The translations under genes and the position numbers were made by a program. From a virus, in IMG/VR virus record IMGVR_UViG_3300009502_002949, positions 1 to 34,714 of that record: a stretch of DNA of 34,714 bases. One strand, 5' to 3'. Below, one piece after another: positions 1 through 34,714 of the stretch. Each line of letters starts with the position of its first letter. Position 1 is the first letter of the stretch. Under the pieces are notes generated by a model. It did no database searches and was not told the DNA's origin. It saw only the letters and a program-made list of their open reading frames with translations.

Positions 1-312
1 AGCGGCGGGACAATCCAAGACGTCAGCGGCGGGACAATCCAATACGTCAGCGGCGGGACAATCCAAGACGTCAGCGGCGGGACAATCCAATGCGTCAGCG
101 GCGGGACAATCCAATACGTCAGCGGCGGGACAATCCAATACGTCAGAGGCGGGACAATCCAATGCGTCAGAGGCGGGACAATCCAATACGTCAGAGGCGG
201 GACAATCCAATACGTCAGAGGCGGGACAATCCAAGACGTCAGCGGCGGGACAATCCAAGACGTCAGAGGCGGGACAATCCAATGCGTCAGCGGCGGGACA
301 ATCCAATACGTC
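1..312 (+). repeat. Tandem repeat, 13 copies of a 24-bp unit
   Basis: Thirteen head-to-tail copies start at positions 1, 25, 49 and so on to 289, with no spacers and no length change. Twenty-one of the 24 positions are identical in all copies. Only unit position 3 (C or A), 19 (G or T) and 20 (A or G) vary. The unit is eight codons and keeps the reading frame of the gene over it. The array begins at the window edge, so the true copy number may be higher, or collapsed by assembly. Confidence 0.97.
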
Positions 313-435
313 AATTTTTTGTATCCCGGCAAGATAGAAAAAATCACGGAAGGAGGGATTGTAATTTTTAAAGACGGAGATTCAAAAAGGATCGTGGTCG
401 CGGACAAGAGAATCAAGTTAGAGATTTTTAAATAA
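1..435 (+). CDS. Octapeptide-repeat protein, 5' end missing (144 codons visible)
   Basis: This frame is open from the first base to a TAA at 433-435 and has no start in the window, so the gene is cut off upstream. The first 104 residues are thirteen exact-length repeats of (S/R)GGTIQ(D/Y/C)V. A non-repetitive tail of 40 residues follows, containing YPGKIEKITEGG, IVIFKDGDSKR and IVVADKRIKLEIFK, whose alternating hydrophobic and charged residues suggest beta strands. I chose this frame over the overlapping frame that starts at 90 because its tail looks like a normal protein. The V-SGGT-Q pattern recalls beta-solenoid repeats such as those of AIDA-type adhesins, but that is only a resemblance. 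It ends 23 bases before the annealing-protein gene. Function unknown. Confidence 0.6.
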   Translation, partial: SGGTIQDVSGGTIQYVSGGTIQDVSGGTIQCVSGGTIQYVSGGTIQYVRGGTIQCVRGGTIQYVRGGTIQYVRGGTIQDVSGGTIQDVRGGTIQCVSGGTIQYVNFLYPGKIEKITEGGIVIFKDGDSKRIVVADKRIKLEIFK

Positions 436-458
436 AAACAACCTGGAGGGTTAAGAAA

Positions 459-1259
459 ATGGGAAACGAATTGGCAAAAAAAACAAAGCAGACGGCGATT
501 GAGGCTATGGCGTCACGGCTTCAAGTGTCAGCGGCACAGCTTCAAAAGACGCTTCAAATGACGGCGTTTAAGGATTGTAAGACGCCCGAGGAATTTGTCG
601 CGTGTGTGATCGTGGCGAACACCTATCAGCTTAACCCGCTCTTGAAAGAGATTTACGCGTTTAGCGGGAAGGGCGGCGGGGTTGTTCCTATCGTTCCGGT
701 GGACGGGTGGATTTCCCTTATGAACAAGCACAAGGGCGAGGACGGGAAGAACGATCACAGGGGCGTTAGGCTGTCCGAGAACAGGAGCAAAGACGGGAAG
801 CCGAACGCGTCCAAGACCGACGTCGAATCCATCACCTGCGAGATTTTGACGCGCATGACCGGCGGGGACGTCCGGAGCACCGTCGTAACAGAGTACATGA
901 GTGAGTGTTTCGACTCGGGCAAATCCCCGTGGGTGAAATGGCCTCTCCGTATGCTTCGCCACAAGGCGTTGATTCAATGCGCTCGTGTTGCTTACGGCTT
1001 CTCCGGGATCTATGAACCGGATGAAGGGGAGAGGATCGTCGAAAGTCAGATCGCAGAACCGGCTCCTATTGAAATGCCGGTAGCAAAAAATGCCGGTGAA
1101 CACACGGGGGGAATCCAACATACCGCGCAGCCGGTCCCTGTTGAGGCCCCCGCACCGGCAGCACAAGAAATGTCGGAGGAAGAAAAGGCGGAGATCGAGG
1201 CGCAGGAATTAGCGGAAGCTCAAGCGGATCTGAACAAGCGCAAGGCGGCGCGGAAATGA
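459..1259 (+). CDS. bet: Phage single-strand annealing recombinase, Bet/RecT type
   Basis: This 266-residue protein matches the phage Bet group of the RecT/Red-beta superfamily, which anneals complementary single strands during phage recombination. Recognisable blocks are NPLLKEIYAF (59-68), GGGVVPIVPVDGW (72-84) and the C-terminal core block WPLRMLRHKALIQCAR (161-176) followed by YGFSGIYEPDEGE (179-191). The last 65 residues are Ala/Glu-rich, probably a flexible or coiled tail of the kind that contacts single-strand binding protein or the nuclease partner. The SD GGAGGG lies about 10 bases before the ATG. The stop overlaps the next ATG (ATGA), and a nuclease follows one gene later, the usual synaptase-exonuclease pairing. 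Confidence 0.93.
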   Translation: MGNELAKKTKQTAIEAMASRLQVSAAQLQKTLQMTAFKDCKTPEEFVACVIVANTYQLNPLLKEIYAFSGKGGGVVPIVPVDGWISLMNKHKGEDGKNDHRGVRLSENRSKDGKPNASKTDVESITCEILTRMTGGDVRSTVVTEYMSECFDSGKSPWVKWPLRMLRHKALIQCARVAYGFSGIYEPDEGERIVESQIAEPAPIEMPVAKNAGEHTGGIQHTAQPVPVEAPAPAAQEMSEEEKAEIEAQELAEAQADLNKRKAARK

Positions 1260-1522
1260 GTAAAGGCGGTAGGGGTCAGTTAAGGAAACGGAGCATGGGA
1301 ACCTCGGAACTAGGTACGCGTGGCCCGGTTGAGGCTGATACCGCACCCGCCCCTATCGCAACAGTAGATCGAATCATCGAGCTTGCGAACGAAGGACGCG
1401 CCGTTGTTTATCGTCACTCGAAGCCGAAAGCGGCGGCGTTCTTTCAGAATTTCCAAGCGCGTTTTCTCTACAACGAATTAAAAGCGGGGTGCTTTTATGA
1501 GTACAAACGACCCGCTCTTTAA
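1256..1522 (+). CDS. Small hypothetical protein in the recombination module
   Basis: The 88-residue product is not recognised. Its N-terminal third is basic and low complexity (MSKGGRGQLRKRS). The rest contains a predicted helical stretch around VDRIIELANEGRAVVYRH and an aromatic C-terminus. The ATG overlaps the stop of the bet-like gene by four bases, and its last 26 bases overlap the start of the nuclease gene in another frame, so it is translationally coupled on both sides. Context suggests an accessory role in recombination, but nothing in the sequence shows which. Confidence 0.75.
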   Translation: MSKGGRGQLRKRSMGTSELGTRGPVEADTAPAPIATVDRIIELANEGRAVVYRHSKPKAAAFFQNFQARFLYNELKAGCFYEYKRPAL

Positions 1523-2162
1523 ATTCGATCCGGAGCAGCATCAGTACACCTATGCCGGGATCGTAGAGCCTTCCGTAACTCAGCTTCTCCAAGAGTTCGG
1601 GATCGTTGATTACTCCGGGGTCCCTAAGGCGCGTTTGGAATATAAGCGCGTCTTGGGGGTCGCGGTGCATCGGGCCTGCCATCTTCTCGACGAGTGCAAT
1701 CTTGACGAGGAAAAACTGTCAAAGCCGCTCGTGCCATATGTCGAGGCGTATAAGAAATTCTGCGAGATCTCCGGTTTCGAGGCGCGAAGCGAATTTACTG
1801 AGGTATCGCTGCGCTCTAAGAAATGGCGGTTTTGCGGGACTCCGGATCGCCAGGGGCTTCTCATTACGACGTTAGGGGGCGAGGAAGCGATCGTCGATCT
1901 TAAATGCACCTGGAAACTCTATAACGCCGTAGGTCCGCAGCTTTCCGGTTATAAGCTCCTCGTCGAAGAAAACTACGGAATCAAGATCCGCAAGCGTTTT
2001 GGACTTCAATTAAAACCCACAGGCAATTACGAGCTCCAAGAGTTCAAAGATCCAACGGATCTAAACGACTTTCTTGCCTGCGTGTCTCTGCATTGGAGCA
2101 AAAGAAAAAAATACGAAAACCACTACAAAGGGGGGCAGTTCAATGAGTATGACAACGATTGA
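1497..2162 (+). CDS. PD-(D/E)XK exonuclease, RecB/YqaJ-like recombination partner
   Basis: This 221-residue protein carries the nuclease core of phage recombination exonucleases. Visible parts are GVAVHRA with His58, an acidic residue at Glu102 in EVSL, GTPDRQG with Asp117, VDLK with Asp134 and Lys136, and QLSGY (148-152), the arrangement of RecB/Cas4/lambda-exonuclease relatives. It would resect double-stranded DNA ends to make single strands for the annealing protein encoded just upstream. The length is normal for the group. The start lies inside the end of the preceding gene, and its last 20 bases overlap the next gene. The exact subfamily is uncertain. Confidence 0.85.
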   Translation: MSTNDPLFKFDPEQHQYTYAGIVEPSVTQLLQEFGIVDYSGVPKARLEYKRVLGVAVHRACHLLDECNLDEEKLSKPLVPYVEAYKKFCEISGFEARSEFTEVSLRSKKWRFCGTPDRQGLLITTLGGEEAIVDLKCTWKLYNAVGPQLSGYKLLVEENYGIKIRKRFGLQLKPTGNYELQEFKDPTDLNDFLACVSLHWSKRKKYENHYKGGQFNEYDND

Positions 2163-2856
2163 TCTTTCGAGGGAACAGCGGGAAGTGTTGGAGAAGGAAG
2201 TAAACCCGATCGTGCAAACGGCCGGTGCGCTTGTGATTAAAACGTCGTCGGACAGCCTGGAAGCTCAAGAGATCCTAAAAGAGATCAAGCTCCGGGCCAA
2301 GCAGATCCATGAAAAGTTTGATCCGCCGGTCCGCGCCGCGCATGAATCCTGGAAGCGCGTTAAAGAGCTTTACAATTTCTTCACGGAGCCGTTTTCGGAC
2401 GCGGAAGTGATTATCAAGCGAAAGATTATTGTGTTCGAGGCTGCGGAACAGAAGAAGCGGGACGATGCAGCGAAGGCCGCAGAAGCGAAGCGACAGGAGG
2501 ACGAGAGGAAACGCCAGGAAGAAATACGCCGCCAGGCAGCGGAAGCGGAAGCAAAAGGAAAGACGGAGAAGGCGGAATCGTTGCGAGAGAAGGCGGAAAC
2601 CTATGTCGCGCCGCCGGTGTTCATGGCTCCGGAGCCCGTCCAGGCTCAAGGCACGTCATTTAAAAAGACCTGGATCGCGGAAGTTACGGATCTCCCGACG
2701 CTTCTCAAGTCAATCGCGGAAGGCCGCGCCCCGCTTGGGATCATTTCGATCAATCAATCCGCTTTGAACCAATACGCCAAAGGCGTCAAGGGAACGATGC
2801 CGGTCCCCGGACTCAAGTTCTCTGAGCGTACCGATATGTCCGTGAGGACAAAGTAA
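2143..2856 (+). CDS. Coiled-coil protein of phage recombination modules
   Basis: I start this 237-residue protein at ATG 2143 because GGGGGG lies just before it; an upstream in-frame ATG at 2074 has no such site and would add 23 residues that run through the nuclease gene. Residues 1-90 look helical. Residues 95-155 are a long Lys/Arg/Glu/Ala coiled coil. The C-terminal 65 residues (from FKKTWIAEV to SVRTK) form a compact domain that I associate with phage genes beside RecT and exonuclease genes. No catalytic motif is visible. Context suggests a DNA-recombination accessory or structural partner, but no activity can be assigned. Confidence 0.85.
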   Translation: MSMTTIDLSREQREVLEKEVNPIVQTAGALVIKTSSDSLEAQEILKEIKLRAKQIHEKFDPPVRAAHESWKRVKELYNFFTEPFSDAEVIIKRKIIVFEAAEQKKRDDAAKAAEAKRQEDERKRQEEIRRQAAEAEAKGKTEKAESLREKAETYVAPPVFMAPEPVQAQGTSFKKTWIAEVTDLPTLLKSIAEGRAPLGIISINQSALNQYAKGVKGTMPVPGLKFSERTDMSVRTK

Positions 2857-3410
2857 TGGATACGACTTTGCCGCCGGTCCACCCGGAAGCCGAAAAGGGC
2901 GTTAGCCCACTGTCCCCACAGAAAAAGGCAACCGGGCCCGGCGGTCTACTCTCAAAGAAACACCGCGTAACGGATCTTCGGATCTTGGCGCGGCTGAAGC
3001 AAAATCGGGGCCGTGTTTTGTGGGACATGGCGACAGCGGTTTTTATGTTCACGATCCTTAGCGTACCGGTGGCATTTTGTGGAGAGGCGACAACTGGGCT
3101 TGCGTCTTTTTACGGGCGAGAGTGCTGCCGGTACAACCTTAATCCTTCTTTTTGTCCAACGTCAAGCGGGAGATCACTCTATGAACTTGAGAGAACGAAA
3201 CAAGATTTTGCGGCAGCCTGGAACTATCCGATGGGCGCGATCGTTAAGGTTACTAATCTCGGAAACGGAAAATCTGTCACAGTCGCAATTTTTGACCGTG
3301 GACCAAGCCGCAGACTTCACCGTGTTATCGACCTATCTAAAAGAGCTTTCAGCAAAATATCGTCTTTAGACAAGGGCGTGATCCGCGTGAGTGTTGAGAG
3401 GGTCGAATAA
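2856..3410 (+). CDS. RlpA-like double-psi beta-barrel protein with N-terminal membrane segment
   Basis: Residues 79-184 match the RlpA-like double-psi barrel: TGLASFYG (79-86), SSGRSLYE, AAAWNYPMGAIVKVTN (119-134), NGKSVTVAIFDRGP (137-150) with the conserved Asp148, then HRVIDLSKRAF and a GVIRVSVE strand. RlpA proteins bind or cleave septal peptidoglycan. A hydrophobic segment at 58-75 (MATAVFMFTILSVPVAF) after a basic stretch would anchor or export the protein. Cys75 is present but the preceding residues do not form a good lipobox. The ATG shares a base with the previous stop and GAGGA lies upstream. An internal ATG at 3027 would give a short signal peptide but has no clear SD. The protein is odd among recombination and replication genes. 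Confidence 0.85.
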   Translation: MDTTLPPVHPEAEKGVSPLSPQKKATGPGGLLSKKHRVTDLRILARLKQNRGRVLWDMATAVFMFTILSVPVAFCGEATTGLASFYGRECCRYNLNPSFCPTSSGRSLYELERTKQDFAAAWNYPMGAIVKVTNLGNGKSVTVAIFDRGPSRRLHRVIDLSKRAFSKISSLDKGVIRVSVERVE

Positions 3411-3743
3411 ATGCCATATCGATTAGACACGGACACAATCGAGACTGTTCCTACAGGGTATGCAGACACTTCTATTTCTTCCAAGGCGGAGATTGCCAAG
3501 AAGAAAAACGAGTACCGGAGGAAGATTTATTACGCGATCAGGTGGGGAGGCGGAAAGACATGCGACGAGATCGAAGTATCTCTTGGGCTTAGGCATCAAA
3601 CAGCGTCTTGTTTTATAAGATTTTTGACACAAGACGGTCTTTTAACACAATCAAATGAGAGAAGAGTAACAAGATCCGGGAGGTCAGCGATCGTTTGGAA
3701 AGCCGCAGAGATCAGACAAAAGCTACAACAAGAATTATTTTAA
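3411..3743 (+). CDS. Winged-helix DNA-binding protein
   Basis: In this 110-residue protein, residues about 40-100 form a winged helix-turn-helix: CDEIEVSLGLRHQTAS is the helix-turn-helix, LTQDGLLTQS the following strand, and VTRSGRSAIVWKA the wing. Small phage proteins of this form sit in early regions as transcription or replication regulators. It begins directly after the RlpA-like stop and has GAGAGGG upstream. It lies between recombination and replication genes, so it may control the early operon or act in replication; its target cannot be read from the sequence. Confidence 0.8.
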   Translation: MPYRLDTDTIETVPTGYADTSISSKAEIAKKKNEYRRKIYYAIRWGGGKTCDEIEVSLGLRHQTASCFIRFLTQDGLLTQSNERRVTRSGRSAIVWKAAEIRQKLQQELF

Positions 3744-3754
3744 AAGGGGGCAGT

Positions 3755-4387
3755 ATGGCATGGATCGAGTTTCACATAGCTTTAAGGGATCATTGGAAGA
3801 TTGATCGTCTAGCGTTTCTCATGGAGTGCGAATATCCAACCGCTTTAGGGTATATCGCCTGCCTATGGTGTTGGACCGCCTCAAACGCTCCTAATGGCAA
3901 TTTGAGCAAATTCTCAGACAAGGAGCTATGCAAAGCCGCACGAATACCACTCGAAAAGAGCCTGAAAGACGTTTTAAAGTCAGTAAAGCTCATGGACCGT
4001 CACGACCGTATCCATGATTGGGGAAAACATGGTCTAAGGCTATTAGAATCAACGCGTTCCAGAGTTAGAAAACATCGTGAAATGAAACGAATCAGTAACG
4101 TTACAGAAACGCCTACCAACCAACCTAACCCAACCAACCGAACCTTACCTAACCAAATACCGATCGGAGGGGGAAAACCAGCCGCCGGTTCTTTTTTTAA
4201 AGACGATCAAATGCACGATCTTAAAAGAGAAATAGCAAAAACAATGGGATGGGCGGTAATGAGTGAGGCGGTACAAAAAGCATCTGAGGAAATAATACAC
4301 AAGGTTAAAACGTCAAAAAAGAAACTGGAGAATCCTTTCGGTTACGCTATGGGGATCGCTAAAAAATTAAACGGGGTGAGGGTATGA
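3755..4387 (+). CDS. Replisome organiser-like protein (replication initiation)
   Basis: The start at 3755 follows AAGGGGG; the upstream in-frame ATG at 3695 lies in the previous gene. The N-terminal 110 residues (WIEFHIALRDHWKIDRLAFL, then ALGYIACLWCWTASNAPNG, then IHDWGKHGLRLL) match the N-terminal domain of phage replisome organisers, a winged-helix fold that binds the phage origin. A low-complexity Thr/Asn/Pro linker (about 130-150) leads to a C-terminal helical part that in relatives contacts helicase loader or helicase. It probably starts phage replication using host enzymes, since no phage helicase or polymerase is visible. The origin was not located. Confidence 0.75.
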   Translation: MAWIEFHIALRDHWKIDRLAFLMECEYPTALGYIACLWCWTASNAPNGNLSKFSDKELCKAARIPLEKSLKDVLKSVKLMDRHDRIHDWGKHGLRLLESTRSRVRKHREMKRISNVTETPTNQPNPTNRTLPNQIPIGGGKPAAGSFFKDDQMHDLKREIAKTMGWAVMSEAVQKASEEIIHKVKTSKKKLENPFGYAMGIAKKLNGVRV

Positions 4388-4749
4388 ATAAATACGGCGC
4401 GGTAATCGTCCGTGGGATCGGTGGATACACTTATAGATCAAAAGCGGAAAGAGATCATGCTCTCTGGCTTGAGGCGGAACGAAGGTCCGGGAGGATAAAG
4501 GCGTGGGAATACGAAAAAAGCTACGATCTCTTAGCTTATGAGAAGCTAATTGGTAGGCATAAACCAGATTTTACAATCACGCTAAAGGACGGGCGGAACG
4601 AAGTGCATGAGGTGAAAGGCGGAAATGCAACAAAGACGGAAGCATGGGGTTTGAGAAAAAAGATTTTTGAAGCGAATTATCCGTTTATCCGGTATCGAGT
4701 TTTTGAATTTGGAGGAGAACGAAGATCAAGGACAATTCAATGGGAATAA
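4384..4749 (+). CDS. DUF1064-like phage endonuclease
   Basis: The 121-residue protein matches the DUF1064 group of small phage PD-(D/E)XK nucleases. Visible motif parts are YRSKAE with Glu22, PDF with Asp62 after the Lys/His-rich turn, and HEVKG with Glu76 and Lys78, followed by a helix (KTEAWGLRKKIFEANYP). Such proteins are often next to replication initiators and may resolve branched DNA. The ATG overlaps the stop of the organiser gene by four bases (ATGA), so the two are probably co-translated. The fold is well supported; the substrate is inferred from related phages. Confidence 0.85.
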   Translation: MNKYGAVIVRGIGGYTYRSKAERDHALWLEAERRSGRIKAWEYEKSYDLLAYEKLIGRHKPDFTITLKDGRNEVHEVKGGNATKTEAWGLRKKIFEANYPFIRYRVFEFGGERRSRTIQWE

Positions 4750-4766
4750 CCAGAAAGGAGTTTCTT

Positions 4767-4961
4767 ATGCAGACAAAGAGGATCTTGATTTTCGCGTTTG
4801 CTCTCGCAGCGTTTTTATGGCTTGCGCATACGCTTTGGGCGAGTGAAGAACCAGACGCGATCCGGAACCAGACGGACTTTCAGAGGCAGGAAGCGACGTA
4901 TCAAAACACAGTGGCTCAAACGCAGAGGATTATCGACAATGGGCGCGAAGTCACGCGGTAA
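4767..4961 (+). CDS. Small exported or membrane-anchored protein
   Basis: I start at 4767 because AAAGGAG lies seven bases before this ATG; the earlier in-frame ATG at 4740 overlaps the nuclease gene and lacks an SD. The 64-residue product opens with a basic start (MQTKR), a hydrophobic run to about residue 23 and an Ala-Ser junction (LWAS) that fits signal peptidase I cleavage. The remaining 40 residues are polar, Gln/Glu-rich and probably helical. It could be a periplasmic protein with a lysis or host-envelope role, but it lacks a lipobox and I do not recognise a family. Confidence 0.65.
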   Translation: MQTKRILIFAFALAAFLWLAHTLWASEEPDAIRNQTDFQRQEATYQNTVAQTQRIIDNGREVTR

Positions 4962-5091
4962 CTGGAACATCGGGTACTGCCCTAAAACGGATTGCGATTA
5001 TTACCCAAAATCCGGGAAGTGCAAAAAGGCGTGTATCCGGTTTGGATCGTATCGGCGTAAGGGGAAAGATTACACTTTACCCATAAAGTAA
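4939..5091 (+). CDS. Small Cys-rich basic protein (50 aa)
   Basis: The start at 4939 lies inside the end of the preceding gene (22-base overlap). The product has four cysteines spaced C-x4-C, x8, C-x3-C within YCPKTDCDYYPKSGKCKKAC, then a basic tail, which suggests a small metal-binding knuckle. The upstream in-frame ATG at 4798 would run antiparallel to no known domain and read through the exported-protein gene, so I reject it. No family is recognised. Its last codons overlap an inverted-repeat motif and a candidate promoter. Confidence 0.6.
   Translation: MGAKSRGNWNIGYCPKTDCDYYPKSGKCKKACIRFGSYRRKGKDYTLPIK
5075..5088. promoter_or_regulatory. Inverted repeat CTTTA-CCCA-TAAAG
   Basis: A perfect 5-bp inverted repeat around a 4-base centre overlaps the stop of the preceding gene. 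The same TTTA-N4-TAAA form occurs before the portal gene (8483-8496) and the tail fibre gene (27550-27563). Here it lacks the upstream T-run seen at those two places, so membership of the same element is uncertain. Confidence 0.35.
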
Positions 5092-5103
5092 AAGGCGTAT
5101 AAT
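5076..5103 (+). promoter_or_regulatory. Candidate sigma70-type promoter for the late operon
   Basis: TTTACC (5076-5081) is separated by 16 bases from a perfect TATAAT (5098-5103). It sits at the boundary between the replication genes and the packaging cluster, where a late or middle promoter would be expected. Predicted transcription start is near 5110. The -35 box matches consensus at four of six bases. It overlaps the inverted repeat at 5075-5088, which could act as an operator. Confidence 0.45.
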
Positions 5104-5135
5104 TTAAGTATGAGATCGACAAAGGATTACTTTCA

Positions 5136-5357
5136 ATGACCGCGCCGGTCGTCGCTAAAGGAAAAAGCGATTGCCGGCGTTTTAATTTCTTTGTCGAGAG
5201 AAGGTCAGCAGGACGGGCATATCGGGATTGGTTGTTTTATTCTGATATTGAATTAAGGTCTTTGATGTATCAGGCGGGAATGGCGGTTTGTAAGCCGAGG
5301 CCTTTGATCGATTGGGAAGAGGTTGAATTTCGTGATGTTGTGTCCGAGCTTTTGTGA
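5136..5357 (+). CDS. Small hypothetical protein (73 aa)
   Basis: The product is unrecognised. It has a basic N-terminal third (KGKSDCRRFNFFVERR) and an acidic C-terminus (IDWEEVEFRDVVSELL). AAAGGA lies about nine bases before the ATG. A 9-codon reading frame starting at 5110 ends across this ATG, so it could be coupled to a leader peptide. It is the first gene after the candidate promoter. Confidence 0.6.
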   Translation: MTAPVVAKGKSDCRRFNFFVERRSAGRAYRDWLFYSDIELRSLMYQAGMAVCKPRPLIDWEEVEFRDVVSELL

Positions 5358-5451
5358 AGATAACCCGATGCAGGATATTGACGAGTTTGATCCGGAGACT
5401 TACGCCGACGAGGACGAAGTAGAAACGGAAGATGAAGAACTGGAGGAATAA
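5335..5451 (+). CDS. Tiny acidic protein (38 aa, or 27 aa from 5368)
   Basis: This frame overlaps the end of the preceding gene by 23 bases. The product is strongly acidic after an internal Met: DEFDPETYADEDEVETEDEE. An alternative start at 5368 gives only the acidic part. GAAGAGG lies about a dozen bases before 5335, which makes the longer form reasonable. Such acidic peptides in phages sometimes mimic DNA or bind host factors, but that is not shown here. No family is recognised. Confidence 0.45.
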   Translation: MLCPSFCEDNPMQDIDEFDPETYADEDEVETEDEELEE

Positions 5452-5454
5452 AAA

Positions 5455-5580
5455 ATGAGACACGCGAGCCGTAGGAATTGTTGGCCGAGGATTGAGAAAA
5501 GCGAACACGCGCCGGCGGTCAGGCGAAGAAAACAGATCGGGAAATTGTCGTTGAAGAAAGCGAACGGGTTGGCAGTATGA
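5455..5580 (+). CDS. Tiny basic protein (41 aa)
   Basis: The frame starts at ATG 5455 with GGAGG eight bases upstream, inside the end of the acidic gene, and ends in TGA overlapping the next ATG. The product is very basic (RRNCWPR, VRRRKQ, SLKKAN), suggesting nucleic-acid binding. It follows directly on a strongly acidic peptide gene, so the two may form a complex, but that is inference. Confidence 0.5.
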   Translation: MRHASRRNCWPRIEKSEHAPAVRRRKQIGKLSLKKANGLAV

Positions 5581-5711
5581 GGGGCACCGTCGCGAAGCGG
5601 TTAAGGAAAGAAGCGAAAACGATGTGGGACATGATGTCCTTTGGTCCTCAGAAGATGCCGTATAGGTCAATTGTGAAGGCGTTAAAGCGTCAATATCATG
5701 CCGAAAGGTAA
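5577..5711 (+). CDS. Tiny basic helical protein (44 aa)
   Basis: ATGA links this gene to the one before it, and it overlaps the small terminase gene by 14 bases. The product opens RGTVAKRLRKEAKTM and ends VKALKRQYH, two basic helices that I associate with small proteins just upstream of terminase genes in environmental phages. The function is unknown; the position and charge suggest DNA or RNA binding. Confidence 0.55.
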   Translation: MRGTVAKRLRKEAKTMWDMMSFGPQKMPYRSIVKALKRQYHAER

Positions 5712-6189
5712 GAAACGGCGAAACAAAGGCGGTCGGCCTCCGGCTTTTAAGTCCGCAAACGAGCTCTCCAAGCGAATAAACGCCTATTTTGATGCTGAAA
5801 CGGGCTGTTTTCCCATCAAGGATAAAGACACCGGCGAGTTTCTTCACGACAAACACGGCAAGATTATGTTCGAGGTAATGCCTCCCACAGTAAGCGGTTT
5901 GGCTCTTTTCCTTGGCTTTTGCGATAGACAGTCGCTTTATGATTACAAGTCCCGTCCGGAGTTTTCTTGCATTATAAAAAAGGCGGTGTTGCAAATCGAG
6001 CGGTTCCACGAAGGCCGTTGCGCGACAGACGGGAAGCCGGTCGGTTCGATATTCTGGCTGAAGAATCACAAATGGAAAGACGACGACGCGAAAGTGGCAA
6101 TGAATTTCTTTACGAATCCGCTTCAAGCAATAAGGGCTCTGGATGAAGAAGATCGAAAGCGAAACAGAAATCCTACGAAATCGAGTTAA
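5698..6189 (+). CDS. terS: Terminase small subunit
   Basis: This 163-residue protein has the standard order of a small terminase: a basic N-terminus with GGRPPAFKSANEL, then PPTVSGLALFLGFCDRQSLYDY (62-83), which is the helix-turn-helix that recognises the packaging site, then a long helix (FSCIIKKAVLQIERF) and the segment IFWLKNHKWKDDD. It would form a ring that binds the pac or cos site and activates the large subunit. Its last 47 bases overlap the start of the large-subunit gene in another frame. Confidence 0.9.
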   Translation: MPKGKKRRNKGGRPPAFKSANELSKRINAYFDAETGCFPIKDKDTGEFLHDKHGKIMFEVMPPTVSGLALFLGFCDRQSLYDYKSRPEFSCIIKKAVLQIERFHEGRCATDGKPVGSIFWLKNHKWKDDDAKVAMNFFTNPLQAIRALDEEDRKRNRNPTKSS

Positions 6190-7750
6190 TTCTTGGCAAG
6201 CGGACGCGAATAAATACCGCAAAGAACAACTCGGCTTAAAGTATGTTTGGAGAAAGACAGGGGATCTCGACAAATATCCCGGTCAGCCCGCCATCTGGTC
6301 GATGCAGGAGAATCTTCTCGCAGCGTGTACACGCGCAATAAATGAGCGCAAGCAAATCTACATCGGTTCCGGTCATTCTCTCGGGAAAGACTTTATCACC
6401 GGCGGGATCGCATGTTGGTTTCTTGAGACGTTTAGACCGTCGAATGTCATTCTTACTGGCCCAACGGATCGCCAGGTAAACGACATTATGTGGAAAGAGA
6501 CTCTGAGCCATTGGAACAAGCGCAGGGTCATTCTTGGCGGCAAGGCGTTTGTTATTCCGCGTATCGAGGTGGCGATTGATTGGTATTTAACAGGCTTCAC
6601 AACGAAGGAAGTAGGCGCCACGAAAGAGGGCGGAGGAGGAAAGTTCCAAGGTTTTCACGCTCCAAACGTCGCTGTACTCGTTACCGAATCTCAGGCCGTG
6701 GAGGACCCTATCTATGACCAGATTGACGCGATCACGACTGCCGGTAGAGTTCTCGTAATCTTCCTCGGGAATCCAACCCGCGCCAAAGGCCGGTTCGCGA
6801 AAGGGCTCAAAGACAATATTCAAAACATCGTATTCAACCTGTCTTGTCTTGAGAATCCGAACTACGTTGAACGTCGAGAAGTGCTACCTGGTCTTGCGTC
6901 TTTTGAGTGGGTAGAGGACAAGCGCAAGAAGTGGGGGGAACAAGACCCTCGGTGGATTGGCAGAGTCCTTGGTCAAGTGCCAGAAGGCGGTATCAATTCG
7001 ATATTCCCCGAAAGCCTCATAGCCTTGATGAAAGGCAGGAATGGTATGCTTCACGCGCACGACAAGAACGCCGGGGTTGCGTGGGACCCTTCAGGTGAAG
7101 GCGTTGACGACGAGGTATGGATGGGCGGGAACAATGGCGATATTTTGAAGGTAAAAACTCAAAGCAGAATGGCTCCGTCCTTGGGTGCGCTTGAGGCCGT
7201 CGCCATGTGCAAGGAAGTAAACGGCTATTACATCATCGTCGATTGTGACGGCGTTGGGATCAAAGGCTATCAGGAGCTCATGCTTTTGGAGCAACGGTCT
7301 CCGGAGCTCATGCGCGGTATTCAGATCATCAAGTTTCATGGGTCGGGGAAGTCCACGGTCTTTGAGGGTGCGGAGGACTCACCGGAGGCCATGAAGAAAT
7401 ACATATACGCCAACATGAGAGCGGAAGCGGCGTTCGTTACTCGCGACAGAGCGTTACGCGGTCACGCGTCAATCAATGCGTTAGACACCGAACTCATCGA
7501 GGACCTGGATCAAGACTTGTGGATCGAGAACAAAAATAACGGAATGCTTCAGGTCATTCCGAAAGAGGAGATCAAAGAGAACCTGGGCCGGTCTCCTGGG
7601 CGCGGAGATTGCTACAAGATGCTTCAATGGGCGTTTGAGCAGAAGTATGTCGATCGCACTTACGGGGACGCGAATAACTTGCCGGGGCACAGCATGGCCG
7701 ATGAAGATTTGTACCGGAGCGTTCAAGGCCTTCCGCGGTGGTCGACATGA
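6143..7750 (+). CDS. terL: Terminase large subunit (packaging ATPase and nuclease)
   Basis: The 535-residue protein has both terminase domains. The ATPase shows a Walker A-type loop GSGHSLGKD (75-83), the strand VAVLVTE ending in the catalytic Glu182 (Walker B), and the coupling motif GNP (209-211). The nuclease shows GVAWDPSGEG with Asp315, YIIVDCDG with Asp367 and Asp369, and the final acidic residue Asp489 in SPGRGD. It pumps DNA into the prohead through the portal and cuts the concatemer. The length is normal. The start lies within the small-subunit gene and its stop overlaps the acetyltransferase ATG. Confidence 0.95.
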   Translation: MKKIESETEILRNRVNSWQADANKYRKEQLGLKYVWRKTGDLDKYPGQPAIWSMQENLLAACTRAINERKQIYIGSGHSLGKDFITGGIACWFLETFRPSNVILTGPTDRQVNDIMWKETLSHWNKRRVILGGKAFVIPRIEVAIDWYLTGFTTKEVGATKEGGGGKFQGFHAPNVAVLVTESQAVEDPIYDQIDAITTAGRVLVIFLGNPTRAKGRFAKGLKDNIQNIVFNLSCLENPNYVERREVLPGLASFEWVEDKRKKWGEQDPRWIGRVLGQVPEGGINSIFPESLIALMKGRNGMLHAHDKNAGVAWDPSGEGVDDEVWMGGNNGDILKVKTQSRMAPSLGALEAVAMCKEVNGYYIIVDCDGVGIKGYQELMLLEQRSPELMRGIQIIKFHGSGKSTVFEGAEDSPEAMKKYIYANMRAEAAFVTRDRALRGHASINALDTELIEDLDQDLWIENKNNGMLQVIPKEEIKENLGRSPGRGDCYKMLQWAFEQKYVDRTYGDANNLPGHSMADEDLYRSVQGLPRWST

Positions 7751-8223
7751 TCCTCGAAAGCGAGAACGTAAAACTTATTCCATTCTCCGAGCCGTGGAAC
7801 ATGGAATATCTTTTTCAGTTGATGGGTCAATATCGTTTCGAGAAAGATTTATTGCCGCGAGCGAAGTACGAGGAAGCGGTACAGAACGGGAAATACTTTT
7901 GGCTCGTTTATTCCTCGGATGGAGTGCTAGGCGGTGTGATTTATCTTTGCTATCACAAGGACGCGGACCGGTGGTCTCTTGACGGGTATCGCGACGACGT
8001 TCTTGCTCGATCCATCAAGAATCAAAAGCGGTGGAGCCTCGAGGCCGGTGAAATAGTTTGTAATTATTTCTTTTCTTTGAACACTTGTGATATTCTTTTT
8101 ATAGGCATTGATGCGCGAAACATTTTAGAAAAGAAACTTTGCGAACGTCTCGGGTTCAAAGAAGTAGAACGCAAAGAATATTTTTCCCATGAATTTGTCT
8201 TGCTAGAAAAGCGGAGAGAATAA
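7747..8223 (+). CDS. GNAT-like acetyltransferase in the packaging module
   Basis: I start at ATG 7747, which overlaps the TerL stop (ATGA); a GTG at 7738 is also possible. The 158-residue protein resembles GNAT N-acetyltransferases, with an N-terminal ESENVKLIPFS strand, a helix SLEAGEIVCNYFF after the acetyl-CoA site region, and the C-terminal signature IDARNILEKKLCERLGFKEV (128-147 approximately). The usual Q/R-x-x-G-x-G/A loop is poorly kept, so activity is uncertain. It sits between terminase and portal in the same operon, so it would be made late and could modify virion or host proteins. Confidence 0.75.
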   Translation: MILESENVKLIPFSEPWNMEYLFQLMGQYRFEKDLLPRAKYEEAVQNGKYFWLVYSSDGVLGGVIYLCYHKDADRWSLDGYRDDVLARSIKNQKRWSLEAGEIVCNYFFSLNTCDILFIGIDARNILEKKLCERLGFKEVERKEYFSHEFVLLEKRRE

Positions 8224-8456
8224 TGGCCGGTTTGTTTCAAGCGATCTTCGGAGGCGGGAAAAAATCGGAACCGAAGCAGCTACCTCCTCCTCCCGCTCCA
8301 AGTCCGGTTGATTCTCTCGCCGCGGCGCAAAAAGCAGCGGCAGATCAAAGACGCGCTGCAATCGCGTCCGGTGGAACGACAGCGACAGCCGGTGGCGCGG
8401 GTGTTGGTATGCCAGGACAAAAAGACACAGCGCAGAAAACACTCGTAGGGCAGTAA
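8223..8456 (+). CDS. Small Pro/Ala-rich virion-module protein upstream of portal
   Basis: The 77-residue protein begins MAGLFQAIFGGG, followed by a proline run (QLPPPPAPSP), an Ala/Arg-rich helix and a C-terminal QKTLVGQ. Short proteins with this layout commonly precede portal genes in podophages and I judge this one to be of that type. It may be a minor virion or connector-associated protein. Its ATG overlaps the preceding stop (TAATG). Confidence in the gene is high; its role is unknown. Confidence 0.7.
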   Translation: MAGLFQAIFGGGKKSEPKQLPPPPAPSPVDSLAAAQKAAADQRRAAIASGGTTATAGGAGVGMPGQKDTAQKTLVGQ

Positions 8457-8461
8457 AGATA

Positions 8462-8496
8462 TTTTTTTGTCTAAAAAGTTTAGTTTATCGGTAAAC
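8462..8496 (+). promoter_or_regulatory. Leader element before portal: T-run, 14 nt, GTTTA-TCGG-TAAAC
   Basis: The 60-base gap before the portal gene holds seven Ts (8462-8468), 14 bases, then the inverted repeat GTTTATCGGTAAAC (8483-8496), then a small CGCT-AAAA-AGCG hairpin (8496-8507), and the portal ATG 20 bases after the repeat. The same layout and spacing occur before the tail fibre gene. It could be a promoter, an operator or an RNA processing signal. Confidence 0.45.
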
Positions 8497-8516
8497 GCTA
8501 AAAAGCGAGGCTCCTA

Positions 8517-10157
8517 ATGGGCGGAAACGTACAGCAGACGCTTCTAAACGAGCAACAGCTACGCAACCAAGCGTCTAATTGGCTCGGGCAGTATCAGGAC
8601 GTCGCAGACTTCGCTTTGCCTCGCAAGGCATGGATTAACGCGCCGAAGCAACACGGAGAGCGTTTTAATTTCAATTTCCTATACGACTCCACAGCGATCC
8701 GCGCGGTCAAGATTATGTGCGCCGGATTTCATTTCAACATGACTAACCCCATGACAAAGTTCTTCGGGTATCAATGCGTCGGACCTGAAGCGAAGATGCT
8801 CAACGAGAACCGAGAGGTACAGCAGTATTGGTACGATTGTACCGAGGTCGTTCTTGATATGATTCGCGCTTCCAACTTCGATACGTCGATGCAGGAGTTT
8901 TACATAGATCATGGAGTTTTCGGAATGGGCGATATCTGCCGCCTTCCGGATTTCAAGCAAGGGGTAAGGTTCGACACGATCCCGGTTGAGCAAATCATGA
9001 TCGAGGAAGATGCTTACGGGAGTGTGTGCGGCGTGTACCGGACGTTCCCTCTGTCCGCGATCCAGGCATACATGATGTGGGGAGCGAAGGCGGGAAAGAA
9101 CGTCATAGCTAAGGTGCTTGAGGACAAACCTTTCGACGAGTTTGATTTTATGTGGTCGGTGCGTCCGAGAGAGCGCAGGGATTTCTCGAAGATTGATAAC
9201 CAAAATATGCCGTTCGAGAGCCTTTGGATCGAGAAAAAAGGGAAGCATCTCATTGAGGAATCGGGCTTTAAAGACCTGAGACACCATGTCGGCCGGTTTT
9301 GGAAAGAGGCTTGCGACCCGCGCGGAACATCTCCCGCGATGGACGTCTTAGCGGATATTCGCCTCAAAAACGCCATGAAACGGACGAGCCTAAGAGCCGC
9401 CATGAAGAACGCGGATAGTCCCGTCATAATGCCGAATCGTGGGTTTGTGATGCCGCTCAATCAGAATCCCGCCGGAATAAGTTACCGAGACTCCAAGACT
9501 CCTGTAGGGCAGATTGAAGCGTGGCCGACGAACCGAGGGAATTACCAGATCACGGAACAGGAGATAAACGAGACGAAACAGGCGATTGAAGAAGGGTTTT
9601 ACGTCCCGTTGTTCCGCGCTCTTTCGGCTATTGATAAGCAAATGACGGTTCCCGAAGTCCAGAGACGAGTACTTGAGAACATGATTCTCCTTGGTCCGGT
9701 GGTTGGCAGACACCAACACGAAGTGCTAGACCCGATGTTTATCGGGCTTTACCGAGACGCCGAGGAATTGAAACTACTTCCGAAGCTCCCCGATATCTTG
9801 AGAGGGCGTGAGTTTGGAATAACTTACCTATCCCCGCTTGCCAAGGCTCAGAGGTCGGCCGAGGTCGGGGATATCATGAATTTCTTTAACATGACCATGA
9901 CGGTTGCCGGTGGTGATCCTAATGTGATGGATAACCTAGAGCGTGACAAGATGCTCAAGGGAATAGGGCATTTGATGGGTATTGAGCCGCAATACTTGGC
10001 CGAGGAACAGAAGATTAAAGAGCTTCGAGCCAAGCGTCAGGAGCTTGCGGCTATGCAGATGAAACTAGAGGCAGGCCAGAAGGCCGCGGATATTCAGGAG
10101 ACGGACGCAAAAGGGAAGCTCCACGGCGCCAAGGCCGGCGCGGAGGATAAAAAATAA
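8517..10157 (+). CDS. Portal protein (podovirus head-to-tail connector)
   Basis: This 546-residue protein matches the T7 gp8-type head-to-tail connector family. Visible features are the N-terminal helix with WLGQYQDVADFALPRKAW, the GERFNFNFLYDSTAIRAVKIM segment, the strand-rich wing (FGMGDICRLPDF, VRFDTIPVEQIMI) and a C-terminal crown helix rich in Lys, Glu and Ala. It forms the dodecameric ring through which DNA is packaged and to which the tail attaches. GCGAGG lies before the ATG, and the stop overlaps the next ATG. The length is typical of the family. Confidence 0.93.
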   Translation: MGGNVQQTLLNEQQLRNQASNWLGQYQDVADFALPRKAWINAPKQHGERFNFNFLYDSTAIRAVKIMCAGFHFNMTNPMTKFFGYQCVGPEAKMLNENREVQQYWYDCTEVVLDMIRASNFDTSMQEFYIDHGVFGMGDICRLPDFKQGVRFDTIPVEQIMIEEDAYGSVCGVYRTFPLSAIQAYMMWGAKAGKNVIAKVLEDKPFDEFDFMWSVRPRERRDFSKIDNQNMPFESLWIEKKGKHLIEESGFKDLRHHVGRFWKEACDPRGTSPAMDVLADIRLKNAMKRTSLRAAMKNADSPVIMPNRGFVMPLNQNPAGISYRDSKTPVGQIEAWPTNRGNYQITEQEINETKQAIEEGFYVPLFRALSAIDKQMTVPEVQRRVLENMILLGPVVGRHQHEVLDPMFIGLYRDAEELKLLPKLPDILRGREFGITYLSPLAKAQRSAEVGDIMNFFNMTMTVAGGDPNVMDNLERDKMLKGIGHLMGIEPQYLAEEQKIKELRAKRQELAAMQMKLEAGQKAADIQETDAKGKLHGAKAGAEDKK

Positions 10158-10639
10158 TGGTCGCTCCTCTCTACAGGGTTGTTGATAAAGAGGCGGCAAG
10201 TCTCCCGTTGCTTTATCGTCTCGTTCTGTCTCATGTGTTCGCTCCGAATAAGAATCTTGAGACGATTGAAACGACAGTTTTAGGTCTCACAAAGCATAAG
10301 GTCTACACCCCGCTTGAGCGCGACCATCTTATGACCGACAGCCTTGAGGCTTGGGGAAACAAGACAACGGCAGATCGTGAGAGGAACGAAGCGGCGGGGT
10401 TCGTCGATGATGCTCACGATTGGGAATGGGATATGACGAGAAGCCTTGCCAAGATGTTGATTGACGCGGAGAAAGGTCTCCATGACAAAACGAAGTGGCT
10501 TATCAAGGAGCATGGCCTTGATTACAAGAAAATTTTTCGGTTGAAGGAAGCGTACACCGCCGAGGGGATAGCTAAGGCGGAGGCGATTTACGCGGATTAT
10601 TTCAAGGCGCACCGAGACCAGGAGGAAGGGAATTTATGA
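10157..10639 (+). CDS. Hypothetical protein after portal (160 aa)
   Basis: I do not recognise this protein. It is mostly helical and charged, with blocks such as HDWEWDMTRSLAKMLIDAEKG and a C-terminal helix of Ala, Glu and Lys. It overlaps the portal stop (TAATG) with GGAGG upstream, and its own stop overlaps the next ATG, so it is expressed with the head genes. A role in head or connector assembly is inferred from position only. Confidence 0.75.
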   Translation: MVAPLYRVVDKEAASLPLLYRLVLSHVFAPNKNLETIETTVLGLTKHKVYTPLERDHLMTDSLEAWGNKTTADRERNEAAGFVDDAHDWEWDMTRSLAKMLIDAEKGLHDKTKWLIKEHGLDYKKIFRLKEAYTAEGIAKAEAIYADYFKAHRDQEEGNL

Positions 10640-11271
10640 AACTTATACTGGAGGTTCAAGCACAGCAGGACGAACGAGGGTTTCCCGCTCTTGTTCTTGT
10701 CGTTGGCGGGAAGGTGCTTCACTACAACCCTGAAATGACAATCGGGGAGTTGTTCAGCAAATGCAAAGCGGAAGAATCGGACAACGGATACCGGCCGATT
10801 ATGCCGGTTGAGACACCGAAACAAATGGCCGAGAGACAGCGTGACGAAACGGATAGAGGAATTATCCAATCCGTCCGTGGTATCCAAGAGCGCGACGTTG
10901 TGAAGTGCGTCAACATCAGCCGTAGGGATGATGGCCTTACTCTCACGCTTGGCAAGGAATACACGGTCATTAAAAAAATGAGAATGAAAGATCCCGAGGC
11001 CGGCCCCGGAGAACGGAAGTTCATCACAATACTTGAGGTGCTTGACGTCGATTACGGCAGGATACAAGTGTTTGAAAGCGATATGGAGTTCGTGCGGCAC
11101 AACGCGCCGGCACAGGCTCCCGCGTATGACAAGTACGAGGAAACGCGGGTATGCGACAAGTGCCATCAGAATTTCTCGGTATGGAAGCTCAAGACCGGAG
11201 GAGAGTATCAGGGGGAATGTCCTTGTGTAAATGAGTCGGCCGAGATTGTTTTAGAGCCCGTTGTCCTATGA
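10636..11271 (+). CDS. Hypothetical protein with C-terminal zinc-ribbon-like segment
   Basis: The 211-residue product has an N-terminal strand-rich part (LVLVVGGKVLHYNPEMTIGE), a middle segment with GKEYTVIKKMR and a following ITILEVLDVDYGRIQVFES that looks like a small beta barrel, and a C-terminal CDKCHQNFSVWKL followed by CPC, a likely zinc-binding knuckle. Similar zinc knuckles occur in phage head-region proteins of unknown function. It is coupled on both sides by ATGA overlaps. Confidence 0.75.
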   Translation: MKLILEVQAQQDERGFPALVLVVGGKVLHYNPEMTIGELFSKCKAEESDNGYRPIMPVETPKQMAERQRDETDRGIIQSVRGIQERDVVKCVNISRRDDGLTLTLGKEYTVIKKMRMKDPEAGPGERKFITILEVLDVDYGRIQVFESDMEFVRHNAPAQAPAYDKYEETRVCDKCHQNFSVWKLKTGGEYQGECPCVNESAEIVLEPVVL

Positions 11272-11516
11272 AGAACCAAGTCCTTCAATCTCGTTTAAAG
11301 CAGATGGTCGGCTACGGGTCAGAAAGTTGTCCGGAACTTGAGCGGGCGTATTTCGATACGTTCAACTCGGCAAGTGGACAGCTTGTATTGGAGGATTTAA
11401 AGAATCGGGGGTGTATCTTCGCGCCGGCTCCCGATGCTCACGCAGAAGGCGCGAGGCGTTTAGTGCTTCACATCGGAACAATGATGCAACCAGAACCAGA
11501 GGAAACCGCGGAGTAA
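11268..11516 (+). CDS. Bbp19-like small phage protein
   Basis: The 82-residue product contains YFDTFNSASGQLVLEDLK, then D-x-HAEGARRLVLHIGTMM, the pattern of the Bbp19-like group named from the Bordetella phage BPP-1 head operon. It sits between portal and scaffold genes, as in such phages. It is coupled to the gene before it by ATGA. The role of the family is unknown to me. The match supports a BPP-1-type head module here. Confidence 0.75.
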   Translation: MKNQVLQSRLKQMVGYGSESCPELERAYFDTFNSASGQLVLEDLKNRGCIFAPAPDAHAEGARRLVLHIGTMMQPEPEETAE

Positions 11517-11541
11517 TCCGCGCCCTCAAGGAGAAGATGAA

Positions 11542-12366
11542 ATGGGAATACTCGAAGATTTGAAAGCGGTGGACACGGAGGAAGCGGCAGAGAGTTTTAT
11601 GCAGACGAATTGGCAGCACGCGTTTCCGAAGGAAGCGCGGGAGAACCCGAACGTCTCGAAGTACAAGACCTCAGACGAGTTCGTGAAGGGTCATTTGAGC
11701 GCGGTAGAGAGGGTCGGGAAGTCGGTCATTATCCCCGACGATAAGGCGACCCCGGAGGAACGCAAGGCGTTCAAGATGAAATTGGGAGTACCGGAGACTG
11801 AAGATGGGTACAAGCTCAAAGCCCCGGATAAGCTCCACGCGGGAGCACAGGCGACGCCCGAGATCGAGAAAGCGTTTAAGGCGTATGTTTACAAGCACGA
11901 CCTGACTAAAGCACAGGCCGAGGCGATGTATCCCGAGTTTCTTCTCATGGCGTCCTCGAACATCGAACGGATGGAGGCCGCGCAGAAAGAGAAGTCAACG
12001 GCCGCGCAGACCGAACTGAAAGGGAAATGGGGGAATGACTACGACAACAATGTGGCTCTTGCAGCGAAAGCGGCAGAGACGTTCTTTGGACCGGAGCTCG
12101 GCAAGACGTTCATCGACAAACCGGAGTTCATCGAAAAGCTCCACAGCCTCGGCAAAGCAATCTCCGAGGACATGGTGAAAGTTATTCAGGGAAGTATGCC
12201 GGCAGGAGACGCGACGGTAGTTGCCGCGGCTCAGAAAGAGCTTTCCGCTATGGAATCAGAATACATCGAAGGAAAAGGAGCGTGGGCGAATGAGGAGGAC
12301 CCGAAGCATGAGGAAGCATTGCTGAAGGTTCAAGACTTGCGCCGGAAAGTTCTCGGTCTCCAATGA
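11542..12366 (+). CDS. Scaffolding protein
   Basis: The 274-residue acidic and helical protein has the N-terminal pattern of podophage scaffolds (KYKTSDEFVKGHLSAVERVG, then IIPDDKATPEERKAF and LGVPETEDGYKL), a central Ala/Glu helical region and a basic C-terminal helix (LLKVQDLRRKVLGLQ) that would bind capsid protein. It directs prohead assembly around the portal and leaves or is degraded before packaging. AAGGAGAAG precedes the ATG. It lies just ahead of the major capsid gene, the usual order. Confidence 0.87.
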   Translation: MGILEDLKAVDTEEAAESFMQTNWQHAFPKEARENPNVSKYKTSDEFVKGHLSAVERVGKSVIIPDDKATPEERKAFKMKLGVPETEDGYKLKAPDKLHAGAQATPEIEKAFKAYVYKHDLTKAQAEAMYPEFLLMASSNIERMEAAQKEKSTAAQTELKGKWGNDYDNNVALAAKAAETFFGPELGKTFIDKPEFIEKLHSLGKAISEDMVKVIQGSMPAGDATVVAAAQKELSAMESEYIEGKGAWANEEDPKHEEALLKVQDLRRKVLGLQ

Positions 12367-12533
12367 CCGCGCAGGAATGTAGGCTTGAGGTTTTAAGGAT
12401 CATGTTTCCGCATCAATGTATGAGAGATGCGGCAGACCCAACGGTGGTGATTCAGAAAGTCGAAAAAGTTGCAAACTATGTGATGCAGGGACCTTCAGAC
12501 CAGGCGAGTAAGACACCCGCGAAAGCGACCTGA
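12363..12533 (+). CDS. Small hypothetical protein between scaffold and capsid (56 aa)
   Basis: The ATG overlaps the scaffold stop (ATGA), and the 57-codon frame ends at TGA 12531-12533. The product has a helical first part (CRLEVLRIMFPHQC), a second helix (VVIQKVEKVANYVMQG) and a short Ala/Lys/Thr tail. A small gene at this place is common in related head operons. No function can be assigned, but the tight coupling and codon composition support it as real. Confidence 0.65.
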   Translation: MTAQECRLEVLRIMFPHQCMRDAADPTVVIQKVEKVANYVMQGPSDQASKTPAKAT

Positions 12534-12673
12534 AAGCAGTAGGAAAGAAGCCTGTAGAGCGTAGTTTTGTTGGACAGTCGGGATACCGTGGCGACGCGCC
12601 CCATGTAACGCAGTAAACGAGCCCTTATTAGGATACCTCGGATTTCTCAAAAACCTAAAAGGAGATTACTCAC
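12534..12673 (+). promoter_or_regulatory. 140-base untranslated leader of the capsid gene
   Basis: No reading frame with a start and SD fills this gap, the longest in the head operon. It holds two GGATACC copies 50 bases apart (12581-12587 and 12631-12637), a GTCG/CGAC inverted repeat around the first, and an A-rich SD region (AAAAGGAG) before the ATG. A promoter, RNA processing site or stabilising structure boosting capsid synthesis is plausible. I cannot see convincing -35 and -10 boxes. Confidence 0.35.
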
Positions 12674-13549
12674 ATGGGCGCACCAGATGTATTAGCCAAA
12701 AAGACTTACAGCGACAATATTACGTTGCTCGCGCAGCAAATGACCTCGACTCTTCGTCCGACGGTCATGATTGATTCAAACTTCAAAGGGCTTGCCAAGT
12801 TCGTCGACCAGTACGGAGCCGCGGACGATATGATCGAGTTATCCGGTCGTTATCAGGATACACCCGTTCAGTCCGGCGACCACCAGAGGCGTATGCTTAC
12901 CCCGCGCTATTTCGTGGGTAACACGCTTGAGGACCCCACGGACGCCCTGGCAATGATTACCGATCCCAAGGGTGCTTACCTCCAAGCCAAGAAAGCCGCG
13001 GCCGAACGCAAGATTGATGATCTTATCATCGGTGCGTTGGGTGGAACCGCGTACAAAGGCGTTGGTGGTGCAACACCGGTGACGTTCCCCGCAGGGCAGT
13101 TGATCGCGGGCGTCGCGAATACCGGCATGACCAAGGGCTATTGCATTTCGGCCATGCGGAACCTGAACCACAATCAGGTCGAGAAGTCGGATCGTTTCAT
13201 GGCGCATACCGCCGCGCAGTTGCAGGACCTTCTTCTCACCACGGACGTCACGAGCTCGGATTTCAACATCGTGAAGCCGTTGTACGAAGGCGAGCTCAAG
13301 ACTTGGCTCGGTTTTAATTGGGTTCCTTGCGAGCGTTTGACGCAGGACGCCACGGCCGCGTACCGTGAATGTTTCGCGTACCAGAAGAAAGGTGTAGTTC
13401 TTGGCATCCAGAAGGAGATCGAGAGCCGTTTGGATGAACGGAAAGACAAGAACTATGCTTGGCAGATTTATCTCAAGATGTGCATGAACGCAACCCGCCT
13501 TGAGGAAGTGCGCGTAGTGAAAATTCAATGCGTGGAGTTGGCCGCGTAG
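12674..13549 (+). CDS. Major capsid protein
   Basis: The 291-residue protein has the look of the BPP-1-type group of HK97-fold capsid proteins: an N-terminal AQQMTSTLRPTVMID, QYGAADDMIELSGRYQDTPV, then HQRRMLTPRYFVGNTLEDPTDALAMITDP, a central YLQAKKAAAERKIDDLIIGAL spine-like helix, and a strand-rich C-terminus. It follows the scaffold genes, starts with a strong AAAAGGAG, and is followed by a decoration-type gene. The position and size fit the major head protein; the exact family is by recognition. Confidence 0.87.
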   Translation: MGAPDVLAKKTYSDNITLLAQQMTSTLRPTVMIDSNFKGLAKFVDQYGAADDMIELSGRYQDTPVQSGDHQRRMLTPRYFVGNTLEDPTDALAMITDPKGAYLQAKKAAAERKIDDLIIGALGGTAYKGVGGATPVTFPAGQLIAGVANTGMTKGYCISAMRNLNHNQVEKSDRFMAHTAAQLQDLLLTTDVTSSDFNIVKPLYEGELKTWLGFNWVPCERLTQDATAAYRECFAYQKKGVVLGIQKEIESRLDERKDKNYAWQIYLKMCMNATRLEEVRVVKIQCVELAA

Positions 13550-13595
13550 TAACGGCTGATTCTTAATCGCTCACCCTTAAAGGAGGGAATGTAAC

Positions 13596-14036
13596 ATGAC
13601 TACACCAGTAAATGTTGTTGGGGCAAACCGGACGCTGATTTTGGCGGGCGGGATTCAGACGGTAGCGCGTGGCGTGTGGGATGGCCGCGTCAAGGTTCAG
13701 GTGGACACTTTTGCGATGGCGACGACTTTTGACGTCGGCTCCACGCTCAAGCTGTTCAGCTTGCCGGCCGGAGCAACGATCCTCGGCTTTGAGCTTTCCG
13801 TTTCGGTGGCTCAGGGTAGCTTGACGTTCTCGTTCGGGAACGGAGACACGGCGAATCTGTTTGCCGTGGCAGGGAATACCGGCCTTCAAACGGCCTTGAC
13901 GCCTATCAAGATTACGGGCGCGGGGTACGTTGTCGGAACCGGAACGCTCGACACCTACGCTTTGCTGACCACAGCGGGCGCGGCGGGTCAAAGCACCGGT
14001 GTTCTAACCGCGTATTGCTTTTACACGGTCGATTAG
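13596..14036 (+). CDS. Probable capsid decoration or cement protein
   Basis: The 146-residue product is small, uncharged and beta-rich, with FAMATTFDVGSTLKLFSLP followed by AGATILGFELSVSVAQGSL and repeated Gly/Thr turns, a pattern I associate with proteins encoded after BPP-1-type capsid genes. It would bind the outside of the head and stabilise it. AGGAGGG precedes the ATG. Nothing suggests an enzyme. The alternative is a minor head fibre protein. Confidence 0.7.
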   Translation: MTTPVNVVGANRTLILAGGIQTVARGVWDGRVKVQVDTFAMATTFDVGSTLKLFSLPAGATILGFELSVSVAQGSLTFSFGNGDTANLFAVAGNTGLQTALTPIKITGAGYVVGTGTLDTYALLTTAGAAGQSTGVLTAYCFYTVD

Positions 14037-14050
14037 TGAATCTCGGGGAA

Positions 14051-14087
14051 GGGGGCGTAGTAGATCCTCCAGGTCTACACGCCTCCC
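14051..14087 (+). other. Strong hairpin without T-tract between decoration and fibre-like genes
   Basis: The arms GGCGTAGTAGA and TCTACACGCC pair over ten bases with one bulged A, around the loop TCCTCCAGG, and flanking G and C runs extend the stem. There is no following T-run, so it is not a classical terminator. It lies in the 76-base gap before the next gene and could protect mRNA ends or be an RNase processing site. Confidence 0.6.
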
Positions 14088-14112
14088 GAACCGCAAAAAG
14101 GAGACAAAGGCC

Positions 14113-14688
14113 ATGAAGAAGTTTTTGGTTGTTCTGTTGGTGTTGTGCCTTCTTGCGCCCTCGGCGTTCGCGTCGGTCGGGTTCAGGAAAGCAGGAGCCG
14201 CGCAAGCTCAGGTGTTCGATGTTGATTGTTACCCGACAAGCGCGTGTTCGGTGAGTAATGGTGTCGGGAAGATTGACGGGCGTATCGCGGCTATAACGAG
14301 TGGCACAATCAATGGCGCGTCCATTGGTGGGTCTACTCCGGCGGCGGGTTCGTTTACAACGGTCAATGCTTCTGGACTTACCACAACGGCAGGGGTTAGC
14401 ACCTCTGACAATGTAACGTCCACGGTGGCCGCAAAAGGTCTTGTGTTGAAACAAGGCTCAAACGGCATGGTTGGTACATTTGTCGCTAATGGTGTTACGC
14501 CTGTTACCATCAGCAATACGAATGTTGCAATCAGCGACGCTATTGTAATTTCGCTGAATACGGTCGGTGGTACTGTTGGAGTTCAGCCACACGTCGCCAC
14601 GATCACGGCGGCAACCGGATTTACCGTAGTTTGTACGGCGTCAGATACATCGACGTACAATTACGCGATTATTAAAAACGCGGCATAA
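14113..14688 (+). CDS. Exported protein with fibre-type repeats
   Basis: The 191-residue product begins with a clear Sec signal peptide (MKKFLVVLLVLCLLAPSAFA, cleavage after about residue 20). A fibre-type segment follows: SGTINGASIGGSTPAAGSFTT (about residues 63-83), known from phage fibre shafts, and a C-terminal beta-rich domain with GTFVANGVTPVTI and VGVQPHVATITAATGF, which I have seen in phage structural proteins. A signal peptide on such a protein is unexpected, since virion parts assemble in the cytoplasm. It lies between head and tail genes and ends at a terminator, so it may be a separately controlled unit. Confidence 0.75.
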   Translation: MKKFLVVLLVLCLLAPSAFASVGFRKAGAAQAQVFDVDCYPTSACSVSNGVGKIDGRIAAITSGTINGASIGGSTPAAGSFTTVNASGLTTTAGVSTSDNVTSTVAAKGLVLKQGSNGMVGTFVANGVTPVTISNTNVAISDAIVISLNTVGGTVGVQPHVATITAATGFTVVCTASDTSTYNYAIIKNAA

Positions 14689-14692
14689 AGAT

Positions 14693-14727
14693 ATGGGGAG
14701 GGGTTAAACACTCTCCCCATTCTTTTT
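14693..14727 (+). terminator. Rho-independent terminator after the head module
   Basis: An 8-bp perfect stem ATGGGGAG (14693-14700) and CTCCCCAT (14713-14720) around a 12-base loop is followed by TCTTTTT. It directly follows the exported-protein stop and precedes the tail tube A gene, separating head and tail units. It is the clearest terminator in the window. Confidence 0.85.
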
Positions 14728-14738
14728 AGGGGGACTCG

Positions 14739-15383
14739 ATGGACAAGACAGGAGTAGCTAATCTCGCAATACGAAAAATCGGAGCTAACCGGATTTCTTC
14801 TTTTACAGATGGCTCAAGAGAATCGGATTTAATGCTTGATTTGTATGACCCTATCCGTGATGAATTTCTTGAAGCATTTCCTTGGAGTTGCGCGACAACC
14901 ACAGTTCCAGTACAAACCCTTTCCATCGTTCCATACTCAGGTGTTGAGGGATTGACTATCGCTTACGCGTTACCTAACGATTTCATAAGGCCGATTGCAG
15001 TCTCAAATATCGGAGCGACGTTCAAGTTCGAGAGCTTCAAGAGCGAGGATAATACAATGACAAGGGTTCTTCTCTCGGACATGGCGAACCTTCAGCTTAA
15101 ATATGTGTTCAGGAATGACGACCCGTCGAGTTATTCCCCGTCAATGGTTACGGCTCTCGCAACACGCCTTGGCGCGGAGATTGGCTTTAATATCGCTCAA
15201 TCGGCAAAGAAAGCGGAGATGCTTCTCAAGGAATACGAGGAAATAAGACTTCCTGACGCGAAGTCAAGAGACTCCGGAGGGACGCCAGAGACTCCCGCTC
15301 AAAGCGAATGGGAGACCGCTCGGCTCTCAGGCCGTGGGAGCATGGTAGATGTTGGAAAAATTTGGATACCGACAAATTGGTGA
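14739..15383 (+). CDS. Tail tubular protein A (T7 gp11-like)
   Basis: The 214-residue protein opens with the typical gp11-type start (NLAIRKIGANRISSFTDGSRE, then LMLDLYDPIRDEFLEAFPW) and has the middle segment YALPNDFIRPI and LQLKYVFRNDD before a helical C-terminus. This family forms the gatekeeper ring between portal and tail nozzle in T7-like tails. TAGGGGG lies before the ATG. The gene is first after the terminator, so an unseen promoter or readthrough must drive it. Confidence 0.9.
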   Translation: MDKTGVANLAIRKIGANRISSFTDGSRESDLMLDLYDPIRDEFLEAFPWSCATTTVPVQTLSIVPYSGVEGLTIAYALPNDFIRPIAVSNIGATFKFESFKSEDNTMTRVLLSDMANLQLKYVFRNDDPSSYSPSMVTALATRLGAEIGFNIAQSAKKAEMLLKEYEEIRLPDAKSRDSGGTPETPAQSEWETARLSGRGSMVDVGKIWIPTNW

Positions 15384-15385
15384 GC

Positions 15386-15691
15386 ATGGACAAATGCGCT
15401 CGATGTGGTCAATGCTGTATCGTGTTCGCAAAAACCGTTAATCTGAACGGTGAGAATGTTGACTTGTATTCTCATTGCGATCATTTGAAAGCGGAGCATG
15501 GGGGAAGGAGCGGCGGGCGTACCTATTGCGACATTTATCCGTACCGGATAGGAGCGGAAATATCTAAGGGACTTCGTTGCATGAAAAGAGAAGATTCAAA
15601 AGTAGATTATCCGAATTGCCCGTATAACTCTGGAAAGCCAATTCATCCCGCGTTTGATCCTGCCAAGAGGTTTTCATGCCAAAAGCCTTAA
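15386..15691 (+). CDS. YkgJ-like cysteine-cluster protein
   Basis: The start at ATG 15386 (or GTG 15380) gives 101 residues and begins MDKCARCGQCC, the CxxCxxCC signature of the YkgJ group of putative zinc or iron-chelating proteins. Further cysteines occur at YSHCDHL, RTYCDIYPYR, GLRCMKRE, YPNCPYN and FSCQKP, so the metal cluster seems complete. An earlier in-frame ATG at 15308 lies inside the tail tube A gene and would add an unrelated N-terminus. The last 16 bases overlap tail tube B. Its place between two tail-tube genes is unusual, and its role in the phage is unknown. Confidence 0.8.
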   Translation: MDKCARCGQCCIVFAKTVNLNGENVDLYSHCDHLKAEHGGRSGGRTYCDIYPYRIGAEISKGLRCMKREDSKVDYPNCPYNSGKPIHPAFDPAKRFSCQKP

Positions 15692-18135
15692 CGCCTCATT
15701 GTAATTTTAATGCCGGCGAATGGTCTCCCCTCGCAAAAGGACGGTTCGATCTCGTTCAGTATCCTAACGCGCTCGGGTGCGCGGAGAATTTCCTGCTCCA
15801 CCAGATCGGCGGGGCTATGTTCGCGCCTGGGACGGTGTACGCAGGATCAGTAAAAGACCCGACCAAGAAAACCAAGATTATGAAATTCTCTTTTTCCTCG
15901 ACGCAGAATTACATTGTCGAGGTTGGTTATCATTACTTCCGATTTTGGGCGAATAACGGTCAGGTGTTGAATGGCGGTAATCCTGTAGAGATCGTCACTC
16001 CTTACGACTCGGCCGATGTGTTTCAGATTCACAGGGCGCAGGACGAGGACACGATGTATATTACCTCGCCGCTCAATACCTACAAGCCATATAAGCTCGT
16101 TAGACTCGCCTCAAATTCATTTTCCATGACTCCGGTTTCGTTCATACGAGGCCCGTTCCTTGATGACAACATTACGAAACTAACGATTACCCCATCGTCC
16201 GCTACTGGTAACGTCAATCTTGTTGTAACTGTCCCTGCTTGGGGCGCGGGGATAGCGTATGTCCCAGGTCCCGATATGCCTGATTATGTGACGAATGGAG
16301 GAAGCACTTACAAATGTCTCGTCGCAAATGTCGGAGGTTCGACCTTTGCCGCGGACCTTGCGTCAGGGTATTGGGTGCTTGCCGCAACTGTCCCCGTATT
16401 CCAAGCCGGTCATGTTGGAAGCCTTTGGAAAATCAATACCGGTGTTGTTAAGATTCTTACCGTGTCAGATGGACTTCATGCGACCGCAGCGGTTCAGTCA
16501 GAGCCGGAGGGCGTCGCGGGAACACTCACGAGCGCAAGCGCGTTTACGCTATGGGCAGAAGCCGCGTTTTCCGATGTGCGCGGGTGGCCGGCGACTTGTC
16601 AATTCCATGAGCAGAGGCTTTATTATGCGAATACGACTTATCAGCCGAAAAGCGGTTGGGGTTCAGTCATTAATGCACCGGACAATTTTAAGGTAGATGC
16701 AAACGTAGATTCGGCGGCGGTGGATTTTACGGTATCCGATGTTCAGGGAAATGCGATAAGGTGGATGGCCTCCTGCCCTTCATCCCTTCAAGCAGGGACA
16801 AGTGGAGGGACGTTCACAATCCAATCCGGTACTGCCGGAGCGACGATTTCCGCTAAGAACATCAATGTCAATAACGATACGAATTATCCTACCGCCGCCA
16901 TCCAACCCGAGAAGATTTCAAGCTATCTCTATTATCTCCAAGCGAATCTCTTTCAGGTGCGCGAGCTCTATTACGATTATCTTAAAAACCGGCAACTCGC
17001 CGCGGATATGTGCATCTTTGCGGATCACATCTTGAGAGACGGAGGCGGGGCGGTTGAGATGGCACATCAACAAAGCCCGAATGACAGGATATGGGTACTT
17101 CGCGCAGACGGTCAAATCGCGGTGCTTGTCCGGAACGCGGAGCAACAGGTCATGGGATGGTCGCGCCTTACGGCAGGAGCATCGAGCGGTGGGGAAGGAC
17201 TCTTTGAATCCCTCGCGATCCTACAGGTCGACGGTGCGGACGACCAGATATGGGTGATTGTGAACAGGGTTATTAACGGGAGCGTATGCCGGTTCGTCGA
17301 GTATTTCTCGGCTGAGACGTTCGTAAATCAATGGGAGCCTATCCGTCTTAGTTGCGCTTTGGCTCTAAACACGCCTATAACAATAACTGGATTCACAAAC
17401 GCAAACCCTGTAGTCGTCACGGCGTCTAGTCATGGATTCTCGAATGGAGACCAGATCAAGATTGATCTTGTGAGCGTCGTTGGCGTAGGACCGAACGGAT
17501 TTCCAAAAGTCGTTTCTTCTCCTCTCAATGGAAACATTTACATCGTAGCCGGAGTTACGACCCATACGTTCCAGTTGAAAGATGAGCTCGGGAACACTAT
17601 CGATGGGACATCTTTCGGAACTTATTCAAGCGGTGGGAAAGTTTGGAAAATGGTGTCAACGATATCCGGATTCGACCATTTAATCGGAGAGACGATATCA
17701 GTTCAGACCGACGGAGCAATTCCGGCCGCGCAACAGAGGTTCCTAGTCGATGGTTCAGGGCAGATTACGCTTCCTAACAAATCCGCGCAGATTATCGGAG
17801 GGCTTCCGTATAGGGGGAAACTACAGCTTTTGAGAATCACAGAAGGCGGGCAGGGAGTCATGCGAAGGATTTACGAGGCGTATCTCCGTGTTGATCGGAC
17901 TCTCGGACTGAAGATCGGGAAGAAAGACGATCCAAAGTTTTTAAAACCGATGGTTATTCAAACTCCAAAGAACCCTCCGCTCGGCCATCCAGTTCCTCTT
18001 TACACAGGAGATATCCCAATGCCGATTGATGGGGGATGGGCGACGGACGATGAAATTGTAATAGTTCAGGATCAGCCGCTTCCTGCCATGCTTTTATGCG
18101 TTCTCTTAAAATCTGAAACCGAAACCAAGGACTAA
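15676..18135 (+). CDS. Tail tubular protein B (T7 gp12-like nozzle) with binding modules
   Basis: The 819-residue protein starts with the typical gp12-type sequence (NFNAGEWSPLAKGRFDLVQY, then NALGCAENFLLHQIGGA) and forms the nozzle of the short tail. Two inserted modules are visible. Residues about 188-236 (AYVPGPDMPDYVTNGGSTYKC to GYW) resemble small carbohydrate-binding modules. Residues about 566-657 (ITGFTNANPVVVTASSHGFS and following, ending GGKVW) resemble the FCCH-like beta domain seen in some phage tail proteins. The C-terminal part is strand-rich. AGAGG precedes the ATG, which lies inside the Cys-cluster gene. Confidence 0.92.
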   Translation: MPKALTPHCNFNAGEWSPLAKGRFDLVQYPNALGCAENFLLHQIGGAMFAPGTVYAGSVKDPTKKTKIMKFSFSSTQNYIVEVGYHYFRFWANNGQVLNGGNPVEIVTPYDSADVFQIHRAQDEDTMYITSPLNTYKPYKLVRLASNSFSMTPVSFIRGPFLDDNITKLTITPSSATGNVNLVVTVPAWGAGIAYVPGPDMPDYVTNGGSTYKCLVANVGGSTFAADLASGYWVLAATVPVFQAGHVGSLWKINTGVVKILTVSDGLHATAAVQSEPEGVAGTLTSASAFTLWAEAAFSDVRGWPATCQFHEQRLYYANTTYQPKSGWGSVINAPDNFKVDANVDSAAVDFTVSDVQGNAIRWMASCPSSLQAGTSGGTFTIQSGTAGATISAKNINVNNDTNYPTAAIQPEKISSYLYYLQANLFQVRELYYDYLKNRQLAADMCIFADHILRDGGGAVEMAHQQSPNDRIWVLRADGQIAVLVRNAEQQVMGWSRLTAGASSGGEGLFESLAILQVDGADDQIWVIVNRVINGSVCRFVEYFSAETFVNQWEPIRLSCALALNTPITITGFTNANPVVVTASSHGFSNGDQIKIDLVSVVGVGPNGFPKVVSSPLNGNIYIVAGVTTHTFQLKDELGNTIDGTSFGTYSSGGKVWKMVSTISGFDHLIGETISVQTDGAIPAAQQRFLVDGSGQITLPNKSAQIIGGLPYRGKLQLLRITEGGQGVMRRIYEAYLRVDRTLGLKIGKKDDPKFLKPMVIQTPKNPPLGHPVPLYTGDIPMPIDGGWATDDEIVIVQDQPLPAMLLCVLLKSETETKD

Positions 18136-18139
18136 AACT

Positions 18140-18670
18140 ATGAGCGGAGCGACGGGGGCATCTTTAGACTCAATGGGTGGACCGATGGCACAATCGACTC
18201 TCGGAAATTCTGCCGGTGGGGGTGGAGGTAGCTTTGCCGCTATGGGTGGAATCGTCGGCGGGATAATGTCCGCATGGGGAGATTACACGCAAGGCGTTCA
18301 GCAGAACAAAGCCTATCAATACAATGCCGATCTCGCTATGCAGAAAGCGCAGGAGACGAGAGCGGCAGAAGCGTTGCACCAAACGCAGATGGAACGGAAG
18401 AAACAGTCAGACACGGGGCATCAGTTCGCGGAATATGCAGGGCGTGGCGTCAAGACGAACACCGGTTCTCCGGTCGATGTGATGGTCGATAGTATCTCTC
18501 AATGGAATCTTGATATGTCAATCTCATCCTATAACGCGGAGGTGTCGGCTCGCGGGCTTGAGAATCAGGCGGCTATTGACCGATGGACGGGTAAACAAAT
18601 TAAGAGAGAGCAGACAACAAAAGCTGTCATGGGTTTATTTTCAACGATTGTTGGCGCGTCGACGAATTAA
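18140..18670 (+). CDS. Internal virion protein (T7 gp14-like position)
   Basis: The 176-residue protein has a Gly/Ser/Met-rich, hydrophobic N-terminus (AAMGGIVGGIMSAWGDY) that could cross a membrane, followed by a helix with an Asn/Gln/Ala-rich heptad pattern (NKAYQYNADLAMQKAQETRA) and a C-terminal domain with AEYAGRGVKTNTGSPVDVM. This layout and its place after tail tube B match the small ejected core proteins of T7-like phages, which form part of the channel across the host envelope. Confidence 0.8.
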   Translation: MSGATGASLDSMGGPMAQSTLGNSAGGGGGSFAAMGGIVGGIMSAWGDYTQGVQQNKAYQYNADLAMQKAQETRAAEALHQTQMERKKQSDTGHQFAEYAGRGVKTNTGSPVDVMVDSISQWNLDMSISSYNAEVSARGLENQAAIDRWTGKQIKREQTTKAVMGLFSTIVGASTN

Positions 18671-18681
18671 TAGGGGGAATC

Positions 18682-20151
18682 ATGGCGAGAATTACTGAGC
18701 ACGAATCAAGCGGGAGAATGACGAATGAAATTCCGCAACAACCGATTGACCCGCAAGTAGCGTCTACCGGTGGCCGTATTCTCTCAGACATAGGAAAAGG
18801 GATACAGGGAGCATCAGAGCAACTGTTAAAAGTTCAGAAAGTAGCGGAAACGACTAGGGCGCAGAACGAGCACGAAAAAGCGCTTATGACTGTTGAATCA
18901 GACTTCGCAAAAGAAGATATTTCGAGCATGACCCCCGAACAGATCGCGGCCGTTAAGTCAAAATATTCTACGCGCATTGAAGAGGCCAGGTCTAAATCAG
19001 CGGATCATATTTCAATGCCAAGGTGGAAGAATCAATGGAATATGGAGCAGCAGCACAATTCAAATGTTACACAGGCGAATCTTGACTCAATGCTTTTAAA
19101 AAAATATGTCTCGAACGCAAAGGCTCAACTGGATACCTATGAAGCCATTCATCAACAGAATTATATTAAAACAACGAACGTCGGAGAGCTAACAAACGAG
19201 ATCCATCAGCTTGACACGAATATTGACGCTCAGGTACACGCAGGATTTCTAACAACAGAAGAAGGCGTGAAGCAAAAGGTTGAGAAAAAGCAGAAGTGGG
19301 ATCAGGCCCACGCTACGCATTACGCGATCACGGCTCCGGATCAGTTCTTGGATATGGTGAAGAACGGGTTTTATGAAGGGGTGAATATTGAGACGCTTGA
19401 TAAGGCGACACAGACCGCAAACAGAATGATCGAGCGCAGAGAAAAGACCGCGAAAGCTGCCGAAAAACTCGGACAGAAGAAAACATACGAGTCGTTTGCT
19501 ATGCAAGTCCACGACCGGACCGCACAGCTTCCTCAGATCGAGGAAGCGTTTACCTCGAAGAAAATTACTCCGGTGCAGTTCGGGAAGCTCCGGGATCAGT
19601 TCGGAGCGTCAAAACTCACGCACAAGAGTGACCGGGCCGCGTATATGGAAATTTTGGAATCAATGGCCGACGACGCGCAGAACAGCCAGGACGTACACGA
19701 TAAGATCCTGTCAGCGAGATCGAGCGGGAAGTTATCGGTCCAGGACGCGCAACACCTGGCGCATCTTCATTTCTTGAAGGATGAAGAAGTCGGGACAGTT
19801 GCGGACGATTATTCAGATCTGGATAAGATTCTTTCCGAGGACGGAGCACGCGAGAAAGCATCTTCTGAAAAGAAAGGCGTTCTTCGTTCCATTATGGATA
19901 TGGTTAAGGGAAATCCTAAAGGCCAGGAGATTGTCAGCTCCGCGATTCAGGAACACGCGAAAGATCCCAAAGCAAAGGTCCAGGATCTCCCTGCCGTTAC
20001 AAAGCAAAAACTCGCTCAAGATTTTTTGACTCGCCATCCGGAAGTAAAAAACTATCCAAAAGAAGGCGTTGTTAAAGTGGATAGATACGGGAATCACATT
20101 ACATTCTACCCGGACGGATCTTACGAGGTTAAAAGCAAGGGGAACAAGTAA
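18682..20151 (+). CDS. Internal virion/ejection protein (T7 gp15-like position)
   Basis: The 489-residue protein is almost wholly helical and charged, with long coiled-coil stretches from about residues 40 to 270 (Gln, Lys and Glu heptads), and a C-terminal turn with VDRYGNHITFYPDGSYEV. It fits the middle ejection protein of T7-like phages by size, composition and position between gp14-like and giant ejection genes. AGGGGG lies before ATG 18682; another in-frame ATG at 18718 has a weaker site. The identification rests on context more than on sequence motifs. Confidence 0.75.
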   Translation: MARITEHESSGRMTNEIPQQPIDPQVASTGGRILSDIGKGIQGASEQLLKVQKVAETTRAQNEHEKALMTVESDFAKEDISSMTPEQIAAVKSKYSTRIEEARSKSADHISMPRWKNQWNMEQQHNSNVTQANLDSMLLKKYVSNAKAQLDTYEAIHQQNYIKTTNVGELTNEIHQLDTNIDAQVHAGFLTTEEGVKQKVEKKQKWDQAHATHYAITAPDQFLDMVKNGFYEGVNIETLDKATQTANRMIERREKTAKAAEKLGQKKTYESFAMQVHDRTAQLPQIEEAFTSKKITPVQFGKLRDQFGASKLTHKSDRAAYMEILESMADDAQNSQDVHDKILSARSSGKLSVQDAQHLAHLHFLKDEEVGTVADDYSDLDKILSEDGAREKASSEKKGVLRSIMDMVKGNPKGQEIVSSAIQEHAKDPKAKVQDLPAVTKQKLAQDFLTRHPEVKNYPKEGVVKVDRYGNHITFYPDGSYEVKSKGNK

Positions 20152-23100
20152 TGCCCGAAATTGATCTGGAGTCCGCAGCAGCCGCCCCGGAGCTCAAGGA
20201 AGGAACCGAGGGACAAAAGACTTTATCACAAGCCCCGGACGTTGAATCAGCGATTGAACCGGAACACCTTTCCATTGGTCCTTCAAAATCCTATGACGTA
20301 TGGGGAAGTATCAAAGGAGCTTTGAAAGCATCTGTTATTGGGCCAATGGGCGTAGGAAAGCGCGAAGCGGAGACGGATCTTAAATCCGGTGCTCGAAAGA
20401 TGATCCAGGGGGGCCCGGAGGAAGCAAACGCAAAATCCCAAAATATCTATGCCATTCAGCAAGAGTTAAAAAGGCAGCGAGACTTACCGAGCATTTACGG
20501 TGAATCAAAGACGATGCGTGAGAGGTTTGGGGATGATTACGTTAAGGAGAGATCAAAAGCGATAGCGGAATCAACAGGATTGTCCTTGCATGACGTTGAG
20601 GCGCATTTTGAGGAATTTGCAAGAAACCCGAAGATTACAGGTATCCGTCCGGATCATCCAAGCAACAAAGAATATCTTGGCGCATTGATGCAGATAGGCG
20701 TCGCCACGGGCGCGGTTATTGATCCCATCGGAACCGCAGTAGGCTTTCTTGCGTTCTCCGCTTTGGATCACCTTATCCCTACCGAAAAATGGATACCCTC
20801 AGACGCAAGCAATACAGCAAGGGGAGCCATTGAGCTTGCGGACTTCATCGTTAAGGGTGAGATCGCCGGTGGATTTATGCACGGCCTTCCTGGAGGCCGC
20901 GCCGCGTCCGATGCAACGACGTACCGCTATTCGAGAGCGAAAGGCATCAAAGAAGGAGACATGATGCCAAGACCCTCAATTTTTGAACCGGATCGTTTGA
21001 AACAATGGGGCAGGCAAAACATCTTAGAAAAATTCTCGTACTGGAAGATGAAAGCTCATGGTTTACCGACATCGTTTCAGATTACTCCGGAGCACCTTGC
21101 GAAGTTTGAAACGGCGTTTAAAGAAGATTTTGGCGCGAAGATGGAGGAGCTACTAGGAGTAAAGCCCGAGACAATCGAGGCCGCAAAAAAGACAGGGGCC
21201 AGTATCGAGATCCCGGCGGAGACGATCGTAAAAGCCGCGCTTAAAGACGAACCGAAGAAACCAAGCAAGAGCAAGAAGCCAAGATCACCGAAAACGCTTT
21301 ATCAGTTTCCGGAAAGAACGATCACTGAAGCGGACGCTAAAACACTTCTTCCAGGCTACGAAGAAGGCCAAGACCCCGTACACTACGGGATCAAGCAAAT
21401 GCGGGCTGAGATCGAGGAAGGAACGGCAGGCCGTAAATTCGTCAATCAACCGGACCAGGCCGGAACTATCGAGGATACCGTTGCCGGCTATGAAGAGTCT
21501 ACTTTCCCGGAGTATTTTAAAAATAAAGGATACACGAAGAAAGAATCTCTTAAAGTGATCGACGTTTTCCTTGAAAACAAGCCGCTTACGGAGAAACAGA
21601 AAAGCCTTCTCACTGGACTTTTTGAGAGTAAAATAGAGCATCTTAAAACGGAGGCAGAACGCCATGCCGAGTATGAGCGAAGAACAAAAGAAGAAATTGA
21701 AGGAAGCGGTGTCCCGGTCGACGAAATCGAAAAAGCGGCTTCAGATCTTCGAGGGAATGAAGAAGGATCTTCAGGGGAGAAAGACGCAAAGCTAAGAAGT
21801 GCAATCGACGGGATCGAAAGTCTCGTCGATGAATCCGGGAATCTTACGAGAGGAACGGATTATATCCGTGAGCAATTCCTCCAGGGCCACGACCAGGAAA
21901 ACCTCGAAGCATTAAAGATATGGGCCGATAAGAACAAAAACCCTCAGATCCGCCGCATTGTCGTTGATGAAGTCTCCGCGCAGCTCCGCTCCGATTACGA
22001 GAAAGTAAAAGAGATCCTTGCCCCCTCAGAATCCCCGAAGCTCGAACTTGACCCGGAGAAACCGTCCGGAGAGATCAAGATCGGAGACGAGAATCCTGCC
22101 AAAGAAACGCCCCAAGAAGAACAAAAGAACGTCGCGGCCGCTCTTGAAAAAACAAATCCACCATACGAAATATATTCAAACAAGGGGATCGGATACGTTG
22201 TAACAGGGACGCCAAAAATTGATCCCGTTGAAAAATTCGGATTACAGCCTGGGGATAAGGTTATCCAGATCGGAGTGCCGGCAAAAAGCGGGAAAGAGAC
22301 TTTGAACTCCCGAATTGATTATTGGGATGCTCCGGGGATCACTTATGTCGGAATCTCAAAAGCCGAGTTTCTTGCAAACGAAGGCTATGCCCTTATGTTT
22401 GAAACTCAAACGGTTAATGGTGAAAAGGTTCATATTGCCTATCCTTTCCGTGAAATGAAAGGGAATGACCCGGAACTGCAAACTGCATGGAACTCCAAAG
22501 CCGGTCCAAGCACAAGGATCTACAGGGCGGAGTTTAAAAAGGCCAAAATGTCCGAAGGCGAATTTAACTTATGGGCGGCTAAAGAGAGAATCAAGGAATT
22601 GAAAAAGATGGGAGCCGACAAGCTAAACCCAAAGACTACCGCTTATGGGGAAGCATGGGAAAGAGCTCAATCGGATCTTATCGAATCCGATGCAGCGCGG
22701 ACACAAGAGATCAAGAACAGTATTGCCGAAGGTGAAATGATCTTGAAGGACGGGAAGATTAACGGCAGGAAAATGTCGAAGGAAGAACTCGAAGCAGTAA
22801 AAAGAACAGTCGACAACGCTAAAGCAAAACTGCCGTCTTACAAAAAAGCGGAGTTTGGAAAGCCGCGCACCCTCAAGGAACAGACAACGGCCATGACGGA
22901 CCTCGAACGCGCCGCCTACGAAGGGAAGCAAGGAAAGCTATTTGGTAACGAAAAAGGATCTGTCGCTATTGACGCTATCCCCGGAGTGCGTGAGATCGTC
23001 GCTTCCGTTGAGACAGCCGGGAAGATGGCGAAGGGAATACAGGAGACGTTTGCCGCGCCTACCTTGGACAAATACTCAAGAATGACAGCGGAGACGTTGA

Positions 23101-25976
23101 GGGAACAGATTGCAAAGTCAGTCCGGGCTTATGACGTGATGGAGGTATCCCTTGCAAGAGCTAGAAACATGTTTAACAAGATGGACAAGGCAAAGCTCGT
23201 TTATTTCATGGACGCGATCGAGACAGGCGCAAAACAGCCTACTCCGGAGCTCCAGACGATAGCGGACACGATCCGAAACGAACTGGACCTTAGGCGCGAG
23301 AAGATCCAGAGGCTAGGGACCGGGAAGCTCCAGACGTTCATTGATAATTATTTCCCGCATATCTGGAAAGACCCCAAGAAAGCGCAGGACGTATTTCTAC
23401 AGATGGGATCTAAGCGTCCCTTTGAAGGCGGAAAGTCTTTCCTCAAGAAACGCACCATCGAATCAATCAAAGACGGTATCGCAGCCGGCCTGGAGCCGGT
23501 GTCTTACAACCCCGTTGATCTTGTGCTGCTCAAGGCTAGGGAAATGGACAAGTATATCCTGGCTCACGAGACGCTAAACATTATGAAGTCGGAAGGATTG
23601 GCGAAGTTTGTCGCTGTCGGCGCGGAACGACCTGAGGCATGGAAGAAGGTCGACGACAATATTTCGACGGTGTACGGATCTCCTGAGTACAAGGTCAAGG
23701 AATACCAGGATGAAGAAATGATGGACGCGCTCCAGGCGGTTTTAGACTCTCTTGGAATAAAGCACGAGAGGCGTCTCAAAATTGGGGGAAAAGCTCTTGG
23801 ATATTCTCAACCAGGCCCCATAGATCCAAAGACGGGACGCCCTGGCCCTGGGACGGTTACAACGAGAACAGCGACACCTCCAAGCACCGTAGCTCATGAA
23901 GGAGGGCATCAGTTGGATGAAATGTTTGGATTGCTTGACAAGTTTCTTGGAGGAAAAAGGCCAAAGGCTGATTTTATTCTTGATCGGATGGCCGGGAAGG
24001 CCAAGCGCGAGGGACGGCTGACCGACGTTCAAAAACTTGAGATGCAAAAAACGATTAATAAGGAGCTTCGGGACCTCGCGGATCTCAAGAAGGTCGGAGC
24101 TTATGGACGTAAAGGCGTCGAGAAGATGGCGACGATGCTTGAGGCTATGATCCAGGCTCCAGACAAATTTAAGAAAGTCGCGCCTAACGTCTACAAAATG
24201 TATAGAGAATTTCTACAGTCGGACCCGCGCCTTAAACCGTTGCTTGATATTAAGCATGGTATTCCGAAAAAAGTAATGACCGGCACCGGAAGCGTCGGCG
24301 GCATGGTGATAAACGGATACTGGTACATGCCAGAGAACGCCGCGACGGTGATAAACAATTACCTTTCTCCGGGGCTCCGCGGAAATACGTTCTTTGATTT
24401 GTACCGGAACGCCGGGAACACCTTGAACCAGTTTCAGCTTTCCGGTCTGTTCCATCTTGGGTTTACCTCTCTGGACGCTTGCATATCCCGCGTCGCTCTT
24501 GGATTTGAGAAAGTCGGATCAGGTGAGCTTAAAGGAGTTGGTGACGTTGTTGCGGGGATCTCAGGAGTGCCGGCGATCACGAACCTTATCAAAGGAGACA
24601 AGCTCCTTAATGCGTGGTACGGAAAACCTACGGACGCAAAGACGGCTCTCATAGCGGAATCAATGGTAATGGCCGGAGGACGGGCAAGGATGGACTCTTT
24701 CTATGCTACGACCGCGTTTAAGAATATGCAGGCAGCGTTTAAAGAGGGGAAGGTCGTTAAAGGAATTATGACCGCGCCACTTGCCGCGCTTGAAGCAATC
24801 ACGCAGCCAATCCTCTCAGAGATCGTCCCGCGTCAAAAACTCGGGGTGTTCTTTGACCTGGCTCAGTCAGAGATCGAGAGAAATCCGAATATGGGCCATG
24901 CGGAATTAAGAAAAAAGGTACAGGACGTTTGGGATAGCGTTGATAACCGGATGGGTCAACTCGTCTACGATAATCTCTTCTGGCACAAGACAACAAAGGA
25001 TCTTCTCATGGTATCCGTCCGATCAGTGGGATGGAACCTTGGAACCTTTCGGGAGCTTGGAGGGGGGGCCATAGATACCCTTAAATTCGTTAAGGACGTT
25101 GCCTCCGGTAAGAAAGCGAAGTTTACGCACAAGATGGCCTATACAATGGCGTTGCCGGTCGTGACAGGGCTCTACGGTGCCATTTATAACTACCTCCACA
25201 CCGGAGAAGCCCCGCAGGATCTAAAAGATTATTTCTTCCCCAGGAACGGAAAAATTGATAAGAACGGAAAGGAGCAGCGCGTCTCTCTTCCGTCTTACAT
25301 GAAGGACATTTACCACTATTCGACCGATCCGTGGAAAACAGTTACGAACAAGGTAGCCCCTCAAAACAGCATGATCGCTCAAATGCTTGATAACAAAGAT
25401 TTCTACGGTACGGAGATCCGAAACGAGGACGACCCGATAATGCAGCAGATCATGGACGAGATGAAATTTGTCGGAACAAGCGCAATTCCATTTACGGCAA
25501 GAAACGTCAATAAAACAGGATGGAGCCCGGAGCAGCTTATCGGGGTAATGCCATCCCCTCAGTCCGTGAATATGACAAAAGCGGAACAAGCGGCGCAGAA
25601 GTTCGCGTCAGCAAAAGTACCGGTAGGATCACGCACCAAAGAAAACTCGAAACACGCGCAGGACAAGGCTGAGATCCTAGCGAAGTTCATGCAGAACAAA
25701 GACTACGATGCCGTTTATAAGGCCGCAGACGATGGAACGATCACGAACCGAGAAGCGGAGCAGCTTATCAAGGAATCGGAAATGAGTTACCTAGAGAGAG
25801 TCGCGCCGCACCTTACGGTCGAGGAAGCAATCAAGGTCTACAAAAAAGCAAACGAGAAAGAGAAAGAAATTCTACGGGACATTATCGAAAAGAAATATTC
25901 AAATAAGATGAAGAAAGAAATGACGCCGGAACAGCAGGCGAGGATTGAAAAACTTTACGAGGAGAATTTTCAATAG
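20151..25976 (+). CDS. Giant internal virion/polyvalent protein with zinc-metallopeptidase motif
   Basis: At 1941 residues this is the largest gene and takes the place of T7 gp16, the largest ejected protein. The N-terminal 250 residues include a hydrophobic segment (GAVIDPIGTAVGFLAFSAL, about 190-208). Residues 330-760 are charged and low complexity, with polyvalent-type blocks. Residues 1245-1340 carry HEGGH (His1249, Glu1250, His1253) followed by QLDEMFG, and a later helix MATMLEAMIQAPDKFKKVAP with Glu1331, the layout of gluzincin peptidases. From about 1390 on, GLRGNTFFDLYRNAGNTLN and FHLGFTSLDACISRVALG begin a long helical region typical of giant phage ejection proteins. The TAATG overlap with the previous gene shows coupling. 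Confidence 0.85.
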   Translation: MPEIDLESAAAAPELKEGTEGQKTLSQAPDVESAIEPEHLSIGPSKSYDVWGSIKGALKASVIGPMGVGKREAETDLKSGARKMIQGGPEEANAKSQNIYAIQQELKRQRDLPSIYGESKTMRERFGDDYVKERSKAIAESTGLSLHDVEAHFEEFARNPKITGIRPDHPSNKEYLGALMQIGVATGAVIDPIGTAVGFLAFSALDHLIPTEKWIPSDASNTARGAIELADFIVKGEIAGGFMHGLPGGRAASDATTYRYSRAKGIKEGDMMPRPSIFEPDRLKQWGRQNILEKFSYWKMKAHGLPTSFQITPEHLAKFETAFKEDFGAKMEELLGVKPETIEAAKKTGASIEIPAETIVKAALKDEPKKPSKSKKPRSPKTLYQFPERTITEADAKTLLPGYEEGQDPVHYGIKQMRAEIEEGTAGRKFVNQPDQAGTIEDTVAGYEESTFPEYFKNKGYTKKESLKVIDVFLENKPLTEKQKSLLTGLFESKIEHLKTEAERHAEYERRTKEEIEGSGVPVDEIEKAASDLRGNEEGSSGEKDAKLRSAIDGIESLVDESGNLTRGTDYIREQFLQGHDQENLEALKIWADKNKNPQIRRIVVDEVSAQLRSDYEKVKEILAPSESPKLELDPEKPSGEIKIGDENPAKETPQEEQKNVAAALEKTNPPYEIYSNKGIGYVVTGTPKIDPVEKFGLQPGDKVIQIGVPAKSGKETLNSRIDYWDAPGITYVGISKAEFLANEGYALMFETQTVNGEKVHIAYPFREMKGNDPELQTAWNSKAGPSTRIYRAEFKKAKMSEGEFNLWAAKERIKELKKMGADKLNPKTTAYGEAWERAQSDLIESDAARTQEIKNSIAEGEMILKDGKINGRKMSKEELEAVKRTVDNAKAKLPSYKKAEFGKPRTLKEQTTAMTDLERAAYEGKQGKLFGNEKGSVAIDAIPGVREIVASVETAGKMAKGIQETFAAPTLDKYSRMTAETLREQIAKSVRAYDVMEVSLARARNMFNKMDKAKLVYFMDAIETGAKQPTPELQTIADTIRNELDLRREKIQRLGTGKLQTFIDNYFPHIWKDPKKAQDVFLQMGSKRPFEGGKSFLKKRTIESIKDGIAAGLEPVSYNPVDLVLLKAREMDKYILAHETLNIMKSEGLAKFVAVGAERPEAWKKVDDNISTVYGSPEYKVKEYQDEEMMDALQAVLDSLGIKHERRLKIGGKALGYSQPGPIDPKTGRPGPGTVTTRTATPPSTVAHEGGHQLDEMFGLLDKFLGGKRPKADFILDRMAGKAKREGRLTDVQKLEMQKTINKELRDLADLKKVGAYGRKGVEKMATMLEAMIQAPDKFKKVAPNVYKMYREFLQSDPRLKPLLDIKHGIPKKVMTGTGSVGGMVINGYWYMPENAATVINNYLSPGLRGNTFFDLYRNAGNTLNQFQLSGLFHLGFTSLDACISRVALGFEKVGSGELKGVGDVVAGISGVPAITNLIKGDKLLNAWYGKPTDAKTALIAESMVMAGGRARMDSFYATTAFKNMQAAFKEGKVVKGIMTAPLAALEAITQPILSEIVPRQKLGVFFDLAQSEIERNPNMGHAELRKKVQDVWDSVDNRMGQLVYDNLFWHKTTKDLLMVSVRSVGWNLGTFRELGGGAIDTLKFVKDVASGKKAKFTHKMAYTMALPVVTGLYGAIYNYLHTGEAPQDLKDYFFPRNGKIDKNGKEQRVSLPSYMKDIYHYSTDPWKTVTNKVAPQNSMIAQMLDNKDFYGTEIRNEDDPIMQQIMDEMKFVGTSAIPFTARNVNKTGWSPEQLIGVMPSPQSVNMTKAEQAAQKFASAKVPVGSRTKENSKHAQDKAEILAKFMQNKDYDAVYKAADDGTITNREAEQLIKESEMSYLERVAPHLTVEEAIKVYKKANEKEKEILRDIIEKKYSNKMKKEMTPEQQARIEKLYEENFQ

Positions 25977-26212
25977 TCCGGAGGAGGCGCGGAATCGACA
26001 AAGTTTTTTAGCCACTCCGGAGCGAAGTCGGAACGAAGAAATAAAACGAGGACGATAGGGAAAATGATCGCGCAAGCGCAAAGAAGCAACGTATGGCGAG
26101 AATCGAATTTATGCTCAGGAAGTTTCTTCCAGGGTCGGAAGATCCAGACTAGGGCGGTAAGCGATCCTGTCAAAACGACGAAGAACCACGCTCTAAGAAT
26201 GGATCTAAACAT
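25970..26212 (-). CDS. Two-helix small membrane protein on the opposite strand
   Basis: This is the only minus-strand gene I accept. The 80-residue product has two clear membrane helices, AWFFVVLTGSLTALVWIF (8-25) and LLLCACAIIFPIVLVLFL (about 42-59), a basic loop between them (RPWKKLPEHKFDSRH) and an acidic, Pro-rich tail. It fills the gap between two + genes almost exactly and overlaps the giant gene by seven bases. Reading upstream, GGAG lies 14 bases from the ATG, which is far, and a TATAAT is on the same strand at 26225-26220. It could be a holin-like, antiholin or envelope-acting moron protein. Confidence 0.6.
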   Translation of the reverse strand: MFRSILRAWFFVVLTGSLTALVWIFRPWKKLPEHKFDSRHTLLLCACAIIFPIVLVLFLRSDFAPEWLKNFVDSAPPPDY

Positions 26213-26241
26213 GGGAAATATTATAACTCCGGGGGGCGTTT

Positions 26242-27501
26242 GTGGGTAAGTCTTTTTTGGTGATATGTTCGGGCCTCTATGTTGAGCTTGCGAACGCTTT
26301 ATCGGAGGGCGGGAAAAACAAGGTCTATTATTTAACGGTAAACTCTTCCCCGTTTCCGAGGTATGTAGAGTACGCTCCGGGGCACCAGTTTGAATTTCTT
26401 GAGAAGGTGAGGCTTATTGATGTTGCGAAGTACGCGGCCCTAGCAGACGGGATCGTGACTTTCGACACAGGCACGAACGGGCTTATAACGCTTCTCAAAA
26501 AGATGTATCCTGAAAAGTGCGTATTCGGGGCCGGGGTCGGGGAGAAACTTGAGACTGACCGGATCGCGTTTAAGAGGGTTCTTGAAGCAGTGGATCTCCG
26601 GGTTATTCCTTTCGAGGTGATTAAAGGATACGACTCTCTTATAAAATACCTCAAAGCTAATCCCAAGAAGGTCGTAAAGGTGGACGCCAATTTCAGAGGG
26701 GATTTTGAGACTCTCTGTATCCCGGACTACAACTCCGTTAAACAAGTGCTTCACGACCGGCGCCCTAACTTCGGGATCTACTCGGAGGAGATAGAGTTTA
26801 TCGTCGAGGATATGGTCGAGTGCGTATCAGAGTCGGGCTATGATGGCTTCTACGCGAACGGACTGTACCTCCCGTTTTCTTATGGCGTGGAATGGGAAAA
26901 AAATACTTATTTGGGTCGCGTCGCGAAAGCGGAAGAAGATGTACCGGAGGTCCTTATGGACACGCTAGACGGTATCCGTCCTATCCTTGAGAAGATGGAT
27001 TATCGCGGGGCGTTGTCTACTGAGGAGCGAATCGTCTCAGAGAAAGAACATTATTTTATTGATCCATGCTGCCGGTGCCCGCTTCCGTTAGGGGTGCTAT
27101 ATTCCAAGTACATAAAGAACTGGACGGAGTTCGTGTATCAGATCGGGAAGGGAGATCCGGTCCCGGTGGAGTGCGATTTTAAGTACGTCGGGGCTTACGC
27201 TTTAAGAACCTCGAACGCGAAAGATTATTTTACTCTTGTGAATTTCGAGAAAGGGAAGCGCGACGATTTCCGGTTTATGATGGCCTGTCAGAACAAAGAC
27301 GGGGAGTATTACGGCGTCAAAGGTCAGGAGTACATGATCGTTTCCGTCGCGGCCGGAGGTACTCCGAAGGAAGTTGTCGAGAAGTTGAAAAAGAGCGCCG
27401 ACGATGTAAACGCTTTCGGACTTGAAACGGACGCGATCAAAGGAATTGACGGTATTTTAGAGAAAATCGAAAATGCTAAGGCGGTGGGCTTGGATTTTTG
27501 A
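26242..27501 (+). CDS. ATP-grasp-like enzyme in the tail region
   Basis: The 419-residue product starts with GTG (GGGGGG about six bases upstream). Its order of motifs fits ATP-grasp ligases such as GAR synthetase: an N-terminal Rossmann-like part (FLVICSGLYVELANAL, then ALADGIVTFDTG), KLETDRIAFKRVLEAVDL (102-119), a nucleotide-binding VVKVDANFRGDFETL (144-158), EEIEFIVEDMVE (182-193), GVEWEKN (215-221) and a metal/ATP region YRGALSTEERI to HYFIDPCCRCPLPLG (254-284). Family members join an acid to an amine using ATP; the substrate cannot be read. It is not a known part of T7-like tails, so it may be a late-expressed cargo enzyme or modify a virion part. Confidence 0.7.
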   Translation: MGKSFLVICSGLYVELANALSEGGKNKVYYLTVNSSPFPRYVEYAPGHQFEFLEKVRLIDVAKYAALADGIVTFDTGTNGLITLLKKMYPEKCVFGAGVGEKLETDRIAFKRVLEAVDLRVIPFEVIKGYDSLIKYLKANPKKVVKVDANFRGDFETLCIPDYNSVKQVLHDRRPNFGIYSEEIEFIVEDMVECVSESGYDGFYANGLYLPFSYGVEWEKNTYLGRVAKAEEDVPEVLMDTLDGIRPILEKMDYRGALSTEERIVSEKEHYFIDPCCRCPLPLGVLYSKYIKNWTEFVYQIGKGDPVPVECDFKYVGAYALRTSNAKDYFTLVNFEKGKRDDFRFMMACQNKDGEYYGVKGQEYMIVSVAAGGTPKEVVEKLKKSADDVNAFGLETDAIKGIDGILEKIENAKAVGLDF

Positions 27502-27527
27502 TATTCTAAGAGTGTTAGGGGAAGCTA

Positions 27528-27563
27528 TTTTTTTTATCTTGAGGTTACAGTTTACGGGTAAAG
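27528..27563 (+). promoter_or_regulatory. Leader element before tail fibre: T-run, 14 nt, GTTTA-CGGG-TAAAG
   Basis: Eight Ts (27528-27535) are followed by 14 bases and by TTTACGGGTAAA (27551-27562). The next gene starts 19 bases after the repeat, with AAAAGGAG between. The layout and spacing match those before the portal gene, and about two thirds of the bases agree over 37 positions. The ATP-grasp gene ends just upstream, so a new transcript may start here. Confidence 0.45.
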
Positions 27564-27581
27564 TGAAAAGGAGATTCTAAA

Positions 27582-28343
27582 ATGACTGTCTCAACAAATT
27601 CAAACACGGTTGTTTATACAGGGGATGGCCTCAGTTCAGCGTTTTCTTTCCAGTTTCCGGTCTATCTTCAGACGGATTTGATCGTTTCGGTCTACAGGAT
27701 ATCTACAGGCGTGTTGACGCAACTCACGATTTCAACGAATTACACCGTTTCTCTTACTAAGATTTCTGGAAAATCAACTTATTTGGGGACAGTTACTTTG
27801 CTTGGAGCCTACGCCGCGCTTTCAAGCGATTACAAGATTTTTATTCAGAGAGTAGTTCCGATCTCTCAGCTTATTTCTCTACAAGATAATAGCCAGACTC
27901 CGGCCGCGACATACGAAGAGGGATATGACAGAGCGGTAATGATCGCGCAACAACTCTATGAGGAGATAAGCCGCGCGGTAATATTACCAATCGGAGAAAA
28001 TTCCATAACGCCGACGGAGCTTCTTGAGGGCATAACCGTCGCTGTCTCTGTATGCCAAGCCGCTCAGGTTAGCGCCGCCGCTTCTGCCGCTTCTGCCGCT
28101 GCTTCAGCGGCCCTTGCGGGAGGTTCTTACGTCACAACCTTCACAAACGCCTCTCTTTCTACGGGAGTCCTCACGGTCACTCATAATCTCAACTCCACGA
28201 ATGTCGCTTGCTCGATTCTTGACAACACAGGAGCGATGATAATTCCTGACTCTGTGATCGTGACGGGAGTGAACACGCTAACCGTTTCCCTATTGTCCTT
28301 CGGCACGATCGCGGGAACGTGGTCAGTTCGGGTCGCCAAATGA
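27582..28343 (+). CDS. Tail fibre protein with T7-type N-terminal anchor
   Basis: The 253-residue protein begins with the anchor domain of short-tailed phage fibres (VVYTGDGLSSAFSFQFPVYL, then LIVSVYRISTG, YKIFIQRVVPISQLISLQDN and a helix EEGYDRAVMIAQQLYEEISRA), which attaches to the tail. An Ala/Ser-rich linker (AAQVSAAASAASAAASAALA, about 163-182) follows, then a small beta domain (LTVTHNLNSTNVACSILD to WSVRVAK). It is short for a whole fibre, so adhesion may rest on the next genes. AAAAGGAG precedes the ATG, and its stop overlaps the next gene. Confidence 0.87.
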   Translation: MTVSTNSNTVVYTGDGLSSAFSFQFPVYLQTDLIVSVYRISTGVLTQLTISTNYTVSLTKISGKSTYLGTVTLLGAYAALSSDYKIFIQRVVPISQLISLQDNSQTPAATYEEGYDRAVMIAQQLYEEISRAVILPIGENSITPTELLEGITVAVSVCQAAQVSAAASAASAAASAALAGGSYVTTFTNASLSTGVLTVTHNLNSTNVACSILDNTGAMIIPDSVIVTGVNTLTVSLLSFGTIAGTWSVRVAK

Positions 28344-28891
28344 AGATCGGCCCACTAACAGTCCTCGGCTCCATCAAGGGCGATACATGGGAGAGGATTT
28401 ATGATTATACGGTGGCGGGTTCCGCAGTTACCTCCCTCACCATCAGCGGCCTCAACGGTGACGTAGACGAGGAATACATTTTAGAGAGCAAGGTCGTGAA
28501 TGGGTATAACGGAATTGCTTATACTTTTTTTAGACCCAACAATGATGTGGGAACGAATTATGGATATCAATACGTTGATGGAAATAATACTTCCGCAACT
28601 GCGGGACGGGCAACAAATGACCAAGTGTGCCATATAGGTTACAACACTTCATTAAACAATATATCTCAAGCCTCATGTAAATTATTTTCCAAGTCTGGAT
28701 TTGTGCGAACGGTAATTTCGGACTTTTGTTGGGATGTTGTTGGGACAACCGTTGGGTATTCACGGCTATGGGCTAACGTGTGGAACAACACCGCCGACAA
28801 CATCACTTCGATTGTGATTGCGGCAAGTCAGGCGGGTGGGATTGGCGTGGGTAGTTCCTTCCAACTTTACAGAAAGTCGAGGCGGTCATGA
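28340..28891 (+). CDS. Fibre/adsorption protein, one copy of a repeated domain
   Basis: ATGA overlaps the fibre stop. The 183-residue product is one copy of a beta-rich domain of about 164 residues, here from WERIYDYTVAGSAVTS to GSSFQLYR, with internal landmarks NYGYQYVDG and WNNTADNITSI. The same domain occurs twice in the next gene. Such domains sit at the ends of phage fibres and probably touch the host surface. An upstream in-frame GTG (28319) would add seven residues inside the fibre gene and is less likely. The exact family is not known to me. Confidence 0.8.
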   Translation: MKIGPLTVLGSIKGDTWERIYDYTVAGSAVTSLTISGLNGDVDEEYILESKVVNGYNGIAYTFFRPNNDVGTNYGYQYVDGNNTSATAGRATNDQVCHIGYNTSLNNISQASCKLFSKSGFVRTVISDFCWDVVGTTVGYSRLWANVWNNTADNITSIVIAASQAGGIGVGSSFQLYRKSRRS

Positions 28892-29961
28892 AAACAGGAA
28901 GCCTTGAAGGATTCGTAGACCGAACTTGGCAAATTGTGCATGATAGCGGAGAACTCGCCGCCTCCGTGACTTCGTACACGATCAGCGGTCTTGACGGTGA
29001 CACCGATGTGAAGTATCGGCTTATCTCAAGGGTGGTGAGTAACAATGCGGGGGGATTAAATCTTAATTTTAGATTTAATGGAGATTCAGGTGCTAACTAC
29101 GGATATCAGTACGTCGATGGCTCTAGTGCTTCTGTTACGGCTAATAGAGCAACGAATGATACCGCAGTTAGTTTTGGATATTCTTCTGCTATTGGGAATG
29201 TAAATTTAATTGACAGTTTAATCCACGCAAAATCTGGAACAGTAAGAACCGTTGTAACAAAAAGTGCCATGAACATTAACGGAACTTCTGTCGGTTACTC
29301 AAGATTATTTGGTAACTCTTGGAATAATACCGCAGACAACATTACTTCAATAACTCTTTGGAGCGATTTCGGCATCGGCTCCCGCTTCATCCTCCTAAAA
29401 GAAGTCCACGTTCCAAGCGGTCTAAGAACTGGCGAGCTTGATATTCGTGGAACTTTAAAAGGAGCGTGGCAGGAGGTGTATCGTCACACCGTGGCGGGGA
29501 GTGCTGAGACTTCCATCACCGTATCTGGCCTCTTGGGAAACACGAAAGACCAGATTCTTAGGGTGAGGGTCAGATGGGTTAACGCTAACAATTCCGATGA
29601 AGGATTTTATATCCGCTTGAATGGTGACGGAGGAACGAACTGCGGGTATCAACTTGTTTATGGTCAAAATGCAAGCGCACTAGCCGCAAGAGGAACTCTT
29701 ACTTCGATGTACGCAGGGTCAGGCGTTGCGCTTAATAACATCAACCATACCGAAATGCTTCTTTATTTGAAATCGGGATTCGTGAGAACTGGAATTTCTG
29801 AAGTCATAAACGGGATTTCTGGAACGACAATAATCAATGCGATGTTGGCGGGTTCGTCTTGGAACAATACCGCAGACGAAATAACGCACATCGACATCTT
29901 GAGTAACCACACGGGAGCTATCGGAATCGGTTCAGAGTTTGTCATTGAAAGATTAAACCTT
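28388..29961 (+). repeat. Three copies of a fibre domain over two genes
   Basis: Copies lie at about 28388-28879, 28927-29404 and 29467-29961. All three start with a Trp, share (T/S)ISGL or VSGL, a (N/C)YGYQ-like centre, SG-x-VRT, SWNNTAD or WNNTAD near the end, and a GIG-S-F close. They differ widely at the protein and DNA level, so the copies are old or have been exchanged with other phages. Confidence 0.85.
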
Positions 29962-29964
29962 TAA
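28888..29964 (+). CDS. Fibre/adsorption protein, two copies of a repeated domain
   Basis: The 358-residue product holds two tandem copies of the domain seen in the previous gene, joined around residues 172-190 (LLKEVHVPSGLRTGELDIRG). Copy one has NYGYQYVDGSSAS and SWNNTADNITSI; copy two has GYQLVYGQNAS and SWNNTADEITHI. Several Asn/Ser/Gly turns are typical of host-binding tips. ATGA couples it to the previous gene. Part of copy one (about 29040-29350) is visibly AT-richer than its surroundings, which suggests a recombined segment. Likely receptor-binding or fibre extension. Confidence 0.8.
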   Translation: MKTGSLEGFVDRTWQIVHDSGELAASVTSYTISGLDGDTDVKYRLISRVVSNNAGGLNLNFRFNGDSGANYGYQYVDGSSASVTANRATNDTAVSFGYSSAIGNVNLIDSLIHAKSGTVRTVVTKSAMNINGTSVGYSRLFGNSWNNTADNITSITLWSDFGIGSRFILLKEVHVPSGLRTGELDIRGTLKGAWQEVYRHTVAGSAETSITVSGLLGNTKDQILRVRVRWVNANNSDEGFYIRLNGDGGTNCGYQLVYGQNASALAARGTLTSMYAGSGVALNNINHTEMLLYLKSGFVRTGISEVINGISGTTIINAMLAGSSWNNTADEITHIDILSNHTGAIGIGSEFVIERLNL

Positions 29965-29976
29965 AGGAGAAAAACT

Positions 29977-30291
29977 ATGCAATTAAACGAATGTCTTTGT
30001 GATTGGCAAGAACAACCGAATCAGATTGGAACTGTTAAAGGCTACACGCTCGTAACGGAGTGTGAACCTTGTAAAGCAAGGCGTGAGCAAGCCAACGCTG
30101 ATAAGGCCGCGGCTGATGCAGAAGCCTTGAAGGTTAAGGAAGTTGAGGACATGATCGAGGCGAAGAAACGGGAGATTGCGGTTGCGGCATTGCAGGACGA
30201 CGGACATCTTGACCATGATTGCAAGATCACAACATTAGGGAGAGAACTTCTAACGGGAATTTCAACAAAACAAAAAGGGGAAACACTATGA
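29977..30291 (+). CDS. Small coiled-coil protein with paired cysteines
   Basis: The 104-residue product starts with CLCDW and later has CEPCK, a possible zinc site, then a long Ala/Lys/Glu coiled coil (about 40-70) and a polar C-terminus. AAAGGAG precedes the ATG. It lies after the fibre genes, where chaperones for fibre folding are often encoded, but there is no sequence match to a known chaperone. Its stop overlaps the next gene (ATGA). Confidence 0.7.
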   Translation: MQLNECLCDWQEQPNQIGTVKGYTLVTECEPCKARREQANADKAAADAEALKVKEVEDMIEAKKREIAVAALQDDGHLDHDCKITTLGRELLTGISTKQKGETL

Positions 30292-30833
30292 AAAAGGTAA
30301 TCTCGCTTTTACTGGCTCTGCTTCTGATCTCAACGTCCGCGTTTGCTACTGCTGTTTCCTGCACCCGCACAGAGTACGGGTACACATGCACCGGCGGGAC
30401 CACGGCCGGCCTAGTGGTTGCCGATACATGGCAGACGTCAACGGCGTACACCGTAGGGCAGAAAGTGACGAACGGAGGTACAGTTTATAAATGCAAGGTC
30501 GCGCATACCTCGGGTACGTTCTCGACGGATAACACGGCGGGGAAATGGACGACCGGAGCGACAGCGATCCTATGGGTCACGATGATGAACCTTTCTCCCG
30601 TTGGCGCCGCGACGGATACGGCTACATTTACGAGCGCGTCCGGAAACGTCCATGCAGGGGTTCTGAATCAGTACGAGCCGAATATCCAGTTCCCGAGCGG
30701 GTCTCCGAATAATCCTTCCTCCGTGATCCAGGGAACGCCGTTTTCTAATCTAAAGGTGTCTATGACCGCGGCGACGGACGTTTTGGACGTCTATATCGCC
30801 GGTGACAATTTCAGCGGACCGTATTCAATCTAA
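30288..30833 (+). CDS. Exported protein with carbohydrate-binding-like module
   Basis: I start at 30288, which overlaps the previous stop and follows AAAGGGG; an upstream in-frame ATG (30219) would bury the signal. The 181-residue product has a Sec signal peptide (MKKVISLLLALLLISTSAFA, cleavage near 20). Residues about 48-90 (STAYTVGQKVTNGGTVYKC to GKW) resemble small carbohydrate-binding modules and the segment of tail tube B at 188-236. The C-terminal 90 residues are beta-rich. A secreted copy of a tail binding module is unusual. Confidence 0.75.
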   Translation: MKKVISLLLALLLISTSAFATAVSCTRTEYGYTCTGGTTAGLVVADTWQTSTAYTVGQKVTNGGTVYKCKVAHTSGTFSTDNTAGKWTTGATAILWVTMMNLSPVGAATDTATFTSASGNVHAGVLNQYEPNIQFPSGSPNNPSSVIQGTPFSNLKVSMTAATDVLDVYIAGDNFSGPYSI

Positions 30834-30848
30834 AAAAGGAGAAACACC

Positions 30849-31274
30849 ATGAACCAGTTATTGGCAAAAAGTCAGGACCTTTATAACGATCTTCTCAAGA
30901 AGCAGGAGCAACTTTCCATCCGTGAGAAGGGATTGCAGGAGCGCGAAGCTCTTGTCACGAAGCGTTCCGATGCGGTTGCCGAGAGAGAAAAGACTATCGG
31001 TCCGCGTGAGGCCGCGGTGAAGCACATCGAGAACCTTATCGAGTTCCGGAAGAAGGCCGACGAGCTTCACAATCTTTCTCAGACGGAAGCGGCACAGCTT
31101 TCCGTCGCGAAGAAGGAATTTAAAACGCATGTTGAAGAAGAAGAAAGCCGGTTGAAGGAATGGCGTATTTCCCTCACAAAAGGGCAGGACGAGCTAATGA
31201 AGAAGAAAGCGTCAGTAGAGAAGGAAATTGCGGATCGCGTTAGAGACCTTGCAAGCAAGCTCTCAAAAAAATAG
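30849..31274 (+). CDS. Coiled-coil protein of the tail region
   Basis: Almost all of the 141 residues are charged heptads (Leu, Glu, Lys, Arg), for example LKKQEQLSIREKGLQERE and EEEESRLKEWRISL, so the product is one long helical rod, likely oligomeric. AAAAGGAG precedes the ATG. It may be a fibre or tail scaffold part. No family match is offered. Confidence 0.75.
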   Translation: MNQLLAKSQDLYNDLLKKQEQLSIREKGLQEREALVTKRSDAVAEREKTIGPREAAVKHIENLIEFRKKADELHNLSQTEAAQLSVAKKEFKTHVEEEESRLKEWRISLTKGQDELMKKKASVEKEIADRVRDLASKLSKK

Positions 31275-31281
31275 GTGATTC

Positions 31282-31536
31282 TTGGAGATTAAAGACGCGA
31301 AGTATGAGCTTCACCGGAGAGGGGATCATAGAACAACCTTTGAGGTGGCTCACCAGGACACAGCCGGCAACCCTCAGTATTTCGGGTATTTGAATAATGA
31401 GGGCGTTTGGATCATTCAGAAGTTTGACGCCGTGACCGGTGCGTGGACGTATGTATCAGGAAGAACTGATTACGCTACGGCGTGGTCGGTTCGTGCTTCT
31501 CTTTCAACAGGACTCTATACGGCGATATTTCCATGA
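31282..31536 (+). CDS. Small tail-region protein, TTG start
   Basis: The 84-residue product starts at TTG 31282 with AGGTGA just upstream; a GTG at 31275 stops after five codons. The sequence is Tyr/Trp-rich and beta-like (YFGYLNNEGVWIIQKFD, then AWTYVSGRTDYATAWSVR). I do not know the family. Its stop overlaps the next ATG. It probably belongs to the tail or fibre set. Confidence 0.65.
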   Translation: MEIKDAKYELHRRGDHRTTFEVAHQDTAGNPQYFGYLNNEGVWIIQKFDAVTGAWTYVSGRTDYATAWSVRASLSTGLYTAIFP

Positions 31537-32006
31537 CAGACCTTGTTATGCGGTTTCCTAACGGGACCCCGATGCAAATATCCGCGGGAACGGCTATCCC
31601 TAACTCCCTCGCGTTCGTCCTTGATATCCCAAAGGCCGATACCGTGTTCCCGATATGCCAGGTGCGAGCCGATATCACAATCACGAAGATTACGGCCACG
31701 ATCAAGGGAGGAACCTCGTACACCTTCAATGTCGAGGCGCGGCCGGCGGCGGCACTTAATTCCTCCGGAACCGATGTTTTAACGGGAGACCTGACCGCCG
31801 ACCAAAACGGGGAGATGTCGACCTCTTTTAACCTCGCCACGATCAGCGCGGGCTCGTTTCTTGTTCTCGCCGGCTCTGGTATCGACGGCTCCGTGGAGCA
31901 GGTCGTCATTGAGATTGACTACACATCAACGGTTATGACAGATAACTTCGCAACCTTGACGCAATTTGAGACCTTAAAAAAACTCGTCGTTTTACAAATG
32001 GGGTGA
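31533..32006 (+). CDS. Beta-rich virion-region protein (157 aa)
   Basis: The start at 31533 overlaps the previous stop (ATGA); an earlier in-frame start at 31482 lies within that gene and has no SD. The product is Thr/Ser/Ala-rich and strand-rich (LVMRFPNGTPMQISAG, then ITITKITATIKGGTSYTFNV, and VVIEIDYTSTV near the end), like a small jelly-roll. It is probably a fibre-tip or baseplate-like protein by place. No firm family is known to me. Confidence 0.7.
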   Translation: MTDLVMRFPNGTPMQISAGTAIPNSLAFVLDIPKADTVFPICQVRADITITKITATIKGGTSYTFNVEARPAAALNSSGTDVLTGDLTADQNGEMSTSFNLATISAGSFLVLAGSGIDGSVEQVVIEIDYTSTVMTDNFATLTQFETLKKLVVLQMG

Positions 32007-32009
32007 TCC

Positions 32010-32441
32010 ATGCCGAAAAATACAGACCTGTTTCTCACAGCCGTTGAAAACTGTCAAATCTCCAAGATCGTCAACGCCGATGCGGCGAACTCAAAGAAAC
32101 TGATTTTTACGGCGGGAGCGAACGGAAGCATTGTCCGTTCCATCATCGTTACGATGGATGACACCAGTCAGAAAACGAGTCAGCTTTGGGCGTTTGATGG
32201 CGTGAATTACGCTCTTCTCGGGACCTTCACGATCTTGGCGCAATCGGGAAACGTCGCAACGACGCTCCCCGTTTCCGTTCTCGACTATGTTTATAACTTA
32301 ATCGATGTATTTAAGAGGGTCGATCAAGCGGGGAATAAAATAATAAGTCTTAAAGCGGGATGGTCGCTTTATTGGAGCAATACGGTTGTCGTGACAAACC
32401 TCAAAACGCAATACATAACCGTTCTCGGAGAAGATTTCTAA
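32010..32441 (+). CDS. Beta-rich virion-region protein (143 aa)
   Basis: The product has alternating strands with Asn/Gly turns (KLIFTAGANGSIVRSIIVTM, then LWAFDGVNYALLGTFTIL) and a Trp/Tyr-rich end (AGWSLYWSNTVVVTN). Similar small proteins occur in phage tail and fibre operons. It follows the previous gene by three bases and its stop overlaps the next ATG. The function is unknown. Confidence 0.7.
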   Translation: MPKNTDLFLTAVENCQISKIVNADAANSKKLIFTAGANGSIVRSIIVTMDDTSQKTSQLWAFDGVNYALLGTFTILAQSGNVATTLPVSVLDYVYNLIDVFKRVDQAGNKIISLKAGWSLYWSNTVVVTNLKTQYITVLGEDF

Positions 32442-32845
32442 TGGAGCTTCCGGAAGGGCAGGGGTTAAACCCTCAAGGCCGTTCGAGTTTTAAAAGGGAT
32501 AAGCAGAGACTTGTCGGGGTTGGGGCGTATGTTCCTTACACCGGAGCGAATCAGGACGTCGATTTAAATTATCACAGCCTTAACAATGTCAACAGCCTCA
32601 ATGCCACTTATGGGGGATTCGATTCTCTTAGTTGCAATTCCCTGACCGTTTATTACGGATTAAGTTGCGATCTGTATGGAACAGTCTATGGGAATTTATA
32701 CGGAAGCGTTTACGGGGGCCAAGTGCAGGGCGGCGGGGGATTCTTTTCTTCAAGTTGGAATCAAGGAATCACGACTTCCATCTATGACAGTTACAGCGGG
32801 CAAACAATGTATTTTGAGGACGGAATTTTAGTCAACTTTTTCTAA
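32441..32845 (+). CDS. Fibre-like protein with Tyr/Gly repeats
   Basis: I start at 32441 (TAATG overlap) rather than the earlier in-frame ATG at 32360, which lies in the previous gene. The 134-residue product contains GAYVPYTGANQDVDLNYHSL (about residues 24-43), a segment common in phage fibre shafts, followed by short Tyr-Gly repeats (LYGTVYGNLYGSVYGG) and a Gly/Ser region. It is probably a minor fibre. Confidence 0.75.
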   Translation: MELPEGQGLNPQGRSSFKRDKQRLVGVGAYVPYTGANQDVDLNYHSLNNVNSLNATYGGFDSLSCNSLTVYYGLSCDLYGTVYGNLYGSVYGGQVQGGGGFFSSSWNQGITTSIYDSYSGQTMYFEDGILVNFF

Positions 32846-32857
32846 AAGGAGAAAACT

Positions 32858-33217
32858 ATGGGGATTTTACCTGCTGAATTTGGGAACGAAACAAACGCGC
32901 AGAAAGAGGTCGAGTTACAGAGAAAAGCGTTTATGAATATCTTTATGGGGCTGTCGGTACAAGCCAAGCAGTTATTCGCAAGGACTTGGAATAACCCGAA
33001 GATTACAGCGCGGGAGATCATGCAGGAGTGGGGGACGGATGGGAAATTCCTTTTCGATATTTTCACTCAGCTCCAAGAATTTCTGTATGCGATCGCCAAA
33101 GAATCGAATCAGGTGTACGAGCCGTTAGTCCCTCCGTTTTCTTATACGGAAAATGCAGACGGTAGCATCGACGTTGATATGAACACGCCGAACCCTAATT
33201 TGAATCAGGTTCCCTAA
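32858..33217 (+). CDS. Helical protein in the tail operon (119 aa)
   Basis: The product is mainly helical, with AKQLFARTWNNPKITAREIM and LFDIFTQLQEFLYAIAKES, and ends in a polar, Pro/Asn-rich tail. AAAAGGAG precedes the ATG. I do not recognise a family. Similar proteins of unknown role occur near the end of structural operons. Confidence 0.7.
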   Translation: MGILPAEFGNETNAQKEVELQRKAFMNIFMGLSVQAKQLFARTWNNPKITAREIMQEWGTDGKFLFDIFTQLQEFLYAIAKESNQVYEPLVPPFSYTENADGSIDVDMNTPNPNLNQVP

Positions 33218-33267
33218 CCTCCTCTCGCTCCTACCGGATACCGCAGTATCCGTTGGGAACGGGGAGG
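33218..33267 (+). other. Nested hairpins between two tail genes
   Basis: GGATAC (33236-33241) pairs with GTATCC (33246-33251) around CGCA. Outer arms CCTCC (33218-33222) and GGAGG (33263-33267) can also pair, and the second arm is the SD of the next gene. The structure could therefore mask that ribosome site. No T-run follows, so it is not a normal terminator. Confidence 0.5.
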
Positions 33268-33278
33268 CGAAAGGTTTT

Positions 33279-33992
33279 ATGACGACGAACACACAATTAT
33301 TCGATTTTCAGACTGACGTGCAAGGATGGGTTGCTTATCCGCAGTTTGGACAAGGATATGCGAATCAGCCAAGGATGAGGTGGGCGAGGAGGCATCACCC
33401 GAAATTGCGGAACGATCCTTGGCTTGGCGGCGCGTTATGGACTTCCACAAGAAGGCTTGACCCTTCGAGTTTGAATTACTGGGAGCTAACAACGACTTTT
33501 GAAAATCTTGGAGTTCCTGCGGGAGCGATCGTAACGGAAGTTGTAGGAGCGTACATTTATCGGTACACCACTCGAAGCATGAATAAGCAGTATAGCGGGC
33601 TTGTAATGAGTGCGGGAGACGCACAAAGCGGCCCGTTTCAGTTGCGTTCTGGAGATGGTACTTTAATCGGGACATTCTCAGGTGCGATTAACTGTCCCGC
33701 AAGAACTGGTTACGGGGATTGGAAAAGCTATCCAGAAGGATACGCAAGCGATCCTATCGTTACAGACGGTTGCCCTCCTTCTTGGGAGGACGTTGGAGGT
33801 TTTCCCGTTTCGGTGTCAATGCCTTCTGACGCAGCGATTAAATTAAGACTTTATAATAAAATGCCTCCGAATGTTTGGTATCCGACGGGAGGAGACACTC
33901 AGTTTTTGAGACATAAATCGGACAGAATATCCATAACATTAACGTACACGGTCGCAGACCAAAGGAAGAGGAGTATTACGGTGATTCTATGA
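33279..33992 (+). CDS. Beta-rich putative adhesion protein (237 aa)
   Basis: The product is rich in aromatic residues, Gly and Ser, with strands such as NYWELTTTFENLGVPAGAIV and VVGAYIYRYTTRSM, and a C-terminal ISITLTYTVADQRKRS. It looks like a single jelly-roll or fibre-tip domain. There is no signal peptide. GGAGGCG precedes the ATG and lies in a hairpin. It overlaps the next gene by four bases. Probably a late virion or host-binding protein; not certain. Confidence 0.7.
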   Translation: MTTNTQLFDFQTDVQGWVAYPQFGQGYANQPRMRWARRHHPKLRNDPWLGGALWTSTRRLDPSSLNYWELTTTFENLGVPAGAIVTEVVGAYIYRYTTRSMNKQYSGLVMSAGDAQSGPFQLRSGDGTLIGTFSGAINCPARTGYGDWKSYPEGYASDPIVTDGCPPSWEDVGGFPVSVSMPSDAAIKLRLYNKMPPNVWYPTGGDTQFLRHKSDRISITLTYTVADQRKRSITVIL

Positions 33993-34279
33993 TCCGAAAA
34001 ACTGATCCAGACGATTTAAACCCTGAGGACCTTAGGACGGAAGAAAACCGGCTTTGCTCCATTCATCATAAATGGCTCAAGGAGTTATTTGTCGCTATCC
34101 GTGGAAACGGGGACGTGAAACATGGCCTTGAGTACAAGGTGCAAATTCTTCTGGATCGGCAGAATACGGCTGTGAAACTTCTCTGGATTATCGCAGGAGC
34201 AGTTATCGTCAATCTTTTGAGGTTGTCGGGAATGTTCGCAGAGTGGTTAATCCACAATATCCATTACTTTAAGGGGTAG
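33989..34279 (+). CDS. XhlA-like membrane-anchored protein
   Basis: The 96-residue product has a helical, charged first half (about 50 residues) followed by a hydrophobic segment (KLLWIIAGAVIVNLLRLSGM, about 63-82), the layout of XhlA-type phage lysis-associated proteins. ATGA overlaps the stop before it. Next to the holin-like gene, it probably takes part in lysis or inner-membrane anchoring. The match is by layout, not by exact motif. Confidence 0.65.
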   Translation: MIRKTDPDDLNPEDLRTEENRLCSIHHKWLKELFVAIRGNGDVKHGLEYKVQILLDRQNTAVKLLWIIAGAVIVNLLRLSGMFAEWLIHNIHYFKG

Positions 34280-34281
34280 GA

Positions 34282-34491
34282 ATGGGCGGACTTTGTGACA
34301 AATGCGGCAAGGAGTATTTCGTATCGTGTCATGATTGTCTGCACCGGCTAACGATGGTGTACCACTCATGTAAAAAATTGCTCGTTCTTTTGACGAATGA
34401 ATACGCGGAGGAACGCGAGGAGCTTTTGAGTCTCAAAAGGTTTTACGAAGATAAAGTATTATCGACCGCATCAAAACAAAAGGAGGTTTAA
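34282..34491 (+). CDS. Small zinc-knuckle protein (69 aa)
   Basis: The product starts CDKCGKEYFVSCHDC, two CxxC pairs that fit one zinc site, then a helix of charged heptads. Its start is three bases after the previous stop, with AAGGGG upstream. The function is unknown. It lies inside the lysis-type cluster and ends two bases from the next start. Confidence 0.7.
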   Translation: MGGLCDKCGKEYFVSCHDCLHRLTMVYHSCKKLLVLLTNEYAEEREELLSLKRFYEDKVLSTASKQKEV

Positions 34492-34492
34492 A

Positions 34493-34714
34493 TTGGACTT
34501 TGGAAAAATGTTTCAAAAAGGTGGGATGGGGTTCTTCACCGCGCTTGTTACATCAGCGGCGGGGATTGTGATAGCCAATCCATCTATAGTCACGAATCTT
34601 ATCCCTGCAAAGTGGGGGCAAATGACGCTCTCCGCGCTTGTAGGTTTTTTGATCGTGGCGGGAGCGAACTGGCTAAAGAATAAAAACGTACCGAAGGGCG
34701 AACCTCAGCAATGA
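34493..34714 (+). CDS. Holin-like membrane protein, TTG start
   Basis: The 73-residue product starts at TTG 34493 with a perfect AGGAGG six bases upstream. Two hydrophobic segments are visible, FFTALVTSAAGIVIA (14-28) and MTLSALVGFLIVAGANWL (about 44-61), with a short charged C-terminus (KNKNVPKGEPQQ), the layout of two-helix phage holins. It would form membrane lesions that start lysis. The stop codon is at the end of the window, so an endolysin could follow outside. No lysozyme or amidase gene is visible in this window. Confidence 0.7.
   Translation: MDFGKMFQKGGMGFFTALVTSAAGIVIANPSIVTNLIPAKWGQMTLSALVGFLIVAGANWLKNKNVPKGEPQQ

Follow-up and report, generated by a model that had tools for sequence, protein, structure and literature searches.

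The prophage late region and the ORF at 26242–27501

The DNA analysed here (hereafter the window, meaning the whole stretch of 34,714 nucleotides) corresponds to the minus strand of contig C27 of a draft genome of 50 contigs and 2.36 Mb. Since this contig runs on past the right end of the window into host-like genes (radical-SAM-like proteins, as judged by eye), the window looks like an integrated prophage of an uncultured bacterium; an assembly join is possible. The bacterium most likely belongs to the phylum Candidatus Omnitrophota, as a protein from another genome of its phylum has 100% identity to one of Omnitrophota. The late region encodes, in this order, a portal-type head-tail adaptor, a major head protein, a tail-tube-A-type protein (14739–15383), an 819-aa tail protein B of the T7 tail-tube-B type (15676–18135, plus strand; phrog_376, 1.8e-148), a 176-aa internal virion protein (18140–18670, plus strand; phrog_418, 9e-23), a 489-aa protein that is gp15-like by position (18682–20151, plus strand), a giant protein of 1941 aa in the position of a gp16-like ejection protein (20151–25976, plus strand), the ORF under study and a 253-aa protein of the tail-fibre N-terminal type (27582–28343, plus strand; phrog_1640, 1.5e-20). 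No PHROGs or Pfam match was obtained for the giant, and its putative role in ejection is assigned from its position. The first-pass annotation had described a T7-like tail region with ejection and fibre genes on either side of the ORF, and this description agrees with the PHROGs matches to T7-type and fibre families, the ejection label being positional.

The ORF itself (26242–27501, plus strand) starts with GTG and encodes 419 aa. The only stop in its frame is at the end, whereas 200 shuffled versions of this DNA contained 22.9 stops on average, and its GC content by codon position (0.54/0.33/0.59) is akin to that of the adjacent phage genes; the open frame and the coding composition bear out that the ORF is a real gene. 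It is the next sizeable plus-strand gene after the 1941-aa giant, from which it is separated by 265 nt containing a 61-aa plus-strand ORF. Most of this gap is also occupied by an 80-aa minus-strand ORF with hydrophobic stretches (25970–26212), for which no Pfam match was found.

Some other features of the window were recorded. Residues 1249–1253 of the giant (23895–23909) read HEGGH, which we take to be a zinc-metalloprotease-type motif; no Pfam domain was found in the giant. The giant of the related prophage L243 has HEVGH, and those of L242 and L244 lack HExxH. Adjacent proteins encoded at 28319–29964 share a repeated domain, the 190-aa one matching both halves of the 358-aa one with 44–46% identity. 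A carbohydrate-binding module (CBM_5_12, Pfam E 1.5e-7) is encoded at 30219–30833, in a protein that also matches tail protein B of L243 (57% over 51 aa). In the early region, a protein with the DPBB_1 'lytic transglycolase' domain is encoded at 2856–3410 (Pfam E 1.1e-11).

Homology, predicted fold and active site

When the window protein was used alone, no credible match was obtained in Pfam (0 families, GARS_A and GARS_C thus included), PHROGs or NCBIfam, the purD equivalog among the latter. A phmmer search of the PDB returned a single match (E 0.5), and tblastn-type searches with the single sequence gave nothing useful in 50,697 phage records, IMG/VR and the genome contigs. The initial lead came from 145 related genomes, in which two weak matches were found beyond the own genome. 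The protein matching at E 4.4e-4 contains Pfam GARS_A and GARS_C, and the one matching at E 9.6e-4 is a member of the GARS-like family by profile and alignment. At E ≤0.05, a match was present in 17 of 384 genomes of the same phylum, a count that includes the own genome and some proteins from outside the GARS-like family.

Profiles built from the relatives were more informative. All 12 relatives in alignment A1 matched GARS_A and GARS_C (E ≤0.1; GARS_C of member 1 is under its curated cut-off), and a profile of 11 relatives retrieved GAR synthetase structures (2yw2, 2e-36; 1gso, 2.6e-22). In hhalign the window protein matched the family over residues 4–146 with a probability of 79.7% (E 1.5e-5). 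A profile of 71 relatives, with the window protein left out, reached it in hmmsearch with E 5.9e-11 over residues 5–306, whereas the best value among 4,288 controls (2,000 shuffles plus 2,288 reversed ORFs) was 0.56. The window protein has about 20% identity to its relatives. As confirming query, it confirmed 41 of 567 candidate IMG/VR stretches; L190 and L228 align with it over approximately 300 residues (21–22% identity), and the other confirmed stretches over approximately 80–90 residues. A profile of the bacterial group and one of the phage group fit the window protein about equally (22.0 and 27.0 bits, respectively, both over approximately residues 63–146). In a tree of 37 rows the window protein could not be placed, its end branch being about 10 with a long-branch warning, and no close relative of it was found in the collections searched.

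The structure of the window protein was predicted with AlphaFold2 from an alignment of 45 rows (44 GARS-like relatives plus the window protein itself), which makes the model lean toward the GARS fold. This model had a mean pLDDT of 64.5 and a pTM of 0.62, with values under 50 at residues 152–165, 173–179 and 219–229 and low confidence at residues 312–366; a single-sequence model (pLDDT 33) was set aside. In VIA-align the five best fits were GAR synthetases, headed by 3lp8 (Z 21.8, model residues 1–371) and 2yw2 (21.5), after which came PurK (19.6) and 1gso (19.5), practically level, and then biotin carboxylase (17.4). Foldseek ranked PurK first by E-value (4.7e-13), with the GAR synthetase 2yw2 at 8.0e-12. 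The overall ATP-grasp fold of the window protein is thus supported by the model, and the absence of this domain, which would have spoken against the first-pass annotation, is not what was predicted. Because the alignment of the relatives steers the model and residues 312–366 are of low confidence, the homology claim is based mainly on the sequence profiles. On these grounds we consider it almost certain that the window protein is homologous to the GARS-like ATP-grasp family, so that its earlier assignment to the GAR synthetase-like branch of the ATP-grasp proteins holds in the profiles and in the best fits of the model, being visible with profiles only.

One reading of these matches is that the phage carries a GAR synthetase as an auxiliary purine gene. 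GAR synthetases head the VIA-align list and the 12 relatives scanned all match GARS_A and GARS_C, but the window protein has no purD match, and the relatives L094, L005, L190, L228 and L200 scored 69.6–121.7 bits on NCBIfam purD against a cut-off of 288, a true PurD of the same phylum reaching 529.9 bits. The five intact cousins tested are, by this curated cut-off, not GAR synthetases. The active-site losses described below also argue against this reading, which we regard as extremely improbable. No report of purD as a phage purine auxiliary metabolic gene was found in open-licence PMC text.

The active site was compared at eleven positions picked from the relatives, whose ATP- and metal-binding roles we presume from GAR synthetase and other ATP-grasp enzymes. 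All eleven are intact in 90 of 90 cellular rows and in 127 of 128 viral rows (131 viral rows, near-duplicates included, 90 of the sequences being distinct and 128 rows having letters at all eleven positions); the sole viral exception is one row with Ser for Gly in the glycine-rich loop. The window protein keeps two or three of the eleven, namely Lys146, Arg278 and perhaps an alignable Glu. Lys146 (26677–26679, plus strand) occupies the position of the first ATP-binding Lys of the family. Position 155 (26704–26706, plus strand) is Phe, whereas Lys stands there in every relative, viral (131 of 131) or cellular (90 of 90). At the site of the glycine-rich loop (GPSTGEMG; 26899–26943, plus strand) the conserved residues are gone and about nine are deleted, depending on the alignment. 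The D259 and N262 of the family are replaced by Ser and Glu (27016–27027, plus strand), and the family motif LEFTxR reads IDPCCR (27058–27075, plus strand), with Asp at the E274 position, Cys at the T276 position and R278 kept. Since the searches yielded no closely related protein, these losses are documented in a single sequence, and where they fall in the second half hinges on a gapped alignment.

The window protein therefore has neither an intact GARS-like active site nor the full set of phosphate-binding lysines and metal-binding acidic and Asn residues. The first-pass annotation had stated that the motifs agree with this branch; this is correct for Lys146 and Arg278 and incorrect for most of the other residues that are invariant in the family. 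It had also named loss of the ATP-binding Lys and acidic residues in relatives as an argument against a ligase; the relatives retain these residues. Glu189, Asp274, Glu197 and Lys220 could in principle replace the lost roles. The active site of the window protein is very probably non-standard or dead, and the substitutions suggest that its activity would have been lost.

Loss of these residues would also be expected in a decaying gene, a pseudogene on its way out. Against this, 419 codons have stayed open at about 20% identity to the relatives and the codon-position bias is like that of the adjacent genes, and decay is therefore a very unlikely explanation. Because the ORF is very diverged and its frame is still open, it is probably under selection.

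Recurrence of the gene after long same-strand genes

Relatives of the window protein recur in other phages. One IMG/VR scan yielded 401 candidate stretches, of which 356 encode a relative, and the phage record MW202796.1 carries one that is not annotated there; among 50,697 phage records, this was the only one with a phage-group relative of more than 60% identity. Twelve family members gave no real match in PHROGs (best E 0.022). Because of these three facts (no PHROGs match in the twelve scanned, the unannotated gene and the sole record above 60%), standard annotation can miss the family.

The gene context was analysed in 131 viral loci (130 from IMG/VR and one phage record, several contigs being present twice), picked as the best matches to MW202796.1-like queries or profiles. 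ORF calling was greedy, and starts may be misplaced in the counts that follow. A complete gene lies upstream of the relative in 89 of the 131 loci, and in 83 of these 89 it lies on the same strand and encodes 500 aa or more; the commonest arrangement with the upstream gene is an overlap of 4 nt. In the other 42 loci the contig ends within the upstream gene (36) or there is no such gene (6), and 29 of the 36 truncated genes are still same-strand genes of 300 aa or more. The six exceptions have upstream ORFs of 75 aa (L190), 182 aa (L060, L061) or 472–492 aa (L012, L066, L067). After reduction of the ATP-grasp proteins to less than 80% identity, 12 of 13 follow a same-strand gene of at least 500 aa. 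Because one of these 12 is that of L228, whose long upstream gene encodes a portal (also counted among the 83), 11 of 13 fit the ejection-type pattern. The first-pass annotation had considered an ATP-grasp gene in this context unexpected; the setting instead recurs, with most relatives lying directly after a long same-strand gene.

None of the giants tested matches an ejection-protein family, and the long genes of these loci, like the giant of the window, owe their ejection label to position. In L207, a head-closure/tail family, an acetyltransferase, a DNA-ejection family and a 316-aa protein precede a giant of 1140 aa that matches only families of unknown function, and these tail families differ from the T7-type ones of the window; the giant of L091 has no family match. 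A small acetyltransferase-type gene between a tail protein and the next virion or ejection gene was seen in L207 (2377–2829) and in L242 (16556–16987), and one follows the 'stabilization protein' in L004 (15870–16280); the window has no such gene there.

The overlaps bear on the possibility that the window protein has rebuilt its active site and still works as an ATP-dependent ligase, joining an amino acid or a small amine to a virion protein (the giant or the fibre) while the particle is assembled. An overlap of a few bases with the long upstream gene, found in most intact relatives, suits co-production of an enzyme with its substrate, and the window protein still has Lys146, Arg278, a PurD-like hinge Glu189 and, at the E274 position, an Asp. 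On the other hand, the second Lys, the loop and D259/N262 are lost, and wherever a row of the relatives has a letter these are invariant, save for the one loop Ser. We consider an active ligase of this kind unlikely. The earlier idea of a ligase acting on a host metabolite, a nucleotide or a peptide tag is, for the same changes (the second Lys, the glycine-rich loop and the D259, N262, E274 and T276 positions), not the likeliest account of the window protein.

The junction was then examined from the side of the giants. A query taken from a gene-bearing phage served to gather loci in which the giant has this family's C-terminal domain, and the best 80 of 189 were inspected; two had no room after the giant, leaving 78. 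The ATP-grasp gene directly follows the giant in 45 of the 78 and is absent from 33, so a constant association of the gene with this domain was ruled out. In 31 of the 33 loci lacking it, the giant is followed by a member of a single fibre-like group, named by the appearance of its sequences. Three phages related to that of the window across head and tail genes in the same order (L242, L243 and L244) have the giant directly followed by a homologue of the window fibre gene, without an ATP-grasp gene. Since these relatives without the gene have the giant and then the fibre, the window gene sits at a giant/fibre junction, as it does elsewhere.

The C-terminal region of the window giant matched those of giants beside ATP-grasp genes weakly (E 9.7e-4, the best of 1,000 shuffles being 0.86). 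This reverse test, from the domain to the window giant, was preferred as more cautious than a jackhmmer run started from the C-terminal part of the window giant, which reached 51 of 106 long upstream proteins. The giants of the three related phages lacking the gene did not reach E 5 against the domain, a search in which a weak domain could be missed. A tblastn search of the phage collection with the L016 and window versions of the domain found nothing, and no C-terminal tag common to all giants was seen by eye.

Because the gene comes and goes at a fixed junction and lies in a prophage with host-like genes further along its contig, it may also be cargo that is injected, or a lysogeny 'moron', with an effect in the host cell (anti-defence, superinfection exclusion or a metabolic effect), and be linked to its neighbours by order only. 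In other phages, however, it mostly overlaps the stop codon of the gene before it, an arrangement that fits a structural operon better than a separately regulated moron, and we hold this explanation, too, to be unlikely.

Proposed role and comparison with known systems

The reading to which we give tentative preference, at a little short of an even chance, is that the window protein is a ligase-derived accessory that has kept the fold, lost the chemistry and become a partner of the ejection/fibre module. The gene would belong to the accessory late genes of a T7-type podovirus prophage; it would have been inserted where the giant ejection-type gene meets the tail-fibre gene and is presumably expressed late with the tail operon. 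Its product would descend from a GAR-synthetase-like ATP-grasp ligase and retain the fold after losing the second phosphate-binding Lys, the glycine-rich loop and most metal-site residues, and most likely it would have ceased to be a ligase and act as a partner of the module, in binding, in assembly or as cargo. The intact cousins in other phages, judging from their sequences, are probably still ligase enzymes. A direct physical partnership with the giant or the fibre is conceivable but doubtful. Several observations count against the partner reading: in the window 265 nt separate the gene from the giant, where most relatives overlap the upstream gene by a few bases; L190 and L228, the viral relatives that align over the greatest length, do not follow an ejection-type gene; and the ejection role of the giants is read from their position.

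Ejection proteins are among the least understood parts of the virion. An optional gene with a ligase fold, mostly at the junction after the giant and present across differing sets of tail proteins (the window and L207), offers a handle on them and raises the question of whether the enzyme modifies, loads or accompanies the ejection protein. That intact cousins occupy the same spot in many uncultured viruses hints at a so far overlooked contribution to the construction or arming of the virus particle. A more speculative and somewhat unlikely extension is that many uncultured podoviruses share an undescribed 'ligase-ejection module', in which a GARS-like enzyme is co-made with the giant and modifies it or rides with it into the cell, the window branch having become a non-catalytic virion or assembly partner.

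No description of an ATP-grasp gene beside phage ejection genes was found in open-licence PMC text. The word ligase does not occur in the accessible portions of a review of ejection proteins (PMC8954989) and of a study of podovirus structural modules (PMC10386132), and the corresponding portion of a study of polyvalent proteins mentions ATP-grasp as RNA ligases only (PMC5512222).

Among characterised proteins, GAR synthetase (PurD, TIGR00877; PDB 1gso, 2yw2 and 3lp8) has the same predicted fold as the window protein, which differs from it in having no match to the family by sequence, in lacking key active-site residues and in being encoded in a tail operon. The GARS-like paralogues of Omnitrophota, other bacteria and archaea (the L094/L110 group) are homologous to the window protein with about 18–22% identity and, unlike it, keep all 11 active-site positions (90/90). 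This PurD-like paralogue is widespread, with at least 538 confirmed stretches labelled as Omnitrophota, Acidobacteria, Patescibacteria, archaea and others; the one paralogue tested, L094, is far under the purD cut-off, and the one context inspected by eye, that of L003, has cell-like neighbours. The GARS-like phage genes of IMG/VR together with that of MW202796.1 (the L004–L093 and L191 groups) are likewise homologous, with about 15–17% identity to the window protein. They lie mostly directly after a long same-strand gene, but differ in that their catalytic positions are intact and they usually overlap the upstream stop.

ATP-grasp genes of other kinds have been described in phages. According to the available part of PMC3890496, the LUZ24-like phage UFV-P2 carries a 291-aa ATP-grasp gene with an amidoligase and an amidotransferase; this is also an ATP-grasp gene in a podovirus, but it belongs to the early module and not, as in the window, to the tail region. 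A figure legend for phage TC6 places a putative ATP-grasp protein beside putative amidoligases (PMC6209634, from the legend). In the window, Pfam scans of 19 of the 45 ORFs detected no amidoligase and no glutamine amidotransferase. Jumbo phages encode R2K ATP-grasp peptide ligases as well as ATP-grasp RNA ligases (PMC7824862), and the accessible text of that source states no link of the R2K ligases to ejection genes. The R2K ligases, as presented there, resemble the family described here in being phage ATP-grasp proteins proposed to modify proteins, and differ from the window protein in ATP-grasp family and in the type of phage that carries them.
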